Source: Starkeya sp. ORNL1 (GTDB taxonomy: Bacteria > Pseudomonadota > Alphaproteobacteria > Rhizobiales > Xanthobacteraceae). Taken from it: 64,000 nt of DNA. The stretch lies in the NCBI RefSeq assembly GCF_012971745.1, contig NZ_CP048834.1, positions 3,348,001 through 3,412,000 of the forward strand. Reading direction: 5' to 3'. The position numbers and the translations under genes were made by a program. Below, piece after piece: positions 1 through 64,000 of the stretch (position 1 is the first letter of the stretch; the number at the start of each line of letters is the position of its first letter). The notes beneath the pieces are model-generated. The model saw only the letters and a program-made list of their open reading frames with translations, searched no databases and had not been told where the DNA came from.

Positions 1-1
1 C

Positions 2-784
2 ACCAAGGCCGGCTACGACATCTGGCAATGCGAGGGCTGCGGCCTCGGTCGCACCGACGCCGCCAGCTTCGATCCCGAAACCTATTACACCGAGGACTAT
101 TTCTCCGGCCGGCGTGCCGACGGCTATGCCGACTATCTCGCCACCGAACATGTGCTGCGCCGGGAGTTTGCCGGCACGGTGGATTTCATCCGCCGCCATC
201 GCCACGCGGGCCGGCTGCTCGAAATCGGCTGTGCCTATGGCTTCTTCCTCCAGGAAGCGCGCCGGCATTTCGAGGTCGCCGGCATCGAGCTGGCCGAAGA
301 CGCCGCCGAGCACTGCCGCCGCAACGGGCTGCGCGTGCTCACCGGCGCCGTCGACGAGGAGAAGCTCGCCAGGCTCGGCCGAATGGATGTCATCGTCCTG
401 CTCGACGTCATCGAGCATCTGCCCGATCCCCATGCGACGCTGTCGCTCTGCGCCCGGCACCTCAGGCCGGGCGGCATCATCGTGGTCACCACCGGCGATT
501 TCGGCTCGCCGCTTGCCCGCCTCACCGGCGCCTCGTGGCGCCTGATGACGCCGCCGCAGCATTTGTGGTTCTTCACCCCCGTGAGCCTGGAGCGGCTGTC
601 GGCACGCTTCGCCATGTATGTCGAGGCGCTCGACCATCCGTGGAAGATCGTGCCGGCCTCGCTGGTGCTGTTCCAGCTCGGCCGCATGTTCAGCCGGCGG
701 GCGGGCGCTCCTGCGGCGAGCGCGATCGGCATCCCCATCAATCTGTTCGACGCCATGCGCGTGGTCCTCAGGAGGGCGCCATGA
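2..784 (+). CDS. class I SAM-dependent methyltransferase, 5'-truncated by the window edge
   Basis: The reading frame is open from the window edge and ends at a TGA overlapping the next ATG, so the N-terminus lies outside the window. The visible part begins with a zinc-ribbon-like CEGCG motif, followed by an acidic/aromatic linker and a Rossmann methyltransferase core: LLEIGCAYGFFL (SAM-binding motif I), VIVLLDVIEHLPDP (motif II region), LRPGGIIVVTTGD. This layout is known for methyltransferases that modify sugars or lipid-linked intermediates. It is translationally coupled to a small carrier and a GT2 gene, which supports a role in cell-envelope glycan or lipid modification. The exact substrate cannot be told. 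Confidence 0.85.
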   Translation, partial: TKAGYDIWQCEGCGLGRTDAASFDPETYYTEDYFSGRRADGYADYLATEHVLRREFAGTVDFIRRHRHAGRLLEIGCAYGFFLQEARRHFEVAGIELAEDAAEHCRRNGLRVLTGAVDEEKLARLGRMDVIVLLDVIEHLPDPHATLSLCARHLRPGGIIVVTTGDFGSPLARLTGASWRLMTPPQHLWFFTPVSLERLSARFAMYVEALDHPWKIVPASLVLFQLGRMFSRRAGAPAASAIGIPINLFDAMRVVLRRAP

Positions 785-1146
785 GCGACCGACTGTCCAC
801 CGCGCAGATCGTCCTGCTCGGCCTCTATGCCCTGGGGATGGCGGGCGGGCAGATGCTGTTCAAGCTCGCCGCGCTGCGCACGGCCGGCGCCGGACTGGCC
901 GAGCGCCTGCCGCAGCTGTTGGCGAACGGCTTCTTCCTTGCCGCGCTGGCGCTCTATTTCGCGCTCTCGGTGGTCTGGGTGTGGATCCTCGGCTTCACCC
1001 CGCTATCGCGTGCCTATCCGTTCGTGGCGCTGGCCTTCGCCATCACCCCGCTGCTCGGCGCCTTCGCCTTTTCCGAACCGCTCTCGGCCCGCCTGGTCGG
1101 CGGCATCGCCATGATCCTGCTCGGGCTCATATTGGTGGGAGGCTAG
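781..1146 (+). CDS. small four-TM EamA/EmrE-like membrane protein
   Basis: A 121-residue hydrophobic protein with about four membrane segments (roughly residues 8-28, 43-65, 72-92, 97-120) and a conserved-looking PLSRAYPFVALAF segment typical of EmrE/ArnE-like half-size DMT proteins. Its ATG overlaps the stop of the methyltransferase (ATGA). Its neighbours are a methyltransferase and a GT2 glycosyltransferase. Small DMT proteins in such loci often flip undecaprenyl-phosphate-linked sugars, so a flippase role is more likely than drug efflux. That is inference from context. Confidence 0.75.
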   Translation: MSDRLSTAQIVLLGLYALGMAGGQMLFKLAALRTAGAGLAERLPQLLANGFFLAALALYFALSVVWVWILGFTPLSRAYPFVALAFAITPLLGAFAFSEPLSARLVGGIAMILLGLILVGG

Positions 1147-1148
1147 CG

Positions 1149-1838
1149 ATGCAGCCCCGGTCCAATAGCGGCGTCTGGATCGTGGTCGCCGCCTATAATG
1201 AGGCCCGCACCATCGCCGATGTCGTCCGCGAGATCGGGCGGACCGGATACGCGCTGGTGGTGGTCGATGATGGATCGGCGGATGCGACGGCGGAGCTGGC
1301 CGCTGCGGCAGGCGCCGATGTGGTGCGCCATCCGTTCAATCTCGGCCAGGGCGCGGCGCTGCAGACGGGCATCGAGTTCGCGCTCGCCCAGGGTGCGCGC
1401 TTCGTCGTCACCTTCGATGCCGATGGCCAGCACCGCACCAGCGACATCGCGGCGCTGCTCGACGCGCTGACGCGCAATGATGCCGACTTCGCCCTCGGCA
1501 GCCGCGTCCTCGGCGCCACCGTCAACCTGCCGCCGCGCCGCCGGTGGCTGCTGCGGGCGGCGACCTGGTTCACGCGGATGACCACCGGCCTTGCGGTGAC
1601 GGACGCCCATAATGGCCTGCGCGCCATGACGCGTCGCGGCGCCGGCGCCATCCGGCTGCACCAGAACCGCATGGCCCATGCCTCGGAGATCCTGCACCAG
1701 ATCGCCGCCAGCGGCCTCATTTATGTCGAGGCGCCGGTGACGGTGGAATACAGCGCCTATTCGCTCGCCAAGGGCCAGCGGACCAGCGACGCACTCACCA
1801 TCCTCGTCGATCTGTTCGCGCGGAGGCTACGCCGATGA
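1149..1838 (+). CDS. family 2 glycosyltransferase (polyprenyl-phosphate glycosyltransferase type)
   Basis: A 229-residue GT-A fold enzyme. VVAAYNEARTI near the N-terminus, VVVDDGSADAT at about residue 40, and the metal-binding FDADGQH around residue 96 are the classical GT2 signatures. It lacks the C-terminal membrane anchor of DPM/ArnC proteins. The separate small membrane proteins on either side (4-TM protein upstream, DUF2304 downstream) may supply membrane attachment. ATG at 1149 follows the preceding stop by 2 bp. Expected to move a sugar from a nucleotide donor to polyprenyl phosphate, but donor and acceptor are unknown. Confidence 0.85.
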   Translation: MQPRSNSGVWIVVAAYNEARTIADVVREIGRTGYALVVVDDGSADATAELAAAAGADVVRHPFNLGQGAALQTGIEFALAQGARFVVTFDADGQHRTSDIAALLDALTRNDADFALGSRVLGATVNLPPRRRWLLRAATWFTRMTTGLAVTDAHNGLRAMTRRGAGAIRLHQNRMAHASEILHQIAASGLIYVEAPVTVEYSAYSLAKGQRTSDALTILVDLFARRLRR

Positions 1839-2269
1839 TCGCCAAGCTCGTCTTCATCGTGCTGCTGCTCACCGTCGTGCTCTATGCATGGCGGGAATAT
1901 CGGCACGCGCCGCTGGTCGGATTGCTCTCGATGATGGCGGCACTCGCCGGCCTCTATTTCGTGCTGGTGCCGTCGCATGCCACGTGGCTCGCCGCGCATG
2001 TCGGCATCGGCCGCGGCGTCGACCTGGTGATCTATGTCTGGGTAGCGATCAGCCTGATCGTGCTGCTCAATCTCCATCTCAAGATGCGCGCGCAGATGGA
2101 GCTGATCACCACATTGGCGCGAGCGGTGGCGTTGCAGAGCGCGACGCGCTCCCGGGATCGGCCCGTTCCTGCCCGCCCGCTGCGGCCTTCGCCCGGCGTT
2201 GCCGGCCGACCTGCGGTGGGCAAAGGTGCTTTGGGCCGCAGCCGGCGAGATGCCGGAGCCGGCCATTGA
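1835..2269 (+). CDS. DUF2304 family membrane protein
   Basis: 144 residues, ATGA overlap with the GT2 gene. Three membrane segments occupy about the first 80 residues, followed by an amphipathic LLNLHLKMRAQMELITTLARAVAL stretch (split here only by composition) and a basic, proline-rich tail. DUF2304 proteins are repeatedly found directly after GT2 polyprenyl-phosphate glycosyltransferases, and the hydrophobic head plus amphipathic helix fits. It is the last gene of the four-gene cluster. Biochemical role unknown; probably a membrane partner of the glycosyltransferase. Confidence 0.7.
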   Translation: MIAKLVFIVLLLTVVLYAWREYRHAPLVGLLSMMAALAGLYFVLVPSHATWLAAHVGIGRGVDLVIYVWVAISLIVLLNLHLKMRAQMELITTLARAVALQSATRSRDRPVPARPLRPSPGVAGRPAVGKGALGRSRRDAGAGH

Positions 2270-2306
2270 CCGGTGCGAACTACCGACAATGGCCGTCGGC
2301 GCTCTG

Positions 2307-2446
2307 TTGAATTAATTAATCTACATTACACATAGACAATTAGCTTAAGCTGTGGCACGCCTTTCCTCCTGACACGAGGGAAGGGTTCATGGCTGAGCTG
2401 AAGACCGTCGGCACACCTCCCCGCTCGCACGGAGCGGGGGCCTGAC
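2307..2446 (+). promoter_or_regulatory. structured leader of the ssu operon (promoter region plus two hairpins)
   Basis: An AT-rich stretch (2307-2343) that probably contains the promoter is followed by two stem-loops. The first has arms CCTTTCCTC (2360-2368) and GAGGGAAGG (2376-2384), pairing over 9 bp with one G-U. The second has arms CCCCGCTC and GAGCGGGG around a GCACG loop and ends just before the ssuC start codon, so it would bury the ssuC ribosome-binding site. An 18-codon open frame (2389-2445) runs through the second hairpin. Neither structure is followed by a T-tract. A translational control device is likely but its ligand or trigger is unknown. Confidence 0.45.
2389..2445 (+). CDS. 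possible 18-residue leader peptide upstream of ssuC
   Basis: An ATG at 2389, preceded by the purine-rich GAGGGAAGGG of the first hairpin at a workable ribosome-binding distance, opens an 18-codon frame that stops one base before the ssuC start codon. Translating it would melt the hairpin that covers the ssuC ribosome-binding site, which would couple ssuC expression to leader translation. It contains no cysteine or methionine run, so it is not an obvious amino-acid attenuator. Could be chance: only position and structure support it. Confidence 0.25.
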   Translation: MAELKTVGTPPRSHGAGA

Positions 2447-3307
2447 ATGTCGCTCGTCCAGACGGATTCAAGTTTCCGCGCGTCCGCCGATGCGCCCGCG
2501 GCACCGGCCACGGTACGCCCGAAGCGCCTCGCCGCCATCGAGGCGAAGCTGGCCGGCTGGGTGCTGCCGATCGTGCTGGTCGCGGCGTGGGAGTTGCTGT
2601 CGCGCCTCGGCGTCATCGCACCGAACGTGCTGCCGGCGCCCTCCGCCGTCGCGCTCGCCGGCTGGCAGGCGCTGAAATCCGGTGAACTCCTGCGCAACAT
2701 GGGCGTGAGTACGCTGCGCGCCCTCTCCGGCCTCGCCGTCGGCGGCGCCATCGGCTTTGCGCTCGGCATCGCCAATGGCCTGTGGAGCGTCGCCTACCGC
2801 TACACCGACACCACGCTGCAGATGATCCGCAACGTGCCGCATCTGGCGCTGATCCCGCTGGTGATCCTGTGGTTCGGCATCGATGAGGAGGCCAAGCTCT
2901 TCCTCGTGGCGCTCGGCGTCTTCTTCCCGATCTATATCAACACGCTGCACGGCGTGCGCACGGTCGATCCGCAGCTCATCGAGATGGGCCGGGTCTATGG
3001 CATGTCGCCCTTCACGCTGTTCCGAAAGGTTATCCTGCCCGGCGCGCTGCCCTCGATCTTCGTCGGGCTGCGCTTCGCGCTCGGCATCATGTGGCTGACG
3101 CTGATCGTCGCCGAGACCATCGCCGCCGAATCCGGGCTCGGCCACATGGCGATGCAGGCGCGCGAGTTCCTGCTGGTCGACATCGTGGTGCTGGCGATCC
3201 TGATCTATGCGCTGCTCGGCAAGCTCGCCGACGTGCTGACCCGCTGGCTGGAGCGGATCTGCCTGCAATGGCACCCCGCCTTCCAGAACAAGGAGGGCGA
3301 GCGATGA
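2447..3307 (+). CDS. ssuC: aliphatic sulfonate ABC transporter permease SsuC
   Basis: 286 residues, a BPD_transp_1-type inner-membrane permease with about six membrane segments after a cytoplasmic N-terminus of some 35 residues. The coupling loop [25 protein letters not shown] carries the family's EAA-type motif, and the C-terminal CLQWHPAFQ segment resembles SsuC proteins. Overlaps ssuB by ATGA and is first in a ssuC-ssuB-ssuA order. Imports sulfonates as a sulfur source together with the next two gene products. Likely sulfur-regulated through the structured leader in front of it (inference). Confidence 0.88.
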
Positions 3308-4062
3308 ACATCGCCGTTGCACCGCCAGTCACTCACCACACCGCTGGCTTGGGGCTGTCGTTCGAAAATCTCGGCCGCAGCTTCGGCGCCAAGCGGGTGC
3401 TCGAAGGTGTCAATCTCCACATCCCCGCCGGCCAGTTCGTCGCCGTCATCGGCAAGAGCGGCTGCGGCAAGAGCACGCTGCTGCGCCTGCTCGCCGGGCT
3501 CGATGAGCCGACCAGCGGCCGCATCGCCTTCAGCGGTGCGCATGACGCCGCCTCGATCCGCATCATGTTCCAGGAGCCGCGTTTGCTGCCCTGGCAGCGC
3601 GTGGTCGCCAATGTCGAGGTCGGGCTGCCGCCCTCCGTGACCGGCGACGTACGCCGTGACCGCGCCGGCGCCATCCTTGCCGAGGTCGGGCTCGCCGATC
3701 GTGCCGGCGAGTGGCCTTCGGTGCTGTCCGGCGGGCAGAAACAACGCGTCGCTTTGGCCCGCGCGCTCGCCAGCCGGCCGCGCGTGCTGGCGCTCGACGA
3801 GCCGCTCGGCGCGCTCGATGCGCTGACCCGCATCGAGATGCAGAGCCTCATCGAGCGCATCTGGCTGGAGCAGGGCTTCACCGCCGTGCTGGTGACGCAC
3901 GACGTCGCCGAGGCGCTGGCGCTCGCCGACCGGGTGATCCTGATCGATGGCGGGCGCATCGCGCTCGATCTCGACGTGCCGCTGCCGCGCCCGCGCCGCC
4001 GCGGCTCGGCGGAGATCGCCCGGCTGGAAGGGCAGATCCTGGAGCGGCTGTTCTCCGCCTGA
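3304..4062 (+). CDS. ssuB: aliphatic sulfonate ABC transporter ATP-binding protein SsuB
   Basis: 252 residues with Walker [11 protein letters not shown]-loop [12 protein letters not shown], signature LSGGQKQR, Walker B VLALDEP and the switch histidine in VTHDVAEAL. The Q-loop wording with LLPW is usual for the SsuB/TauB/NrtD group. The ATG at 3304 overlaps the permease stop. It energises the SsuC permease on the cytoplasmic face of the membrane. Sulfonate specificity rests mainly on the adjacent SsuA. Confidence 0.9.
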
Positions 4063-4094
4063 CACCTATCCCACGCTGAAAGGGGCGAACCATC

Positions 4095-5060
4095 ATGACC
4101 ATCATCACCCGCCGCACCGCGCTCGCCGGCGCCGCGAGCGCCACTTTGGCGAGCCTTGCTCTCGGGCTCGGCACCCGCGGCGCCTTCGCCGCGGACACGC
4201 AGGTCCGCGTCGGCTACCAGAAATACGGCACGCTGGTGCTGCTGAAGAGCCGCGGCATCCTGGAGAAGAAACTGGAGCCGCTCGGCATTTCGGTGAAATG
4301 GGCGGAGTTCGCCGCCGGCCCGCAAATGCTGGAGGCGCTGAACGCCGGCGCCATCGATATCGGCCAGACCGGCGAGGCGCCGCCGATCTTCGCCCAGGCG
4401 GCGAGCGACAACCTGCTCTATCTCGCCAATGAGCCGCCGGCGCCGAAGGGCGAGGCGATCCTGGTGCCGAAGGACAGCCCGATCCAGTCGGTCAAGGAGC
4501 TGAAGGGCAAGACGGTCGGCCTCAACAAGGGCTCCAACGTGCACTTCCTGCTGGTGAAGGCGCTGGAGAAGGAAGGCCTCGCCTATTCCGACATCAAGAC
4601 CGCCTTCCTGCCGCCGGCCGACGCCCGCGCCGCCTTCGAGAAGGGCGCCATCGATGCCTGGGCGATCTGGGATCCGTTCCAGGCGGCGGCCGAAGTCGCC
4701 ATCAAGGCACGCACCCTCACCACCGCCGAGGGCATCGTGCCGAACTACCAGTTCTATCTCGGCTCGCGGAAATTCGCGGACGCCAATCCCAAGGTGATCG
4801 ACGCGCTGATCGCCTCGATCGGCGAGACTAATGCCTGGATCCAGAAAGACCCCACTGCCGCGGTCGCCGAACTGGCGCCTTCGACCGGCATTCCGGCGCC
4901 GGTGCTCGCCGTCGCTATCGCTCGCCAGAGCTTCGGCGTCGGACCGCTGACCGACAAGGTGATCGCCGACCAGCAGCTGGTCGCCGACACCTTCCAGGGG
5001 CTCGGCCTGCTGCCGAAGAAGATCGTCGTCGCCGATGCGGTGCGGCGCAGCGGGCTGTGA
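4095..5060 (+). CDS. ssuA: aliphatic sulfonate substrate-binding protein SsuA
   Basis: 321 residues, periplasmic. The leader begins MTIITRRTALAGAAS with a twin arginine, so export may be by Tat, with cleavage near AFAAD. The mature part shows the SsuA pattern: VGYQKYGTLVLLKSRG, TGEAPPIFAQAA, VPKDSPIQSV, LNKGSNVHFLL and AIWDPF. It binds alkanesulfonates and delivers them to SsuBC. No monooxygenase gene (ssuD/E) lies in this window. An AAGGGG ribosome-binding site precedes the ATG by about 12 bases, and the gene is separated from ssuB by 32 bp. Confidence 0.88.
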   Translation: MTIITRRTALAGAASATLASLALGLGTRGAFAADTQVRVGYQKYGTLVLLKSRGILEKKLEPLGISVKWAEFAAGPQMLEALNAGAIDIGQTGEAPPIFAQAASDNLLYLANEPPAPKGEAILVPKDSPIQSVKELKGKTVGLNKGSNVHFLLVKALEKEGLAYSDIKTAFLPPADARAAFEKGAIDAWAIWDPFQAAAEVAIKARTLTTAEGIVPNYQFYLGSRKFADANPKVIDALIASIGETNAWIQKDPTAAVAELAPSTGIPAPVLAVAIARQSFGVGPLTDKVIADQQLVADTFQGLGLLPKKIVVADAVRRSGL

Positions 5061-5070
5061 GGACCTATTT

Positions 5071-5169
5071 CGTCATCCCGGAACGGCCGCAGGCCGTATC
5101 CGGGATCGCGCAAACGCGCTTTACCTGCGCGCGATCCCGGCTCTCCGCTTCGCTGCGGCCGGGATGACG
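5071..5169. repeat. palindromic intergenic repeat (CGTCATCCCGG type)
   Basis: Outer arms CGTCATCCCGG and CCGGGATGACG bracket two internal inverted segments (GGCCGCAGGCC; GATCGCGC...GCGCGATC). This is the REP-like intergenic palindrome seen throughout many Hyphomicrobiales genomes. It lies between ssuA and the cystine operon and could act as a bidirectional transcription end or mRNA stabiliser. No coding content. Confidence 0.7.
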
Positions 5170-5288
5170 ACATTGGATTCCCACGCCCGCCCCGTGACGG
5201 AACGGGACGGCGCACCTATTTGCTGAGACACCTGCCTGCGCGCCCTGAACCTCGAAAGTACGGCAGCACACTGCCGGGGAGCTTGAAC

Positions 5289-6068
5289 ATGAACGTGACG
5301 AAGACATTGCTCGCGCTCGGCCTCGCCGCGGCGCTCCAGCTCGGCGCTGCGGCCGGCGCCCGCGCCGACGACCTCGCCACCATCAAGGCGGCCGGCGCCA
5401 TCAAGATCGGCACCGAGGGCACCTACGCGCCCTTCACCTATCATGACGGCTCGAACCAGCTGGTCGGCTTCGACGTCGAGATTGGCCGGGAGATCGCCAA
5501 ACGCTTAGGCGTGAAGGCCGAGTTCCTCGAAGGCAAATGGGACGGGCTGATCGCCGGCCTCGATTCCCGCCGCTACGACGCCGTAATCAACCAGGTCGGC
5601 ATCACCGACGCGCGCAAGGCAAAGTACGATTTTTCCCAGCCCTATATCGCCTCCAAGGCGGTGCTGATCGTGCGCGACGACGATAGCGCGATCAAAGGCT
5701 TCGCGGACCTGAAGGGCAAGAAGGCGGCGCAGTCGCTGACCAGCAATTTCGGCAAGCTGGCCGAAGCGAGCGGCGCCACCCTGGTCGGCACCGACGGCTT
5801 CGACCAGTCGATCCAGCTGGTACTGACCGGGCGCGCCGACGCCACCATCAATGACAGCCTGTCCTTCCTCGACTTCAAGAAGCACAAGCCGGACGCCAAG
5901 GTACGCATCGTCGCCACGCAGAAGGACGCCGACTATTCCGGCGTGATCGTGCGCAAGGGCAATCCCGAGCTGGTAGCGGCGATCAACCAGGCACTCGACG
6001 CCATCAAATCCGACGGCACCTACGCCAAAATCTCCGAAAAGTATTTCGGCGCCGACGTCTCGAATTGA
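5289..6068 (+). CDS. cystine-type amino acid ABC transporter substrate-binding protein
   Basis: 259 residues, SBP_bac_3 family, with a Sec signal peptide of about 23 residues ending at GARAD. Features close to FliY/TcyJ cystine-binding proteins include GTEGTYAPFTYHD, EGKWDGLIAGLDSRRYD, VINQVGIT and AQSLTSNFG. ATG 5289 is chosen because GGGGAG lies just upstream and the signal peptide starts there. It heads the operon and is followed by an intrinsic terminator before the permease gene. Next to ssuCBA it suggests a sulfur-nutrition locus. Cystine specificity is by resemblance only. Confidence 0.82.
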   Translation: MNVTKTLLALGLAAALQLGAAAGARADDLATIKAAGAIKIGTEGTYAPFTYHDGSNQLVGFDVEIGREIAKRLGVKAEFLEGKWDGLIAGLDSRRYDAVINQVGITDARKAKYDFSQPYIASKAVLIVRDDDSAIKGFADLKGKKAAQSLTSNFGKLAEASGATLVGTDGFDQSIQLVLTGRADATINDSLSFLDFKKHKPDAKVRIVATQKDADYSGVIVRKGNPELVAAINQALDAIKSDGTYAKISEKYFGADVSN

Positions 6069-6094
6069 TCTCAGGCGTCCATTCATGATCCTTG

Positions 6095-6133
6095 CGGGAT
6101 CGGCCGGACTTCCGGCCGGTCCCGTTTGCTTTT
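6095..6133 (+). terminator. intrinsic terminator/attenuator between binding-protein and permease genes
   Basis: Arms CGGGATCGGCCGG (6095-6107) and CCGGCCGGTCCCG (6112-6124) form a 13-bp stem with one G-U pair and an ACTT loop, followed by a T-rich TTTGCTTTT. It sits 26 bp after the binding-protein stop and before the permease GTG. Partial termination here would give more binding protein than membrane components, the usual stoichiometry of such importers. Confidence 0.75.
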
Positions 6134-6148
6134 CAGGGAAGGCTGGCC

Positions 6149-6829
6149 GTGCCCCACTGGCTCCAACTGATGGTGGATTCGCTGGTCCCGCTGCTGTGGG
6201 CCGGCCTCATCTTCACCGTTCCGCTGACCTTGCTGTCCTTCACGTTCGGACTGGCGCTCGGCTTCCTCACCGCGCTCGTGCGGCTGTTCGGCGCGAGGCC
6301 GCTGGTGGCGATCGCGCGCTTCTATGTATGGATCATCCGCGGCACGCCGCTGCTGGTGCAGCTGTTCGTGATCTTCTACGGCCTGCCGAGCGTCGGCATC
6401 CTGCTCGATGCGTTTCCGGCGGCCCTGATCGGCTTCACCCTCAATGTCGGCGCCTACACTTCGGAGATATTGCGGGCGGTGATCGGCTCGATCCCGAAGG
6501 GGCAGTGGGAGGCGAGCTATTCGATCGGCATGACCTGGTCGCAGGCGCTGCGCCGCACCGTGCTGCCGCAGGCGGCGCGCGTCGCGGTGCCGCCCTTGTC
6601 GAACACCTTCATCTCGCTGGTGAAGGACACCTCGCTCGCCGCCGCGGTGACGGTGCCGGAGCTGTTCCAGGCGGCACAGCGCATCGTCGCCACCACCTAT
6701 GAGCCGCTGATCATCTATATCGAGGCGGCGCTGATCTATCTGGCGCTGAGCTCGGTGCTCTCCGCCTTGCAGGTCCGGCTCGAGCGCTACCTCTCCCGCT
6801 CCGGCGGCTATCTGGAGCCGGCGACATGA
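6149..6829 (+). CDS. cystine-type amino acid ABC transporter permease
   Basis: HisM/TcyL-type permease with about five membrane segments. Key stretches are YVWIIRGTPLLVQLF and the coupling loop GQWEASYSIGMTWSQALRRTVLPQA. GTG 6149 is preferred over an upstream TTG at 6092 because GGGAAGG precedes it at good spacing and the TTG start would place the upstream terminator stem inside the gene. Product 226 residues. Its end overlaps the ATPase start (ATGA). Confidence 0.83.
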   Translation: MPHWLQLMVDSLVPLLWAGLIFTVPLTLLSFTFGLALGFLTALVRLFGARPLVAIARFYVWIIRGTPLLVQLFVIFYGLPSVGILLDAFPAALIGFTLNVGAYTSEILRAVIGSIPKGQWEASYSIGMTWSQALRRTVLPQAARVAVPPLSNTFISLVKDTSLAAAVTVPELFQAAQRIVATTYEPLIIYIEAALIYLALSSVLSALQVRLERYLSRSGGYLEPAT

Positions 6830-7593
6830 TCCGCCTCACCGACATCGTGAAACGCTTCGAGCCGCTCGTCGTGCTCAACGGGGTGAGCGTGAGCGTCCGC
6901 GAGGGCTCGGTCACCGCGCTGATCGGCCCTTCCGGCTCCGGCAAGAGCACGCTGCTGCGCTGCGTGAACCTGCTGGAGATCCCGCAATCCGGCACGCTGG
7001 TCATCGGCGAGGATGAGGTGCGCTTCACCGGGCAGCACATCCCGCGCGAGGTGATCCTCAGGATGCGGCGGCAGACCGGCATGGTGTTCCAGAACTTCCA
7101 GCTGTTCCCGCACCGCACCGCGCTCGGCAATGTCATGGAGAGCCTCGTCACCGTGCTGCGCTGGCCGGAGGCTAAAGCGCGGACGCGCGCGATGGAGCTG
7201 CTCGACAAGGTGGGGCTGGCGCACAAGGCGGAAGCGTGGCCGTCGCAGCTCTCCGGCGGCCAGCAGCAGCGCGTCGCCATCGCCCGCGCGCTCGCCTCCT
7301 CGCCGCGCGTGCTGCTGTGCGACGAGCCGACCTCCGCGCTCGACCCGGAACTGGCCGAAGAGGTGGTGGAGGTGCTGGCTCAGTTGGCCCGGGAAGGCAC
7401 CACGATGCTGATCGCCACCCATGATCTGCGCCTCGCCGCCAGCGTTGCGCAGGAGGCGGTGCTGCTGGATGCCGGCGAGATCGTCGAGGCCGGCCCGTCC
7501 CGGGAGCTGTTCACCAATCCGACGCAGGCGCGGACCAAGCGTTTCATCGCGACGCTGACCAACAGCCTGGAGACGGACGGCTCGGCAATTTGA
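6826..7593 (+). CDS. amino acid ABC transporter ATP-binding protein (cystine-type)
   Basis: 255 residues with Walker A GPSGSGKST, Q-loop VFQNFQLFPHRTALGNVME, signature LSGGQQQR, Walker B VLLCDEPTSALDPE and the switch histidine in ATHDLRL. Typical of the polar amino acid class (GlnQ/HisP/TcyN). Starts inside the permease stop codon and ends the operon. It powers uptake of the ligand captured by the binding protein encoded at 5289-6068. Confidence 0.88.
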   Translation: MIRLTDIVKRFEPLVVLNGVSVSVREGSVTALIGPSGSGKSTLLRCVNLLEIPQSGTLVIGEDEVRFTGQHIPREVILRMRRQTGMVFQNFQLFPHRTALGNVMESLVTVLRWPEAKARTRAMELLDKVGLAHKAEAWPSQLSGGQQQRVAIARALASSPRVLLCDEPTSALDPELAEEVVEVLAQLAREGTTMLIATHDLRLAASVAQEAVLLDAGEIVEAGPSRELFTNPTQARTKRFIATLTNSLETDGSAI

Positions 7594-7993
7594 CGCCGAG
7601 CCGGTACCGGGGCACTTGACGGCAAGGAACAAAGAAGGAACAATCCTGCCTTGTGGGGCGCGCGAAGTTCACCCTGGCGACACGCCAGGATGGACGATCG
7701 GTCGCGGTATTTCTCCTCGAAATTCGAACAGCCCGACTCGACTTGCGGTTGACGGTACGCGAGCATTCGGTCGGGGTTGGGGATTGAAGATGAGCATCGT
7801 GGCAATAAAGATCGCGCATGCATCAAGTGCGTGATGGGCGTTGAAATAACGAGGGATTTTCGCGCCCGACCGGCACAATTTCTGGAACGCCCGGTCATTT
7901 CCGGCCGAAGCCCTTGAGAAGTTACAGCAATGACGCTTACGGGGGCAGATCGAGCTTCGGCTTGAAGACACAAACTTTCAAGAGGCCTGAATC
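7594..7993. other. 400-bp intergenic stretch, no gene supported
   Basis: Between the cystine operon and the ClpP-like membrane gene. Base composition becomes more AT-rich toward the right end, where the promoter of the next gene should lie. A short perfect hairpin CCTGGCG-ACA-CGCCAGG lies at 7673-7689 without a T-tract. The short open frames have no ribosome-binding site or recognisable product. Confidence 0.5.
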
Positions 7994-9973
7994 ATGTTGG
8001 CTATCATTGCCCTGATAGGGGCCCTATCCCTACCGGTCTGCTTGCATTTGGTCTTGAGCAAGTGGTTAAATCGGTATCTGAGTTTCATTATTGCAAACAT
8101 AATTTCAATTTTTTTGATATTTTCGGCCGCGGATATCACTATCTTATACAGTTTTGTTTCCGTTGAATCTTCTCAACATGACTGGGACACAGTAAAACAC
8201 CTTCTCCCGATGCAAGTTCTTATGCTCTTTGTCGGGCTGTTCTGGATCTGGATCGACTCATCGAGGTCGGCCCGTCGGGTAGTATTTCCCGCCCATGGTG
8301 ATTCGGTTGCGCTGGGATCGGACCGGATCGAACCGTCATTCGGAAAGCCGGCTCATGTCGCGGCGAACAATGGCCATCCGGAGCGAAATCCGGCCGACGC
8401 AATCTATGATGATTTGCCCCCGGATGACGTCGATCGAAACTTTCTGCTGCGCTATTGGCGTGGGAAACTCTCGCTAGCCTTCAGCTTCTGGACCGTCGGA
8501 GTTCTTGTTTCCCTCCTGGCCGCTCTGGTCACGGTCGCCCTGAGCGTGCTGCTGGACGTCTCGGGCGAATATAAACCCAGAACGATCTTCTGCTTCTACG
8601 CGTTGACCTGGACCTCCGTCACGCTGCTGACAATCTGGAAGGTGGTCGGCCTCTGGCGCTCGGCCGGCCGCTATATGTCCGAACGCCGGAAGCAGGACAG
8701 AAGCGGCTTCTGGGGCGGCGTGGTCAAGGTGATCGTCGCTTTCTCGGTGCTCGGCACCATTGCCGATATCGGCAGGAATGCCATTCCCCAGATGGGGGAA
8801 GTCTATCGCATGGCCTTCCTCGGCGATCCGGATCTTCCCGACTACTCGCTGCGCATCATGCGCAACGGCACCGAGATCGAGATTGTCGGCGGCTTCAAAT
8901 ATGGCTTGAGCGCCGATCTTGACCGTCTGCTCAAGGCGGCGCCGCAGGTCGCCGTCGTCCATCTCGACAGCACAGGCGGGCGCATCGCCGAAGCGATGCA
9001 GGTGCATGACATCATCCAGCAGCGAAGACTGGTGACTTACGTCGCCAATCAGTGCCTGTCTGCCTGCACCATCGCCTTTGCCGGCGGCAGGGAGCGGTGG
9101 CTGGGCGATGCCGGCAGGCTCGGCTTCCACGCCCCGGCCTTTTCGGGAATGACCTCTGCGGATCTGGCGTCGACCGTCAACGACCAGAAGGTTTTGTTCG
9201 TGCGTGATGGTTTCGATCCTTATTTCGTCGCCCGTGCCCTGTCGACGCCTTCGACCTCCATGCTGATACCGACCAACCAGGAACTGCTCGCCGCGCGTGT
9301 TGTCACAAATATCGCCTCGCCCGAGAAGTTCGCGATCTCAGGACTGGCAGCGCCGTTCACCGAGGCGATGGCGAGCGATGTCGTGAAAGAGATCGCCCCG
9401 CCGGTAGCTGCTATTGGCGATCGGGATCCGGACACGGCGAAGGCAATCGTGCAGAAATTTCACCAGATGTACCTCGACGGCAACTCGACAAGTGAGGCCA
9501 TCGCGGCAATCCGCGAGCGACTTGACGCGGAAATCGGGAAATACCGCCCCCTTGCCGATGACGAAACCATCCTGCTGATCGCGCGGCTGTATGCCGACGA
9601 ATATCGCCATCTGTCCAAGCTGAACAAGCAGGTATGCTTCAGATATGCTTCCGCTCAGGAAAGAGATATCTCGGAATATTTGACACCTGAGCTGAATAAA
9701 CGGTGGCTCGACCTCCAGGCACGGATCATTAATACTGCCGCGCAGCGGCCACCGGCGCCACAGGACATGGTTGATGCAGGCTGGAGCGACCTGTTCAAGA
9801 TTCTAGAGGCAGGCCCGCAGAAGAAGAACCTCATCTTTTTCGGCACGGTGCCTCGCGCGGACCAGTATGCCGATTATTGCGACCTGTACACCGCCGTGTA
9901 TCAGGCAGTCCTGCAATTGCCGCGCGACAAGATGATAGCACTCGTCCGCATCCTCCTGGCCTACAGGGTGTAA
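7994..9973 (+). CDS. multispanning membrane protein with ClpP/COG3904-like protease domain
   Basis: 659 residues. Membrane segments lie around residues 1-50, 75-90, 155-180 and 195-212, with another near 240-260. A domain with the ClpP/crotonase fold follows (about 290-445): VVHLDSTGGRIAEAMQV, then NQCLSACTIAFAGG, where the Ser of SAC is the probable nucleophile, then RLGFHAP with the probable catalytic His. The C-terminal 200 residues are helical and unrecognised. Related COG3904 proteins are periplasmic ClpP-class proteins of unknown target. The first 200 bp are notably AT-rich compared with both neighbours, and the gene stands alone. A membrane-linked regulatory protease is plausible but not shown. 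Confidence 0.7.
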   Translation: MLAIIALIGALSLPVCLHLVLSKWLNRYLSFIIANIISIFLIFSAADITILYSFVSVESSQHDWDTVKHLLPMQVLMLFVGLFWIWIDSSRSARRVVFPAHGDSVALGSDRIEPSFGKPAHVAANNGHPERNPADAIYDDLPPDDVDRNFLLRYWRGKLSLAFSFWTVGVLVSLLAALVTVALSVLLDVSGEYKPRTIFCFYALTWTSVTLLTIWKVVGLWRSAGRYMSERRKQDRSGFWGGVVKVIVAFSVLGTIADIGRNAIPQMGEVYRMAFLGDPDLPDYSLRIMRNGTEIEIVGGFKYGLSADLDRLLKAAPQVAVVHLDSTGGRIAEAMQVHDIIQQRRLVTYVANQCLSACTIAFAGGRERWLGDAGRLGFHAPAFSGMTSADLASTVNDQKVLFVRDGFDPYFVARALSTPSTSMLIPTNQELLAARVVTNIASPEKFAISGLAAPFTEAMASDVVKEIAPPVAAIGDRDPDTAKAIVQKFHQMYLDGNSTSEAIAAIRERLDAEIGKYRPLADDETILLIARLYADEYRHLSKLNKQVCFRYASAQERDISEYLTPELNKRWLDLQARIINTAAQRPPAPQDMVDAGWSDLFKILEAGPQKKNLIFFGTVPRADQYADYCDLYTAVYQAVLQLPRDKMIALVRILLAYRV

Positions 9974-10205
9974 TCTGCACAAACCCGCTTTGTGCTTGGG
10001 CCTCCACCTTGGCGAAGTCGGGAACACGCACGGATGACCAGAGCGTGTCCCGGCATCTACTGGTGGCTGGACATGTCCGCAAGTTTGTCGCGTCGCGTAC
10101 AGTGCGGCAGGCTCGGCGTCGATGATGCGGCCCGGAGCCGAGATCCGCAACGCATGGAAAAGCTTGTTCGAGACTTCATGCGCGCCCAAAAGTCACGTCT
10201 CGCCT

Positions 10206-11009
10206 TTACCGCTGCGCCGAGATGAACTGGCGGAAGCGCTCGGAGCGCGGATTGCCGAACACCTCGGCCGGCGTGCCATCCTCTTCCACGCCGCCCTTGT
10301 GCAGGAACAGCACGCGGCAGGAGACATCGCGGGCGAATGCCATCTCGTGGGTGACGACCAGCATGGTGCGGCCCTCCTCGGCCAGCGCGCGCATCACCCG
10401 CAGCACCTCGCCGACCAGTTCGGGGTCGAGCGCAGAAGTCGGCTCGTCGAACAGCATCACTTTCGGGCGCATGGCGAGCGCGCGGGCGATCGCCGCACGC
10501 TGCTGCTGGCCGCCGGACAGATGCGCCGGATAATGATGGCGCCGCTCGGCGATGCCGACCTTGGCCAGCAATTGCTCGGCCTCGGCAATGCACTCGGCGC
10601 GCGGGCGCTTCAATACATGCACCGGCGCCTCGATGACGTTCTCCAGAATGGTCATGTGGGTCCACAGATTGAAGCTCTGGAACACCATGCTCATCGAGCG
10701 GCGCAACCGGTCGACCTGCCGATGGTCGGGCCGGTTGACGCGGCCGTGCCTGTCCCTGTGGAAACGCAGCGTCTCCCCGCCGACGCTGATACTGCCCGAA
10801 TCCGGCACTTCGAGCAGATTGAGACAGCGCAGCATGGTCGACTTGCCGGAGCCGGACGAGCCGAGGATGGAGACCACGTCCCCCTGCTGCGCGGTGAGCG
10901 AAACGCCTTTCAGCACCTCCAGGCTGCCGAAGCTCTTGTGCAGATCCTCGACGATGATGGCCGGCTCCATTGCGGTGCTTCCCGTGGCGGTGTTGAGGAC
11001 TTCGCTCAC
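10206..11009 (-). CDS. amino acid ABC transporter ATP-binding protein (HisP/OccP type)
   Basis: 267 residues with Walker A GSSGSGKST, Q-loop VFQSFNLWTHMTILENV, signature LSGGQQQR, Walker B VMLFDEPTSALDPE and VTHEMAFA. The WTHMT wording is characteristic of the HisP/octopine-nopaline branch. GTG at 11009 is chosen because AAGGAG sits 7 bases upstream and the GTGA overlaps the permease stop. An ATG at 10970 would give a 254-residue protein and is also possible. Last gene of the operon. Confidence 0.87.
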   Translation of the reverse strand: MSEVLNTATGSTAMEPAIIVEDLHKSFGSLEVLKGVSLTAQQGDVVSILGSSGSGKSTMLRCLNLLEVPDSGSISVGGETLRFHRDRHGRVNRPDHRQVDRLRRSMSMVFQSFNLWTHMTILENVIEAPVHVLKRPRAECIAEAEQLLAKVGIAERRHHYPAHLSGGQQQRAAIARALAMRPKVMLFDEPTSALDPELVGEVLRVMRALAEEGRTMLVVTHEMAFARDVSCRVLFLHKGGVEEDGTPAEVFGNPRSERFRQFISAQR

Positions 11010-11740
11010 GATGCGGCTCCTTGCGGCGCGCTCAGGGCCACGGTGCCGGGAGCGGGTCGCAAATGCGCGGAAAGCCGCCATTCCAGCAGCCCCAGCAGGC
11101 GCGTGATGATGAAGTTCAGCGTCAGATAGATCGCGCCCGCGCAGATGAACACCTCCATCGCCCTATAGGTCTGGGAGATGATCTGCTGGGCGATGCCAGT
11201 GACCTCCAGCAGGGTGACGATGGAGGCGAGCGAAGTACCCTTCACCATCAGGATGATCTCATTGCCGTAGCTCGGCAGTGCCTGGCGCAGCGCGATCGGG
11301 AACACCACCCGCCGATAGACCAGGAAGCGCGACATCCCGCACGCCCGCGCCGCCTCGATCTGCCCATAGGGCACCGATTGCAGGCCGCCGCGGATGATCT
11401 CCGCGCCATAGGCCGCGGTGTTGAGCGTCAGCGCGAGGATGGCGCACCAATAGGGCTCACGAAAGAAGCCCCACAGCCCCATGGCCTGCAAGGATGGCCG
11501 GAACTGACCGAGGCCGTAATAGATGAGGAAGATCTGCACCAGCAGCGGCGTGCCGCGGAACACCGTGACATAGGCCTTGATCGGCCAGGTCACGGCGGAA
11601 TTCCCGGTCTGCAGCGCAAGTGCCAGCGTCACCGCAAGCACCAGCCCGGCGGCCACCGATATGCCGGCAAGCTGGAGTGTCAGCGGCACGCCGCCCAGCA
11701 GCCGCACGAACACTTCAGAGAAGAAGGCGAGATCCATCAC
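11006..11740 (-). CDS. amino acid ABC transporter permease (HisM type)
   Basis: 244 residues, five membrane segments, with YVTVFRGTPLLVQIFLIYYG early and the coupling loop GQIEAARACGMSRFLVYRRVVFPIALRQALPSYGNE split here by function: EAA-type contact to the ATPase. It starts 4 bp inside the end of the preceding permease gene. Pairs with that permease as the heterodimeric channel of a basic-amino-acid-type importer. Confidence 0.86.
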   Translation of the reverse strand: MMDLAFFSEVFVRLLGGVPLTLQLAGISVAAGLVLAVTLALALQTGNSAVTWPIKAYVTVFRGTPLLVQIFLIYYGLGQFRPSLQAMGLWGFFREPYWCAILALTLNTAAYGAEIIRGGLQSVPYGQIEAARACGMSRFLVYRRVVFPIALRQALPSYGNEIILMVKGTSLASIVTLLEVTGIAQQIISQTYRAMEVFICAGAIYLTLNFIITRLLGLLEWRLSAHLRPAPGTVALSAPQGAAS

Positions 11741-12456
11741 GCCCTCCTCACGCCGCGCATGCTGCGCCGTTCCGCACGCTGGAACAGCGCGCCGCTGACA
11801 AGCGCGATGATGAGATAGAGCGCCGCGGCGCTGATATAGAAGACGAAGGGCTGGCGGGTGGAGCCGGCGCCGACCTGGGCTTGGCGCATCAGCTCGACCA
11901 GGCCGATCACCGAGATCAGCGCGGAATCCTTCAGCACGAGCTGCCAGACATTGCCGAGCCCGGGAATGGCATAGCGCAGCACCTGCGGCGCCACGATCCG
12001 GCGCAGCATCAAGAGGCCCGACATGCCGTAGGCCCGCGCCGCATCGAGCTCGCCGCGATGGATGGCGAGGAAGGCGCCGCGATAGACCTCCGCCTGATAG
12101 GCGCCGGAGATGACGCCGATCGCCAGCACGCCGGTCGCAAATGTCGGCAGGCCGATGAAGCCCTGCGCGCCGAACGTCTGCCCTATCGAGGTGAGCACGA
12201 CGCTGCCGCCGAAATAGAGCAGGTAGATGGTGAGCAGGTCCGGCACGCCGCGAAACAGCGTGCAGTAGGCGTCAGACAGGCCACGGGCGACCAGGCTGCC
12301 GCTCAGCCGCCCGAAGGCCGCGAGGGCACCGAACACGGCGCCGAGCGCGAAGCCGGCAACGGAGAGCGCGAGCGTGACCAATGCTGCCTTGAGCAGCGCG
12401 CCGCCCCAGCCGCCCGGCCCGACGCCGAGCAGCGCAATGATCTCCGGAAAACCCAT
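11737..12456 (-). CDS. amino acid ABC transporter permease (HisQ type)
   Basis: 239 residues, with YCTLFRGVPDLLTIYLLYFGG and the coupling loop RGELDAARAYGMSGLLMLRRIV. ATG 12456 has GGAGG five bases upstream, so the longer open frame beginning in the palindromic repeat is rejected. Overlaps the HisM-type gene by ATGA. The palindromic repeat between it and the binding-protein gene (12488-12535) may lower expression of the membrane genes relative to the binding protein. Confidence 0.86.
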   Translation of the reverse strand: MGFPEIIALLGVGPGGWGGALLKAALVTLALSVAGFALGAVFGALAAFGRLSGSLVARGLSDAYCTLFRGVPDLLTIYLLYFGGSVVLTSIGQTFGAQGFIGLPTFATGVLAIGVISGAYQAEVYRGAFLAIHRGELDAARAYGMSGLLMLRRIVAPQVLRYAIPGLGNVWQLVLKDSALISVIGLVELMRQAQVGAGSTRQPFVFYISAAALYLIIALVSGALFQRAERRSMRGVRRA

Positions 12457-12487
12457 GACAACCTCCGGCGACAGCTCCGGCCCACTA

Positions 12488-12535
12488 GAGCATGTTCCAC
12501 AAAAGTTGGAAGTCTTTTGCGATGGGAACATGCTC
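12488..12535. repeat. palindromic repeat (GAGCATGTTCC type)
   Basis: Perfect 11-bp arms GAGCATGTTCC (12488-12498) and GGAACATGCTC (12525-12535) in an AT-rich stretch inside the amino-acid transporter operon. Sequence between the arms and just beyond (to about 12575) is also non-coding. Similar in style to the CTAGAGC...GCTCTAG element at 46341-46458, so probably a dispersed intergenic family. Confidence 0.6.
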
Positions 12536-12621
12536 CAGTTCGTTGAATCCAGAGCACTATCTTGTCGCCCGGATGATTCCAGCCGAGCGGATAGGGCTCC
12601 AGGCGCCGGAGCCGTGTTGTA

Positions 12622-13473
12622 TCACTGCGGAGGCGTGACGTCGGACTTCAGCCACTTCATCGAAAGCTTCTTGATGGTGCCGTCGGCAATGGCCGCACCG
12701 ATCGCCTCGTTGAACATGCCGAGCAGCACGGTGTCCTTCTTGCGGAAGCCGGCGCCGGTCCCGCGGCCGAACACGCCATTGAGGAAACTCGGGCCTGCCA
12801 AGGTGAACTCGGCAAACTCCGGCTTCTCCAGTGTCGCCGTGAGCGAGGTGTTCTGGGCGAAAAGGGCGTCGACCCGCCCGGCAGCGAGATCGAGGTCGTG
12901 CTGCTCGGTGGTCTTGTACTCGCGAATATCGACGACGCCCTCGAAATACTTCTTCACGAAGGCGAGGTTGGTGGTCGCCGCCTGCACGCCGACGATCTGC
13001 CCTTTCACCAGCGGCTTCATCTTCTCGATCATCGGCAGCGCGGCAGCTTCATTGTTGAGATCGAACTTGCCGGTGAGCCCCGATTTGGCGAGCGCACTGG
13101 TCTTGGAGACCGCGAAGCCCGAGGGATCGATGGCGTAGGGCCGGCTGAAATTGATGACCTCGAGACGTTTGTCGGTGATGAACATGGAGGCCATGATGAC
13201 GTCGTACTTGCCGACATTGAGCGCCGGTATCAGCCCGTCCCAATCCTGGATGACAACGGTGCAGGTCAGTTTCATGCGCGCGCACAGGTCCTGCGCGAGA
13301 TCGACCTCGAAGCCCGCCGCCTTGCCGTCCGGAGCGGTGAAGTTCCACGGGGCGTAGGCGCCCTCGGTGGCGATGGTGATGGCGGTCGGCCTGTCCTGCG
13401 CCTGCGCGCCCGGCGCGAAGGCCAGCAGCGCCAGCCCGAGGCCGGCGGCCAGGATGTTGCGGATCGGTTTCAT
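12622..13473 (-). CDS. basic/polar amino acid ABC transporter substrate-binding protein (ArgT/HisJ-like)
   Basis: 283 residues with a signal peptide of about 25 residues ending at GAQAQD. SBP_bac_3 features are ATEGAYAPWNFTAPDG, VIQDWDGLIPALNVGKYD and INFSRPY. The LCARMKLTC pair of cysteines matches the disulfide of LAO/HisJ proteins, pointing to a basic amino acid or opine. ATG 13473 has GAGGGAAAGAG upstream; the longer frame has no leader. Co-directional with the GntR gene 52 bp upstream. Confidence 0.82.
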   Translation of the reverse strand: MKPIRNILAAGLGLALLAFAPGAQAQDRPTAITIATEGAYAPWNFTAPDGKAAGFEVDLAQDLCARMKLTCTVVIQDWDGLIPALNVGKYDVIMASMFITDKRLEVINFSRPYAIDPSGFAVSKTSALAKSGLTGKFDLNNEAAALPMIEKMKPLVKGQIVGVQAATTNLAFVKKYFEGVVDIREYKTTEQHDLDLAAGRVDALFAQNTSLTATLEKPEFAEFTLAGPSFLNGVFGRGTGAGFRKKDTVLLGMFNEAIGAAIADGTIKKLSMKWLKSDVTPPQ

Positions 13474-13525
13474 GCTCTTTCCCTCTGTTTGCACTTGTGT
13501 GCCGTTTGTTGGTTGGGCTGGTCGG

Positions 13526-14194
13526 TCAGGCCGGTCCTCCCCCGCCGAAGGCGAAGGCCGCAAGGTCGGGCGCGGTGGTGAGGATGTGCTCAGCCATCTG
13601 CCGCTCGGCATGGCCGGCATCGCCCGTCTTCAGCGCGTCGATGATGGCACGGTGCTCCGCCTCCGCCGATAGCGGCTTCTCCACATGGTCGAACCAGATG
13701 CGCAGATAAGGCTCGAGGGTGACGTGGAGCGAGGCGATCTGGCGCACCAGCTTCGGCCGCCGGCTGAAGGCGCAGATATATTCGTGGAATTCGCGATGCC
13801 GGCTCACCCAGTTTCCGGCGGCGCCACTGCGCACCATGCGCTCGAGCAGGCGCTCGAGCTCGAGGAAGGCCTCGGTATCGAGCCGCGGCAAGGCGAGACG
13901 CACGGCGAGGCCCTCGAGCACCGAGCGCATCTCGAAGACCTCGTACATCTCCTCGACGGTGAGGCCGGCGACCATGCAGCCGCGGTTCGGCCGGATCACC
14001 ACCAGCCCCTCGGTGGCAAGGCGGCGGAACGCCTCGCGCACCGGCATGCGGCTCATGCCGATCTCGCTTGCGATGCCCTCAGGTATCAGCCGCTCGCCGG
14101 CCTTGAAGCGGCCGGTGCGAATGCCGGCCAGCACGTGGCGATAGGCTTCCTCCTCCGCCGTGCCGTTGGAAACTGCCGTGCCGAAGTTGGGCAT
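13526..14194 (-). CDS. GntR-family (FCD domain) transcriptional regulator
   Basis: 222 residues: winged HTH at about 15-80 (ASEIGMSRMPVREAFRRLATEGLV) and an all-helical FCD ligand domain at about 85-210 with the metal-site style residues HREFHEYI and EHRAIIDAL. It heads the amino-acid importer operon and so is probably its substrate-responsive autoregulator. Just upstream of its start (14195-14230), on the coding strand, the half-sites TGGATCAG and TGGATACA are repeated, a possible self-operator (weak). Confidence 0.85.
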   Translation of the reverse strand: MPNFGTAVSNGTAEEEAYRHVLAGIRTGRFKAGERLIPEGIASEIGMSRMPVREAFRRLATEGLVVIRPNRGCMVAGLTVEEMYEVFEMRSVLEGLAVRLALPRLDTEAFLELERLLERMVRSGAAGNWVSRHREFHEYICAFSRRPKLVRQIASLHVTLEPYLRIWFDHVEKPLSAEAEHRAIIDALKTGDAGHAERQMAEHILTTAPDLAAFAFGGGGPA

Positions 14195-14320
14195 CGCACT
14201 GCTGAATATGTGTATCCACTGATCCAGTCTACGACGCCGCGACTGCCCCGTGTCAAGCGCGACAGGCCGGCAAGCAGCACGCTTGCCCTCCTGTCGGCGG
14301 AATGTGGCCAGGCAGGCATG

Positions 14321-15301
14321 TCAGGCGGTGTACCGCGCATTGCTGCCGGCGCCGACATCGATGGCACTGCCGGTGATGTGGCGGGCGTCGTCGGAGGCGA
14401 GGAAGGTGACGGCAGCGGCGACGTCCTCGGGCGACACCCAGGGCACCGGCAAGGCATGAACCTGCCGCATCAGCGGGATGATGTCGTCGTCGGTCGGGGT
14501 GCGGCCGAGGTTCGGCAGGATCGAGCGGTATTGGCCCTCGGGGCTGCGGAACATCGGGGTGTCGACGGCGGTCGGGCATACCGCATTGACGCGGACATTC
14601 GATGTGCCGAGTTCCAGCGCCGCGGATTTGACGAGGCCCATCACCCCCCATTTGCTGGCGCAATAAGCGCTGACATCGGGAAAGCCGGCGCGCCCGCCCA
14701 CCGAGGCGATGGCGACGATGCGCCCGTCGCGGCGCTCGATCATGTGCGGCAGCGCGGCGCGCATGGTGTTGGCGGCGCCCGTGAGGTTGATGTCGATGAC
14801 ATCGCGCCATTGCCGATCCTGCATCGCCGCCAGGTTCCCCCACATGCCGATGCCGGCATTGGCCACCACGATGTCGAGCTTGCCGAGTTCGCGCACGCTG
14901 CGCTCGACCGTAGAGCGAAGCGCCGCGAGGTCGCGCACGTCCGCCTGGACTGAGAGACAGCGCCGGCCGGTGGCTTCGACGCGGCGCACCGTCTCCGCAA
15001 GATCGGCCGGGGTCGCCGGCGGATAATGGGTGACGCTCTCCACCGGCCCGGCGAGATCCAGCGCCACGATGTCGGCGCCCTCCACGGCGAGCGCCAGCGC
15101 GCAGGCCCGGCCGATGCCCCGCGCCGCCCCGGTGACCAGCGCGACCCTGCCCTGCATTCGGCGAGGGACGCTGCTGCCGGCGCCGGCCGGCGACTGGGCG
15201 CCTGCGGGAGAAGCACCCAGCGTGGCAGCCGCGGCAAGTGGTGCGGCCATCATGATATCTCGCCGGCTAATGTATTCATCACGCGCCGCATGATCGGTCA
15301 T
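14321..15301 (-). CDS. short-chain dehydrogenase/reductase with Tat-type leader
   Basis: 326 residues. The first 40 carry SRRDIMMAAPLAAAATLGAS, a twin-arginine signal, unusual for an NAD(P) enzyme. The SDR core follows: VTGAARGIGRACALAL (cofactor binding), VANAG, catalytic Ser in IASVGG, YCASK catalytic Tyr-Lys. The extended loop between the first beta strands (LAGPVESVTHYPPATPADL) and overall layout resemble mycofactocin-coupled SDRs, which retain their NAD(H). A protein with tightly bound cofactor would need Tat export as a folded unit. Third in a run of three exported proteins on this strand. Confidence 0.8.
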   Translation of the reverse strand: MTDHAARDEYISRRDIMMAAPLAAAATLGASPAGAQSPAGAGSSVPRRMQGRVALVTGAARGIGRACALALAVEGADIVALDLAGPVESVTHYPPATPADLAETVRRVEATGRRCLSVQADVRDLAALRSTVERSVRELGKLDIVVANAGIGMWGNLAAMQDRQWRDVIDINLTGAANTMRAALPHMIERRDGRIVAIASVGGRAGFPDVSAYCASKWGVMGLVKSAALELGTSNVRVNAVCPTAVDTPMFRSPEGQYRSILPNLGRTPTDDDIIPLMRQVHALPVPWVSPEDVAAAVTFLASDDARHITGSAIDVGAGSNARYTA

Positions 15302-15328
15302 GGCGTGTCTCCCGTGACTCGTGGCTCG

Positions 15329-16351
15329 TCAGGCGATGTGGGTGCGGAAATGGTGGGCGGCGGCGTCGGCGGCCTCATTGACCTTCGCCGCACCATCATA
15401 GAATTCGAAATGGCCGCCAGTGGTCCAATGCAGTGCCTTCGGCCCCTTGAGCAATGCATGCGCCTTGCGCGCCTGATCGGGCAGCGCGCAGCCGTCGGAA
15501 TGGACGATAAGCGCAGGGGCGGTCACGCGCGCGGCCTCGCTGATCGGATCGAAATCGAGCCACGGCCCCCAGGACATGACGGCGAAGCGATTAGTCCAGG
15601 CATGCACCCCGCCACCGCGCGCGGCATCCATGTAGTACTCCATCGACCCGACATGCGACGCGTTCCGGTCAGTGTCGTGATAGGCCGGGATCATCGCGTT
15701 GGTGCCGGTGCGCTCATACTCGGAACGGGCGGCGCGGCCGGCAGCACGGCGGCGCTCGACCCCCTCGGGGCCGCCATAGAGCAGCGGCGTGATCGCCGGC
15801 TCGGCCAGATGGCTGGCGATGCAGGCGACGGCGGCAACCCTTTGGTCGCGCGCCGCCGCATAGAGCACCGTGCCACCCGAGGTGCAGATGCCGAGCAGCG
15901 CGATGCCGTCGGTCCGCACGTCCCGCCGGGCCGAGAGGAAGGAGACCGCTGCGGAGAGATCCTCCGCCTTGGTCTCAGGGTGCTCATATTGCCGGGGCGC
16001 GCCGCCGCTCTCGCCATAGTGGCGATAGTCGATCGCCAGAGCGAGGAAGCCGCGCTTGGCCATCTCGGCCGCATAGATGCCGCCCATCTGCTCCTTCACC
16101 GCGGTCAGCGAGCCGCCCACCACCACGGCGGGATAGCGGCGATCCGCGCTGTAGCCCGGCGGGGCGTAGAGATTGCCGACCATGAAACTGTCGCCCGCGG
16201 GGAAGCGGACCTTCTCCGGCGGCGGGCCTTCGGTGGCGGACAGATTAGCGGCCATGGAAGCTCCGGGAAAAGCCGCGACCATCGCGACAAGGGCGCATTG
16301 CCCGAGGAAGAGGCGACGTGTCGGTTGAAGCAGACGGCTGGTCGGACTCAT
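15329..16351 (-). CDS. exported alpha/beta hydrolase with cysteine nucleophile
   Basis: 340 residues with a Tat-like leader (PTRRLFLGQCALVAMVA). The nucleophile elbow is GICTSGG, placing Cys where Ser is usual, as in dienelactone hydrolase. The acid is probably in LIVHSDGCALPD and the His in TTGGHFEFYD. VVVGGSLTAVKEQMGG contributes the oxyanion region. ATG 16351 is chosen because the Tat leader starts there and GGAG lies upstream; the longer frame has no leader. 27 bp from the SDR gene and 35 bp from the SnoaL-like gene, so one transcript. Substrate unknown, probably an ester or lactone. Confidence 0.8.
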   Translation of the reverse strand: MSPTSRLLQPTRRLFLGQCALVAMVAAFPGASMAANLSATEGPPPEKVRFPAGDSFMVGNLYAPPGYSADRRYPAVVVGGSLTAVKEQMGGIYAAEMAKRGFLALAIDYRHYGESGGAPRQYEHPETKAEDLSAAVSFLSARRDVRTDGIALLGICTSGGTVLYAAARDQRVAAVACIASHLAEPAITPLLYGGPEGVERRRAAGRAARSEYERTGTNAMIPAYHDTDRNASHVGSMEYYMDAARGGGVHAWTNRFAVMSWGPWLDFDPISEAARVTAPALIVHSDGCALPDQARKAHALLKGPKALHWTTGGHFEFYDGAAKVNEAADAAAHHFRTHIA

Positions 16352-16386
16352 CTCAACGCTCCGGTCTCGGTGGAGGGGCTTTCGCG

Positions 16387-16914
16387 TCACGGCTTCGGCA
16401 GCGCGTTCACGACGGCCTGAAAGCGGCGCGGATCGAAATAATCGTGATAGGCGCGGATCTGCCCGGCTTCGTCGAAGCGGAACACCGCGATGTTGCTGTT
16501 GGCGTATTCCACGCCGCCGACGATCCGTGCCCGCACCTGGTATTCGACGCATACGGCATCTGAATCCGCGGCCGGATAGAGCGCGGTCAGCTCGACATCG
16601 AAGGCGTCGAAATTGGCGAACAGGCCGCGAAAGGCGCGCACTATCTCCGCCTTGCCGTCGATGCTGGTACTGAGCCCTGCCGGCGGATAGGGGATCAGAA
16701 TGCGGCCCTCATCCGCCCAGAGATTGCCCCAGCTCTCGATCTCCTTGCGATGCAGCAGTTCGAAGAAGCTGCGCACCACGGCGAGCCGGCTCGCCAGCCG
16801 CGGATTCATGGTGGACTCGGCAGCGACCGGGCCGGCGTGCAGCGCGGCGAGCGAAACGGCCGCCGATCCCACGATGAGCGCGCGCCGGGTCGCCTGAAGG
16901 GCGTCCTTCGTCAT
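16387..16914 (-). CDS. exported SnoaL-like / NTF2-fold protein
   Basis: 175 residues: Tat-style leader ATRRALIVGSAAVSLAALHA, then an NTF2 cone fold with FFELLHRKEIESWGNLWADEGRI, the buried polar pocket and YHDYFDPRRFQAVV at the end. SnoaL-like proteins act as small isomerases, cyclases or lyases, or bind hydrophobic ligands. First gene of the three-gene exported set. Divergent from the LysR gene at 17018, which is the likely regulator. The ATG at 16914 has GGAG upstream. Confidence 0.75.
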   Translation of the reverse strand: MTKDALQATRRALIVGSAAVSLAALHAGPVAAESTMNPRLASRLAVVRSFFELLHRKEIESWGNLWADEGRILIPYPPAGLSTSIDGKAEIVRAFRGLFANFDAFDVELTALYPAADSDAVCVEYQVRARIVGGVEYANSNIAVFRFDEAGQIRAYHDYFDPRRFQAVVNALPKP

Positions 16915-17017
16915 GTTCGTCTCCGGCGGCGTGATATGCCGCTGCGTAAACCATGGACCTTTCCAGGGATGCGAAAAACCGGCAATGTCCGATCTGCGTA
17001 TTCGGAAAAACCTCACA

Positions 17018-17923
17018 ATGCGGCTCGACCAGCTCAGCGGCGTCATCGCCTTCATCAAGGTCGCGGAGACGCGGAGCTTCACGCGGGCCGCGGCCGAGCT
17101 CGGCGTCGCGCCGCCTTCGCTCAGCGAAGCGGTGCGGGCGCTTGAGGCGCGGCTCGGCGTGCGGCTCCTGAACCGCACCACGCGCAGCGTCGGCCTCACC
17201 GAGGCCGGCGCCGCCTATCTTGACCGCGTGCGCCCGGCGGCGGAGGAGATCCAGACCGCGGGCACCGCCTTGAAGGAGGCGAAGGACCATCCGGCCGGGT
17301 TGCTACGGCTCAATGTGCCGTGGATCGCCGGGCCGATGCTGATGGAGGCGCTGGCCACGCCGTTCCTCGCCGCTTATCCCGATGTGCGGCTCGACATCGT
17401 GTTTGATGATAATTTCGTCGACCTTGCCGCCGAGGGATTCGATGCCGGTATCCGCATCGGCGAACTGCTCGACAGGGACATGATTGCGCTGCGCGTCAGT
17501 GAGCCGCTGCGCATGACAGTGCTGGCGAGCCCGTCCTATCTCGCGCGTCGCGGCACGCCGAAGCGGCCGGCCGATCTCGCCGGCCACGACTGCATCGCCT
17601 ACCGCTTCGCCTCGACGCGCGTGGTCGCGTCATGGGAATTCATCATTGAGGGCCGCGACGTCGCCTTCACGCCCGAGCCGCGGCTCGCCGCCAACACCAT
17701 GTCGTTCGCGGCGAGCATGGCGGCACAGGGCGCCGGCCTCGCCTTCCTCGCCGAGCAATTGGTGGTGGAGGCGTTGCGCGCCGGCACGCTGGTCAAGGTG
17801 CTGGAAGCGTATTGCCCGACCTATGAGCCGTTGCACCTCTATTATCCCAGCCGCCGGCTGGCTCCGCCGAAGCTGCGCGCCTTCCTGGATTTCGTGCGGA
17901 CGGCGCGGCTGGATCGGAGTTGA
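17018..17923 (+). CDS. LysR-family transcriptional regulator
   Basis: 301 residues. N-terminal HTH of the AaeR/DsdC-like type (VAETRSFTRAAAELGVAPPSLSEAVRALE) and a periplasmic-binding-like effector domain (VRLDIVFDDNFVDLAAEGFDAGIRIG). ATG 17018 gives the canonical MRLDQLSGV start; an in-frame ATG at 16985 is possible. Divergent from the Tat-leader operon with about 100 bp between, the classical LysR arrangement, so it probably controls that operon. Confidence 0.85.
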   Translation: MRLDQLSGVIAFIKVAETRSFTRAAAELGVAPPSLSEAVRALEARLGVRLLNRTTRSVGLTEAGAAYLDRVRPAAEEIQTAGTALKEAKDHPAGLLRLNVPWIAGPMLMEALATPFLAAYPDVRLDIVFDDNFVDLAAEGFDAGIRIGELLDRDMIALRVSEPLRMTVLASPSYLARRGTPKRPADLAGHDCIAYRFASTRVVASWEFIIEGRDVAFTPEPRLAANTMSFAASMAAQGAGLAFLAEQLVVEALRAGTLVKVLEAYCPTYEPLHLYYPSRRLAPPKLRAFLDFVRTARLDRS

Positions 17924-17927
17924 CGGC

Positions 17928-18680
17928 TCAGGCCCGCGACCCCAGCGGCGGCACGGCAGCTCCGGAGAGGCTGTTGCGATCCAATATGGCGCGCAGCGTG
18001 CCATTGGTCTTGGCGTCTTCAATGAAGCGCGTCACCAGCGCCAGCGCCTCCGGCCGTCCCTTCGGCACGGCGACCGCGGTGCCGGTCGCCAGGAAATGCT
18101 CCTTCAGGACGCGGGCGCCGGGAAAGCGCGGCAGCAGGCTGAGGATGGATTCCCGCCCGAGCGCCAGCGCGTCGATCTCGTCGCGCTCGAACATGGCGAG
18201 CGCCTCATCAAGCTGCGCGAAGCCCTGTGCCGTGGTGTTGCGGAGCGAAGCGCGGGCGGCCCGCAGCGTCGCCGTGCCCTCGACCCCGACAATGCGCACC
18301 GCTGCGGAATCGGCCTGTGCCAGCGTCGAAATCGTTGAGCCGGCGCGCACCATATAGGTGCTGTCGCCGAGGAAATAATCGGTGCTGAAATCCACATGCT
18401 TCTTGCGCTCGGCATCGACCGGGGTGAACCCGACGTCCCAGCTTCCGCTGTCCGCCGCCTCGATGATGGCGGCCGAGCTCTTGTGGCCGATGAGGTCCAG
18501 CGGCAGGCCGAGCCATTCGGCCATCGCCCGCGCCAGATCGGCGGCGACGCCCTTGAGTTCGCCGTTTGCGGCATCGCGGGTGTTCCACACCGCGGAAGCC
18601 GCTGCGCCGACCGCGACGGCCGCCCGCAGGCGGCCGGTGGGGGCGAGTTCATTGAGCGCATGTTGCGGATGATCGGGCAT
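17928..18680 (-). CDS. SBP_bac_3-like protein without a signal peptide
   Basis: 250 residues with the fold of amino-acid-binding proteins: GRLRAAVAVGAAASAVWNT, WDVGFTPVDAERKKHVDFSTDY, VEGTATLRAARASLRNTT, FIEDAKTNGTLRAIL. The start with GGAGGAACC immediately before ATG 18680 leaves no room for a signal peptide, and no permease or ATPase gene is adjacent. It may be a cytoplasmic ligand binder, or a solute-binding protein exported some other way. Ends 4 bp from the convergent LysR gene. Function unknown. Confidence 0.65.
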   Translation of the reverse strand: MPDHPQHALNELAPTGRLRAAVAVGAAASAVWNTRDAANGELKGVAADLARAMAEWLGLPLDLIGHKSSAAIIEAADSGSWDVGFTPVDAERKKHVDFSTDYFLGDSTYMVRAGSTISTLAQADSAAVRIVGVEGTATLRAARASLRNTTAQGFAQLDEALAMFERDEIDALALGRESILSLLPRFPGARVLKEHFLATGTAVAVPKGRPEALALVTRFIEDAKTNGTLRAILDRNSLSGAAVPPLGSRA

Positions 18681-18778
18681 GGTTCCTCCGGTTCCGACAC
18701 GCCGGCTGTGCGCGCATCGTTGCTGGAGGTCGTCTATCATCCATCGCGCGCCTGCTGAACAGGCACGGCGCGGTTCGC

Positions 18779-20344
18779 TCAGGCCTGCCCGGCCTCCGAT
18801 GTGCAGAGCACCTGCTGCGCGGCCTCGGATACCGGCTCATCGTCTTCCGCATTGCCGTGCATCCCGGTACGCCCGAGCGACAGGAAGACCACCCCGGCGG
18901 TCAGCACGGTGATGGCGGTGAGCAGCCACAGCAGCATTGCGAAAGCATTGCCATAGCTCGGCACCAGTATGGCTACGGCATTTGGCAGAGCGGAGGCGGC
19001 GCCCGCGAGATCGCCGGTCACCAGGCGCTGCGCTGCCCCGGTTGTCGGCCCCGGCGCCCCAGCGGTCGCGAGTTGCGAGGCGGTGAGCGCGGACAGCACC
19101 GCGCTGACCAGGGCCAGCGCCACGCCCTCCCCGGCGACGCGGGTGGTGCTGAAGATGCCGGTGGCCATGCCGGCGCGCTCGGTCGGCACCACGCTGACCG
19201 CCAGCGCATCCATCAGGCCCCAGGGCAGGCTGATGCCGATGCCGATCACCAGCATCGGCAATGCCAGAGCATTGCCACCCATCGGCATCTGGCTCAGCCA
19301 GAACAGGCCGGCGGCGGCGATCATCAGCCCGGAGCCGCAGATCGCGGAAGGCGCGAACCAGCGCGTCAGCAGGCCGGCGGCGATCGGCAGGATGAGCAGC
19401 GGCGCGGACAGCGCGATCATCAGGCGCCCGGCGGCGACCTCGCTCATACCCTCGATGCCGACAAAGCGCACCGGCAGCAGGATCAGCAGCACCACGAAGG
19501 CATAGGCCGGCGCCGCCGCCAGCAATTGCACGCCGACGAAGCGCGGATAGCGGAACAGCGAGAGGTCCAGCATCGGCCGCGCCACGCGCTGCTCGATGAT
19601 GATGAAGGCGGCGAACAGCAGCGCCGCGCCGGCAAGCGCGCCGGCCACCAGCGGATCGCTCCAGCCGCTCTCGGGCGCCTGCAGCACGCCATAGGTGAAG
19701 AGCGTCAGCGCGCTCGTGAAGCTTATGGCGCCCGGCCAGTCGAGGCCGGCAGCATCGGGATCGCGGGTCTCGCGCAAGGTGCGCGCGCCAAGCAGGAAGG
19801 CGAGCGCGGCGAGGGCGACGACCAGCAGATAGATGGAACGCCAGCCGAAATTGTCGATCATCAGGCCGGAGGAGATCGGGCCGAAGGACAGGCCGACGCC
19901 GAAGCTGGAGCCGACCACGCTGAAGGCGCGCAGGCGCGGCGTGCCCTCGAATTCCTGTGCCAGTGCCGCCATGCCGCCGGCGAAGGCGGCTGCGGCACCG
20001 ATACCCTGGCCGGCGCGCATCAGGTCGAACCATACGATCCCAGGCGCGATGACCAGCGCCAGCGAGAATAGGCCGAAGGCGGCGACGCCAGTGAGAAAGA
20101 CGCGCTTGCGGCCATAAATATCGGCGAGCGCACCGGCCGCCATCAGGCTGGAGCCGAAGGTGAGCATGAAGGCGTTGGTCACCCAGTTGAGGGCAACCGG
20201 GCTACCGCCGAGCGCCCGGCCGATGGCCGGCAGGGCCACCGCCGAGCCGGTGAAGGTCAGAGGCATCGCCGCCGCGGCGAGGCAGACGGCAAGCAGGAGC
20301 AGGCGCTTCCGGGCCGCGCCCGGTTCGATGGTGCTGTCGGTCAT
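18779..20344 (-). CDS. MFS transporter, DHA2 (14-TM) family
   Basis: 521 residues with about 14 membrane segments. Motif A-like GALADIYGRKRVFLTGVAAFG follows TM2, and the FDLMRAGQGIGAAAAFAGGMAAL segment is typical of EmrB/QacA drug-proton antiporters. A hydrophilic tail of about 30 residues ends the protein. It is divergent from the LysR gene at 20464, which probably regulates it. Export of a toxic compound or metabolite across the inner membrane is expected; substrate unknown. No partner HlyD-type adaptor is present. Confidence 0.85.
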   Translation of the reverse strand: MTDSTIEPGAARKRLLLLAVCLAAAAMPLTFTGSAVALPAIGRALGGSPVALNWVTNAFMLTFGSSLMAAGALADIYGRKRVFLTGVAAFGLFSLALVIAPGIVWFDLMRAGQGIGAAAAFAGGMAALAQEFEGTPRLRAFSVVGSSFGVGLSFGPISSGLMIDNFGWRSIYLLVVALAALAFLLGARTLRETRDPDAAGLDWPGAISFTSALTLFTYGVLQAPESGWSDPLVAGALAGAALLFAAFIIIEQRVARPMLDLSLFRYPRFVGVQLLAAAPAYAFVVLLILLPVRFVGIEGMSEVAAGRLMIALSAPLLILPIAAGLLTRWFAPSAICGSGLMIAAAGLFWLSQMPMGGNALALPMLVIGIGISLPWGLMDALAVSVVPTERAGMATGIFSTTRVAGEGVALALVSAVLSALTASQLATAGAPGPTTGAAQRLVTGDLAGAASALPNAVAILVPSYGNAFAMLLWLLTAITVLTAGVVFLSLGRTGMHGNAEDDEPVSEAAQQVLCTSEAGQA

Positions 20345-20463
20345 GTTAGCCGCTGTGATCGAGGGAGCGCCGGTCTGGCGCCTTGCTGCAGTGCAGGATA
20401 GATTTGCGGCAATGAGGGAGAAACGAGGCTGTTCTTCCGCTCATCCCGGAACAGAACGCTCGA

Positions 20464-21408
20464 ATGGGTACCGCCATGGATGGGTTGAGCGGCTTGATCG
20501 CCTTCGTGCGCACCGCGGATCTCGGCAGCTTCGTCGCCGCCGGGCGGGTGCTCGGCCTGTCGGCGTCCGCGGTCGGCAAGTCGGTGACCAAGCTCGAGCA
20601 CCAGCTCGGCGTCCGGCTGTTCCAGCGCTCGACGCGCAGCATCAGGCTGACCGAGGAGGGCCGGCTGTTCCATGAGCGCTGCCGGCGCATCCTTGACGAG
20701 CTGGACGATGCCCGCGCCGCGCTCGCCCGGGCGATGGAGGCGCCGCGCGGTCGGCTGCGGCTGAGCGCGCCAATCGTCAGCTACCATCTGCTGCTGCCGG
20801 TGTTGCCTGATTTCGTCGCCCGCTATCCAGAGATCGAGCTCGACCTCGACTTCAATGACCGCATCGTCGACCTGATCGAGGAAGGCGTCGACGTCGCGAT
20901 CCGCAGCGGTGACCTGCCGGATTCACGATTGATGGCGCGGGCGCTCCGGCCGTTCCAGCTGCTGCTGTGCGCCTCGCCCGAATATCTCGCGCGTCACGGC
21001 GTGCCGGACTGTCCGCGCGATCTCGACCGTCACCTCGCCATACGCTTCCGCTTTCCCAACAGCGGCAAGCTCCAGGACTGGCCTTTGACATTGCCGCCGG
21101 GCGAGCCGGAGCTGCGCACCCGCACCATTATCACCTGCAACAACATGGAAGCGCTGCGCGGCGCCACGGTGCGCGGCCTCGGCATTGGCTGCATGCCGGA
21201 TTTCCTGGCGCACGAGCCGCTGGCGCGCGGCGAACTGCGTGCCTTGCTGGTCGACCACATAGATGGTCCGGCGCAGTTCCATCTGCTGTGGCCCTCGAAC
21301 CGCCATTTGTCGCCCAAGGTGCGGGTGATGGTGGATTTTCTCGGCGAGCGGCTGTTTGCTTCGCAATGCGAGGCGCTGCCCTGCGAGGAGCATGTGGTGG
21401 CCGGTTAG
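20464..21408 (+). CDS. LysR-family transcriptional regulator
   Basis: 314 residues, AaeR-like group: MDGLSGLIAFVRTADLGSFVAAGRVLGLSASAVGKSVTKLE forms the HTH, and the effector domain has DLIEEGVDVAIRSGDLPDSRL. ATG 20464 is used; the in-frame ATG at 20476 gives the more typical family start and may be the real one. About 120 bp separate it from the divergent MFS gene, which is the probable target. Confidence 0.85.
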   Translation: MGTAMDGLSGLIAFVRTADLGSFVAAGRVLGLSASAVGKSVTKLEHQLGVRLFQRSTRSIRLTEEGRLFHERCRRILDELDDARAALARAMEAPRGRLRLSAPIVSYHLLLPVLPDFVARYPEIELDLDFNDRIVDLIEEGVDVAIRSGDLPDSRLMARALRPFQLLLCASPEYLARHGVPDCPRDLDRHLAIRFRFPNSGKLQDWPLTLPPGEPELRTRTIITCNNMEALRGATVRGLGIGCMPDFLAHEPLARGELRALLVDHIDGPAQFHLLWPSNRHLSPKVRVMVDFLGERLFASQCEALPCEEHVVAG

Positions 21409-21426
21409 CCGAGCATTCCGCCGCCA

Positions 21427-21533
21427 CGTCATCCTGAGGTGCGAGCGTAGCGAGCCTCGAAGGATGTTGAAGCAGAGGTCGGTCATCGGGACGGGCATCC
21501 TTCGAGGCCGCTTCGCGGCACCTCAGGATGACG
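21427..21533. repeat. palindromic intergenic repeat, CGTCATCCTGAGG family
   Basis: Outer arms CGTCATCCTGAGGTGC and GCACCTCAGGATGACG are perfect inverted repeats. The inner arms GCCTCGAAGGATG and CATCCTTCGAGGC also pair. It lies between a LysR gene and the convergent AraC-type gene, so it may end transcription from both sides. Other copies or remnants: 30727-30827, 36325-36440, 52621-52633 with 54055-54090, and 62571-62686. Confidence 0.8.
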
Positions 21534-21567
21534 TGGCTCTCGTTTCGGGAGTGAGTTTTGGTCTGCC

Positions 21568-22605
21568 CTAAACACGCGGCGGCACGGTCGATAGCCGGCG
21601 CACTTCGGGGCGGTAGGCCTGGTTCTGCTGGCGGCGCAGCGAGGCACGGAAGTCGCGGGGGGTCATGCCGAACTGGGCGCGGAAGGTGCGCGACAGCACG
21701 CCGGGATAGGAAAAGCCGCAGGCTGTGGCGATGTCCTTGATGCCGAACTCCTCATAGAACAGCATGTTGCGGGCAGCCTGGAGCCGGATGCGCAGATAGA
21801 GCCGTGCCGGGGTCTCGTCGAAACGGCGGCGGCATTCGCGCAGCAGCGTCTTCGCCGAGACGCCGAGCCGCTCGGCGATGTCCTCCAGTGCCAGCGGGAA
21901 ATCGAGGTTCTGCTCCATCAGCCCCACGATGCGGTCCGACAGCGCCGGCTGGGCCACCGGTGTGGACGGCGCATCCGGACGCTGCGCGGCGGTGGCGGCG
22001 CGCGGTACATAGACCAGGGCATTGGCCACCTCGCTCGCCAGCGTCGAGGTCTCCAGCCGTGCGATCAGGTCCAGCATCATGTCGAGCGTGGCGATGCCGC
22101 CGGCGCAGCTGACGCGCTGGCCGTCGACCAGATAGAGCTGGCCGTTGACGTTGAGCTCGGGGAAACGCTCGCGGAAGGTCGGCACCGCCTCCCAGTGCAG
22201 CACCACGTCCCGCCCGCTCATCAGGCCGGCCTGCGCCAAAGCGAAGGCGCCGGTGTCGACCGCGCCGATCGAAGCGCCGAAGCGGGCGGCGGTGCGCAGC
22301 TGGTTCAGCAGCTTGGGCGAATTGCGCTGCATCGGCAGGTTGCCCTCGAACACCAGATAGAAATCCGCCTGCACCATGGTCTGCAGGCTGTCGTCCGCCG
22401 ACATCCATAGCCCGTTGCTGGCCCGCACCGGCGCACCGTCCTCGGAGACGAAGCGCCAGCGGAAGATCTCGCGGCCGCTATTCTGGTTGGCGATGCGCAA
22501 CGCCTCGCTGGCGAGCACCAGCGCGTTCAGCGGAAATTCCGGCTGGAGGATGAGATTGAAGGTCGGGACATGGGTGCCCGAAGATTTCTCGGCCTGCGCC
22601 TCCAT
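21568..22605 (-). CDS. GlxA-family AraC-type transcriptional regulator
   Basis: 345 residues: a DJ-1/PfpI-like domain (about 12-195; note SIGAVDTGAFALAQAGLM and VSCAGGIATLDMML) and a C-terminal AraC double HTH (about 225-330; LEDIAERLGVSAKTLLRECRRRF, IKDIATACGFSYPGVLSRTFRAQFGMTP). ATG 22605 starts at the conserved N-terminus; the longer upstream frame runs through the promoter region. It is divergent from the operon beginning at 22872 and is its likely activator. GlxA-type regulators often respond to amino acids or quaternary amines. Confidence 0.85.
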   Translation of the reverse strand: MEAQAEKSSGTHVPTFNLILQPEFPLNALVLASEALRIANQNSGREIFRWRFVSEDGAPVRASNGLWMSADDSLQTMVQADFYLVFEGNLPMQRNSPKLLNQLRTAARFGASIGAVDTGAFALAQAGLMSGRDVVLHWEAVPTFRERFPELNVNGQLYLVDGQRVSCAGGIATLDMMLDLIARLETSTLASEVANALVYVPRAATAAQRPDAPSTPVAQPALSDRIVGLMEQNLDFPLALEDIAERLGVSAKTLLRECRRRFDETPARLYLRIRLQAARNMLFYEEFGIKDIATACGFSYPGVLSRTFRAQFGMTPRDFRASLRRQQNQAYRPEVRRLSTVPPRV

Positions 22606-22871
22606 CCTGTTCACCCCAATCACACTGCCGGCGGCTGCTTGTCCCACAATGTTAATAACAAGTCCGTTTTCGTCAATTGATCCGACCAAATGCCGGGAAG
22701 TATCGATACAAGAAATGTTTTCAGGGCACCGGGCCGCCGCCTGCGACGAGGCGGCCAGAATCCCTGATCCGTTGACATCACTGGCATCTGGCACGCGACG
22801 CCGTCGTCCGTGAGCGCTCCCGCTCGCGCCGGCCACGGCCCGTCTTTGCCCGCAGGAACGAGGTTGCCGAC
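22606..22871. promoter_or_regulatory. divergent promoter region with 10-bp palindrome
   Basis: 266 bp between the GlxA-type gene and the lyase-dehydratase operon. It is AT-richer than its surroundings around 22640-22730 and holds the perfect palindrome GTATCGATAC (22700-22709), a plausible regulator site. Another AT-rich segment ATGTTAATAACA lies at about 22650-22661. Promoter positions cannot be fixed by eye. Confidence 0.4.
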
Positions 22872-23843
22872 GTGCAGACCGAAGCGTTGAAGAAGAAGCT
22901 CGAAGGCTGCTACGTCACGGTGCCGACGCCGTTCCGCGACGAGGCGGGATTTCCCGTCGACGAGGCGGCGCTGCGCACCTATGTACGTTTCCTGATCGAG
23001 GGCGGCCTGACCGCTGAGACCGCGACTTTCCTCGCCGGCGGCGCAGCGGGCGACTTCTCCACCATGAGCTTTCAGGAGCGGGTGCGCGTCGCTGAGATCG
23101 TGGTCGACGAGGTCGGCGGCCGGGTGCCGGTGGCGATGGGCGCGCAGACCACCAGCACGCTGGAACTGGTCGAGCTGGCGAAGGCCGCACACCGCATCGG
23201 TGCCGACTTCATCCAGGTGTCGTGCCCGTTCTATTTCACCCATACCGAAGGCGACTTCGAGGAGTTCGTGCGGGCGGCCGCCGATGCGGCGCCGGATATC
23301 GGGCTGATCGTCTACAACACCTTCTGGACCACCACGAACATCTCGTTCGAGATGGTGGAGCGCCTCGCCGAAATCCCGAACGTGGTCGGGTTGAAATGGG
23401 CGACGCCGCGCACCGACGCCATGGAGTTCGAGAGCGTCGCGGCGCGTTTCTCGAAGCGCTTCACCATCATCGACAACAATCTGTTCTTCGCCTTCAGCGC
23501 CATGCCGGCGCTCGGCGCCAAGGCGTTCGAAGTGCACCTGTGCAACTTCTGGCCCGAATGGGGGCTTAAGCTGGTCCGCGAGATCGGCGCCGCCAACTAT
23601 GTCGAGGTCGCGCGCATGCTCGTCGATGAAGCCATGCCGTTCTACAAGCTCTGGGTCGAGATCGAGCGCGATTTCACCAGCGGTGACGGCTATCTCGACA
23701 AGCTGTGCATGGAACTGGTGGGACTGCCCTCCAGCCGCTGCCGCCCACCGACGCGTGACGTGCGCGAACGCTACCGGGCGGCGACGCTCGACATGATGCG
23801 CCGCATCGGCACTCCCAATCTGGTCCAGTTCGAGGAGGCATGA
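22872..23843 (+). CDS. DHDPS/NAL-superfamily lyase (dihydrodipicolinate synthase family)
   Basis: 323 residues, TIM-barrel class I aldolase/dehydratase. The Schiff-base lysine is in VVGLKWATP and the conserved tyrosine in IVYNTFW. The usual GTTGE loop that binds the 2-keto acid carboxylate reads GGAAGDF here, with both Thr replaced, so true DHDPS activity is unlikely and an altered substrate is expected. GTG 22872 begins the frame. First gene of an eight-gene operon and overlaps the next gene by ATGA. Relatives with known function split or dehydrate 2-keto-3-deoxy acids. Confidence 0.8.
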   Translation: MQTEALKKKLEGCYVTVPTPFRDEAGFPVDEAALRTYVRFLIEGGLTAETATFLAGGAAGDFSTMSFQERVRVAEIVVDEVGGRVPVAMGAQTTSTLELVELAKAAHRIGADFIQVSCPFYFTHTEGDFEEFVRAAADAAPDIGLIVYNTFWTTTNISFEMVERLAEIPNVVGLKWATPRTDAMEFESVAARFSKRFTIIDNNLFFAFSAMPALGAKAFEVHLCNFWPEWGLKLVREIGAANYVEVARMLVDEAMPFYKLWVEIERDFTSGDGYLDKLCMELVGLPSSRCRPPTRDVRERYRAATLDMMRRIGTPNLVQFEEA

Positions 23844-24139
23844 TGGCGGGCGCGGCGAACCTCATCGTGCTGGCGGCCGGCGACAATGTCGGCATCGCGC
23901 TGCGCGACATCCCCGCGGGGGACGTCGCGGCGACGCTGGCCGGCCTGTCGCTGCTGGCCGAGGAGCCGATCCCGCAGGGCCACAAGATCGCGCTTCACGA
24001 CATCGCCGCGCAACAGGACGTGGTGCGGCTCGGCATGCCGGTCGCCATCACCAGGGAAGCGATCGCCAGGGGCCATCTGGTCCATGTCCACAATGTCGCG
24101 AGCCGCTATCTCAATAATGACGAGGACCATTATGAGTAG
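23840..24139 (+). CDS. UxaA-family small subunit (SAF domain)
   Basis: 99 residues, a stand-alone SAF domain: AGDNVGIALRDIPAGD, PIPQGHKIALHDIA, AIARGHLVHVHNVASRY. In altronate dehydratase this domain is fused to the large domain. In (R)-sulfolactate sulfo-lyase (SuyA) and some sugar-acid dehydratases it is a separate subunit, as here. The ATG overlaps the lyase stop, with an alternative ATG 3 bp on. Its stop overlaps the large-subunit start by 8 bp, fitting a 1:1 complex. Confidence 0.8.
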   Translation: MMAGAANLIVLAAGDNVGIALRDIPAGDVAATLAGLSLLAEEPIPQGHKIALHDIAAQQDVVRLGMPVAITREAIARGHLVHVHNVASRYLNNDEDHYE

Positions 24140-25382
24140 CCTCGGCATCGAAACTCCTGCCCCGTCCGTGGCGAGCCCGGTGATCGCGAACCGCATGCGC
24201 GGCTATGCGCGCCAGGACGGGCGCAAGGGCATCCGCAATTACTTGCTGGTCGCTTATCTGGTGGAGTGCGCGCACCATGTCGCGCGCATGATCGCGGCGC
24301 CCCACCAGCAAGGCGGCGTGCAACTGGTCGGCTTCCCCGGCTGCTATCCGAGCGACTATGCCGACCGTGTCATGACCGACATCGCCACCCACCCAAATGT
24401 GGGCGCGGTGCTGCTGGTGTCGCTCGGCTGCGAGGAGTTCCAGCGCACCCGGCTGAAGGCCGCCATCGCGGCGAGCGGACGGCCGGTGGAACTGCTCACC
24501 ATCCAGGCCTGCGGGGGCACCGCCGGCACGGTGGCGCGCGGGCGGGAGTGGGTCGAGCAACAGCTGGTCTCGCTCACCGCGGCGCCTACCGTGCCGGTCG
24601 GGCTTTCCGACCTTGTCATCGGCACCAAATGCGGCGGCTCGGACGGGCTTTCCGGCGTCACCATCAATCCGGCGGTCGGCTTTGCATCGGACCTCCTGGT
24701 CGATGCCGGCGCCGCGGTGATGTTCGAGGAGACCTGCGAACTGATCGGCTGCGAGGAGCACATGGCGTCCCGTGCGGTGACGCCCGAACTCGCCGAGGCG
24801 CTGCGCGCGGCGGTGCGCAAGGCCGACGAATACTACACCGCGCTGGGGCATGGCAGCTTCGGCGGCGGCAACATCAAATACGGCCTGTCGACGCTGGAGG
24901 AAAAGTCGCTCGGCGCCTATGCCAAGAGCGGCTCGCGGCCGATCCGCGGCGTGCTGAAGCCCGGCGTGCGCCCGCCGTCCGGTGGTCTCTATCTGATGGA
25001 CACCGTCAATGACGGGCCGGTGCGCTTCGGCATCCCCAACATCAACGACACCCAGACCATCACCGAGATGGTGGCGAGCGGCTGCCATCTGATCCTGTTC
25101 ACCACCGGCGCCGGCTCGGTGGTCGGGCAGGCGGTGGCTCCGGTGATCAAGGGCGTCTCCAATTCGCGCACCTATCACCGCATGGAAGGCGACATGGATG
25201 TGAATGGCGGCACCATCGCCGACGGGGTCGAGACCGTCGAGGACGTCGGCCGCCATCTGGTCGACGCCATCATCGCCGCCGCCTCGGGCGAGCCGACCAA
25301 GTCGGAGGCGCTGGGGCACCAGGAATTCGTGCTCGCCTACAAGACCTACGAACCGCTCGGCCCCGGCTGCCTGCCGGTCTGA
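24132..25382 (+). CDS. UxaA-family large subunit, diverged dehydratase/lyase
   Basis: 416 residues. It starts at ATG 24132 with the family's RGYARQDGRKGIRN segment. Conserved blocks are LVSLGCE, IQACGGT, GTKCGGSDGLSG, FEETCELIGCEEHM, RMEGDMDVNGG and a C-terminal GPGCLPV. The expected His-x-x-x-Cys element in the first third reads GFPGCYP, so a metal ligand or substrate contact differs from altronate dehydratase. Known relatives are UxaA, GarD and SuyB, all eliminating water or sulfite from a hydroxylated acid using Fe or another divalent metal. The substrate is not predictable from sequence. Confidence 0.78.
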   Translation: MSSLGIETPAPSVASPVIANRMRGYARQDGRKGIRNYLLVAYLVECAHHVARMIAAPHQQGGVQLVGFPGCYPSDYADRVMTDIATHPNVGAVLLVSLGCEEFQRTRLKAAIAASGRPVELLTIQACGGTAGTVARGREWVEQQLVSLTAAPTVPVGLSDLVIGTKCGGSDGLSGVTINPAVGFASDLLVDAGAAVMFEETCELIGCEEHMASRAVTPELAEALRAAVRKADEYYTALGHGSFGGGNIKYGLSTLEEKSLGAYAKSGSRPIRGVLKPGVRPPSGGLYLMDTVNDGPVRFGIPNINDTQTITEMVASGCHLILFTTGAGSVVGQAVAPVIKGVSNSRTYHRMEGDMDVNGGTIADGVETVEDVGRHLVDAIIAAASGEPTKSEALGHQEFVLAYKTYEPLGPGCLPV

Positions 25383-25432
25383 GCGGCACGCCTTACGCGT
25401 CTGGCATCAAGCAAAAACCAAAGGGGATCGTC

Positions 25433-26449
25433 ATGACACTCTCGCACCTATTCGGAAAACGGATGGCGACAGCGGTGCTGCTCGCCGTCGGCATCTTCAC
25501 TGCCGGCGAAGCCAAAGCGCTCGACGATGTGCGCCTGCGCCTCAACTGGATGTGGTACGGCTCCCACGCCGCCTTCGCGCTGGGCAAGGACCGGGGCTAC
25601 TTCAAGGACGCCGGCATCAATCTCGACATCCGCTCCGGCAACGGCTCCGGCTCGGCGCATCGCCTGGTGGCGAACGGCGACAGCACCTTCTCCTATGGCT
25701 CCTGCGCCGGCCTCGTGAACCTCGCCGCCAAGGGCGCGCCGCTGGTCTCGGTGGCGGTGATCGACGCCATGGGCACGGAGGCCATCATCGTGCGCCCCGA
25801 TGCCGGCGTCTCGAAGATCTCCGATCTCAAGGGCAAGAAGCTGCTCACCACCTCCAATGCCGGCGTGAATACCTTCTTCCCGCTGGTGCTGAAGAATGCC
25901 GGACTTACCGAAGCCGATGTCGGCATCATCAATGTGCCGGACGGCGCGCTGGTGTCGAGCTATCTGCAGGGCGCGGGCGGTACCGTCGGCCTGCTCGGCG
26001 GCCTCGACGACAAGCCGGCCGAGATCAAGGCCGCCGGCGGCGCCGCCCCCGTCACCTTCCCCTATTCCGACTATGGCGTGAACCAGGTCGGCTATTGCAT
26101 CGTGACCACGAAGGACACCGTCGCCAAGAACCCGGACCTGGTGAAGCGCTTCGTCGCCGCCACGGTCAAGTCCTACAAGGCGGCAGAAGCCGATCCGCAG
26201 GCGGCGATCAACGCCATGGGCGACATCGTCGGCGGCACCATGAACGAGGACGCCGGCAAGAAGCAGGCCGCCGAGGTGCAGAAGGTCACGCTCGACGTGC
26301 TCTATTCCAAGGCCAATACCGGCAAGGTGCTGGGCCTCAATCAGCCGCAGGACTGGGTCGACATGGTCGACTTGATGAAGAAGTACAATGGCCTCGAGAC
26401 CAAGGAGCCGGCGACCTTCTTCTACACCAACGACTTCCTGCCGAAGTAA
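25433..26449 (+). CDS. NMT1/THI5-type ABC transporter substrate-binding protein
   Basis: 338 residues with a Sec signal peptide of about 29 residues ending near AKALDD. The mature protein shows RLRLNWMWYGSHAAFALGKDRGYFKDAGI, NGDSTFSYGSCAGL, LKGKKLLTTSNAGVNTFFPL and SDYGVNQVGYCI, the layout of SsuA/ThiY/RibY-like binders. AAAGGGGATCGTC precedes the ATG. It is the specificity component of the importer encoded downstream and presumably binds the compound degraded by this operon. This class usually carries sulfonates, pyrimidines or aromatic acids rather than sugars. Confidence 0.83.
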   Translation: MTLSHLFGKRMATAVLLAVGIFTAGEAKALDDVRLRLNWMWYGSHAAFALGKDRGYFKDAGINLDIRSGNGSGSAHRLVANGDSTFSYGSCAGLVNLAAKGAPLVSVAVIDAMGTEAIIVRPDAGVSKISDLKGKKLLTTSNAGVNTFFPLVLKNAGLTEADVGIINVPDGALVSSYLQGAGGTVGLLGGLDDKPAEIKAAGGAAPVTFPYSDYGVNQVGYCIVTTKDTVAKNPDLVKRFVAATVKSYKAAEADPQAAINAMGDIVGGTMNEDAGKKQAAEVQKVTLDVLYSKANTGKVLGLNQPQDWVDMVDLMKKYNGLETKEPATFFYTNDFLPK

Positions 26450-26465
26450 AGCCAGCCTAGCCTCT

Positions 26466-26493
26466 GGCCGGCGGACGCATTCGTCCGCCGGCC
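26466..26493 (+). terminator. strong hairpin after the binding-protein gene
   Basis: Perfect 12-bp stem GGCCGGCGGACG/CGTCCGCCGGCC with a CATT loop, starting 17 bp after the binding-protein stop. It is followed by GCATTGTT rather than a true T-tract, so it is more likely an mRNA-stabilising 3' structure or a leaky terminator than a full stop. Its position parallels the terminator at 6095-6133. Confidence 0.5.
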
Positions 26494-26525
26494 GCATTGT
26501 TCGAGTTGAAGGATCAAGGCACGTC

Positions 26526-27293
26526 ATGGGAGCGACGATCGAGATAAGGTCGCTGGCGAAGACATTCGGCGTCGGGCCGGGCGCGGTGCACGCTTTCGGG
26601 CCGGTGGATCTCACGATCAATTCCGGCAGCTTCGTCTCGCTGCTCGGCCCCTCGGGCTGCGGCAAGTCCACTTTGATGCTGATGATCGCCGGGCTGCTGG
26701 ATGCCAGCGAGGGCGCGGTGTACTTCGACGAGGAGAAGGTCGACGCGCCGCGCACCGATATCGGCATCATGTTCCAGGACAATACGCTGGTTCCGTGGCG
26801 CACGGTGGAGGGCAATGTCGCGCTGCAGCTCGAACTGCGCGGGCTCGACCCCAAGGCCTATGCGGAGCGCATCCGCGACCTGCTGCATTCGGTGAAGCTG
26901 GACGGCTTCGGCGGCCGGCATCCTTACGAGCTCTCCGGCGGCATGCAGCAGCGCGCGGCCTTCTGCCAGGCGCTGGTGCACGAACCGGATACGCTGCTGT
27001 TCGACGAGCCGCTCGGCAAGCTCGACGCCATGACCCGCGAGAGCATCCGCAACGACCTGCAGACGCTGTGGATGAAGCAGCGCCCGACCGTGGTGTTCGT
27101 GACCCATTCCATCGAGGAAGCGGTGCAGCTCTCATCCACGGTGTGCGTGGTGACGCCGCGGCCCGGGCGCATCGAGCGCACCATCGATATCGACCTGCCG
27201 TGGCCGCGCGACCTCGAAGTCAAGGCAAGTCCCGCCTTCACCCATTATGTCCGCGAAATCCAGGGGATCTTCCATGACTATGGTGTCCTCTAG
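26526..27293 (+). CDS. ABC transporter ATP-binding protein (nitrate/sulfonate/taurine class)
   Basis: 255 residues: Walker A GPSGCGKST, Q-loop MFQDNTLVPWRTVEGNV, signature LSGGMQQR, Walker B TLLFDEPLGKLDAM, switch His in VTHSIEEAV. The VPWRT and PLGKLDAM wording is typical of the SsuB/TauB/NrtD class. Starts 76 bp after the binding-protein gene and overlaps the permease gene by 20 bp. Confidence 0.87.
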   Translation: MGATIEIRSLAKTFGVGPGAVHAFGPVDLTINSGSFVSLLGPSGCGKSTLMLMIAGLLDASEGAVYFDEEKVDAPRTDIGIMFQDNTLVPWRTVEGNVALQLELRGLDPKAYAERIRDLLHSVKLDGFGGRHPYELSGGMQQRAAFCQALVHEPDTLLFDEPLGKLDAMTRESIRNDLQTLWMKQRPTVVFVTHSIEEAVQLSSTVCVVTPRPGRIERTIDIDLPWPRDLEVKASPAFTHYVREIQGIFHDYGVL

Positions 27294-28101
27294 AATGCCG
27301 CCGGAACCCGGCCCGATCGCGCGCGCGATCACCGCGACGGGCGTCGCGATCTGGCGCTCCTGGCCATTCCTCGCCTTCTTCGTCGGCTTCTTCCTGGTCT
27401 GGGAATACTCGGTCATCCTCTTCAAGGTCCCCGGCTACATATTGCCGACACCGTCCGAGATCGTACGGCGGGGCTGGGCCGACATTCCCCGGCTGCTCGA
27501 CTATACCGTCATCACCGGCGTGGAGAGCGTGCTCGGCTATCTGCTCGCGATTCTGGTCGGCGTGCCGGTCGGCATCGCCATCGCCTTCTGGACGCCGCTG
27601 CGCCGCACCGTCTATCCGTTCTTCGTCAGCCTCGAGATGGTGCCGAAGATCGCCTTCGCGCCGCTGTTCATCGCCTGGCTCGGCTTCGGCCTGCTGCCGA
27701 AGATCATCATCGTCGTGCTGGTGTGCTTCTTCCCGGTGGCGCTGAATTCGATCCATGCGTTCGGCTCGCTATCCGACGAACTGACCCGCTTCTGCCGCTC
27801 CACCGGCGCCGGGCGACTGCGTACCTTCTGGAAGGTGCGGCTGCCGGCGGCGCTCCCGCAATGCTTCGTCGGCTTCAAATACGCCGCGCTGAACGCCACG
27901 GTCGGCGCTACCATCGCCGAGTTCATGGGTTCCGACCAGGGCCTCGGCTTCTACATCAACATCGCCACCGGCAATATGCGGCCCGACCTCGCCTTTGCCG
28001 GCATCTTCTTCCTGACGCTGCTCGGCCTGGCCTTGTTCGGCTGCGTGACGCTGGCCGAGAAGCTGCTCATTCCCTGGCACATCTCGCAGCGCCGTCATTG
28101 A
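27274..28101 (+). CDS. ABC transporter permease (nitrate/sulfonate/taurine class)
   Basis: 275 residues, six membrane segments. Typical stretches are VPGYILPTPSEIVRRGW, FVSLEMVPKIAFAPLFIAWLGFG and the coupling loop DELTRFCRSTGAGRLRTFWKVRLPAALPQ. ATG 27274 has CAGGGG upstream; an in-frame ATG at 27280 and an earlier one at 27247 are alternatives. With the preceding two genes it forms a complete importer inside the catabolic operon. Confidence 0.85.
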   Translation: MTMVSSRMPPEPGPIARAITATGVAIWRSWPFLAFFVGFFLVWEYSVILFKVPGYILPTPSEIVRRGWADIPRLLDYTVITGVESVLGYLLAILVGVPVGIAIAFWTPLRRTVYPFFVSLEMVPKIAFAPLFIAWLGFGLLPKIIIVVLVCFFPVALNSIHAFGSLSDELTRFCRSTGAGRLRTFWKVRLPAALPQCFVGFKYAALNATVGATIAEFMGSDQGLGFYINIATGNMRPDLAFAGIFFLTLLGLALFGCVTLAEKLLIPWHISQRRH

Positions 28102-28124
28102 TCGACGTGACCGAAGGATTACCG

Positions 28125-29183
28125 ATGGAGCCGCGTTACGCGTACCCCGAGCTCACCAACCTTGCCGCCAGCGTGCTGGAGCACGCCGGCCTGCCGGCCG
28201 AGCCGGCGGCGGCGGTGGCGCGCGGGCTCACCGAGGCCGACCTGCTCGGCCACACCACCCATGGCCTCGCTCTGCTTCCCGACTATGTCGAGGAACTCGA
28301 CAATGGCACCATGGAGCGCGAAGGTCGGCCTGCCATCGTCAGCGACCATGCGGCGGTGGCGACTTGGGACGCACGGCGCCTGCCAGGGGTGTGGACCACG
28401 GCGCTCGCCGTCGAGGACGCGGCGAAGCGCGCCACCACCTTCGGCATCGGGGCGGTGGCGATCCGGCGCAGCCACCACATTGCCTGCCTCGCCACCTTCC
28501 TCGAAGCCCCGGCGCGGGCGGGCACCTTCGTCCTGGTATTCTCGTCCGACCCCAGCGACGCCCATGTCGCGCCTTTTGGCGGGCTGACCCCGGTGATGAC
28601 GCCGAACCCGATCGCCGCCGGCATTCCGGCCGCGCCCGACCCGATCCTGATCGACGTATCCACCTCCATCACCACGGCGGCGATGTGCGGGCGCACCCGC
28701 GCCGCCGGCGGTCGGCTCCAGGGCGCCTGGGTAAAGGACCGCGACGGCAATGCCACCGACGATCCCATTGCCTTCAAGGAGGGCGGCTCGATCCTGCCTA
28801 TCGGCGGGCTCGACCACGGCCACAAGGGCTATGGCCTCTCCCTGATGGTGGAGGCGTTGACGCAGGGCCTCGGCGGCTATGGAAGGGCGGATGCGCCGCG
28901 CGACTGGGGCGCCGGCGTGCTGGTGCTGGCGCTCTCTCCCGCCGCGTTCGGCGGCCTCGACGGCTTCACCCGCCAGACCGGCTGGCTGGCGGAGGCCTGC
29001 CGCGCTGCCCGCGTGCCGGAGGGCGCGCCACGGGTGCGGCTACCGGGCGAGGCTGCGCTCGGCCGCAAGCGGCGCGCGCTCGCGGAGGGTGTCGCGTTGC
29101 ATGCCGGCATTGCCGACGATCTCGGCAAGCTCGCCGCCCGGTTCGGCTTGCCGGCTCCCGTTCCCCTCACCGTTCCCGCCTGA
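28125..29183 (+). CDS. Ldh_2-family 2-hydroxyacid dehydrogenase
   Basis: 352 residues, malate/L-lactate/ureidoglycolate dehydrogenase superfamily. Signatures are ADLLGHTTHGLAL, the catalytic His in RRSHHIACLATFLE, VMTPNPIAAGIPA and GHKGYGLSLMVEAL. NAD(P)-dependent oxidation of a 2-hydroxy acid, or reduction of a cyclic imine or 2-keto acid, is typical. One member, ComC, is (R)-sulfolactate dehydrogenase, which is notable beside a SuyAB-like pair. AAGGA precedes ATG 28125, and the gene is 23 bp after the permease gene. Confidence 0.83.
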   Translation: MEPRYAYPELTNLAASVLEHAGLPAEPAAAVARGLTEADLLGHTTHGLALLPDYVEELDNGTMEREGRPAIVSDHAAVATWDARRLPGVWTTALAVEDAAKRATTFGIGAVAIRRSHHIACLATFLEAPARAGTFVLVFSSDPSDAHVAPFGGLTPVMTPNPIAAGIPAAPDPILIDVSTSITTAAMCGRTRAAGGRLQGAWVKDRDGNATDDPIAFKEGGSILPIGGLDHGHKGYGLSLMVEALTQGLGGYGRADAPRDWGAGVLVLALSPAAFGGLDGFTRQTGWLAEACRAARVPEGAPRVRLPGEAALGRKRRALAEGVALHAGIADDLGKLAARFGLPAPVPLTVPA

Positions 29184-29207
29184 TCGCACTAAAGGAGACC
29201 ACCGCCC

Positions 29208-30707
29208 ATGAGCGCCTATAAATCCGCCGAGCAGTATCGCGATGTCGCCGGCCGCCTGGCGATCCCGTCGAAGGCCTTTATCGACGGCGCGTGGCAGGCG
29301 GCCTCTTCGGGCAAGGTCTTCGAGAATATCGACCCGGCGACGGGCACGATCCTCGGCCTCGTCGCCTCGTGCGACGGCGCCGATGTGGATCGTGCGGTGA
29401 GCGCGGCACGACGCTCCTTCGAGGATGGCGGCTGGTCGCGCGCGGCGCCGGAAGAACGCAAGGCGGTGCTGCTGCGCCTCGCCGACCTGGTGCGCGCCAA
29501 TGCCGAAGAGCTGGCGGTGCTGGAGAGCCTCGACAGCGGCAAGACCATCAAGGACTGCCTCAACGAAATCGGCAACGAGGTGCCGACCTTCTTCCAGTGG
29601 TACGGCGAGCTTGCCGACAAGACGTTCGGTAAGGTGGCGCCGACCGCCGAGAAGGTGGTCGCCATGATCGTCAAGGAGCCGATCGGCGTCGTCGGGCTGG
29701 TGCTGCCGTGGAACTTCCCGCTGCTGATGGCGGCCTGGAAGCTCGCCCCGGCGCTTGCCGCCGGCTGCTCGGCAGTGCTGAAGCCGGCCGAGCAGACACC
29801 GCTCTCCGCGCTGCGCCTTGCCGAACTCGCCATGGAAGCCGGCCTGCCGGCGGGCGTGCTGAATGTGGTGCCGGGCTTCGGCGAGACCGCCGGCCAGGCC
29901 ATCGGCCGGCACAATGACATCGACGCGGTGTCCTTCACCGGCTCGACCGAGGTCGGCGCCTATTTCCTGAAATATGCCAGCGAGAGCAATCTCAAGCCGG
30001 TCGGGCTGGAGATGGGCGGCAAGAGCCCGCTGATCGTGCTCGACGATGCCGACATCGACGACGCGCTGGTCTCATCCGCCATCAGCGCCGCCTTCTGGAA
30101 TGGCGGGCAGAATTGCTCGGCCAACATGCGCCAGATCGTCGACCGCAAGGTGAAGGACGTCTTCCTCGACCGCGTGCTGGAGAAGACCCGGGCGCTGCAG
30201 GTCGGCAACCCGCTCGATCCGGCGACCGACCTCGGCTCGATGGTCAGTGCCGAGCACAAGGAGCGCGTGCTCTCCTATATCGAGATCGGCAAAAGCGAGG
30301 GCGCGCAACTGCTGGCGGGCGGCGGCGCCAGCGAGGGGCTGGCCGGCTCCTTCGTCGATCCCACCGTGTTCGATGGCGTCGACCCGTCGATGCGGGTGGC
30401 GAAGGAGGAAATCTTCGGGCCGGTGCTTGGTGTCATCGGCGTCGATGGTGTCGACGAGGCCTTGAGGATCGCCCGCGATACCGATTACGGCCTGCACGCC
30501 ACCATCTTCACCCGCGACATCGACAAGGCCTTCCACCTCGCCAAGCGCCTGCCGTGCGGCACGGTGGCGGTGAACGGCTTCACCGAGGGCAATGTGACGA
30601 CGCCGTTCGGCGGCTACAAGCGCTCCGGCTCGCTGACCCGCGACAATGGCACCGAGGCGGTGGACCAGTATCTGCAGACCAAGACAATCTGGGTGTCGCT
30701 GAAGTAG
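29208..30707 (+). CDS. NAD(P)-dependent aldehyde dehydrogenase
   Basis: 499 residues. Oxyanion Asn in LPWNFPLLM, cofactor loop SFTGSTEVG, general-base Glu268 in LEMGGKSP, catalytic Cys303 in NGGQNCSANMR, and EIFGPVLGV near the C-terminus. AAAGGAG precedes the ATG. Last gene of the operon. If the DHDPS-like lyase releases a semialdehyde or sulfo-aldehyde, this enzyme would oxidise it to the acid. Close motifs occur in gamma-glutamyl- and ketoglutarate-semialdehyde-type dehydrogenases, but no specific substrate is shown. Confidence 0.87.
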   Translation: MSAYKSAEQYRDVAGRLAIPSKAFIDGAWQAASSGKVFENIDPATGTILGLVASCDGADVDRAVSAARRSFEDGGWSRAAPEERKAVLLRLADLVRANAEELAVLESLDSGKTIKDCLNEIGNEVPTFFQWYGELADKTFGKVAPTAEKVVAMIVKEPIGVVGLVLPWNFPLLMAAWKLAPALAAGCSAVLKPAEQTPLSALRLAELAMEAGLPAGVLNVVPGFGETAGQAIGRHNDIDAVSFTGSTEVGAYFLKYASESNLKPVGLEMGGKSPLIVLDDADIDDALVSSAISAAFWNGGQNCSANMRQIVDRKVKDVFLDRVLEKTRALQVGNPLDPATDLGSMVSAEHKERVLSYIEIGKSEGAQLLAGGGASEGLAGSFVDPTVFDGVDPSMRVAKEEIFGPVLGVIGVDGVDEALRIARDTDYGLHATIFTRDIDKAFHLAKRLPCGTVAVNGFTEGNVTTPFGGYKRSGSLTRDNGTEAVDQYLQTKTIWVSLK

Positions 30708-30726
30708 AGCGCCCACAAGAGAACCG

Positions 30727-30827
30727 CGTCATCCCGAGGTGCCACGAAGCGTCCTCGAAGGATGCCCGCCCCCGATGGGGTCTTCTGCTTGCACATCCTT
30801 CGAGGCTCGCTATCGCTCGAACCTCAG
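30727..30827. repeat. CGTCATCC-family palindromic repeat, interrupted
   Basis: Degenerate left portion of the same family as 21427-21533: CGTCATCCCGAGGTGCC, CCTCGAAGGATG, CATCCTTCGAGGCTCG, ending ACCTCAG. Its missing right end, CTCAGGATGACG, lies at 32249-32260, beyond the inserted 1,421-bp element, and CTCAG is present on both sides. The repeat was therefore the target of that insertion. Confidence 0.7.
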
Positions 30828-30893
30828 AGCCTGACACGAAAACCGACGTATCCGTTGAGAGGAGTCCCTTTCCACCCTCATCCCCGGGCTTGA

Positions 30894-32148
30894 TGTAAAG
30901 ACCGGAGACATCCCTGACAGGTGTTCGGAGACATGCCTGACAGTCAGGGCGGGTCGTGTGGGGGCTTTTTGAGGTCGATGGTTGTGATTCTGGTGGCGCC
31001 GAAGCAGACGGCATAAAGGCCGTCGCGCTTGTGCGGGCGGATGGCGAGGAGTTCGCCGCGGAACGCCTTGGGCACCTTCCAGAGCCGGTTGTTGAAGCCG
31101 ACATAGGCCTTGGTGGTGCCGACCCGGCGGACGATCTCGGCGCTGTCATAGTGCGGTGTGGGCAGGCGCTCCGGGAAGGGCCGCGGCGAGGGTCGGTAGC
31201 GGCTGGCCGGCACGGCGAGGCCGATCCCCTGGTGCGGGCGGACATGGTTGTAGTCCTCGCGCCAGGCTTCGAGCGCGGCCTGGGCCTGATCGAGGCCGCG
31301 CAGGATGGCGAGGTCGAACACCTCGTCGGCAAGGCTGCGGTGGAAGCGCTCGTTCTTGCCGCGGCCCTGCGGGTGGTGGGGACGGGCCGGAATGGTGCGG
31401 ATGCCGAGCTTGAGCAGCCAGACCCGCAGCGGCGTCCACTGCCCCGGGCGGCCGCCGCCCCAGGGCGCGCCATTGTCGACATAGATGGCCTGCGGCAGGC
31501 CGTGGCGGCGCAGCGCCGGCTCCAGCCGGGCGCGCACCGTGGCGGTCTGTTCGTCGGCGCACGCCTCCAGCACCACGGCGTAGCGCGAATGATCGTCGAT
31601 CACCGTCAGCGTATGGCACCACGTGCCGCAGGCGAGTTGCACCCGCCCCTTGAAATCCATCTGCCACAGCTCGTTCGGCGTCGCCCGCTCGAACCGGCCA
31701 TAGGCCTGCGGCCGGCGCGCGGCCGGCGCGATCCGGTCATGGCGGGCCAGCACCGCATGCACCGTCGAGGGGGCCGCCGCGTCCTCCAGCAGCCGCGCCA
31801 GCTTGCGCGCGCCCCACGCCGGATGGGCATCGCGCAGCGCCAGGATCCGGGCCTCCAGATCCGCCGCGCTACGCCGCGGGCTCGCATGCGGGCGCCGCGA
31901 GCGCTCCGTCAGCGCCTCGCCGGCGCGGTAGCGGCGCAGCCACACATAGCCGGTCTGCCGGCTGATCCCGAAGCCCGCGCACAGCGCCGAGACGTTTGCC
32001 CCCTCAAGGCTCGCCAGCAAACAGAACTCCCGCCGCTGATCCGCCACAGATGCCTCCCGCCAGACCATCCCGACCTCCCAGGGCCAAAAGCCCCAAAAGT
32101 GTCAGGCATGTCTCCGAACACCTGTCAGCTATGTATCCAGAACAAACA
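30894..32148 (-). mobile_element. IS481-family insertion sequence, copy 1
   Basis: 1,255 bp from TGTAAAGACC to CAGAACAAACA, flanked by direct repeats CTTGA (30889-30893 and 32149-32153). Subterminal inverted repeats of 28 bp are perfect (30915-30942 against 32100-32127). On the left a related motif GGAGACATCCCTGACAG precedes GGAGACATGCCTGACAG. One transposase gene fills the interior. Differs from copy 2 (52700-53954) at only two visible positions, 31463 and 32130, so both are recent. Confidence 0.8.
30944..32068 (-). CDS. IS481-family transposase (copy 1)
   Basis: 374 residues. N-terminal HTH (VSALCAGFGISRQTGYVWLRRY), then an rve integrase core with the probable DDE residues D138 (QMDFKG), D198 (YVDNGAPWG) and E240 (GKNERFHR), followed by YNHVRPHQGIG. 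Complete and apparently intact, with a product identical to that of the second copy. Catalyses cut/copy and paste of its own element. Confidence 0.88.
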   Translation of the reverse strand: MVWREASVADQRREFCLLASLEGANVSALCAGFGISRQTGYVWLRRYRAGEALTERSRRPHASPRRSAADLEARILALRDAHPAWGARKLARLLEDAAAPSTVHAVLARHDRIAPAARRPQAYGRFERATPNELWQMDFKGRVQLACGTWCHTLTVIDDHSRYAVVLEACADEQTATVRARLEPALRRHGLPQAIYVDNGAPWGGGRPGQWTPLRVWLLKLGIRTIPARPHHPQGRGKNERFHRSLADEVFDLAILRGLDQAQAALEAWREDYNHVRPHQGIGLAVPASRYRPSPRPFPERLPTPHYDSAEIVRRVGTTKAYVGFNNRLWKVPKAFRGELLAIRPHKRDGLYAVCFGATRITTIDLKKPPHDPP

Positions 32149-32266
32149 CTTGACCCGGGGATCCAGACTTCAACCGGGTGCATGCGGAGGGGCTGGATCC
32201 CCGGGTCAAGCCCGGGGATGAGGGCAAATTGGAGTTTTCGGTCAGCCTCTCAGGATGACGTGGTTG

Positions 32267-33100
32267 CTACGCCCGCTCCAGAGCGGGCTCGATCATCTCG
32301 ACGACCACATCACGGCCGGACAGCATGTCCTCGATCGTGGTGTAGTCCTGCATGTAGTGGCCGCGATAGCCGCGGGCTTCCATCGTCGTGAAGAGGCCGA
32401 CGAAATCGAGGTTCCCGGTGCCGGGATAGAGATGCTCCTCGATCACGCCGCGATTGTCGGCGAGCCGGATCTCGCCGATGCGGTCGGCGCCGATACCGGC
32501 CGCCTGCATCTGGTCGAGGAAACCCTGGATGCCGTAGTCCAGCATATGCGCGTGGTTTGAGGTGAAGGCCCAGCGCAGGATCGGCGAGGTGAGATTGGCG
32601 AAATAGAACTTCGCCTCCTCGACATCATGGACCAGGTACTTCACCTCGGCGTCCGCCGGCTCCGGGTTCATGTTCTCCAGGAGGATGGTGACGCCCTCAT
32701 CCTCGGCAATCCGGCACATGCGATCGAGGCGCGCGACGGCAACCTCCATCCGCTCCTGCTTGTCGGCGGTGAAGTGGTAGCCGCCATGCATGATGACCCA
32801 GCCCGCCCCGATGGCGCGGGCCGAACGGAGGTAGGCGATGAGATACTCATCCATCGCCTCCGACAAAAAGCGGCTGTTCTCCGCGACATTCACCGCGGAG
32901 AGCGTATGCAGGCCGAGCGTGATGCCGTTGTCGCGCAGCCGCCGGCCCGCCTCGGCGAGGCGCGGATTGCCGGCATCGAACAGCTCCGGATCGGGATCGA
33001 GGCAGATATTCAGATAACGCACATTATTGCGGATGGCCCAGTCGAGCCCCGGCTCCAGCCCGATGCGCCGGTTGAGATCGACCCCGATGCGTTGCTTCAT
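32267..33100 (-). CDS. xylose-isomerase-like TIM-barrel protein (paralog A)
   Basis: 277 residues, AP_endonuc_2 family. Motifs are IGVDLN, HTLSAVNVAEN, MHGGYHFTADK, ILLENMNPEPADAEVKYL (metal-binding Glu), LRWAFTSNHAHML (His ligands) and LDFVGLF. Shares all of these with the protein at 44679-45500. Family members are metal-dependent isomerases or epimerases of sugars and sugar acids, or hydrolyse related compounds. ATG 33100 matches the start of the paralog; an ATG at 33121 overlapping the tctA stop would add seven residues. Last gene of the first TctCBA operon, so its substrate is probably what that system imports. Confidence 0.78.
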   Translation of the reverse strand: MKQRIGVDLNRRIGLEPGLDWAIRNNVRYLNICLDPDPELFDAGNPRLAEAGRRLRDNGITLGLHTLSAVNVAENSRFLSEAMDEYLIAYLRSARAIGAGWVIMHGGYHFTADKQERMEVAVARLDRMCRIAEDEGVTILLENMNPEPADAEVKYLVHDVEEAKFYFANLTSPILRWAFTSNHAHMLDYGIQGFLDQMQAAGIGADRIGEIRLADNRGVIEEHLYPGTGNLDFVGLFTTMEARGYRGHYMQDYTTIEDMLSGRDVVVEMIEPALERA

Positions 33101-33117
33101 GTTCAAGGCCGTCCTCC

Positions 33118-34614
33118 TCATCCAGCGGTCGCCGGCGCGGTGCGCCGGGCGTAGAGCGCCGCCACCACCGGCACCAGCACGAACAGAACCGCACACAGCA
33201 TCAGCGCCGCCGAGATCGGCCGCGTAATGAAGATGCCGGCCGTGCCGTGGGAGATGGTGAGCGACTGGCGCAGCGAACTCTCGAACATCGGGCCGAGCAC
33301 GAGGCCAAGGATCATCGGCGGCGCCGGCCAGTCGAACCGCTTCATCGCCCAGCCAAGTGCGCCGAAGCCGACCAGCAGCCAGCAATCCTCGAGGCTGTTC
33401 GACTGCGAGAACACGCCGACCAGGCACACCGCCAGGATCGGCGGATAGAGCCACTTGTACGGCACCTTCAAGAGCTGCGCGAACAGGCCGGCCAGCGGCA
33501 GGTTCATGATCAGCAGCAAGAGGTTGCCGATATACATGCTGGCGATGACGCCCCAGACCAGCGTGGTGTTCTGGGTGAACAACTCCGGCCCGGGCCTGAG
33601 CCCGAACATCACCAGCGCGCCGAGGATGATCGCCGTGGTGCCGGAGCCCGGCACGCCCAGCGCCAGCATCGGCACCATGGCGCCGGCCGCGGCAGCGTTG
33701 TTCGAAGCCTCCGGCCCGGCGACGCCTTCGATGGCGCCGTGGCCGAACTCCTCGGGGTGCCTGGAGACCTTCTTCTCGGTGATATAGGCGACGAAGCTGG
33801 CAATGGTCGCCCCCGTTCCCGGCAGCACGCCGACGACGAAGCCGATGAGCGAGCCGCGCAGGATCGGCATGCGGCTGCGCCGCCAATCCTCCCGCGTCGG
33901 GATCACGTTCTTCACCTTGGCGACCGGGCGCGCGACCGCGGTGGTGCAGCCCGCCAGCACTTCGCCGATGCCGAACAGGGCGACGGTGAGCACGATGAAC
34001 TCGATGCCGTCGAGCAGCCAGACCGCGCCGAAATCGAAGCGGCTGACCCCGGTCTGCGGATCGATGCCGATGGTCGCCAGCACCAGACCGGCAACGCCCG
34101 AGGCGAGCCCCTTCACCACCGAGCCGCCGCTCACAGCGGCGAGCGCGACGAGGCCGAGGACGACGAGGGAGAAATATTCCGGCGGCCCGAAGGAGAGCGC
34201 CGCGGTTGCCAGAGGCGGGGCGAGGAAGGTGAGGCCGAGCGTCGAGATGGTGCCGGCGATGAAGGAGCCGATGGCGGCGATGCCGAGCGCGGCGCCGGCG
34301 CGGCCCTTGATGGCCATCTGGTAGCCGTCAATGCTGGTCATCACGGTCGAGGATTCGCCCGGCACGCTGATCAGCACCGAGGTGATGGTGCCGCCATACT
34401 GCGCGCCGTAATAGATGCCGGCGAACATGATGAGCGAGGCCGTGGGATCGGCGCCGAAGGTCAGCGGCAGCAGCAGCGCGATGGCCGCCGCCGGGCCGAT
34501 GCCCGGCAGCACGCCGACCAATTGGCCGAGGAACACGCCGAGGAAGCACATCAGCACGTTGTTGGGGGTCAGCGCAGTGGCGAAGCCGCCCATCAGGTTG
34601 ATCAGCGAATCCAT
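33118..34614 (-). CDS. tctA: tripartite tricarboxylate transporter large permease TctA (system 1)
   Basis: 498 residues, about 12 membrane segments. Family signatures are VLPGIGPAAAIALLLPLTFG and GIYYGAQYGGTITSVLISVPGESST near the N-terminus, and VLPGTGATIASFVAYITEKK with GVPGSGTTAIILGALVMFG in the middle. Forms the carboxylate channel with TctB, fed by periplasmic TctC and driven by the sodium or proton gradient. Ends 17 bp before the TIM-barrel gene. Confidence 0.9.
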   Translation of the reverse strand: MDSLINLMGGFATALTPNNVLMCFLGVFLGQLVGVLPGIGPAAAIALLLPLTFGADPTASLIMFAGIYYGAQYGGTITSVLISVPGESSTVMTSIDGYQMAIKGRAGAALGIAAIGSFIAGTISTLGLTFLAPPLATAALSFGPPEYFSLVVLGLVALAAVSGGSVVKGLASGVAGLVLATIGIDPQTGVSRFDFGAVWLLDGIEFIVLTVALFGIGEVLAGCTTAVARPVAKVKNVIPTREDWRRSRMPILRGSLIGFVVGVLPGTGATIASFVAYITEKKVSRHPEEFGHGAIEGVAGPEASNNAAAAGAMVPMLALGVPGSGTTAIILGALVMFGLRPGPELFTQNTTLVWGVIASMYIGNLLLLIMNLPLAGLFAQLLKVPYKWLYPPILAVCLVGVFSQSNSLEDCWLLVGFGALGWAMKRFDWPAPPMILGLVLGPMFESSLRQSLTISHGTAGIFITRPISAALMLCAVLFVLVPVVAALYARRTAPATAG

Positions 34615-34615
34615 C

Positions 34616-35068
34616 TTACGTGCCCCACGGACCGAGCGGCAGCGGGACTTCGAGCAGATACTCGAAGATGAAGGCGAGCGCGGCGGTGGTGCCGGCCGAG
34701 ACGATGGCGGACCGGATCAGCGGCAGCTTCTCCACATAGGCGTAGAGAAACAGCATCATGCCGAAGAGCGGAATGACGAAGCCGATGAAGCTGCAGGCGG
34801 CGACGGCGACGACGAGCGCCAGCAGGATCTCCATCGACTTGCGGATCGGCTCGCGCTCGGATGTGTCGGTCGGATGGCGGAACGCCGCGACGACGACGCA
34901 GGCCGAGAGGGCGAACAGCAAGATGCCGTAGATCAGCGGCAGGAAGCCGGAATCCGGCGCAAAGCCGGCCCAGAGGGGGAGGTCGAACGACCCCACCATC
35001 CAGACCAGGCCGAGCACCGCGAACATCAGGGCGAACAGCAATTCGCCGGAGAGCGCGGAGTGTTTCAT
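34616..35068 (-). CDS. tctB: tripartite tricarboxylate transporter small permease TctB (system 1)
   Basis: 150 residues with four membrane segments and the TctB pattern GSFDLPLWAGFAPDSGFLPLIYG at the first periplasmic loop. Located 1 bp before tctA and 4 bp after tctC, so clearly co-translated. Required for function of the large permease; specificity lies in TctC. Confidence 0.85.
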   Translation of the reverse strand: MKHSALSGELLFALMFAVLGLVWMVGSFDLPLWAGFAPDSGFLPLIYGILLFALSACVVVAAFRHPTDTSEREPIRKSMEILLALVVAVAACSFIGFVIPLFGMMLFLYAYVEKLPLIRSAIVSAGTTAALAFIFEYLLEVPLPLGPWGT

Positions 35069-35072
35069 GGCT

Positions 35073-36047
35073 TCAGGCCGGCTTGCCGAGCAGATCGCGA
35101 TAGAGCCGTTCCTGATTGGCGAGGAACGTCTCGAAGTCCTTGCCGTAAAGCGGCGCTTCGGTGGCGACGTTGTCGGCGATGTATTTCTTCATCGTCGGCG
35201 ATGCGTTCACCTTGCGCATGATATCCTGCCAATAGACCTGCGACGCCGCATCGACGCCCTTCGGCATGGCGAGCCCGCGCCACATCTGGAAGTTCGGCGC
35301 ATTGATGCCGCTCTCCTTCATGGTGGGCACGTTCGGGAACGCCTTGAACCGGTCGTCGCGGAACACCGCGAGCGGACGGATCGGGCCGTTGGGGCCGATA
35401 TGGCCCATGAATTCCAGCGGATTGCCGATCGAGCCGTCGACATGGCCGCCGAGCAGCGCGGTCAGCGATTCACCGCCGCTGTTGAAGTTGACGGCGTTGA
35501 TTTCCTTGCCGATGGCCCGCGAGAAGATGGTGATGGCCATCACGTCGGTGGTGCCGCCGGTGGAGAAATTGAAGGTCTTGTCCGGCTTGGAGCGGACGTC
35601 GGCGACGAATTCCTGCACCGTCTTGTATTTGGAGTCGCTCTTCACGAAGAGCAGGAAGTCGTCGAGCATGACATTGGCGATGGGCTGCACTTCGCTGAGA
35701 GTGCGCGCCGCCGGAGTCAGTATCGGGGTGATCTGGGTGGTGCCGTTCACCAGGATGATGGTGTGAGGATCGGCGCGACGGCTCGCCGCCACATAGCCGA
35801 TGCCGACGGCGCCGCCGCCGCCCGGGCGGTTGTTCAGCACCAGGGGCGTCGGGATCAGCTTCTCCTCGACGATGATCTTGCCGATGATGCGGGCCAGCAG
35901 GTCAGACCCGCCGCCGACGGCGAAGGGGATGACGAACTCTACGTCGCGTGTCGGCTTCCAGGCGCCTTGCGCGAATCCGAGGCCAGACGACAGGGCAAGT
36001 GACGCAGCTGATGCTCCAAGGAGCACCTCTCGACGAGATGGTGTCAT
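35073..36047 (-). CDS. tctC: tripartite tricarboxylate transporter binding protein TctC (system 1)
   Basis: 324 residues. Twin-arginine leader PSRREVLLGASAASLALS, mature from about residue 26. Bug-family features are VEFVIPFAVGGGSDLLARIIG, VLNNRPGGGGAVGIGYVAA and NFSTGGTTDVMAITIF. Captures a carboxylate in the periplasm for TctAB. First gene of the operon, preceded by an AT-rich region with the palindrome at 36095-36111. Bug proteins bind many different carboxylates, so the ligand is open. Confidence 0.87.
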   Translation of the reverse strand: MTPSRREVLLGASAASLALSSGLGFAQGAWKPTRDVEFVIPFAVGGGSDLLARIIGKIIVEEKLIPTPLVLNNRPGGGGAVGIGYVAASRRADPHTIILVNGTTQITPILTPAARTLSEVQPIANVMLDDFLLFVKSDSKYKTVQEFVADVRSKPDKTFNFSTGGTTDVMAITIFSRAIGKEINAVNFNSGGESLTALLGGHVDGSIGNPLEFMGHIGPNGPIRPLAVFRDDRFKAFPNVPTMKESGINAPNFQMWRGLAMPKGVDAASQVYWQDIMRKVNASPTMKKYIADNVATEAPLYGKDFETFLANQERLYRDLLGKPA

Positions 36048-36094
36048 TTGCGGTTCCTCCCAAGAACCAGTTCAGCGACGCTTTTGCGTCTTAT

Positions 36095-36111
36095 CTGAAT
36101 TATGAATTCAG
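36095..36111. promoter_or_regulatory. operator candidate upstream of tctC (system 1)
   Basis: CTGAATTATGAATTCAG, with perfect 7-bp arms around ATG, lies about 50 bp upstream of the tctC start codon in an AT-rich stretch (36090-36160) that should contain the promoter. The symmetry and size suit a dimeric repressor. No regulator gene adjoins this operon, so the regulator would be encoded elsewhere. Confidence 0.4.
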
Positions 36112-36324
36112 TTTGGCAGGCTGCGCACGGAATGCAATAGACTTTTTAGAGTGTAGCGTACTCTTGGGAAGGCAGCTCGCTAGACAACGTTATCTTGAAG
36201 AGTGGTCACCCTCTGCTTCGACCTACCCGAGGCTCGCGGAGCTTGCCCTTGGGCCCGCCTGAGCAGGACCTGTAGGCTCACGCCTCGGAGCCCGACCCAA
36301 AACTGGGCCCCCTTAGCAGAACCA

Positions 36325-36440
36325 CCTCATCCTGAGGTGCGCGGGCGCAGCCCGGGCCTCGAAGGATGCCCGCTAGCGATGGCCGTTCCCCTGCTTCAGC
36401 ATCCTTCGAGGCTCGCTGCGCTCGCGCCATGAGGATGTCA
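36325..36440. repeat. CGTCATCCTGAGG-family palindromic repeat
   Basis: CTCATCCTGAGGTGCGCG, CCTCGAAGGATGCCC, CATCCTTCGAGGCTCG and CATGAGGATG form the nested inverted repeats of this family. Between the tctC promoter region and the 3' end of the beta-propeller gene. The stretch 36112-36324 otherwise shows only AT-rich promoter-like sequence. Confidence 0.7.
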
Positions 36441-36474
36441 TTCTGAATCGGGCTCTCAGGAGAATGTCGAACGC

Positions 36475-37707
36475 TCAAAGTGGTGCGACGAGATAAGCCT
36501 CGTTGCCGACGCCGCCGACCAGCCCGACTGTCTCCAGCGACGCAGCGTCGAGGATCCACAGCCAGCTGCTGCCGGAACGCGACTTCGCCCCACCGGAGAC
36601 CGCCACATAGGCGCCGACCACGCACACGCCGCGCGGGCAGGCAGGGGAACCGTCCGGTGCCACGAGGGTGATGCGCCGGACCTCGCGTGCCGCCGTGGTG
36701 TCGATCCGGGAGACTGTGCCGGTCCGGTACGACGCCGCGAACAGTTCGCCGCCTGGGGCGAAGGCGCAACTCATCGGCCGGGTCGGCTCGTCGTCGCGGT
36801 CGGTGCCGACCAGCACCTCGGCGGTGACCGCGGGCGCTGGATCGCTCGCCGCCCGGGCAATGTCGATCAGCGAGATGATGTTGCCCTCGATCCCGGTGCG
36901 CGCGCTTTCGCGATTGGCGACGGCGAGCAGCCGCTCGTCGACACTGACCGCGATGCCGAATGGACCATGGCGAACCGGGATGCGAGCGATCTCGCCGCCG
37001 CGATCGCCGGCCAGCACGGCCGACAGGCGCAGCACCGAGACATCATCGGTGCCGCCATTGCCGGTGAACACAAGGCCGCCATGCGCCGCGGTGACCGCGA
37101 TGCCGGCTGGATCCGGGTAGCGGCCGAAATCCTCATGCGGCGAGGGATGGGCGCTCGGCACGCCCTCAGCGGCGAGCGGATAATTGTGCAGCACCGTCCC
37201 GTCGGCGGCGCGGATGACGGTGATGGCGCAGCCGCCGTCCTCGGTGCCGTTCCCCTCCCCAGCCGCGACCAGCAGATGCGCGCCATCCGGCGTCAGCACG
37301 CTGCCGACCGGCCCATAAGTGCCGGTGGCGATGATGCGCGAGACCGCGTTCAAGGTGCCGGTATTGCCGCGGTCCAGCGCGGCCTTGATGTCCAGCACTG
37401 TGACCGATCCGGCATGGCCGTGGGGCATGCGCGCGGTCTCGGCTGCGCTGGCGCTGCCGGCATGGTTGACGACGAACAAGCGTTCGAGTTCACGCGAGAC
37501 CGCGACGCCGACCGGCAGGCCGCAGGCCGGCGCGGGCGCGCCGTCGGGACCGGCGACGTCCGGCGTGACGCGCAGGCGATTGATGACGGCGCGGTCGGTT
37601 CCCCAATGCGCCGGATCGAGCGCATCATCGAGGCTGACGACGCTCAGCCAGGGATCCCAGCGTCCACACACCAGGAGATGCCGATCGGCAGGTGCGCGGC
37701 GCTCCAT
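36475..37707 (-). CDS. YncE/YVTN-type beta-propeller protein, function unknown
   Basis: 410 residues without a clear signal peptide. Repeated blade motifs suggest a seven-bladed propeller: GLPVGVAVSRELERLFVVNH, GPVGSVLTPDGAHLLVAAG, DPAGIAVTAAHGGLVFTGN, GPFGIAVSVDERLLAVANRE, PMSCAFAPGGELFAASYRTG, CPRGVCVVGAYVAVSGG. Related proteins include surface propellers and lactonase-like enzymes. Last in the second TTT operon, 7 bp after the thioesterase gene. Could be a lactonase for the pathway product, but no catalytic residues are identifiable. Confidence 0.6.
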   Translation of the reverse strand: MERRAPADRHLLVCGRWDPWLSVVSLDDALDPAHWGTDRAVINRLRVTPDVAGPDGAPAPACGLPVGVAVSRELERLFVVNHAGSASAAETARMPHGHAGSVTVLDIKAALDRGNTGTLNAVSRIIATGTYGPVGSVLTPDGAHLLVAAGEGNGTEDGGCAITVIRAADGTVLHNYPLAAEGVPSAHPSPHEDFGRYPDPAGIAVTAAHGGLVFTGNGGTDDVSVLRLSAVLAGDRGGEIARIPVRHGPFGIAVSVDERLLAVANRESARTGIEGNIISLIDIARAASDPAPAVTAEVLVGTDRDDEPTRPMSCAFAPGGELFAASYRTGTVSRIDTTAAREVRRITLVAPDGSPACPRGVCVVGAYVAVSGGAKSRSGSSWLWILDAASLETVGLVGGVGNEAYLVAPL

Positions 37708-37714
37708 CGCATCG

Positions 37715-38104
37715 CTATCCGGGATTGACCGGACGCGGCCGCCGGTGCTCGTCGATGGCGACGAAGGTGAAGGTCGCCTCGGTCACCTTCACCACGACAT
37801 CGTCCTCGCGCTTGCGCCGCCAGGCTTCGATGCGGATGCGGATCGAGGTGCGGCCGACGCTGATGACGGTGCCGTAGAAGCTCACCTCGTCACCCACCAG
37901 CACAGGGCTGTGGAAGGTCATGGCCTCGACCGCGACCGTCGCGGCGCGCCCGCGCGCCGTTCTTGTGGCGACGCTGCCGGCGGCAAGGTCCATATGCACC
38001 ATCAGCCAGCCGCCGAAGATGTCGCCGGCCGGATTGGTGTCGGCGGGCATCGCGATGGTGCGGATGACCGGAGGCTGATCGGGAGGATGCTCGCTCATCG
38101 TCAC
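37715..38104 (-). CDS. acyl-CoA thioesterase, YciA/hotdog family
   Basis: 129 residues. IAMPADTNPAGDIFGGWLMVHMDLAAG carries the catalytic Asp and the AGDIFGGW signature of YciA-type hotdog thioesterases, and MTFHSPVLVGDEVSFYG follows. An in-frame ATG two codons on is an alternative start. Hydrolyses acyl-CoA to free acid in the cytoplasm. Three bp from the AbrB-like gene, so in the same transcript as the BKACE enzyme, whose reaction yields an acyl-CoA (acetoacetyl-CoA exchange). Confidence 0.82.
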   Translation of the reverse strand: MTMSEHPPDQPPVIRTIAMPADTNPAGDIFGGWLMVHMDLAAGSVATRTARGRAATVAVEAMTFHSPVLVGDEVSFYGTVISVGRTSIRIRIEAWRRKREDDVVVKVTEATFTFVAIDEHRRPRPVNPG

Positions 38105-38107
38105 ACT

Positions 38108-39205
38108 CTAATCCGGCAAATCGCCATCGCGGGAGTCGATTGCGCCAGTCCGTCTGGCGAGACGGAACAAGGTCGGGGTCACCAGCAGCACCAGCGTCGC
38201 CCGCAGGATCTGGCACGTCACGATGAAAGCGACATGGAAGCCGATGGCATAGGCCATCACCGTGATCTCGACGATCCCCCCGGGCGAGAAGGCGAGCATC
38301 AGCGCGGCGAGCGGGAAATCCGTGAACAGCGTGCACAGCCAGGCGACCGCGAGCGTGGCGATCAGCAGGATGATGATCCAGCCGAGCGCCTGCACCGCGG
38401 TGGTGCGGATCTCCCGCAAATTGGTGCCGGCGAAGCGCGAGCCGGAGATCGAGCCGATCATGACCTGCACGAAGGCGACCAGCCAATAAGGCGGCGACAC
38501 GCTGGTCAGCCCGGCGACATGAACGGCGGCACTGAGCAGCATCGGCACCAGCATCACGCCGCCGAGCGCGGTGAAAGGCCGCCCGACAAAGAAGCCGATG
38601 GCGCCGCACGCAGTGAGGATCGCCCAGTCGAGCGCGGCGGCCTCGGAGACATGGCCGGCGGCGGCGGCAGCCGCGCCGTTCAGCGCGCCGGGCGGCAGCA
38701 GCACGAACTGCACGAAGAACGGCACGGTGAAGACCACGACAACGATGCGCACCGCGTGCACCAGCACCAGCAGCCGCACGCTGCCGCCCAGCGTGCTGCC
38801 GAGCAGCGTCAGCTCGCCGAGCCCGCCCGGTGCCGAGGCGAAGAAAGCGGTGACGTGGTCAAAGCGGCAGAGCCGCGTGAAATAGTACCAGCCGATAATG
38901 GTGACGATGACCGAATAGACCAGCAGCGCCAGCAGCACATCCCACCAGCCGAGGATCGACATCAGCACCGGCAAAGTGAAGGCGCTGCCGGCGAGCACGC
39001 CGACGAAGGGCCGCGCGAGGTTCCAGGCGAGCTTCGGCAGGAACCAGCGCCCGCCGGCGAGCGCCGCCGCTGCGGTGGCGAACAGCGAGCCGAGCGTCCA
39101 GGGCAGGGGCGTGTGCAGGAGAAAGAACAGATAGCCGCCGGCCGTGCCGATGACGAGGGCGATGAGCGTGTCGCGCATCGCGTCCATGAAATGCGTCTTG
39201 GCCAT
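38108..39205 (-). CDS. AbrB-family membrane protein (putative transporter)
   Basis: 365 residues, about ten membrane segments arranged as two similar halves. FFASAPGGLGELTLLG in the first half and LAFSPGGIVEITVMAYAIG in the second are the duplicated PGGxxE motifs of the AbrB/PF05145 family (named after a B. subtilis-like annotation, not the DNA-binding AbrB). Often proposed as transporters, biochemical role unproven. Between the BKACE gene (113 bp upstream) and the thioesterase gene. Confidence 0.78.
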   Translation of the reverse strand: MAKTHFMDAMRDTLIALVIGTAGGYLFFLLHTPLPWTLGSLFATAAAALAGGRWFLPKLAWNLARPFVGVLAGSAFTLPVLMSILGWWDVLLALLVYSVIVTIIGWYYFTRLCRFDHVTAFFASAPGGLGELTLLGSTLGGSVRLLVLVHAVRIVVVVFTVPFFVQFVLLPPGALNGAAAAAAGHVSEAAALDWAILTACGAIGFFVGRPFTALGGVMLVPMLLSAAVHVAGLTSVSPPYWLVAFVQVMIGSISGSRFAGTNLREIRTTAVQALGWIIILLIATLAVAWLCTLFTDFPLAALMLAFSPGGIVEITVMAYAIGFHVAFIVTCQILRATLVLLVTPTLFRLARRTGAIDSRDGDLPD

Positions 39206-39318
39206 GAATCACCGGCAGGCCGCCGCGGAATTCTGGCGACCGTCCGCTCTGACAGCGGCAGGAATGGATGGGGCCGGAATCAGCGTCCGACCCCATCCGG
39301 GTCATACCGGCCGCAGGG

Positions 39319-40233
39319 TCAGCTCGCAACCCGGGTGATGGCGCGATCGAGCGGCGGCAGGCCGAGCATGGCGCGCGCTTCCGCCGGCGTCGCGAGCTCG
39401 CGGCCATAGGCCCGGGCGAGCTTGGCGAAATAGGCGACGATCTCGCCATTGGTGGGATAACCGAGCTCGGCATATTCGTAATCGCCGATGCCGATCGAGA
39501 CGTGCCCGCCGAGTTCCATGGCCAGCGTCGCCGCCGGCAGCAGGTTGCACTCCTTGCCGTTCACCGTCCATTCGATCTTCTTGCTGGTGGGCAGGGCGCG
39601 GATATAGGCCAGCGCATCGTCCGTGGTGCAGCGATGGCCGCCGACGATGCCGCCGCCGGAGAAGCAGAGCTGGACGAAGCCGGGTTCGCGGAACACGCCC
39701 ATGTCGAGCAGAGCGTCGACCTGGCGCAGGAACGGGATGCCCCAGCAGGACAGATGCGGCCGCACCCCATTCGCGTGCATGCGCTCGGCCAGGAACATCG
39801 TGGTCTTCACGGTATTGACGTAAGTGTGCTCGGTGGTCTCGAAGCGCTTGTTGGCGGCGTCATAGACGTCGAGATTGGTGCTGCCGACATCGATCGCCGC
39901 CATGTCGGCGCGGGCGTTGGGATCCTCGCCCATGCGCACGATATGGGCCGAGCGCGCCTCGTCGCCCTTGATGGTGTTCTGGCCGAGGGTGGAATCGATG
40001 ATGAGGTCGGTGCGCTCGCGAATGCGGCGCGCGATGTCGAGATAGACCTCCGGCTCGTAGCTCGGCGCGCCGTCAGGCTGGCGCGCATGGAAATGGATGA
40101 TGGCGGCGCCGGCCTTCTCGCACTCGACCGCGTCGCGTGCGATCTCCTCGGGCGTGAACGGGATGTGCGGATTGAGGTCGCGCATCTTGTACTCGTTCAC
40201 GCGCGCGAGGATGATGAACTTCTTCTTCGACAT
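39319..40233 (-). CDS. BKACE family beta-keto acid cleavage enzyme
   Basis: 304 residues, DUF849 TIM barrel. Zinc ligands are expected at IIHFHARQPDG (His-x-His) and the conserved EYAELG segment near the C-terminus. IDSTLGQN and DVGSTNLD lie in the substrate pocket. Family enzymes condense a beta-keto acid with acetyl-CoA, releasing acetoacetate and a new CoA ester; the founding member is 3-keto-5-aminohexanoate cleavage enzyme. Five bp after tctA of system 2, so it probably acts on the imported acid after oxidation to a beta-keto acid. The dehydrogenase at 43354-44295 could supply that step. Confidence 0.85.
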   Translation of the reverse strand: MSKKKFIILARVNEYKMRDLNPHIPFTPEEIARDAVECEKAGAAIIHFHARQPDGAPSYEPEVYLDIARRIRERTDLIIDSTLGQNTIKGDEARSAHIVRMGEDPNARADMAAIDVGSTNLDVYDAANKRFETTEHTYVNTVKTTMFLAERMHANGVRPHLSCWGIPFLRQVDALLDMGVFREPGFVQLCFSGGGIVGGHRCTTDDALAYIRALPTSKKIEWTVNGKECNLLPAATLAMELGGHVSIGIGDYEYAELGYPTNGEIVAYFAKLARAYGRELATPAEARAMLGLPPLDRAITRVAS

Positions 40234-40238
40234 GCCTG

Positions 40239-41756
40239 CTATCCTTTCAGTGGAGGCGTGGTTGCGGGATCCGCGGCGGGCCTGCGGCCGGTGCGGAGCT
40301 GCCGGTAGAGCGGCGCCAGGACGAAGATTGCGGCGAGCGCCAGGAGGCACGCGCTGATCGGGTTCTGCAGGAACACCAGGTGGTCGCCATTGGAGATGAG
40401 CAGCGATCGGCGGTAATTCGCCTCGATCATGTAGCCGAGCACGACGGCGAGGACGAAGGGCAGGAAGGGAAAGTCGAGCGCCCTGAGCAGATAGCCGACG
40501 ACGCCGATGGCCAGCACGAGATAGAGGTCGAATTCGCTGCCATCGACCGAATAGATGCCGGAGAAGATCAGGGCGAAAATGCCGGCGCGCAGGAAAGCGC
40601 GTGGCCGGTTCACCAGCCAGATGATCGGGCTCAATATGATGAGGCCGAACACGAACATGCCGATATTGGCGACGAACAGCCCGCCGAACAGCCGGTAGAC
40701 GACATCCGGATGGCTGCTGAACAGCATCGGCCCGGGATGCAGGCCATGGATCAGCAGCGCCGCCAGCAGGATCGCCGCGGTGCTGGTGCCGGGAATGCCG
40801 AAGCTCAGCGTCGGGATCAGTGCGGTGAGCGCGACCACATTGTTCGCGGTCTCCGGCGCGATCACGCCTTCCTCGGAGCCCTTGCCGAACTTCTCCGGCT
40901 CCTTCGACCAGCGCTTGGCCTCGTTGTAGGACATGAAGGCGGCAATCGAGCCGCCGCCGCCCGGCGTCAGCCCCTCGATGAGGCCGAGCACCACGGCGAT
41001 GAACTGCGGCACCCGCAATTGCCAGAGCTTCCTCAGGCTCGGCAACTTCAGCCGCGTGGAGCGCTCGGTGACCTGTTCCGGCCAATCGCGTTCGCGGGCC
41101 TGGATCATCAGTTCGCTGATGGCGAACATGCCCATCATCACCACGATGACCGGGATGCCGCCGAGCAGTTCGGCGTAGCCAAAGGTGTAGCGGGTGACGC
41201 CGGATACCGGGTCGGTGCCCACCGTCGCCAGCATCAGGCCGAGCACGCCGGCGATCAGGCCTTTCACCACTTGGCCGGAGGACAGCGAGGCGATGACGCT
41301 GATGCCGAGTATGCCGAGCGCGAAATAGGCCGGCGGCGTGAAGAACAGCGCCACCTTGGAAAGTTGCTGCGCCGAGAGCGTCAGCAGCAGCAGGCCGATC
41401 AGGCCGCCGATGGTGCCACCCACCAGCGACAGGCCGAGCGCTTCCCCGCCCCGCCCCTGCCGGTGCATGGCATAGCCGTCAATCACCGCGGCAGCCGACG
41501 ATCCGGACGCCGGCGTCCGGATCAGGATGGCCGGAATCGAGCCGCCATATTCGGAGCCGATATAGATGGCGCCGAGCAGCACCAGGGCGGCGGACGGGTC
41601 CATGCCATAGGTGAAGGGCAGCACCAGCGACATGGCGATCGCGGTGGAGATGCCGGGCAGCGCGCCGCCGCACATGCCCCAGAGCACGCCGGCGATCGCC
41701 GCCATCAGGACGGTCGGGGACGTCATCCCCTGCCAGACATAATAGAGTTCGTTCAC
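40239..41756 (-). CDS. tctA: tripartite tricarboxylate transporter large permease TctA (system 2)
   Basis: 505 residues, about 12 membrane segments: GGALPGISTAIAMSLVLPFTYG, AIYIGSEYGGSIPAILIRTPASGSS, TPGGGGSIAAFMSYNEAKRW and GIPGTSTAAILLAALLIHG. Clearly homologous to, but diverged from, the TctA at 33118-34614, so the two systems did not arise by very recent duplication. The channel of the second carboxylate importer. Confidence 0.9.
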   Translation of the reverse strand: MNELYYVWQGMTSPTVLMAAIAGVLWGMCGGALPGISTAIAMSLVLPFTYGMDPSAALVLLGAIYIGSEYGGSIPAILIRTPASGSSAAAVIDGYAMHRQGRGGEALGLSLVGGTIGGLIGLLLLTLSAQQLSKVALFFTPPAYFALGILGISVIASLSSGQVVKGLIAGVLGLMLATVGTDPVSGVTRYTFGYAELLGGIPVIVVMMGMFAISELMIQARERDWPEQVTERSTRLKLPSLRKLWQLRVPQFIAVVLGLIEGLTPGGGGSIAAFMSYNEAKRWSKEPEKFGKGSEEGVIAPETANNVVALTALIPTLSFGIPGTSTAAILLAALLIHGLHPGPMLFSSHPDVVYRLFGGLFVANIGMFVFGLIILSPIIWLVNRPRAFLRAGIFALIFSGIYSVDGSEFDLYLVLAIGVVGYLLRALDFPFLPFVLAVVLGYMIEANYRRSLLISNGDHLVFLQNPISACLLALAAIFVLAPLYRQLRTGRRPAADPATTPPLKG

Positions 41757-41778
41757 AGCGTGATCCTTTCCGGCGCCG

Positions 41779-42273
41779 TCAGTGCCAGCCGATGAAATCG
41801 GGCAGCACGCCCGCCGGCATGCGCACGCCGAGAACCGTGACGAAGAGCAGGTAGAAGATGCCGGCCGCGATCACCGCGAAGGCGATGACGCCGAGCGTCG
41901 GGCGCCGCCCGTAGAACATCGCCACCGCGAGCAGCAGCAGTCCGACAGAGATCGCATAGCCGGCATAGGGAAGGATCACAACATAGAGGATGGCGATGGC
42001 GAGCAGCCCGGCGGCGAGGAAGTGCCCCCGCCGCGTGAATTCGCCATCCTCGTCTTCCGGAAACGCCTCGGGTGCGGCCGTCGACGGCCGCACCACGAGG
42101 GACTGGTAGATGAGGATGAGCGACAGGCCGGCCAGCACCACGGCGAGGAGCTTGGGCAGGCCGTCGGCGCCGACGCTGCCGCTCATGGCGCTCTTGGGGA
42201 TGGCGTCGGAGCCGATCCAGTAGAGACCCGACAGGATCAGCAGGAAGACGCCTGCAATGGCGGAGGTCGGCAT
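41779..42273 (-). CDS. tctB: tripartite tricarboxylate transporter small permease TctB (system 2)
   Basis: 164 residues, four membrane segments, with the TctB-like periplasmic loop SGSVGADGLPKLLAVVLAG. 22 bp before tctA and 15 bp after tctC of the same operon. A hydrophilic acidic linker (PEDEDGEFTRRG) separates the membrane halves. Confidence 0.83.
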   Translation of the reverse strand: MPTSAIAGVFLLILSGLYWIGSDAIPKSAMSGSVGADGLPKLLAVVLAGLSLILIYQSLVVRPSTAAPEAFPEDEDGEFTRRGHFLAAGLLAIAILYVVILPYAGYAISVGLLLLAVAMFYGRRPTLGVIAFAVIAAGIFYLLFVTVLGVRMPAGVLPDFIGWH

Positions 42274-42288
42274 GGCGCTATCCTCCGC

Positions 42289-43263
42289 TCAATCCTTGAT
42301 GATGTTGTTGGCGAGGAAAAACGCCTTCTGGTTCGCGCCGAACTCGTTGATGAAGGCAGTAAATTCCTGATGCGGCTGGAAGGCCGGGGTCAGCGAGCCG
42401 GCGGTGTACCAGGCCTTGAACGCGGGATCCTCCAGCATCTTCGGCACCGCCTTCTCCCAGGCGGCGATGACTTCCGGGGTCACCTTTTTCGGCCCGATGA
42501 TGCCGCGGAACTTGCGCACCACCATGTCGATGCCCTGCTCGCGCGCGGTCGGCAGATCGGGGAAGCCGGCGATGCGCCGCTCGGAATAGGTCACGATCGG
42601 GCGGATGGCACCGGCATCGAGCTGACCTTTGAGCTCGGCGGCCTCGCCGATGCCGAGGTCGCCGGTGCCGTTGAGCACGCTCATCAGCGCGTCGCCGCCG
42701 CCATCGTGGCTGATGACGGTGAGCTTGATGCCGGCCTTGTTCTGCAGTTCCACCATGGTCTGGGTCTCGAGGCCGCCCGGCTCGCCGACCGCCACCTTCA
42801 CGCCCATCGGGGATTTCTTGGCTTCGTTGACCACGTCGGTCAGCGACTTGAAGCGGCTGTCCGACTTCACGAACACGATGACGGAATCGAGGAACAGCCG
42901 AACGATCGGCTGCAGGTCGCCATAGACCACAGGCGGCTTGCTGATGATCGAGGTGTTGATGTAGGTCGGCGACACGCCCATCAGGACGCTGCCGTCGCCG
43001 GGCGCCTTGTTGGTGAAGGCCATGGCCTTGGCGCCGGAGCCGCCGGTGACGTTCTCCACCGCGAAATTGCCGTCGAGATATTTGTTGGCGGTATTGGCGA
43101 CTTCGCGCAGGAACAGGTCGCCGCCCGAGCCGGGGCTCGACTGCATGACCATGGTCACGGTCTTCACCGGATAGGGAATTCGGTCTTGAGCGTGGGTCGG
43201 CAAGGTCAGCGCCAGCATCGCGAAGGACGATAGCGCCGCCAGCCCGGTGGATACGTGCTTCAT
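42289..43263 (-). CDS. tctC: tripartite tricarboxylate transporter binding protein TctC (system 2)
   Basis: 324 residues with a Sec signal ending about THAQD (residue 26). Bug-family pattern: VKTVTMVMQSSPGSGGDLFLREVA, NVTGGSGAKAMAFTNKAP, GVKVAVGEPGGLETQTM. Unlike system 1 it has no twin arginine. 90 bp downstream of the HIBADH-type gene on the same strand, so both may share the promoter region near 44400. Confidence 0.87.
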   Translation of the reverse strand: MKHVSTGLAALSSFAMLALTLPTHAQDRIPYPVKTVTMVMQSSPGSGGDLFLREVANTANKYLDGNFAVENVTGGSGAKAMAFTNKAPGDGSVLMGVSPTYINTSIISKPPVVYGDLQPIVRLFLDSVIVFVKSDSRFKSLTDVVNEAKKSPMGVKVAVGEPGGLETQTMVELQNKAGIKLTVISHDGGGDALMSVLNGTGDLGIGEAAELKGQLDAGAIRPIVTYSERRIAGFPDLPTAREQGIDMVVRKFRGIIGPKKVTPEVIAAWEKAVPKMLEDPAFKAWYTAGSLTPAFQPHQEFTAFINEFGANQKAFFLANNIIKD

Positions 43264-43353
43264 GTCTTCCTCCCATAGATGTTGTTGGTCTTCATATCGC
43301 CCCGACTATTACCGTGAGCGATGTCCGTTACGGACCTTGCACGGGATGGATGC

Positions 43354-44295
43354 TCACCCGCGGTTCAGTCTCTCCTTCTGCATGAGGTCCTGGAGCGCCT
43401 CGCGCGGCACGCGGATATCGACGCCGGCGCGGCGCTCCTGCAGCAGCATCGGGGAACGGGAATCCCGCGCCCCCCAGCCCTCGTTGAGCGCCTCGGTCAT
43501 GTCGGCAAAGGCCAGATTGGCGAGGCGCATCGGCACGCCGTGGATGCGTCCGAGTTCGGTTGCGAGCGCGATGTCCTTGTGCGCCAAGGCGAGCGCGAAG
43601 GACGGCACGTCGAACTCGGCCGGCAGGAAATGGTCAGCGAGGCGGTCGATCGTGCTTTGCCGCCCGAGCGAGCCCTGGCGGACTGCGGCGAACAGGGCCA
43701 GCGGATCGAGGCCGGCCTTCACGCCCAAGGTGAAGACCTCGGCGAGGACGAGATTGATGGTGTAGTTCGCGCAATTATGGACCAGCTTGGCGATGGTGGC
43801 GCTGCCGATCTCGCCGAGATAGCGCACCTGGTCGCCCATCTGTTCGAGCACCGGGCGAAATGTTTCGAACGCTTCAGCGCTGCCGCTGGTCCAGATGGCG
43901 AGCTTCTTCGAAGCGGCGCCTTTCGGACCGCCGCTCACCGGAGCGTCGAGCATGGCGACCTCGATGCCGGCGAGGCGGGCATGAAGCTGCCGGACCACGG
44001 CAGGCGAATTGGTGGAAAGGTCGATGAAGGCGGCGCCGGGCCGGAAGCCGGCGGCGAGACCGTTCTCGCCCTCGACCACACCCTCGACGTCGGCAGGGCC
44101 GGGTAGCGAGGCGAAGACGACATCAGTCGCGCCGGCGAGTTGCTTCGGCGTCTCCGCCCAGATGCCGCCCCTGGCAAGTGCGGCGTCCGCCGAGCTACGG
44201 CGGCGCGCGTGCACATGGACGGTGTGGCCAGCGTCCAGAAGATTCAGGGCCATGGGGCCGCCCATGGCGCCGAGCCCGACGAAACCGATCCTCAT
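43354..44295 (-). CDS. NAD(P)-dependent beta-hydroxyacid dehydrogenase (HIBADH family)
   Basis: 313 residues: cofactor motif GFVGLGAMGGPMALNLL, substrate motif LDAPVSGGPKGA, catalytic Lys in TIAKLVHNCANY. Members oxidise 3-hydroxyisobutyrate, tartronate semialdehyde partners, L-threonate and similar beta-hydroxy acids. ATG 44295 has GGAGCGGGGA directly upstream. Oxidising a beta-hydroxy acid to a beta-keto acid would feed the BKACE enzyme four genes downstream. Divergent from the TIM-barrel gene at 44679. Confidence 0.83.
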   Translation of the reverse strand: MRIGFVGLGAMGGPMALNLLDAGHTVHVHARRRSSADAALARGGIWAETPKQLAGATDVVFASLPGPADVEGVVEGENGLAAGFRPGAAFIDLSTNSPAVVRQLHARLAGIEVAMLDAPVSGGPKGAASKKLAIWTSGSAEAFETFRPVLEQMGDQVRYLGEIGSATIAKLVHNCANYTINLVLAEVFTLGVKAGLDPLALFAAVRQGSLGRQSTIDRLADHFLPAEFDVPSFALALAHKDIALATELGRIHGVPMRLANLAFADMTEALNEGWGARDSRSPMLLQERRAGVDIRVPREALQDLMQKERLNRG

Positions 44296-44409
44296 TCCCC
44301 GCTCCGAGCGCGGAGGGCCGCGCGGCATGCCGCGCGCTCTCCGGAGGTTCCGGCTCTTGCGGCCGGTCGATGACGTTTCCTGTGTCCGAGGATGCGACGC
44401 CTCCGTTTT

Positions 44410-44541
44410 CATTGTCAACAACGAATCCACGAATGAGAGCGAGAAAGATCGGAGTTTTGTTGTATTCATTTGATAACGGTCGAAAATTACCCGACTTTCA
44501 GCGCCCGCAATCATTCCGTTGAATTGTCGTTGTTGACAATG
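44410..44541. promoter_or_regulatory. divergent promoter with mirror-image GntR-type operators
   Basis: CATTGTCAACAACGA (44410-44424) is repeated exactly as its reverse complement at 44527-44541. Each copy contains the near-palindrome TTGTCAACAA, which fits the TTGTnnACAA half-site pattern recognised by FCD-type GntR proteins. They lie 115 and 138 bp from the start codons they face, flanking an AT-rich 100-bp promoter core. The GntR gene at 45607 is the obvious candidate. The remaining 44300-44678 has no gene. Confidence 0.65.
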
Positions 44542-44678
44542 AATGGCGAGCGATGAATGTATGGGCCGCCGAAGCTGCGACCCGCGACGGCGCCGCGGAA
44601 CATCGGCAATCGCCGGCCGCCACGCTCGGCCGCGCGGCCCACGCGCCTGTGAAATGATCGCTTTGGGAGGGTTCAGGG

Positions 44679-45500
44679 ATGAATTTGCGGGACAGGATCG
44701 GCGTTGACCTCGGCCAGCGCAACAAGATCGAGGATGGCCTCAAGGCCGCGGTCGAGCACGGCATTCGCTATCTCGACCTGAAGATCGACGTCGCGCCCAA
44801 CGCCATCGAGACGCTGACGCCGGAGCGCGTGCGCGGCATCCGCGACGTATGCGACATCAATGGCATCCATGTCGGCATCCACACCATGTCCGCCGTCAAT
44901 GTCGCCGAGATCGCGCCTCATGTGCGCGACGGCGTCGAGCGCTATCTGCGCGGCCATATGGATGCCTGCAAGCTGCTCGGCGGCGAGTGGATGGTGATCC
45001 ACGCCGGCTACCACTTCACCTCCGATGTCAAATTGCGCATGGAAGCGGGCCTGGAGCGCATCAAGCGCCTGGTCGGCTATGCCGAGGAGATCGGGCTGAC
45101 GCTGCTACTGGAGAACATGAACTGGGAGCCGGACGACGCCGAGGTGCATTACCTGGCGCACAATGTCGAAGAGACGCTGTATTATTTCGATCGGCTGGAT
45201 TCGCCGCGGCTGCGCTGGGCCTTCACCGCCAACCATGCCCATATCGTCGAGGACGGCGTCGATGCCTTCCTTGCCGCGTTCGATATTCGCCGCTGCGACG
45301 AGGTGCGGCTCGCCGATTGCTGGCGCAACGGCAAGGAGGAGCACCTCTCGCCGGGCCAGGGCGATTTCGACTTTCCCGGCCTGTTCCGCAAGCTCGACAC
45401 TCTCGGCTTCGAAGGCCATTACATGAACGCCTTCGGCACGTTGCAGGACATGGTCGACGGGCGTGAGAAACTGGCCCGCATGGGCGAATATGTGAGCTGA
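44679..45500 (+). CDS. xylose-isomerase-like TIM-barrel protein (paralog B)
   Basis: 273 residues, AP_endonuc_2 family. IGVDLGQ, HTMSAVNVAEI, IHAGYHFTSD, LLLENMNWEPDDAEVHYL, LRWAFTANHAHIV and FDFPGLF match paralog A at 32267-33100 block by block. The conserved Glu and His residues of these blocks are the probable divalent metal ligands. It lies between the mirror operators and the GntR gene. Two related isomerases in one block suggest two epimers or two steps of one sugar-acid route (inference). Confidence 0.78.
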   Translation: MNLRDRIGVDLGQRNKIEDGLKAAVEHGIRYLDLKIDVAPNAIETLTPERVRGIRDVCDINGIHVGIHTMSAVNVAEIAPHVRDGVERYLRGHMDACKLLGGEWMVIHAGYHFTSDVKLRMEAGLERIKRLVGYAEEIGLTLLLENMNWEPDDAEVHYLAHNVEETLYYFDRLDSPRLRWAFTANHAHIVEDGVDAFLAAFDIRRCDEVRLADCWRNGKEEHLSPGQGDFDFPGLFRKLDTLGFEGHYMNAFGTLQDMVDGREKLARMGEYVS

Positions 45501-45606
45501 GCCGGCGGCTGCCGGTGCAATGACCCATTGCGACGGCAGCTCGTATTTTGCTTCGGCCGGTCCGATATCCTAGAATCCGGAGAGGTGATTGGAGACCAGG
45601 GAGAGA

Positions 45607-46344
45607 ATGCCGGGCGAGGAGACCTTCACGCGCGGTGACCGGATTTTCCGCGATCTCGAATTCGAGATCGTCAGCGGCCGGTTGCCGATGGGCACCAAGC
45701 TTGGTGAAGAGGTGCTCGCCGCCCGCTTCGGCGTCAGTCGCGGCCCGTTGCGCGAGGCCCTGCGCCGGCTGGAAGGTGGTGGACTGGTGGTCCGGCTGCC
45801 GCATCTGGGCGTGCGCGTCACCACGCTCTCGCCCTCGGACCTCGCCGAGATCTACGAGATCCGCGAAGTGCTGGAAGGGCTGGCTGCCCGCCTCGCCGCC
45901 GAGCGCATGAGCACGGAGGAGCGGGAGAACCTCAAGAAGCTGCTGCAACAGCATCTGGATCTCGCCACCCATGAGGGACGCATCTATCCGCAGGCGTTCG
46001 GCGACGAAGATATCCATTACCGCATCGCCAGCGGTGCCGGCTCCTATCTGCTCAAGCGGCTATTGTGCGGCGACCTCTATTCGCTGATCCGGCTGTGCCG
46101 CTACCGCACCACCGGTCCCGACCAGGTGCCGGCCTTCCGCGACCATGTTCGCATCGTCGACGCCATCTATGACCGCGACGGCGAGATGGCGGAGATACTG
46201 ATGCGGCGCCACATCGTCGCGGCGCGCGATCGGCTGCTGTCGTCCGACATCAAATGGGACCAGCCGCCCGAGCATACCGAACTGCCGATGCTGCGCGACC
46301 TGAAGGAAATCACCGAGCGCCTGCGCAAGAGCACGACGGCCTAG
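45607..46344 (+). CDS. GntR-family (FCD domain) transcriptional regulator
   Basis: 245 residues. Winged HTH (about 15-80: LAARFGVSRGPLREALRRLEGGGLV) and FCD effector domain with DEDIHYRIASGAG and FRDHVRIVDAIYD histidines for metal binding. ATG 45607 has AGGGAGAG upstream; a TTG at 45589 is less likely. Same direction as and 106 bp after paralog B. The operator pair at 44410-44541 fits this family, so it probably represses both diverging units until a sugar acid binds. Confidence 0.86.
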   Translation: MPGEETFTRGDRIFRDLEFEIVSGRLPMGTKLGEEVLAARFGVSRGPLREALRRLEGGGLVVRLPHLGVRVTTLSPSDLAEIYEIREVLEGLAARLAAERMSTEERENLKKLLQQHLDLATHEGRIYPQAFGDEDIHYRIASGAGSYLLKRLLCGDLYSLIRLCRYRTTGPDQVPAFRDHVRIVDAIYDRDGEMAEILMRRHIVAARDRLLSSDIKWDQPPEHTELPMLRDLKEITERLRKSTTA

Positions 46345-46458
46345 AGCCCTTTCCGTTCGGATGGAAACATCCGAACGACAAGAAAGTTCTCTAGATTCAA
46401 CAAGCTGGAGCAATTCCTCTTCGATCAGATGATTCCATCTGATCGGGAAATGCTCTAG
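46341..46458. repeat. palindromic repeat with two tetraloop hairpins
   Basis: Outer arms CTAGAGC and GCTCTAG. Inside are two perfect 9-bp stems: GTTCGGATG-GAAA-CATCCGAAC (46355-46376) and GATCAGATG-ATTC-CATCTGATC (46423-46444). It starts within the GntR stop codon and ends before the convergent LysR gene, so it may terminate both. Style resembles the element at 12488-12535. Confidence 0.65.
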
Positions 46459-46470
46459 CGTCGACCGTCC

Positions 46471-47370
46471 TTACCGGAACAGCCGGTGCTCGACGATCAG
46501 GTCGCGGGTCAGGTCCACCACCGCCTGCAGATTGGGGCCGAAATCGGCGATCTGATAGCAGAGCGAGACGCGGTGCGCCGGGATCGGTGTGGTGACCGGC
46601 ACCCGCACCGCATCACCACGCTCCAGCTCCGCGGCGAGGATGCGCACCGGCAGCATGCCGACGGCAAGGCCGCTCAGCACCATCCGGATGGTGACGGAGA
46701 GGCTGTTGCATATGCTGACGCGCTCCGGCGTCACGCCGGCGTTCGCGAACCATGAGGTCATGGTGGCGTAGAGCCGCGCCGATTGCGGGCTGCAGATGAG
46801 ATGGTGGCCGGCAATCTGCGCCGGCGCCAGCGGCCCGGAACCCGTGTCGAAGCCGCGGCCGGCGATCCATGCCAGCTCATGCTGCCCAACCGGTATCTGC
46901 CTGATATGGGCGCCGACATTCGGCTGCGACACCACGGCGAGGTCGAGCTGGTGGTTGTTGAGCAGGCCGCTGACCACGCCGGTGTCGCCGACCATCACCG
47001 AGATCTTCGGTTTCGAATAGCGCTGTTCCAGCCGGCGCATCAGGTCGGGCAGGCAGATCAGGGCGAAGCTCTCATTGACACCAAGCCGCAGCAGGCCGAG
47101 CAGCGGATCGCGGCTCCTGAAGCGGGTCACCACATCGTCCGCGGCGCCCAACACGCGCTCGGCATATTCGATGAGGGCGTGGCCCTCCGCTGTCATGGCG
47201 ACGCGCGGCCCGTTGCGGGTGAAGAGCGCGACGCCGAGCGTCGCCTCGAGCTCGCGTATGCGCTGGGAGATGCTGGGCTGGGTGATGCCGATATGCTTGG
47301 CGGCGGCGTGGAAGCTGCCCAGCCGGGCGATGCGCTCGAAAGCCTTCAACTGCGCCAATGTGACGGTCAT
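46471..47370 (-). CDS. LysR-family transcriptional regulator (CysB/nitrogen-assimilation type)
   Basis: 299 residues: HTH at about 5-60 (LKAFERIARLGSFHAAAKHIGITQPSISQRIRELE) and an effector domain with LRLGVNESFALICLPDLM and SVMVGDTGVVSGLLNNHQLDLAVV. Divergent from the hydrolase operon at 47601, with a LysR-box candidate at 47396-47414 between them. Probably the activator of that operon. Confidence 0.86.
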   Translation of the reverse strand: MTVTLAQLKAFERIARLGSFHAAAKHIGITQPSISQRIRELEATLGVALFTRNGPRVAMTAEGHALIEYAERVLGAADDVVTRFRSRDPLLGLLRLGVNESFALICLPDLMRRLEQRYSKPKISVMVGDTGVVSGLLNNHQLDLAVVSQPNVGAHIRQIPVGQHELAWIAGRGFDTGSGPLAPAQIAGHHLICSPQSARLYATMTSWFANAGVTPERVSICNSLSVTIRMVLSGLAVGMLPVRILAAELERGDAVRVPVTTPIPAHRVSLCYQIADFGPNLQAVVDLTRDLIVEHRLFR

Positions 47371-47395
47371 GAGAGTTTTTACCTATCATAATGGT

Positions 47396-47414
47396 CAAAA
47401 ACAATCGATTTTTG
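47396..47414. promoter_or_regulatory. LysR-box candidate
   Basis: CAAAAACAATCGATTTTTG: 6-bp inverted arms around seven bases, 26 bp upstream of the LysR start codon and about 190 bp before the divergent hydrolase gene. AT-rich TATCATAATGG beside it may be the regulator's own -10 region. Position and symmetry fit LysR autoregulation and activation. Confidence 0.45.
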
Positions 47415-47600
47415 CCACAGGTAGGAGGCTGCTAGGCTGCTTTCAGCAAACCGTCGGAACCAACAACACGGCGGATGCGGGAGGACTTCGCAAGGTCGGC
47501 GACAAAGGCGTGCACGTACGGGCACGATGCCGATGCCACCTCCCCCATCCACCTCATCCGACGGCTGCAGGGCGACGCCAAGCGCTTCTGGAGCCGAACC

Positions 47601-48374
47601 ATGCCGATACTCTCCGTCGAACGCGGCGAGATCTATTATGAAGTGAGCGGGAAGGGCTTCCCGGTCCTGCTGTTTGCGCCGGGTTTCCTCGGCTCGCGCA
47701 TCGAGCATTGGCGCAAACCGCGCGCCGGGCACTGCGCCGTGCCGGAATGGCGTAATCCGATTCCTGCGCTGGCCCGCGACTTCAAGGTCATCACCCTCGA
47801 CGTCCGCAATGCCGGACGCTCCTGGGCCGAGATCGGGCCGGACTATGACTGGCCCTGCTACACTGCCGACCATCTGGCTTTGCTGGACGAGCTCGGCATC
47901 GACAAGTGCCATGTCCTGGGCACCTGCATCGGCGTTTCCTTTGCGCTTGCTCTCGCGCACGCCGCGCCGGGGCGGATCGCCTCGCTGGTGCTGCAGAATC
48001 CCATCGGCCTTTCCGGAGAGAACCGCACCGTGCTCGACGAGCAGATCGCACAATGGTCCGGCGGCCTTGCCGCGCGGCCGGATGTTTCACCCTCGGCCTT
48101 GCGGGCGGTGGGGCCGCGCATGTTCGGCCGCGACTTCGTCTTCAGCATCACCCGCAACGCGGCGGGGCGCGTCAGTGCGCCGACCTTGCTGATGCCGGGC
48201 AATGACCGCATGCACCCGCCGCTGGTCTCGGCCAGTCTCGCGCGGCTGATGAAGGCCGAGGTCGTCAATCCCTGGAAGGGCAAGGCGCATTGCGACGCCG
48301 CGCTGGAGCGCGCCCGCGACTTCCTGATCGAGCATACGCCGGGACAGCTCGCCGCCGGCAGGTTCGTCTCGTGA
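47601..48374 (+). CDS. alpha/beta hydrolase with cysteine at the nucleophile position
   Basis: 257 residues. Oxyanion region FAPGFLGSRIEHW, nucleophile elbow LGTCIGVSFAL with Cys in place of Ser, acid in MPGNDRMHPP, His in KGKAHCDAAL. Cys at this position recalls dienelactone hydrolases; it is a second such enzyme in the window (see 15329-16351). ATG 47601 has GGAG upstream, whereas the longer frame from 47475 has no homology-like start. First gene of a LysR-controlled operon; a lactone or enol-lactone substrate would suit the hydratase and aldolase that follow. Confidence 0.75.
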   Translation: MPILSVERGEIYYEVSGKGFPVLLFAPGFLGSRIEHWRKPRAGHCAVPEWRNPIPALARDFKVITLDVRNAGRSWAEIGPDYDWPCYTADHLALLDELGIDKCHVLGTCIGVSFALALAHAAPGRIASLVLQNPIGLSGENRTVLDEQIAQWSGGLAARPDVSPSALRAVGPRMFGRDFVFSITRNAAGRVSAPTLLMPGNDRMHPPLVSASLARLMKAEVVNPWKGKAHCDAALERARDFLIEHTPGQLAAGRFVS

Positions 48375-49339
48375 CCCGGGTCGCCGTTCTCGACGACTGG
48401 CAGGGCATTGCCGCCGACTGCGCCGACTGGTCGGCGCTCAAGGCCCAGGCCGAAGTGGTGTTCTTCCAGGACACGCTGTTCGACGAGGACGCGCTGGTGG
48501 CGCGCCTCGCCGACTTCGACATCCTGCTCACCTTGCGCGAGCGCACCCGCTTTCCGGCAAGCGTGATCGCGCGGCTGCCGAAGCTGCGGCTGTTCAACAT
48601 CACCGGCATGCGCAACCCATCCGTCGACATCGGTGCCTTGATGGCGCGCGGCGTGACGGTGTGCCGGACCGAGGCTGGCGAAGGCGGCGAAGCCACCGCA
48701 GAACTCGCTCTGTGCCTGATGCTGTGCGCCGCCCGGCAGGTTCCCGCCGGCGACGCCGCGCTACGCGCTGGGCGCTTCCAGAGCGGCATTCCCGCCGGCT
48801 TCGCGCTGAAGGGCCGCACGCTCGGCCTGGTCGGGCTCGGCAAGCTCGGCACCATGGTCGCCGGCTATGCCAAGGCGCTCGGCATGAAGGTGGTGGCGTG
48901 GAGCCCGAACCTCACGCCGGAGCGGGCGAGTGCGGCCGGTGTCGAATTCGCCGACAAGGCCGACCTATTGCGCCAGGCCGATGTCGTCAGCATGCATCTG
49001 GTGCTGGCGCCGGCGACCCGCGGCATCCTCGGTGCGGAAGACCTCGCGCTGATGAAGCCGGGCGCCATCCTGGTCAACACCTCGCGCTGGCCGCTGATCG
49101 AGGAAGCCCCGCTCCTCGACGCGCTGAAGCGCGGTGCGATCATCGGTGCCTTCGACGTCTATGGCCAGGAACCGCTCCCGCTCGGCCATCCCTTGATGGA
49201 CGCGCCGAACGCGGTGCTCTCCCCGCATCTCGGCTTCGGCGTACGCCATACGTTCGAGGTGTTCTACCGCCAGTCGGTCGAGAATACCCTCGCCTTCCTC
49301 GCCGGCGCGCCGATCCGGCTGATGCCGCCTCCCGCCTGA
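48371..49339 (+). CDS. D-2-hydroxyacid dehydrogenase family protein
   Basis: 322 residues beginning at a GTG that overlaps the hydrolase stop. NAD-binding motif GLVGLGKLG, catalytic Arg in LVNTSRWPLIEEAPL and His in SPHLGFGV. The N-terminal ELALCLML element precedes the cofactor domain. Reduces 2-keto acids or oxidises D-2-hydroxy acids with NAD(P). The SRW sequence at the catalytic Arg differs from the usual AR(G) of the family but keeps the arginine. Confidence 0.83.
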   Translation: MTRVAVLDDWQGIAADCADWSALKAQAEVVFFQDTLFDEDALVARLADFDILLTLRERTRFPASVIARLPKLRLFNITGMRNPSVDIGALMARGVTVCRTEAGEGGEATAELALCLMLCAARQVPAGDAALRAGRFQSGIPAGFALKGRTLGLVGLGKLGTMVAGYAKALGMKVVAWSPNLTPERASAAGVEFADKADLLRQADVVSMHLVLAPATRGILGAEDLALMKPGAILVNTSRWPLIEEAPLLDALKRGAIIGAFDVYGQEPLPLGHPLMDAPNAVLSPHLGFGVRHTFEVFYRQSVENTLAFLAGAPIRLMPPPA

Positions 49340-49363
49340 TCCCATACCCAACAGGGCCGACCC

Positions 49364-50107
49364 ATGACCGCACGTGACACGAGCTGGCATTCCAATGCCG
49401 TGAAGAAGGCTGCCGCCTCGCGGGAGATCATACGCGGCATGCACTTCACCTTCCCCTCGGCAACCGGCATCGAGGTGCTGGCGCCCTTGGAGCTGGACTT
49501 CGTCTATCTCGACGGCGAGCACGGCTCGTTCGAGACGCGTGATCTGGAGGCCTCCTGCATTGCCGCCGAGCGGCACGGCATGGTGCCGATCGCCCGCGTG
49601 CCGGATCGCAAGTCCAGCACCATCACGCATTTCCTCGATCGTGGCCTTCGCGGCATCGTGGTGCCGCATGTCTGCTCGGTCGACGACGCCAAAGAGGCGC
49701 TCGACGCCATTTATTTCCGTCCGCTCGGCAACCGCTCGTTCGGCGGCGGGCGCCCGCATTTCCTCACCATCGCCGACCTGCCGGCGCATCTCGCCATGTG
49801 CAACGGGGCGGTCTCGGTCGGCATCATGATCGAGACGGAATCCGGCCTCGAAGCCGCCCCCGCCATCGCCGCGCTTCCGGGGGTCGATTATCTCAGCTTC
49901 GGCATGAACGACTTCGCGCAGGATCTCGGCTATCCCGGCGAGCCGAACCACCCGGAAGTGCAGCGCCGCTACAAGGAAGGTGCGGAGCGTATCCGTGCCG
50001 CCGGCAAGCCGATCCGCGAGGACTTCATGAAGTTCGCCTGGATCAACCAGGTCATCCTCGCCGGTGCCCGGCAGCTGATCGAGACGCCGACCGGCAAGGC
50101 CTATTGA
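49364..50107 (+). CDS. HpcH/HpaI-family class II aldolase
   Basis: 247 residues. VYLDGEHGSFE contains the catalytic His region, VPHVCSVDDAKEALDAI follows, and MIETESGLEAAPAIAALPGVDYLSFGMNDFAQDLG holds the metal-binding Glu and Asp. Cleaves 2-keto-4-hydroxy acids (4-hydroxy-2-oxoheptanedioate, 2-keto-3-deoxy-L-rhamnonate and similar) to pyruvate and an aldehyde. Sits beside a hydratase of the 2-keto-4-pentenoate type, a common pair. Confidence 0.84.
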   Translation: MTARDTSWHSNAVKKAAASREIIRGMHFTFPSATGIEVLAPLELDFVYLDGEHGSFETRDLEASCIAAERHGMVPIARVPDRKSSTITHFLDRGLRGIVVPHVCSVDDAKEALDAIYFRPLGNRSFGGGRPHFLTIADLPAHLAMCNGAVSVGIMIETESGLEAAPAIAALPGVDYLSFGMNDFAQDLGYPGEPNHPEVQRRYKEGAERIRAAGKPIREDFMKFAWINQVILAGARQLIETPTGKAY

Positions 50108-50120
50108 AAGCAGGCGCATC

Positions 50121-50876
50121 GTGGACCAGACGCAGATTGACGAAGCCGCCCGCCTGCTGATCGCGGCACGGCGCGAGCGGCAGCTTTTGCCGGCTCTGCC
50201 GGAAGCCGCGCAGCCGCAATCCTTCGCGGATGCGGCGGCGGTGCAGGACCGCACCGTCGCGCAGCTCGGCGAGACGATTGCCGGCTACAAGATCGCCGGC
50301 ACCGGCAGCGCCTCGGTAATGTGGGGCGCCGTGCTCGGCTCGCGCGTGTTCACCAGTCCGGCGCGAGTGGAGGCGGCACTGGTGCCGCTGCTCGGCGTCG
50401 AGGTGGAGATCGCCTTCCGGCTCGACCGGGACGTCGCCGCCGACGATCTCGACTGGACCAAGGCGCGCTTCGACGAGGCGGCCACCGCGCTGCCGCTGCT
50501 GGAAATCGTGGATAGCCGCTTCACCAGCTACACCGGCACGCCGCCGCTGCACCGCGCCGGCGACCTCATGTCGAATGGCGGCATCGTCTGCGGCGCGCCG
50601 CTGGCCGACTGGCGTTCCATCAATCTGGAAAAGCTGGCGATCACGCTGAGCTTCAGCGGGCAGATCGTGGCGGATGTGGTCGGCGGACATGCGGCCGGCG
50701 ATCCGAGGCTGCCGGCGCTGGCCTTCCTCAACGCGCCGCTGCGCGCGCGCACGCTGCCGCGCGGCACCATCCTCACCACCGGCACCTATACCGGCCTGCT
50801 GTATGCCAAGCCCGGCGACCTGGTGGAAGCCGATGTCGGCCCGTTCGGCAAGCTGAGGCTCGATTTCACCGCGTAG
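50121..50876 (+). CDS. 2-keto-4-pentenoate hydratase family protein
   Basis: 251 residues, MhpD/FAH-fold. IAGYKIAGTGSASVMWGAV, VLLGVEVEIAFRL-like segment (LLGVEVEIAFRL, metal ligands Glu-x-Glu), LEIVDSRF, ASNGG-like SNGGIV and TTGTYTGLLYAKPGD. Adds water to 2-keto-4-enoic acids to give the 4-hydroxy-2-keto acid that the preceding aldolase would split. GTG start 13 bp after the aldolase gene. Its last 11 bp overlap the convergent dhaL. Confidence 0.82.
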   Translation: MDQTQIDEAARLLIAARRERQLLPALPEAAQPQSFADAAAVQDRTVAQLGETIAGYKIAGTGSASVMWGAVLGSRVFTSPARVEAALVPLLGVEVEIAFRLDRDVAADDLDWTKARFDEAATALPLLEIVDSRFTSYTGTPPLHRAGDLMSNGGIVCGAPLADWRSINLEKLAITLSFSGQIVADVVGGHAAGDPRLPALAFLNAPLRARTLPRGTILTTGTYTGLLYAKPGDLVEADVGPFGKLRLDFTA

Positions 50877-51483
50877 CGCAGAGCGTCTCGACCAGGCGGA
50901 CGAAGGCCAGCATGCCGGGATCGTCCATGCCGATGCTCTTCTCCGCAAACATGCGGGCGCGGCCGATCTTGCAGGGCCGGTCGCGGAAGGTGTCGAGCGC
51001 GCCCTGCGCCGCCCCGAGCGCGGCGCGCTTGATGGCTTCGGGATCATCGAGCCCGGCGATCGCCTGAGCCACCGCGTCGAGCGCATCGAGCACGGTCTTG
51101 TCACCCAGCGAGGCACGCCCGCGCGCCATCATGGCGTCGCGCGCCGCGCCGAGCTGGGCACCGAGGTCGTTCCAGGCAATCTCGGACCTCCCCTCGCCGG
51201 CCTTGGCGATGGTGAGGAAGGCGGTGGTCAGCAGCGTGCCGAGGCTCGATCCGGTGGCGCCGGCGCTGGCCCGCCCGATGGCACGGAAGAAGCCGGCGAC
51301 ATCGTCCGGCGCGCCCGAGGCGGCTTCCGCCACCTTCTCGAACACGCGGCGCAGCATGATGCCGGTATCGCCATCGCCAAGCCGGCTGTCCGCCTCGTTC
51401 AGCATCGGCTCCAGAGACGGCATGCGGGCGGCGATATCGGCGCAGGCGCGGCGCAGATCGGCAACGCTCAGCCCCATGGTCAC
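50866..51483 (-). CDS. dhaL: dihydroxyacetone-kinase-type subunit DhaL
   Basis: 205 residues, all-helical nucleotide-binding subunit. Metal-binding aspartates are in EADSRLGDGDTGIML, and ATGSSLGTLLTTAFL forms the second nucleotide contact. Overlaps dhaK by 4 bp. No DhaM/PTS phosphate donor gene is present, so ATP is probably the direct donor. Tail-to-tail overlap with the hydratase gene. Confidence 0.85.
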   Translation of the reverse strand: MTMGLSVADLRRACADIAARMPSLEPMLNEADSRLGDGDTGIMLRRVFEKVAEAASGAPDDVAGFFRAIGRASAGATGSSLGTLLTTAFLTIAKAGEGRSEIAWNDLGAQLGAARDAMMARGRASLGDKTVLDALDAVAQAIAGLDDPEAIKRAALGAAQGALDTFRDRPCKIGRARMFAEKSIGMDDPGMLAFVRLVETLCATR

Positions 51484-52475
51484 ACCGTCCAGAACGGGCA
51501 GCGGGCCGGAGCCGCGAGTAGCGGCGCCAGTTCGCGGTCGCTATGGAACAGGCTGATCGAGCAGCCGGCCATCTCCATCGAGGTCACGTAATGGCCGACC
51601 AGCGGCCGGTCGATCTCGTAGCCCTCGCGCCCGAGCACCTCGCGCACCCGGCGATAGATGATGAACAGCTCTTCCAGCGGCGTCGCGCCAAGGCTGTTGA
51701 CCAGCACCGAGACGCGGCCCTCGGCGCCTTCCGGGGTCTCGGCCAGCAGGCGCTCGACCATCTCGTCGGCGATGGCGTCGGCCGGCTTGATCTTGTCGCG
51801 CCAGATGCCGGGCTCGCCATGGATGCCCATGCCCATCTCGATCTCGTCATCGGCAATGCTGAAGGTCGGCTTGTCAGCGCCCGGTACCTGGCAGGGGGCG
51901 AGCGCGATGCCGATGGTGCGGGTGCGGTCGACCGCCTTCTGGGCGAGCCGCGTCACCTCCTCAAGGTCCGCTCCGGTGGCAGCCGCCGCGCCGGCGATCT
52001 TGTAGGCATAGATGATGCCGGCGACGCCGCGCCGCTTCTCGGCTTCGCCAGGGCCGGCGCTGGCGATGTCGTCGGTGCCGAGCACCGTGGTGGATTCGAT
52101 GCCCTCGGCTTCCAGCAGCTCGCCGGCGAGGTCGAAATTCATGCGGTCGCCGCCATAATTGCCATAGAGCCGCAGCACGCCCCGCCCGCCGCTGGCGGCG
52201 CGCATCGCCTCTTCGCAGGCATCGACGGTCGGGCCGGCGAACACGTCGCCGATGCTGCACGCGTCGAGAAGGCCCGGACCGACATAGCCGGTGAACAGCG
52301 GCAGATGGCCCGAGCCGCCACCGGAGACGATGCCGACGCGGCCCGAAGGCGCCCCGGCGCTCGACACGATGACCCGGCTGCCGGGCGTGGTGCGCTTGAG
52401 CGAGGGATGCGCGGCGACCAGCCCGTCGAGCATCTCGTCGACAAAGCGATCGGCCGTATTCATCAGCTTTTTCAT
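51480..52475 (-). CDS. dhaK: dihydroxyacetone-kinase-type subunit DhaK
   Basis: 331 residues. GGGSGHLPLFTGYVG with the first conserved His (about 57), GNYGGDRMNFD with the catalytic Asp (about 110), and MGMGIHGEPG with the substrate-binding His (about 219) that forms a hemiaminal with ketoses. The second His of the usual GHEPxHxG motif is Phe here. Phosphorylates dihydroxyacetone or a related short ketose or tetrulose; DAK homologs in sugar-acid loci often act on C3-C4 sugars. ATG 52475. Confidence 0.86.
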   Translation of the reverse strand: MKKLMNTADRFVDEMLDGLVAAHPSLKRTTPGSRVIVSSAGAPSGRVGIVSGGGSGHLPLFTGYVGPGLLDACSIGDVFAGPTVDACEEAMRAASGGRGVLRLYGNYGGDRMNFDLAGELLEAEGIESTTVLGTDDIASAGPGEAEKRRGVAGIIYAYKIAGAAAATGADLEEVTRLAQKAVDRTRTIGIALAPCQVPGADKPTFSIADDEIEMGMGIHGEPGIWRDKIKPADAIADEMVERLLAETPEGAEGRVSVLVNSLGATPLEELFIIYRRVREVLGREGYEIDRPLVGHYVTSMEMAGCSISLFHSDRELAPLLAAPARCPFWTV

Positions 52476-52699
52476 GGCGTTTCCCGATTGCCCTGGGCGC
52501 GCGGACGCGGCTTAATTATAGCTCGCGAAATAGCATGGATAGGCGCGCCGACAAAGTCTTCTGCGCGACATTTCACGAGGCCCACGGGAAGGGCCTGTAC
52601 GAGGGGCAGATTACCCAACGACGTCATCCTGAGAGCCTGACTCGAAATTCGACGTATCCGTTGAGAGGAGCCCCTTTCCACCCTCATCCCCGGGCTTGA

Positions 52700-53954
52700 T
52701 GTAAAGACCGGAGACATCCCTGACAGGTGTTCGGAGACATGCCTGACAGTCAGGGCGGGTCGTGTGGGGGCTTTTTGAGGTCGATGGTTGTGATTCTGGT
52801 GGCGCCGAAGCAGACGGCATAAAGGCCGTCGCGCTTGTGCGGGCGGATGGCGAGGAGTTCGCCGCGGAACGCCTTGGGCACCTTCCAGAGCCGGTTGTTG
52901 AAGCCGACATAGGCCTTGGTGGTGCCGACCCGGCGGACGATCTCGGCGCTGTCATAGTGCGGTGTGGGCAGGCGCTCCGGGAAGGGCCGCGGCGAGGGTC
53001 GGTAGCGGCTGGCCGGCACGGCGAGGCCGATCCCCTGGTGCGGGCGGACATGGTTGTAGTCCTCGCGCCAGGCTTCGAGCGCGGCCTGGGCCTGATCGAG
53101 GCCGCGCAGGATGGCGAGGTCGAACACCTCGTCGGCAAGGCTGCGGTGGAAGCGCTCGTTCTTGCCGCGGCCCTGCGGGTGGTGGGGACGGGCCGGAATG
53201 GTGCGGATGCCGAGCTTGAGCAGCCAGACCCGCAGCGGCGTCCACTGCCCCGGGCGGCCGCCGCCCCAAGGCGCGCCATTGTCGACATAGATGGCCTGCG
53301 GCAGGCCGTGGCGGCGCAGCGCCGGCTCCAGCCGGGCGCGCACCGTGGCGGTCTGTTCGTCGGCGCACGCCTCCAGCACCACGGCGTAGCGCGAATGATC
53401 GTCGATCACCGTCAGCGTATGGCACCACGTGCCGCAGGCGAGTTGCACCCGCCCCTTGAAATCCATCTGCCACAGCTCGTTCGGCGTCGCCCGCTCGAAC
53501 CGGCCATAGGCCTGCGGCCGGCGCGCGGCCGGCGCGATCCGGTCATGGCGGGCCAGCACCGCATGCACCGTCGAGGGGGCCGCCGCGTCCTCCAGCAGCC
53601 GCGCCAGCTTGCGCGCGCCCCACGCCGGATGGGCATCGCGCAGCGCCAGGATCCGGGCCTCCAGATCCGCCGCGCTACGCCGCGGGCTCGCATGCGGGCG
53701 CCGCGAGCGCTCCGTCAGCGCCTCGCCGGCGCGGTAGCGGCGCAGCCACACATAGCCGGTCTGCCGGCTGATCCCGAAGCCCGCGCACAGCGCCGAGACG
53801 TTTGCCCCCTCAAGGCTCGCCAGCAAACAGAACTCCCGCCGCTGATCCGCCACAGATGCCTCCCGCCAGACCATCCCGACCTCCCAGGGCCAAAAGCCCC
53901 AAAAGTGTCAGGCATGTCTCCGAACACCTGTCAGCCATGTATCCAGAACAAACA
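52700..53954 (-). mobile_element. IS481-family insertion sequence, copy 2
   Basis: 1,255 bp, same ends and subterminal 28-bp inverted repeats as copy 1, same orientation. Flanks are CTTGA on the left and TCAAG on the right: inverted, not direct, repeats. That is unlike copy 1 and points to recombination between two insertions rather than a simple transposition. Differs from copy 1 at 53269 (A for G) and 53936 (C for T). Confidence 0.78.
52750..53874 (-). CDS. IS481-family transposase (copy 2)
   Basis: 374 residues, identical protein to that of copy 1; the G-to-A difference at 53269 is silent. Same HTH and probable DDE residues (D138, D198, E240). Intact, so either copy could supply transposase in trans. 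Confidence 0.88.
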   Translation of the reverse strand: MVWREASVADQRREFCLLASLEGANVSALCAGFGISRQTGYVWLRRYRAGEALTERSRRPHASPRRSAADLEARILALRDAHPAWGARKLARLLEDAAAPSTVHAVLARHDRIAPAARRPQAYGRFERATPNELWQMDFKGRVQLACGTWCHTLTVIDDHSRYAVVLEACADEQTATVRARLEPALRRHGLPQAIYVDNGAPWGGGRPGQWTPLRVWLLKLGIRTIPARPHHPQGRGKNERFHRSLADEVFDLAILRGLDQAQAALEAWREDYNHVRPHQGIGLAVPASRYRPSPRPFPERLPTPHYDSAEIVRRVGTTKAYVGFNNRLWKVPKAFRGELLAIRPHKRDGLYAVCFGATRITTIDLKKPPHDPP

Positions 53955-54054
53955 TCAAGCCCGGGGATCCAGACTTCAACCGGGTGCATGCGGAGGGGCT
54001 GGATCCCCGGGTCAAGCCCGGGGATGAGGGCAAATTGGAGTTTTCGGTCAGCCT

Positions 54055-54090
54055 CTCAGGTCCGAGCGTAGCGAGCCTCGAAGGATGACG
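54055..54090. repeat. right remnant of a CGTCATCC-family repeat
   Basis: CTCAGGTCCGAGCGTAGCGAGCCTCGAAGGATGACG split from its left half CGTCATCCTGAG (52621-52633) by the nested element. Joined, the two halves would make a short palindromic repeat of the same family as 21427-21533. Confidence 0.6.
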
Positions 54091-54113
54091 TTGCTGGTCT
54101 CGGGAGACTTCGC

Positions 54114-54914
54114 TCAAGTCCCTCGGCGCTTCGGCCCAGCCTTCTTCGCGGGCGAAACCGGGGCCGGGTTTTTCGTCACCGGCTTCGCAGTGGCGAGCTT
54201 GGGCTTGACGGTGTGGAGCGCCTTCATGCTCCTGGTAGCGCCGTCGAGGTAGAAATCGACCTTGCGCGCGATCAGCTCATTGAGGTCGGATTCCACGGTC
54301 AGCCCATGCAGCCAGCGCCGGAAGGCGACGTGGTAGACGGCAGCGTGGAGCGACTGCACCAGTTCCATCTCGAAGTCGGTGATCGGGCCGTCCACCTTCT
54401 CGCCAAGGCTTTCCGTCCGCAGCGCGGCAACGACGCGCGTGAAAATCCGCTCGGTGAGGATGCTGTAATAGCGCGCATTCAGCGCGCTGTTGGTCAGGCC
54501 GCTGAACAGGAACAGCCGGACGTGGTCGTAAGTGAGCACGGTTTCGGTGAACTGCTGGTAGAACTGCGTCAGCCGCTTGCGCACCGACAGCGTCTCGTCT
54601 TCCAGCAAGGTCTCCAGCGCCGGGCTCCAATTCTGCGGGAACAGCCGGTCGTAGATCTTGATGAGAAGAGCTTCCTTGGTCGGGAAGTATTTATAGAGCA
54701 GGGGCTGGGTGATGCCGATGCGCCGCGCCAGCTCGATGGTGCCGGCGCTGAGGCCGAACTCCGCGAAATAGCGCGTCGCCTGCACCAGGATCAGCTCCTC
54801 GCGCTCGGAGGCCAGCATGCGCCGACGCGGGCGGCCTTCGCCCGGCGCTTCCGGCTTCACTTCACCGGAGGCGTCATCTGTCGGCTGGCGTCGCTGTCTA
54901 GACTTTGCGGCCAC
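54114..54914 (-). CDS. TetR-family transcriptional regulator
   Basis: 266 residues. An N-terminal basic linker of about 35 residues precedes the HTH (FGLSAGTIELARRIGITQPLLYKYFPTKEALL), followed by a long helical ligand-binding domain and a Lys/Pro/Ala-rich C-terminal tail of about 35 residues that is probably disordered. No operon partner on this strand. The divergent or nearby LigI-like gene at 55017 may be its target. Confidence 0.84.
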   Translation of the reverse strand: MAAKSRQRRQPTDDASGEVKPEAPGEGRPRRRMLASEREELILVQATRYFAEFGLSAGTIELARRIGITQPLLYKYFPTKEALLIKIYDRLFPQNWSPALETLLEDETLSVRKRLTQFYQQFTETVLTYDHVRLFLFSGLTNSALNARYYSILTERIFTRVVAALRTESLGEKVDGPITDFEMELVQSLHAAVYHVAFRRWLHGLTVESDLNELIARKVDFYLDGATRSMKALHTVKPKLATAKPVTKNPAPVSPAKKAGPKRRGT

Positions 54915-55016
54915 GCTGGAAATCTCGCTCTACCTTGCACAAACGGTGCTTTACCTAAGCGCTAGCAGTCCTCCGACCGAAAGGAAAGCCACCCATATCG
55001 TACTGTCCTCATGGCA

Positions 55017-55877
55017 CTAGCTAAAGCGATAGAGCCGGGCCGGATTATCGACCAGTATCTTGTGGCGAATGTCCGCGTCCGGGGCCCAATCTTCCAGAAG
55101 ATTCATCAGGTCGCCATCATCCGGCATATAGCCCTTGATCGAGGTGTGCGGCCAATCGGTGCCCCACACGCAGCGATCCGGCACCGCCGAGACGAAACGC
55201 CGCCCAAGATTGGCGACGTCGGCATAGGGGTGGCCGGTCTGCGAGTTGCGATAGCCGCACAGCTTCACCCAGTGCTTGCCGGTCTTGAGCAACCGCAGGA
55301 TCTCGACCATCAGCGGGTCGTCCGCGGCGACGTCCGCCTTCAGCCCACCCATGTGGTCGAACACCACCGGGACCGGCAGCGTCTCGATCACCGGCAGCAC
55401 CTTCGGCCAGGTGTCGAGCGGCACATACATCTCGATGTGCCAGCCGAAATCGGCGATCTTGCGGGCGACGCCGGGCAGATTGTCGAGCGAGGGGCCGCCG
55501 CCCGCCGTGGTGATGAAGCGCGTGGCGCGGATGCCGGCATCGTCCAGCGCCTTCAGTTCGGCCGTGGTGACGTTCTCGCCGACCATGGCGACGCCGCGGG
55601 CACGGTGGACGCCGAGTTCGCCCACAGCGTCGGCAGTGCGGCGGTTATCGGAACCGTAGACGCTTGGCTGCACCACAACCATGCGCTCGATGCCGAGCGC
55701 GTCGAGCATGGCGAGATAGGAGGCCGGCGAGGCATCCGGCGGCGTGAAGCTGCGGTTCGGCACATAGGGGTAGCGATCGGTCGGCCCGAGAATGTGCGAA
55801 TGGCAATCGCAGGCGAGCGCAGGCACGGAAAACCGCGGCGCACTGGTAACCTCGCGCGGTCCTTGGCATGGCTCCAT
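55017..55877 (-). CDS. amidohydrolase, 2-pyrone-4,6-dicarboxylate lactonase (LigI)-like, paralog 1
   Basis: 286 residues: CDCHSHILGPTDRYPYVPNRSFTPP (His-x-His of the barrel start), VVQPSVYGSDN, VVFDHMGGL (His) and WGTDWPH (catalytic Asp). This is the LigI-like cog3618 pattern, in which carboxylic lactones are hydrolysed, often without metal. A paralog sharing all motifs is at 57303-58175. Lies divergent from the NIPSNAP gene at 56011. Confidence 0.82.
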   Translation of the reverse strand: MEPCQGPREVTSAPRFSVPALACDCHSHILGPTDRYPYVPNRSFTPPDASPASYLAMLDALGIERMVVVQPSVYGSDNRRTADAVGELGVHRARGVAMVGENVTTAELKALDDAGIRATRFITTAGGGPSLDNLPGVARKIADFGWHIEMYVPLDTWPKVLPVIETLPVPVVFDHMGGLKADVAADDPLMVEILRLLKTGKHWVKLCGYRNSQTGHPYADVANLGRRFVSAVPDRCVWGTDWPHTSIKGYMPDDGDLMNLLEDWAPDADIRHKILVDNPARLYRFS

Positions 55878-56010
55878 GAATCGTTCCCCCTGAATTTCGC
55901 CGCGGCTATTGAGACCCTTTATTGAGTGGTCTATGAATTAGCGCGCGTCAAGCCGGCAGCGTACGGCGCGCGAGAAAAGTCGCTGCCGCGGAATCGCGGA
56001 CGGGGAAGAC

Positions 56011-56331
56011 ATGATCGTCGATATGCGCATCTACACGGTGAAACCCGGCCGCGTCGGGGATTTCGTGGCGTTCTACAAGGAATTCGCCTGGCCGCTGCAC
56101 CAGAAATATCTTGGCCGCTGCCTCGGCTGGTACACCGGCCTCGAGGGCCAGCTCAACCAGGTGGTTCACCTCTGGGCCTTTGACAGCCAGGCCGACCGCG
56201 AGAGCCGGCGCGCCGAACTGGCGAAGGATCCGGCCTGGCAGGAGTATCTGCGGCGCCTCGGCGAAGGCGGGCTGCTGGTGCACACCGAGAACCGCTTCAT
56301 CACGCCGACCAACTTCTCGCCGGTGCAGTGA
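56011..56331 (+). CDS. NIPSNAP family protein
   Basis: 106 residues, a single ferredoxin-like dimeric alpha/beta barrel: VDMRIYTVKPGRVGDFVAFYKE, LGWYTGLEGQLNQVVHLWAFD and DPAWQEYL are family hallmarks. Bacterial NIPSNAP proteins sit in catabolic and secondary-metabolite loci with mostly unknown roles; some may be isomerases or binders of reactive intermediates. 60 bp before the EthD-like gene on the same strand. Confidence 0.8.
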   Translation: MIVDMRIYTVKPGRVGDFVAFYKEFAWPLHQKYLGRCLGWYTGLEGQLNQVVHLWAFDSQADRESRRAELAKDPAWQEYLRRLGEGGLLVHTENRFITPTNFSPVQ

Positions 56332-56394
56332 CGGCAGCGCCTTGGTTCAATTGACGATTCCATAAATGATTTCAGACCGATCGGATCAAGGCGC

Positions 56395-57042
56395 ATGACC
56401 AGCACATCGGCGCAGACGGGCCTTCTCCTCGCCACCATGGAGCCGCCCGCCGGGCTCGAGGACGAGTTCCAGCAATGGTACGACACCGAGCACTTTCCCG
56501 AGCGCCGCGACACCATCGGCTTCCTCACCGCCGTCCGCATGGTCTGCCTGGAGGGCTGGCCGCGCTATATCGCGCTCTATGACCTTGAGAATGTCGAGGT
56601 CCTGGACGGTCCGGAGTATGCGAAGATCGCCGGTCAGAACTACACGCTCTGGACCGAGCGCGTGGTCTCCAAGGTGTGGGGCCAGTACCGCGCCGGGGCG
56701 CGGCAGATCTATCCCGGCAATGCATTGCTCGGGCGGAATGGCAGCTTCTCGCGCCTTGCTCTGTGGCGGTTCCGGCAGGTGCCCGAAGACACCGGGCCGC
56801 AGATCATCGACGGCCTGCGCGCCATCTATGAGGGTCAGCCGGAAACCGCGCAGATCCGCGTGTTCGAGGCGCAGCAGCCGGATGGCACCGACCTGATCGG
56901 GATGATCGAGCTTCACGCGCCGTGGACACCGCCGGCCGGCGCGGTGGCCGCGTTCGGCGCGGCCAAGCGCCATCTCGATCTGGTGAATGTCTATACGCGC
57001 TATGAGCGCCGCCTGGCAGGGGCATATCCGAAGGGGACGTGA
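56395..57042 (+). CDS. EthD-like/dimeric alpha-beta barrel protein, function unknown
   Basis: 215 residues, apparently two tandem ferredoxin-like halves: GLEDEFQQWYDTEHFPERRDTIGF with RYIALYDLENVEVLDGPEY in the first, and FSRLALWRFRQVPEDTG with NVYTRYERRL in the second. The WYDTEHxPER motif is common in EthD-like proteins of degradation loci. No catalytic assignment possible. Together with the preceding NIPSNAP gene it looks like a small accessory pair for the lactonase/dehydrogenase genes around. Confidence 0.65.
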   Translation: MTSTSAQTGLLLATMEPPAGLEDEFQQWYDTEHFPERRDTIGFLTAVRMVCLEGWPRYIALYDLENVEVLDGPEYAKIAGQNYTLWTERVVSKVWGQYRAGARQIYPGNALLGRNGSFSRLALWRFRQVPEDTGPQIIDGLRAIYEGQPETAQIRVFEAQQPDGTDLIGMIELHAPWTPPAGAVAAFGAAKRHLDLVNVYTRYERRLAGAYPKGT

Positions 57043-57114
57043 GGGCGGGGATCAAGGAATGGCATCGTGCGACCGGCCCCGGATCGCGAGCCACCTACCG
57101 CGCCAGCATCTACT

Positions 57115-57226
57115 TCCCTCTCCCCGTTGGGGAGAGGTGGCCCGCGAAGCGGGTCGGTGAGGGGCTACGCGATTGCGGAGCCGCAGAGCCCCCTCACCCC
57201 AACCCTCTCCCCAACGGGGAGAGGGA
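57115..57226. repeat. palindromic intergenic repeat (CCCTCTCCCCGTTGGGGAGAGG type)
   Basis: 23-bp perfect inverted arms (57115-57137 against 57204-57226), each itself palindromic around GTTGGGGAG, with GGCCCGCGAAGCGGGTC-like inner hairpin sequence between. Lies between the convergent EthD-like and lactonase genes and probably ends both transcripts. A different family from the CGTCATCC repeats. Confidence 0.75.
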
Positions 57227-57302
57227 GGAATTCACCCTCGCACCCGGAATTCTCGCGAGCCCGGATCGGCGTTTGGCCGTCCGGGACGACGATGTCAGTC
57301 GC

Positions 57303-58175
57303 TCAGAACCGATAGAGCCGCGCCGGGTTCTCGACCAGGATGGCGCGCAGCGTGTCCTCGTCGCCGGCCCACCCGGCGAGCGCGGCGAGCAGCGCTTGCT
57401 CGACCACCGGGCGATAGGCGGCGGGCGGGGCGGCGTCGCCGGTGCCGGCGTGCTGGTGCACCAGATGCGGCCAGTCGCTGCCCCAGACCAGCTGGGTGTC
57501 GTTGGCCTCGATGATGGCGCGGGCGAACGGCGTCGCGCCCGTGAAGTCACTGTTCTGCCAGGTCACGATGTCGGCGCCGGACAGCTTCACCCAGCAATGG
57601 CCATCGCGCAGCAGGCTGATCAAGGCACGGAAGCCGGGGACGTCAGTGCCGCCTTTCTCGCTCGAACCGCCCATATGGTCGAACACCACCGGCACCCGCG
57701 ACTTGCGCGCGGCGGGGGCCAGCAAAGCGACGAGTTCGAGATCGGCATAGATCTGGATGTGCCAGCCGAGCCCGGCGATGCGTTCGGCGGCGCGCAGCAG
57801 GGTCGCCTCGGCGGCGAGCGAATCCTTGATGCGCGGCGTCATCAGATTGAGCCTTATGCCGCGCACGCCATCGCGGTCGAGATCGGCCAGTGTCTCGTCG
57901 GAGAAGCCGTCATCGATCACCACGATGGCGCGGGCGTTGTCGCCAAAGGCGCGCATGCCGTCGAGCGTCGCGCGGTTGTCGGTGCCATAGGCGCTCGGCT
58001 GTACGATGACGATGCGCTCGACGCCGAGTCTGGCGGCGATCGGCGCATACTCCGCAAGCCCCATCTGCGCCGGCGTGTAGGTGCGATCCGGCGCGCCGGG
58101 ATAGCGGTCGATCGGGCCGAACACATGCATGTGGCTGTCGCAGATGCCGCGCATCGCGATCCTGTTTTCTGCCAT
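57303..58175 (-). CDS. amidohydrolase, LigI-like lactonase, paralog 2
   Basis: 290 residues: CDSHMHVFGPIDRYPGAPDRTYTP, IVQPSAYGTDN, VVFDHMGGS, WGSDWPH. Compared with paralog 1 (55017-55877) the same blocks are kept with different loops. ATG 58175 has CCGGGGG upstream; the longer frame is not supported. It overlaps no neighbour and is 1 bp after the hydroxyacid dehydrogenase gene, so both are co-transcribed. Confidence 0.82.
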   Translation of the reverse strand: MAENRIAMRGICDSHMHVFGPIDRYPGAPDRTYTPAQMGLAEYAPIAARLGVERIVIVQPSAYGTDNRATLDGMRAFGDNARAIVVIDDGFSDETLADLDRDGVRGIRLNLMTPRIKDSLAAEATLLRAAERIAGLGWHIQIYADLELVALLAPAARKSRVPVVFDHMGGSSEKGGTDVPGFRALISLLRDGHCWVKLSGADIVTWQNSDFTGATPFARAIIEANDTQLVWGSDWPHLVHQHAGTGDAAPPAAYRPVVEQALLAALAGWAGDEDTLRAILVENPARLYRF

Positions 58176-58176
58176 C

Positions 58177-59166
58177 TCAATACCCCCGGAAAAGATCGAC
58201 ACGGTTGCGGAGCGCCTCACCGCGCCGGAAGCGCGGGAGATTGTCGAGGAAGGAACGCACCACCCTCTCCTCGTAATCGGCGCTCATGCCGGCGAGGTGC
58301 GGGGTGATGATGACGTTCGGCATGGTCCAGAGCGGGCTGTCCGACGGCAGCGGCTCGACGGCGAAGACGTCAAGCGCCGCCCCCGCAATGACGCCGTCTG
58401 CCAGGGCGGCGATCAGCGCCTTCTCGTCGACGATCGAACCGCGGGCGAAGTTGAGGAGGAAGGCGCTATCCTTCATCGCCGCGAGCGCGGCAGCGTCGAT
58501 CATCCGCTCGGTCTCGGCGGTGGCGGGCACGATGAGCAGCACGAAATCGCAGCGCGGCAGCATCTGGTGCAACCGGTCCGGCGTGTAGACGCTGGAGACT
58601 CCTTCGACCGGAGCGCCGCTGCGGCTGAGGCCGATCACCTCCATCTCGCTCGCCAGCGCCCGGCGCACGACACCCTGCGCTACGGCCCCGAGGCCGATGA
58701 TGCCGAGCGTGCGGCCGGCGAGCGGCATCTTGCCGTCGCGGTCCCAGCGGCGGGCGGCCTGGCTACGCAGCATCCGCGGGAGATCCCATTGCAGCATCAG
58801 CATCGCCGTCATCGCATAGTCGCCGATCTGGTCGACATGGATGCCGCGGGCATTGGTGACGATGACATTGCGTAGCGCGTCGCGATGCGGCAACAGCGTG
58901 TCGACGCCCGAGCTTACGGTCTGGATCCAGCGCAGCGCGCGGCCGCGCTCGATGACGACCGGCGGACAGCCCAGCGTGATCAGTATGTCGGCGTCCGCGA
59001 TCGCCTCGCCCAGTTGTGCCTCGTCGGTCACGGCGCGCAGTTCGGAATCCGCGCCGGCCTCGCCCAGCAGTGTGCGATAGAGCTCGGCCCTCGGGTGGAA
59101 AATGACCGTTTTCGGACGCTGCTGGCTCAAGCGGATCGGGTTCCGTGGCTCAAATCGGGCGGGCAT
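58177..59166 (-). CDS. D-2-hydroxyacid dehydrogenase
   Basis: 329 residues: VSSGVDTLLPH, cofactor motif GIIGLGAVAQG, catalytic Arg in NFARGSIVDEKAL, Glu in VFAVEPLP and His in TPHLAGMS. Close in style to GhrA/GhrB-type glyoxylate/hydroxypyruvate reductases with the PHLAG end. ATG 59166 is chosen; a start at 59211 would add 15 residues and run through the candidate operator. Operon with lactonase paralog 2. Confidence 0.84.
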   Translation of the reverse strand: MPARFEPRNPIRLSQQRPKTVIFHPRAELYRTLLGEAGADSELRAVTDEAQLGEAIADADILITLGCPPVVIERGRALRWIQTVSSGVDTLLPHRDALRNVIVTNARGIHVDQIGDYAMTAMLMLQWDLPRMLRSQAARRWDRDGKMPLAGRTLGIIGLGAVAQGVVRRALASEMEVIGLSRSGAPVEGVSSVYTPDRLHQMLPRCDFVLLIVPATAETERMIDAAALAAMKDSAFLLNFARGSIVDEKALIAALADGVIAGAALDVFAVEPLPSDSPLWTMPNVIITPHLAGMSADYEERVVRSFLDNLPRFRRGEALRNRVDLFRGY

Positions 59167-59175
59167 GGAAGCCCG

Positions 59176-59194
59176 ATTGACCGGGAGTGTCAAT
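59176..59194. promoter_or_regulatory. operator candidate in the divergent promoter
   Basis: ATTGAC-CGGGAGT-GTCAAT, 6-bp arms, about 10 bp upstream of the minus-strand dehydrogenase start and 77 bp upstream of the plus-strand SnoaL-like gene. A second weaker pair TTGT...ACAA (59197-59211) adjoins it. Could serve both directions; regulator unknown. Confidence 0.35.
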
Positions 59195-59270
59195 CGTTGT
59201 TTATAGGACAATAAAGAATGCGCCGCACCTGAGCGCGTCCGGCAAACCCTGTTGAAAGAGGAATTTCCCG

Positions 59271-59699
59271 ATGGCGAAACCGTCCGCGGAAGATCGCTTC
59301 GCGATCGCCGACCTGTTCGCGCGCTATATGTGGGCCATTGACGGTGGCGATGTCGAGACGCTGGTCTCCTGCTTCACGCCGGACGGCGCGCTGGAGAGCC
59401 CGGCGGTCGGCAAATATTCCGGCCGGGACAATATCCGCGCCTTCGCCACCCGCTTCGCCGAGTTCCGCAACCGTGGCACCGAGCTGCGCCATGTGCTTTC
59501 CAACATGCTGATCGAGGTCGACGGCGATACCGGCTTCGCCAAGTGCTATCTGGTGGTGTTCCAGGTGCGAGGCGGCGCCAGCAAGCTGCTCGGTCCCGGT
59601 CGCTATGAGTGCAAGCTGCGCAAGGAAGCCGACGGCGAGTGGCGCTTCGAGCATCGTCTCGTCGTCATGGACCATGATTACGAGCTGGAAGGCATCTGA
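59271..59699 (+). CDS. SnoaL-like / NTF2-fold protein
   Basis: 142 residues, cytoplasmic (no leader): SAEDRFAIADLFARYMWAIDGGDVETLVSCFTPDGAL, then GRDNIRAFATRF, RHVLSNMLIEVDGD and FEHRLVVMDHDY. Matches the scytalone-dehydratase/bile-acid 7-alpha-dehydratase-like SnoaL_4 group by pattern; these catalyse small dehydrations or isomerisations. 14 bp before the hydroxyacid dehydrogenase gene on the same strand. Confidence 0.77.
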   Translation: MAKPSAEDRFAIADLFARYMWAIDGGDVETLVSCFTPDGALESPAVGKYSGRDNIRAFATRFAEFRNRGTELRHVLSNMLIEVDGDTGFAKCYLVVFQVRGGASKLLGPGRYECKLRKEADGEWRFEHRLVVMDHDYELEGI

Positions 59700-59713
59700 A
59701 GGTCAGTCCCCGC

Positions 59714-60727
59714 ATGGCCGCGCATCGACCCCTCGTCGTCCTCAGCGATCCGAGCATCCGTCATGAGGCGGTCGCGCTGCTGCGCGAGCATTTCGAGGTG
59801 ATGATCCTCGAAGCCTATCCGTCCGAGCAGCGCTTCGCCGCGGCGGCGCGCGAGGCGAGCGCGATACTGGCGCGGCTCGGCACGGTGACGCGCGCCGTCA
59901 TCGAGGCGGCGCCGCAGCTGCGCATCGTGGCGCGTCACGGCGTCGGGGTCGATGCGGTGGACCTCGATGCCGCGACCGAGCACGGTATCGTCGTCACCAC
60001 GACGGGTGCGGCCAATGCCGCGGCAGTCGCGGAATATACCTTCGCGCTGCTGCTGACGCTGGTGCGCAAGACCGCGGAGGCCGACCGCGGCATGCGCGCC
60101 GGGCTGTGGCAACGCGACCCCCTGGTGGGGGCGGAGCTGGACGGCCGGACTATCGGCATCTTCGGCCTGGGCGCCATCGGCAGCCGGGTGGCGCGGCAGG
60201 CGCTCGGCTTCGGCATGCGGGTCATCGCCTGCGATCCGATGCTGACGCGCTCGCCGATCGAGGGCGTCCAGCTCGCGCGCAGGTCCGAGGTGCTGGCAGC
60301 CGCCGACATCGTCACGCTGCATACCCGCCTGACCGACGACACCAACCGGATGATCGATGCTCAAGCGCTCGCCACGATGAAGCTTGGCGCGCTGCTGGTG
60401 AACACCGCGCGCGGCGAGCTGATCGACGAGCCGGCGATGATCGCGGCGCTGGCGTCCGGCCGGCTCGGTGGCGCCGCGCTGGATACGTTCGCACAAGAGC
60501 CGTTGACGGCGGATTCACCGCTGCGCAGCCTGCCGAATGTCGTGCTGTCGCCCCATGTCGCCGGCCAGACCGAGGAAGCGGTGATCCGCGTCGGCGTCGC
60601 CGCAGCGTATTCGATCATCGACGATCTCGCCGGCCGGCGGCCGGCCTTCGTCTACAACCCAGCAGCCTATGAGCGCCGCGCCCAGCTCGGCCGCTTCCTC
60701 GAACCGCTCGCGCCCGTCGCCGGTTGA
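59714..60727 (+). CDS. D-2-hydroxyacid dehydrogenase (SerA-like fold)
   Basis: 337 residues: ARHGVGVDAVDLDAATEHGIVV, cofactor motif GIFGLGAIGSRVA, catalytic Arg in VNTARGELIDE, Glu in TFAQEPL, His in SPHVAGQTEEAV. The closest in style to 3-phosphoglycerate-dehydrogenase-like enzymes without the ACT domain. Third hydroxyacid dehydrogenase of the window; only moderately similar to the one at 58177-59166. Confidence 0.84.
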   Translation: MAAHRPLVVLSDPSIRHEAVALLREHFEVMILEAYPSEQRFAAAAREASAILARLGTVTRAVIEAAPQLRIVARHGVGVDAVDLDAATEHGIVVTTTGAANAAAVAEYTFALLLTLVRKTAEADRGMRAGLWQRDPLVGAELDGRTIGIFGLGAIGSRVARQALGFGMRVIACDPMLTRSPIEGVQLARRSEVLAAADIVTLHTRLTDDTNRMIDAQALATMKLGALLVNTARGELIDEPAMIAALASGRLGGAALDTFAQEPLTADSPLRSLPNVVLSPHVAGQTEEAVIRVGVAAAYSIIDDLAGRRPAFVYNPAAYERRAQLGRFLEPLAPVAG

Positions 60728-60816
60728 TGATCATCATTTGCGTACAAGTAATTGTCTCGCCACATACATTGGTTATAGACTACTAATTCACCTCACCTGC
60801 ACGATGGAGCATCGCC

Positions 60817-61674
60817 ATGGCTGAACAGCAATCCCCGGTCTGGTTCATCACGGGCTGCTCCTCCGGCTTCGGGCGGGAACTGGTGAAAGGGGTGCTCGAC
60901 AAGGGCTGGCGCGTCGTCGCCACCGCGCGCGATTCCTGCAAGATCGCCGATCTCGTCGCGGGCAGCAGCGATCGCGCGGTCGCGCTCCCGCTCGACGTGA
61001 CCAAGCCGGAGCAGATCGAGGCGGCCGTCGCGGAAGCCAAGCGCCGCTTTGGCCGGATCGATGTGCTGGTGAACAATGCCGGCTATGGCTATGCCTCGAC
61101 CATCGAGGAAGGCGAGGACGCACAGGTCCGCGCAATGTTCGACACCAATGTGTTCGGCCTCGCCGCAGTGGTCCGCAAGGTGCTGCCGATCCTGCGCGCG
61201 CAGGGCAGCGGAACCATCGTCAACCTCTCCTCGCAGGCCGGCCTGTTCGGCAATCCCGGCACCGGCTATTACGCCGCCAGCAAATTCGCCGTGGAGGGGT
61301 TGTCCGATGCCCTCGCCAAGGAGCTCGAACCGCTCGGCATCCATGTGCTGCTGGTCGAGCCGGGACCGTTCCGCACCTCGTTCACCGGCTCCACGGTGCG
61401 CGCCGACAATCTCATCGCCGACTATGAGCAGACCGCGGGCGCACGCATCAAGCGGCTGCGCGAGACCGCCAATCGGCCGGGCGATCCGGTGCGCGCCGCG
61501 GCGGCGATCATCACCGCGGTGACCGCCGAGGCGCCGCCGCTGCGCCTGTTGCTCGGCGCCAATGCGCTGCGCGATGCCCGTGCCAAGATCAATCTCATGG
61601 CGCGCGACTTCGACGCCTGGGAGCAGGTGACGCTGGAAGCCGACTATCCGGAATTCCGCGCACCGGCAAAGTGA
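60817..61674 (+). CDS. SDR-family oxidoreductase
   Basis: 285 residues: cofactor motif ITGCSSGFGRELVKG, VLVNNAGYGY, catalytic Ser in VNLSSQAG and Tyr/Lys in YYAASK. Classical SDR of the 17-beta-hydroxysteroid-dehydrogenase-like type with a C-terminal extension. Overlaps or abuts the SMP-30 gene (GTGA at its end). The pair SDR plus lactonase is the usual way to oxidise a sugar or cyclic alcohol to a lactone and open it. Confidence 0.82.
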   Translation: MAEQQSPVWFITGCSSGFGRELVKGVLDKGWRVVATARDSCKIADLVAGSSDRAVALPLDVTKPEQIEAAVAEAKRRFGRIDVLVNNAGYGYASTIEEGEDAQVRAMFDTNVFGLAAVVRKVLPILRAQGSGTIVNLSSQAGLFGNPGTGYYAASKFAVEGLSDALAKELEPLGIHVLLVEPGPFRTSFTGSTVRADNLIADYEQTAGARIKRLRETANRPGDPVRAAAAIITAVTAEAPPLRLLLGANALRDARAKINLMARDFDAWEQVTLEADYPEFRAPAK

Positions 61675-61682
61675 GGCCAGCC

Positions 61683-62558
61683 ATGCTGGCAAGCGTTGCG
61701 GGCACCGTGCGGCGGATCGGCGGCACGGTCGATCTGCTCGGCGAATCCCCGGTCTGGAGCGAGCGGGAACAGGCGCTCTACTGGATCGACATCCGCGGCC
61801 GGCTGGTGCGCCGGCTGGATGTAGAGAATGGCGAACTGGATTCCTGGCCGATGCCGGAACCGGTCGGCAGCCTGGCATTACGGCCCGATGGCAACATCTT
61901 GGTCGCGCTGGCCTCGCAGATCGTGCTGTTCCGCCCGGCCCGGGGTTCGCTGGAAGCCATCGCCGCGCCTCACAGGGGCGAGGACGGCATGCGCTTCAAT
62001 GATGGCAGATGCGATCGCGAGGGACGGTTCTGGGTCGGCTCGATGCACGACAACGATCGCCAGCCGACCGGCACGCTATACCGGCTCGATGCGCGTGGCT
62101 GCGTGCCGATGCTGGGCGGCGTCGCGGTGCCGAACAGCCTTGCCTGGTCGCCGGACGGACGCACCATGTATTTCTCCGACGGTGTCGAGCCGGTGATCTG
62201 GTCGTTCCCGTTCTCCGCGGACGGCGAGCTCGGCCCGCGCCGGGAATTCGCGCGGCTCGATGCCGGCTTGCCGGATGGCGCCACAGTCGATGCCGAGGGC
62301 TGCGTGTGGAGCGCGCACTATGGCGGCTCCCGCATCACCCGCTACCGGCCCGATGGTTCGATCGAGCGGGCCGTCGAGATGCCGGTCAGCCAGCCGACTT
62401 GCCTCGCCTTTGGCGGCCCGAACTTGTCGACGCTCTACATCACCAGCGCGGCGCAGCGGCTCTCTGCGGAGGGGCGCGCCAGCCAGCCGCTGGCGGGCGC
62501 GCTGCTGGCGCTGGAGCCGGGTGTGCGCGGCCTGCCGGAGCCGCTTTTTGCCTTCTGA
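61683..62558 (+). CDS. SMP-30/gluconolactonase family protein
   Basis: 291 residues from ATG 61683, which has GTGAGG six bases upstream; a GTG at 61671 inside the SDR stop is the alternative. LLGESPVWSEREQALYWIDI carries the first metal-binding Glu, RFNDGRCDREGRFWVGSM the Asn/Asp ligands, VPNSLAWSPDGRTMYFSD a second Asn/Asp and LPDGATVDAEGCVWSAHY the catalytic Asp region. Ca/Zn-dependent sugar lactonase, probably acting on the product of the preceding SDR. Confidence 0.85.
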   Translation: MLASVAGTVRRIGGTVDLLGESPVWSEREQALYWIDIRGRLVRRLDVENGELDSWPMPEPVGSLALRPDGNILVALASQIVLFRPARGSLEAIAAPHRGEDGMRFNDGRCDREGRFWVGSMHDNDRQPTGTLYRLDARGCVPMLGGVAVPNSLAWSPDGRTMYFSDGVEPVIWSFPFSADGELGPRREFARLDAGLPDGATVDAEGCVWSAHYGGSRITRYRPDGSIERAVEMPVSQPTCLAFGGPNLSTLYITSAAQRLSAEGRASQPLAGALLALEPGVRGLPEPLFAF

Positions 62559-62570
62559 AACTTAAGAGTG

Positions 62571-62686
62571 ACGTCATCCTGAGGTGCGAGCAAAGCGAGC
62601 CTCGAAGGATGTTGAAGCAGAAGACTGCCATCGGAGGCGGGCATCCTTCGAGGCCCGGGCTTGCGCCCGAGCACCTCAGGATGACG
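62571..62686. repeat. CGTCATCCTGAGG-family palindromic repeat
   Basis: ACGTCATCCTGAGGTGC and GCACCTCAGGATGACG outer arms, with CCTCGAAGGATG and CATCCTTCGAGG inside. The most complete copy beside 21427-21533. Lies between the convergent lactonase and ATPase genes. Confidence 0.8.
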
Positions 62687-62701
62687 CGGCTCCGAGGGCG
62701 C

Positions 62702-63441
<740 letters not shown>

Positions 63442-63445
<4 letters not shown>

Positions 63446-64000
63446 CGTATCTCGTCCAATTGCAGGCCGCTTCCGGCGATCTTCATTTTCCGCTCGAGCA
63501 CGCCGCCCGCCAGCGAGATGGCGTAGCAGACGATGAAATAGAGGATCGCGACGATGCCGAGGATGGCGAAGCCACCACCATGGGCCTCGCGGATCAGCAG
63601 GCCGGTCGCCGTCAATTCGACATAACCGATGATCGAGGCGATCGAGGATTCCTTGAGGATCATGATGTAGATATTGACCGAGGGCGGCAGGATGACCTGC
63701 ATCGCCTGCGGCCCGACGACATGGCGCATCACCTGGCGATAGGTCATGCCGCTCGACTGCGCCGCCTCCCACTGGCCGCGCCCGACACTCTCGATGCCGG
63801 CGCGGACGACTTCCGACATCAGCGCGCTGGCATGGGCGGAGAGCGCCGCGGTCGCCGCCGCGAAGGCGGTGAGGTTGAGGCCCAGCAGCATGGGCGCGCC
63901 GTAGAAGAAGAAGAACAGGATGATGAGGATCGGGATCGAGCGGAAGAACTCGGTGTAGAGCAGCGCGATCAGGCGCAGCACGCGGAAATTCGAGGTCCGC
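63442..64000 (-). CDS. polar amino acid ABC transporter permease, 5'-truncated by the window edge
   Basis: At least 185 residues, open to the right edge. FFRSIPILIILFFFFYGAP, coupling loop GQWEAAQSSGMTYRQVMRHVVGPQAM and KESSIASIIGYVELTATG are typical HisMQ-type features. The frame continues upstream of the first in-frame GTG (63981) without a stop, so the real start is beyond the window. Pairs with the ATPase at 62702; the binding protein is not in view. Confidence 0.85.

Follow-up and report, generated by a model that had tools for sequence, protein, structure and literature searches.

A conserved operon with a diverged DHDPS-like enzyme and a two-subunit UxaA-type enzyme in Starkeya sp. ORNL1, with a possible role in sugar-acid breakdown

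Eight tightly spaced genes and a divergent regulator

The window analyzed here is a 64,000-nucleotide stretch of the Starkeya sp. ORNL1 genome. Eight genes lie on its forward (+) strand across 22872..30707, at the places originally predicted, with neighbors either overlapping by 4–47 nt or separated by gaps of 23–76 nt. Each matches its expected Pfam family with a score above the gathering cut-off. The first three encode a DHDPS-like enzyme (22872..23843, PF00701; hereafter DHD), the SAF-domain small subunit of a UxaA-type dehydratase (23840..24139, PF08666), which adjoins its large subunit in relatives too, and that large subunit (24132..25382, PF04295 and PF20629; hereafter UxB), a probable sugar-acid dehydratase. 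These are followed by genes for an NMT1-type periplasmic binding protein (25433..26449, PF09084), an ABC importer ATPase (26526..27293, PF00005), and an ABC importer permease (27247..28101, PF00528). Adjacent to one another at the end of the operon are an Ldh_2 family dehydrogenase (28125..29183, PF02615), which we propose to be the partner of the dehydratase, and an aldehyde dehydrogenase (ALDH; 29208..30707, PF00171) that is PuuC-like, scoring under all the cut-offs shown.

A GlxA-type regulator is encoded divergently on the minus strand (21568..22605), with Pfam DJ-1/PfpI and AraC-type helix-turn-helix domains; the nearest NCBIfam model is GbdR, at 235 bits against a cut-off of 480. The regulator adjoins the operon in relatives as well. 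Because the gene set is retained in distant bacteria, the grouping exceeds what chance would give. Coordinates, Pfam families, and conservation thus all agree with the original prediction of eight tightly spaced genes behind a GlxA-type regulator, and support its description as an uncharacterized import-and-degradation unit. Between the regulator and the operon, at 22640..22665, is a weak candidate regulator site with no strand assigned, TGTCC-N16-AGTCC, a GTCC direct repeat with 21 bp spacing whose conservation across 8 loci (0.76) is only slightly in excess of the mean of its surroundings (0.69). Rfam gave no matches in 19000-36000, and promoter and terminator scans returned chance levels only.

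The two-subunit UxaA-type enzyme and its relatives

UxB scored 104.1 bits against PF04295 (cut-off 27.3) and 269.5 bits against PF20629 (cut-off 26.8), in line with the predicted two-subunit UxaA-type lyase. Placed in a tree with SuyB-context and GarD rows, UxB did not join the sulfo-lyase-like sequences that had been proposed as its kin; it fell outside the SuyB-context group and within a 100/100 clade of two-subunit dehydratases, several of which come from L-fucose-type clusters, with GarD in a different clade. The L-fucose-type cluster members form the sister group within this clade (support 98/98), and identity to UxB is 54–60% among the two-subunit enzymes in the L-fucose-type clade, compared with 29–32% among the SuyB-context enzymes. 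The nearest outside group comprises the SuyB-context rows and an E. albertii row (95/88, long branches).

Members of the UxaA/GarD superfamily have four conserved cysteines, sulfolactate sulfo-lyase being the sole exception (PMC6336799). In UxB, C46, C71, C100, and C167 align with the four columns that are Cys in both E. coli UxaA and GarD, whereas the SuyB-context rows, aligned with UxB, have lost three of the four. The motif GFPGCYP had been read as replacing the family's His/Cys element; the His is indeed gone, but the Cys is retained as C71.

These results bear on the sulfonate substrate first suggested for the operon. If the substrate were a C3 sulfonate such as sulfolactate, Ldh_2 would be a sulfolactate dehydrogenase, SAF-UxB a sulfo-lyase, and the NMT1 protein a sulfonate binder. 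SuyAB-type clusters likewise combine a split SAF and large subunit with an Ldh-family oxidoreductase, their large subunits are the nearest outside group to UxB, and the binding protein is weakly similar to SsuA and TauA. However, the low identity of UxB to SuyB-context enzymes and its three additional cysteines argue against this reading, as does the tree. Profile scores were also far below their cut-offs: 140.7 bits against 500 for Ldh_2 and L-sulfolactate dehydrogenase (NCBIfam NF040650), while the binding protein reached 74.9 of the 163.5 bits required for the SsuA family and 45.4 of the 304.25 required for TauA (NCBIfam). A TauE/SafE-type exporter, which adjoins SuyB-context genes, was found neither in the window nor in 23 relative loci, and both positive controls were detected. 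Finally, DHD and ALDH would be left without a role. We therefore reject a sulfonate substrate as highly improbable. A sugar acid degraded via a keto-deoxy acid, the alternative named in the original prediction, is now the better reading.

By our own reading of gene neighborhoods, the two-subunit UxB relatives of Ponticoccus, Sphingomonas, and Caballeronia lie in L-fucose-type clusters. Those of Rhizobium (L065) and Pseudovibrio (L014) are surrounded by other genes, not of L-fucose type, and for the relative in Dyadobacter an amidohydrolase is the sole context on a 4-kb contig. A two-subunit L-fuconate dehydratase has been assigned by gene context in Paraburkholderia mimosarum (A19U_RS0100650/655; PMC6336799). 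SAF-UxB resembles it in having separate SAF and large subunits, a likeness drawn through members of the L-fucose-type clade. However, SAF-UxB has no L-fucose genes around it; its neighbors in the operon encode DHD, an NMT1 importer, Ldh_2, and ALDH. In the Pfam results for the operon's eight genes and the regulator, mutarotase, SDR, lactonase, and fumarylacetoacetate hydrolase are all absent. With these other fucose genes missing, we rejected an L-fucose operon proper and retained a modified form of it, discussed below.

The DHDPS-like enzyme

DHD matched PF00701 at 114.7 bits (cut-off 22.1). It shares the fold, the Schiff-base lysine, and the tyrosine of KdgD and the DHDPS/NAL superfamily, with K175 and Y148 invariant in a 49-row alignment. 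What distinguishes it is the sequence GAAGDF, found as GGAAGDF in 139 of 147 sequences and as AGAAGDF in 8; retention of the catalytic pair beside the unusual motif is thus borne out. DHD also scored far under every curated cut-off tried, including those for KdgD (NCBIfam TIGR03249, 88.0 bits against 373.95), DapA (TIGR00674, 78.9 against 206.15), and NanA (TIGR00683, 64.2 against 382), supporting its description as a diverged DHDPS-like enzyme. The best PDB sequence match reached 80.5 bits, and in the fold match, which does not distinguish aldolase from dehydratase, KdgD and DHDPS tied. Protein searches with DHD listed the best 120 matches, covering identities above about 70%. Judged by sequence, DHD is a separate subfamily within the DHDPS superfamily, with an invariant GAAGDF.

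A galactarate/glucarate-like route would assign each of these enzymes a familiar part. UxB would act as GarD on an acid prepared by Ldh_2, DHD would act as the dehydrating decarboxylase KdgD to yield alpha-ketoglutarate semialdehyde, and ALDH would oxidize this to alpha-ketoglutarate. We consider this quite unlikely, given the score of DHD against KdgD, its tied structural match, and the separate clades of UxB and GarD. In addition, ALDH scored only 405.4 bits against the alpha-ketoglutaric semialdehyde dehydrogenase model (NCBIfam NF042993, cut-off 770). The KdgD threonine that holds the C6 carboxylate (PMC13398020) is, in our own alignment, an alanine in DHD, whose relatives keep a Thr.

Paired replacement in relatives and a candidate route

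We compared the neighborhoods of DHD homologs across genomes, reading stretches of 7–21 kb; since these vary in length, neighbor counts are lower bounds. The genome searches scored part of the first-look candidates. Three loci were dropped as repeats (L046 of L008, L050 of L015, and L062 of L010), along with two 3.9-kb loci that end before the dehydrogenase (L033 and L042). In 14 genomes (type A), the DHDPS-like gene occurs with split UxaA (UxB) and Ldh_2; in 8 others (type B), it occurs with an enolase-type dehydratase and a D-2-hydroxyacid dehydrogenase. Ldh_2 is thus present in 14/14 type A clusters and 0/8 of type B, and a dehydrogenase-dehydratase pair is found in 22/22. A 23rd cluster, G1082 (L049/L090), has a fused UxaA-type enzyme with Ldh_2 and was counted separately. 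No mixed cluster was found at E <= 1e-8 in the stretches read, except for one distant gene in the window, a D-2-hydroxyacid dehydrogenase relative (32% identity) 28 kb away. ALDH was found in 17 of the 22 clusters.

DHD itself barely follows this division. The DHD of one type B cluster (L048) groups among type A DHDs in the tree, and a single column, located in the tail, separates the types. Thus, on sequence grounds, DHD probably acts on the same compound in both. Ldh_2 and the D-2-hydroxyacid dehydrogenase would have opposite handedness at C2. The paired replacement suggests that dehydrogenase and dehydratase act in sequence on the C2 center, the handedness of which is then erased; such erasure at the next step would make an opposite-handed pair usable in relatives. 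This joint swap for unrelated enzymes amounts to a natural experiment that predicts both reaction order and stereochemistry.

We infer that the operon mediates import and non-phosphorylative breakdown of a sugar acid, in the order Ldh_2, dehydratase, DHD, ALDH, an account to which we give about an even chance of being correct. The importer would bring in the sugar acid, and Ldh_2, directly before the dehydratase, would interconvert a 2-oxo sugar acid and whichever C2-hydroxy epimer UxaA-type enzymes accept. SAF and UxB would together form a two-subunit, iron-type dehydratase yielding a 2-keto-3-deoxy acid. DHD would form a Schiff base with this acid and either cleave it to pyruvate and an aldehyde or dehydrate it to a semialdehyde, with ALDH oxidizing the resulting aldehyde. 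In type B relatives, the D-2-hydroxyacid dehydrogenase and enolase-type dehydratase would reach the same intermediate. The 100/100 clade and four cysteines of UxB, the 14 versus 8 replacement, and the constant presence of the pair favor this account; the missing threonine of DHD and several features of the importer, described below, count against it.

A dehydratase yielding a 2-keto-3-deoxy acid and kinase-free breakdown are also features of non-phosphorylative pentose and deoxyhexose pathways (PMC6336799), but those use another enzyme set and importer, whereas here the dehydrogenase-dehydratase pairs are interchangeable. The literature searched on the topic gave no description of the DHDPS subfamily or of this sugar-acid route; the operon would add both.

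In an L-fuconate- or L-galactonate-like route, Ldh_2 would come last. SAF-UxB would be the dehydratase and DHD an aldolase releasing pyruvate and L-lactaldehyde or L-glyceraldehyde; ALDH would convert these aldehydes to L-lactate or L-glycerate, which Ldh_2 would oxidize, and type B clusters would handle the mirror-image substrate. The closest known relatives of UxB sit in L-fucose-type clusters, and Ldh_2 and ALDH stand side by side, as this route would have it. However, the operon lacks the mutarotase, SDR, and fumarylacetoacetate hydrolase of those clusters, Ldh_2 persists in three clusters where no ALDH was found (L006, L007, and L009), and a DHD so little changed between types A and B would be odd for mirror-image substrates. 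We regard this route as possible but rather unlikely.

Profile and PDB sequence matches of the binding protein are all weak (4nmy, THI5, a thiamine-pyrimidine binder, and taurine binders) and point to no particular ligand. Importer trees split type A from type B once, both for the binding protein (83/94; 20 of 22 rows, without L006, which has no such importer, and L007, where the match spans 44 of 338 residues) and for the ATPase (95/89; 21 of 22 rows, without L006), and 13 columns of the binding protein separate the types. Independent swaps are therefore few, and the pair may have moved as a single block together with an importer of a different ligand. As L006 manages without it, the importer is not obligatory.

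A more specific and unlikely version of the preferred route starts from a 2-ulosonic (2-oxo sugar) acid, which sialidase-fold enzymes of the cytosol would, in some species, release from a glycoside. Its C2 would be reduced to either epimer and dehydrated by a UxaA- or enolase-type enzyme, giving a single 2-keto-3-deoxy acid for DHD. The window has neither a sugar-type binding protein or importer nor a sialidase-fold protein; one or both are present in 11 of the 23 clusters, L045 included.

Gene set and distribution of the operon

The source genome is a single contig of 6.29 Mb, of which the window covers 3348001-3412000. The original prediction described an operon of eight genes behind a divergent GlxA/GbdR-like regulator (21568-22605), and this description was borne out: on the forward strand follow a DHDPS-like enzyme (22872-23843), a SAF small subunit (23840-24139), a UxaA-type large subunit (24132-25382), an NMT1 binding protein, an ABC ATPase, a permease, an Ldh_2 dehydrogenase (28125-29183) and an aldehyde dehydrogenase (ALDH, 29208-30707). 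The complete order, from regulator to ALDH, also occurs in Bosea, Ancylobacter and relatives, with Bosea sp. 117 and Ancylobacter species being the nearest named carriers, and is kept partially in gammaproteobacterial and other MAGs. Distribution is patchy. At E <= 1e-60, and counting the window's own genome each time, we found a gene of the DHDPS-like subfamily in at least 4 of 198 genomes of the family, 9 of 397 of the order, 1 of 385 of the class and 3 of 398 of the phylum (all lower bounds).

The operon was undescribed in the literature searched on UxaA/DHDPS, L-fucose, keto-deoxy/UxaA/Ldh, L-fuconate dehydratase and the joint gene set. Non-phosphorylative sugar-acid degradation as such is already known; what looks new is the DHDPS subfamily, along with the set of enzymes and their paired replacement described below.

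Identity of the split UxaA-type enzyme

A 32-row tree placed the large subunit, its relatives and two-subunit enzymes from Sphingomonas, Ponticoccus, Rhizobium, Caballeronia, Dyadobacter and Pseudovibrio in one 19-row clade (100/100), which has a long branch and excludes the E. coli proteins UxaA and GarD. Its closest outgroup comprised an E. albertii row and two SuyB-context rows (95/88), on long branches flagged by the program. The SuyB-context rows, from Methylobacterium (L068) and Haloarcula (L069), each adjoin a TauE/SafE exporter gene, with an Ldh gene nearby.

The original prediction favoured a sulfonated or otherwise modified C3-C6 hydroxy acid as substrate and read GFPGCYP as replacing the usual His/Cys element of the large subunit. 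The His is indeed absent, but the motif holds a conserved Cys, C71. In the alignment, the window's protein has Cys at all four columns where E. coli UxaA and GarD both do (C46, C71, C100, C167), whereas both SuyB-context rows have lost three of the four. PMC6336799 describes four conserved Cys in the superfamily, sulfolactate sulfo-lyase excepted, together with a characterised D-arabinonate dehydratase and a two-subunit L-fuconate dehydratase assigned by gene context. Because it keeps the Cys residues that SuyB-context rows mostly lose, we take the enzyme to be, very probably, a dehydratase rather than a sulfo-lyase. A search for TauE-type genes detected both positive controls but gave no match in the window or in 23 relative loci.

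Among the two-subunit relatives, the neighbourhoods in Ponticoccus (sugar ABC importer, enolase-family protein, L-rhamnose mutarotase, SDR, fumarylacetoacetate hydrolase), Sphingomonas (FucP-like permease, aldo/keto reductase, amidohydrolase) and Caballeronia (aldo/keto reductase, amidohydrolase, fumarylacetoacetate-hydrolase-like gene) are L-fucose-type clusters, the latter two from our reading of unannotated ORFs; those in Rhizobium and Pseudovibrio are not obviously so. Elsewhere in the window's genome (L002, G000:C1:4957287-4958459), an FAH-like gene adjoins the gene for a second UxaA-type protein, a fused form with 41% identity.

Paired replacement of dehydrogenase and dehydratase

Among the loci read, the DHDPS-like gene has two kinds of neighbourhood. 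Type A, in 14 genomes (window, L003-L010, L012, L015, L043, L044, L061), has SAF, the large subunit and Ldh_2. Type B, in eight (L045, L047, L048, L058, L059, L060, L063, L064), lacks these and has a D-2-hydroxyacid dehydrogenase (PF02826) and an enolase-superfamily protein (PF13378, PF02746). A full dehydrogenase-dehydratase pair is present in 22/22 clusters, and both sets together in none at E <= 1e-8 within the stretch read, with one exception: a relative of the D-2-hydroxyacid dehydrogenase (32% identity) lies ~28 kb off in the 64-kb window. The importer is present in 21 of the 22, across both types, being absent from L006; in L007 the binding-protein match is partial only. A 23rd cluster, in genome G1082 (L049/L090), has the importer and the DHDPS-like gene together with Ldh_2 (50%) and a UxaA-type dehydratase that is fused (40-43%).

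In the DHDPS-like tree, type B L048 groups with type A L008, L010 and L061 (100/99), so the starred branches force at least two changes between A and B. In contrast, the types split once in the binding-protein (83/94) and ATPase (95/89) trees, with L048 within B. Set against each other, these trees make L048 look like a type A-lineage DHDPS-like gene joined to a type B block, with the importer apparently moving together with the enzyme pair. Columns separating A from B numbered 1 in the DHDPS-like enzyme (position 319, in the tail), 13 in the binding protein, 9 in the ATPase and 5 in the permease (random-label means 0.24, 1.14, 0.0 and 3.9, respectively). Given its single separating column, the DHDPS-like enzyme probably meets the same compound in both types; the importer's ligand might differ.

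Ldh_2 enzymes act on L-type 2-hydroxy acids and D-2-hydroxyacid dehydrogenases on D-type ones. Invariant in the compared type B enolases (residues counted by hand) are KxR on strand 2, D196, E230/E231 and E256, and an Asp-His pair, D279/H306. We take D196, E230/E231 and E256 to be at the expected metal-ligand positions, and the set would suit a dehydratase with a His base acting on a C2-R acid. UxaA-family substrates named in PMC6336799 (D-arabinonate, D-altronate, L-galactonate, D-idonate) have a common C2 and C3 configuration.

We propose that the dehydrogenase would fix C2 and the next enzyme abolish that stereocentre. If so, the L-pair and D-pair would be exchangeable as pairs, not singly, and whole-pair exchange is the pattern observed. 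The order may run from 2-oxo acid to 2-hydroxy acid, 2-keto-3-deoxy acid, aldehyde and finally acid. ALDH was not found in 5/22 clusters (L006, L007, L009, L058, L059; the L058 contig stops inside its last gene), and in L063 and L064 the counted ALDH is a fragment at the stretch edge, ~9 kb distant. As the pair is never missing and ALDH sometimes is, the data favour a dehydrogenase working beside the dehydratase rather than after ALDH, although clusters that lack an ALDH gene may have one at another locus.

Besides its type B cluster, one genome has a split UxaA pair at a separate locus (L091, G905:C111), sharing 60% identity with that of the window and surrounded by TRAP-transporter and hydantoinase-like genes. 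On an Acidimicrobiales contig (L011), a sialidase-fold protein, SAF, the large subunit and Ldh_2 are adjacent, with no DHDPS-like gene in the contig's 7 kb. Two sialidase-fold (BNR) families lie beside CUT1-type sugar importers in L048, L049/L090, L061 and others. These proteins have no obvious signal peptide; for the one modelled, the closest solved structure is 5hx0, itself a protein with no assigned function.

Other genes in the window

Directly after the operon lies an rve/IS481-like transposase (30944-32068), absent from the operon's relatives. At 32267-36047 lies another catabolic unit, in which genes for the tripartite transporter components TctA and TctC adjoin one for a xylose-isomerase-like TIM barrel protein. 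Sugar-acid type genes are abundant in the window, given the presence of BKACE (39319-41085), a second xylose-isomerase-like protein (44679-45500), a D-2-hydroxyacid dehydrogenase (48290-49339) and an SMP-30/gluconolactonase-like protein (61671-62558). At 2447-5060 the window has another ABC importer, its second, whose binding protein is NMT1/OpuAC-like.
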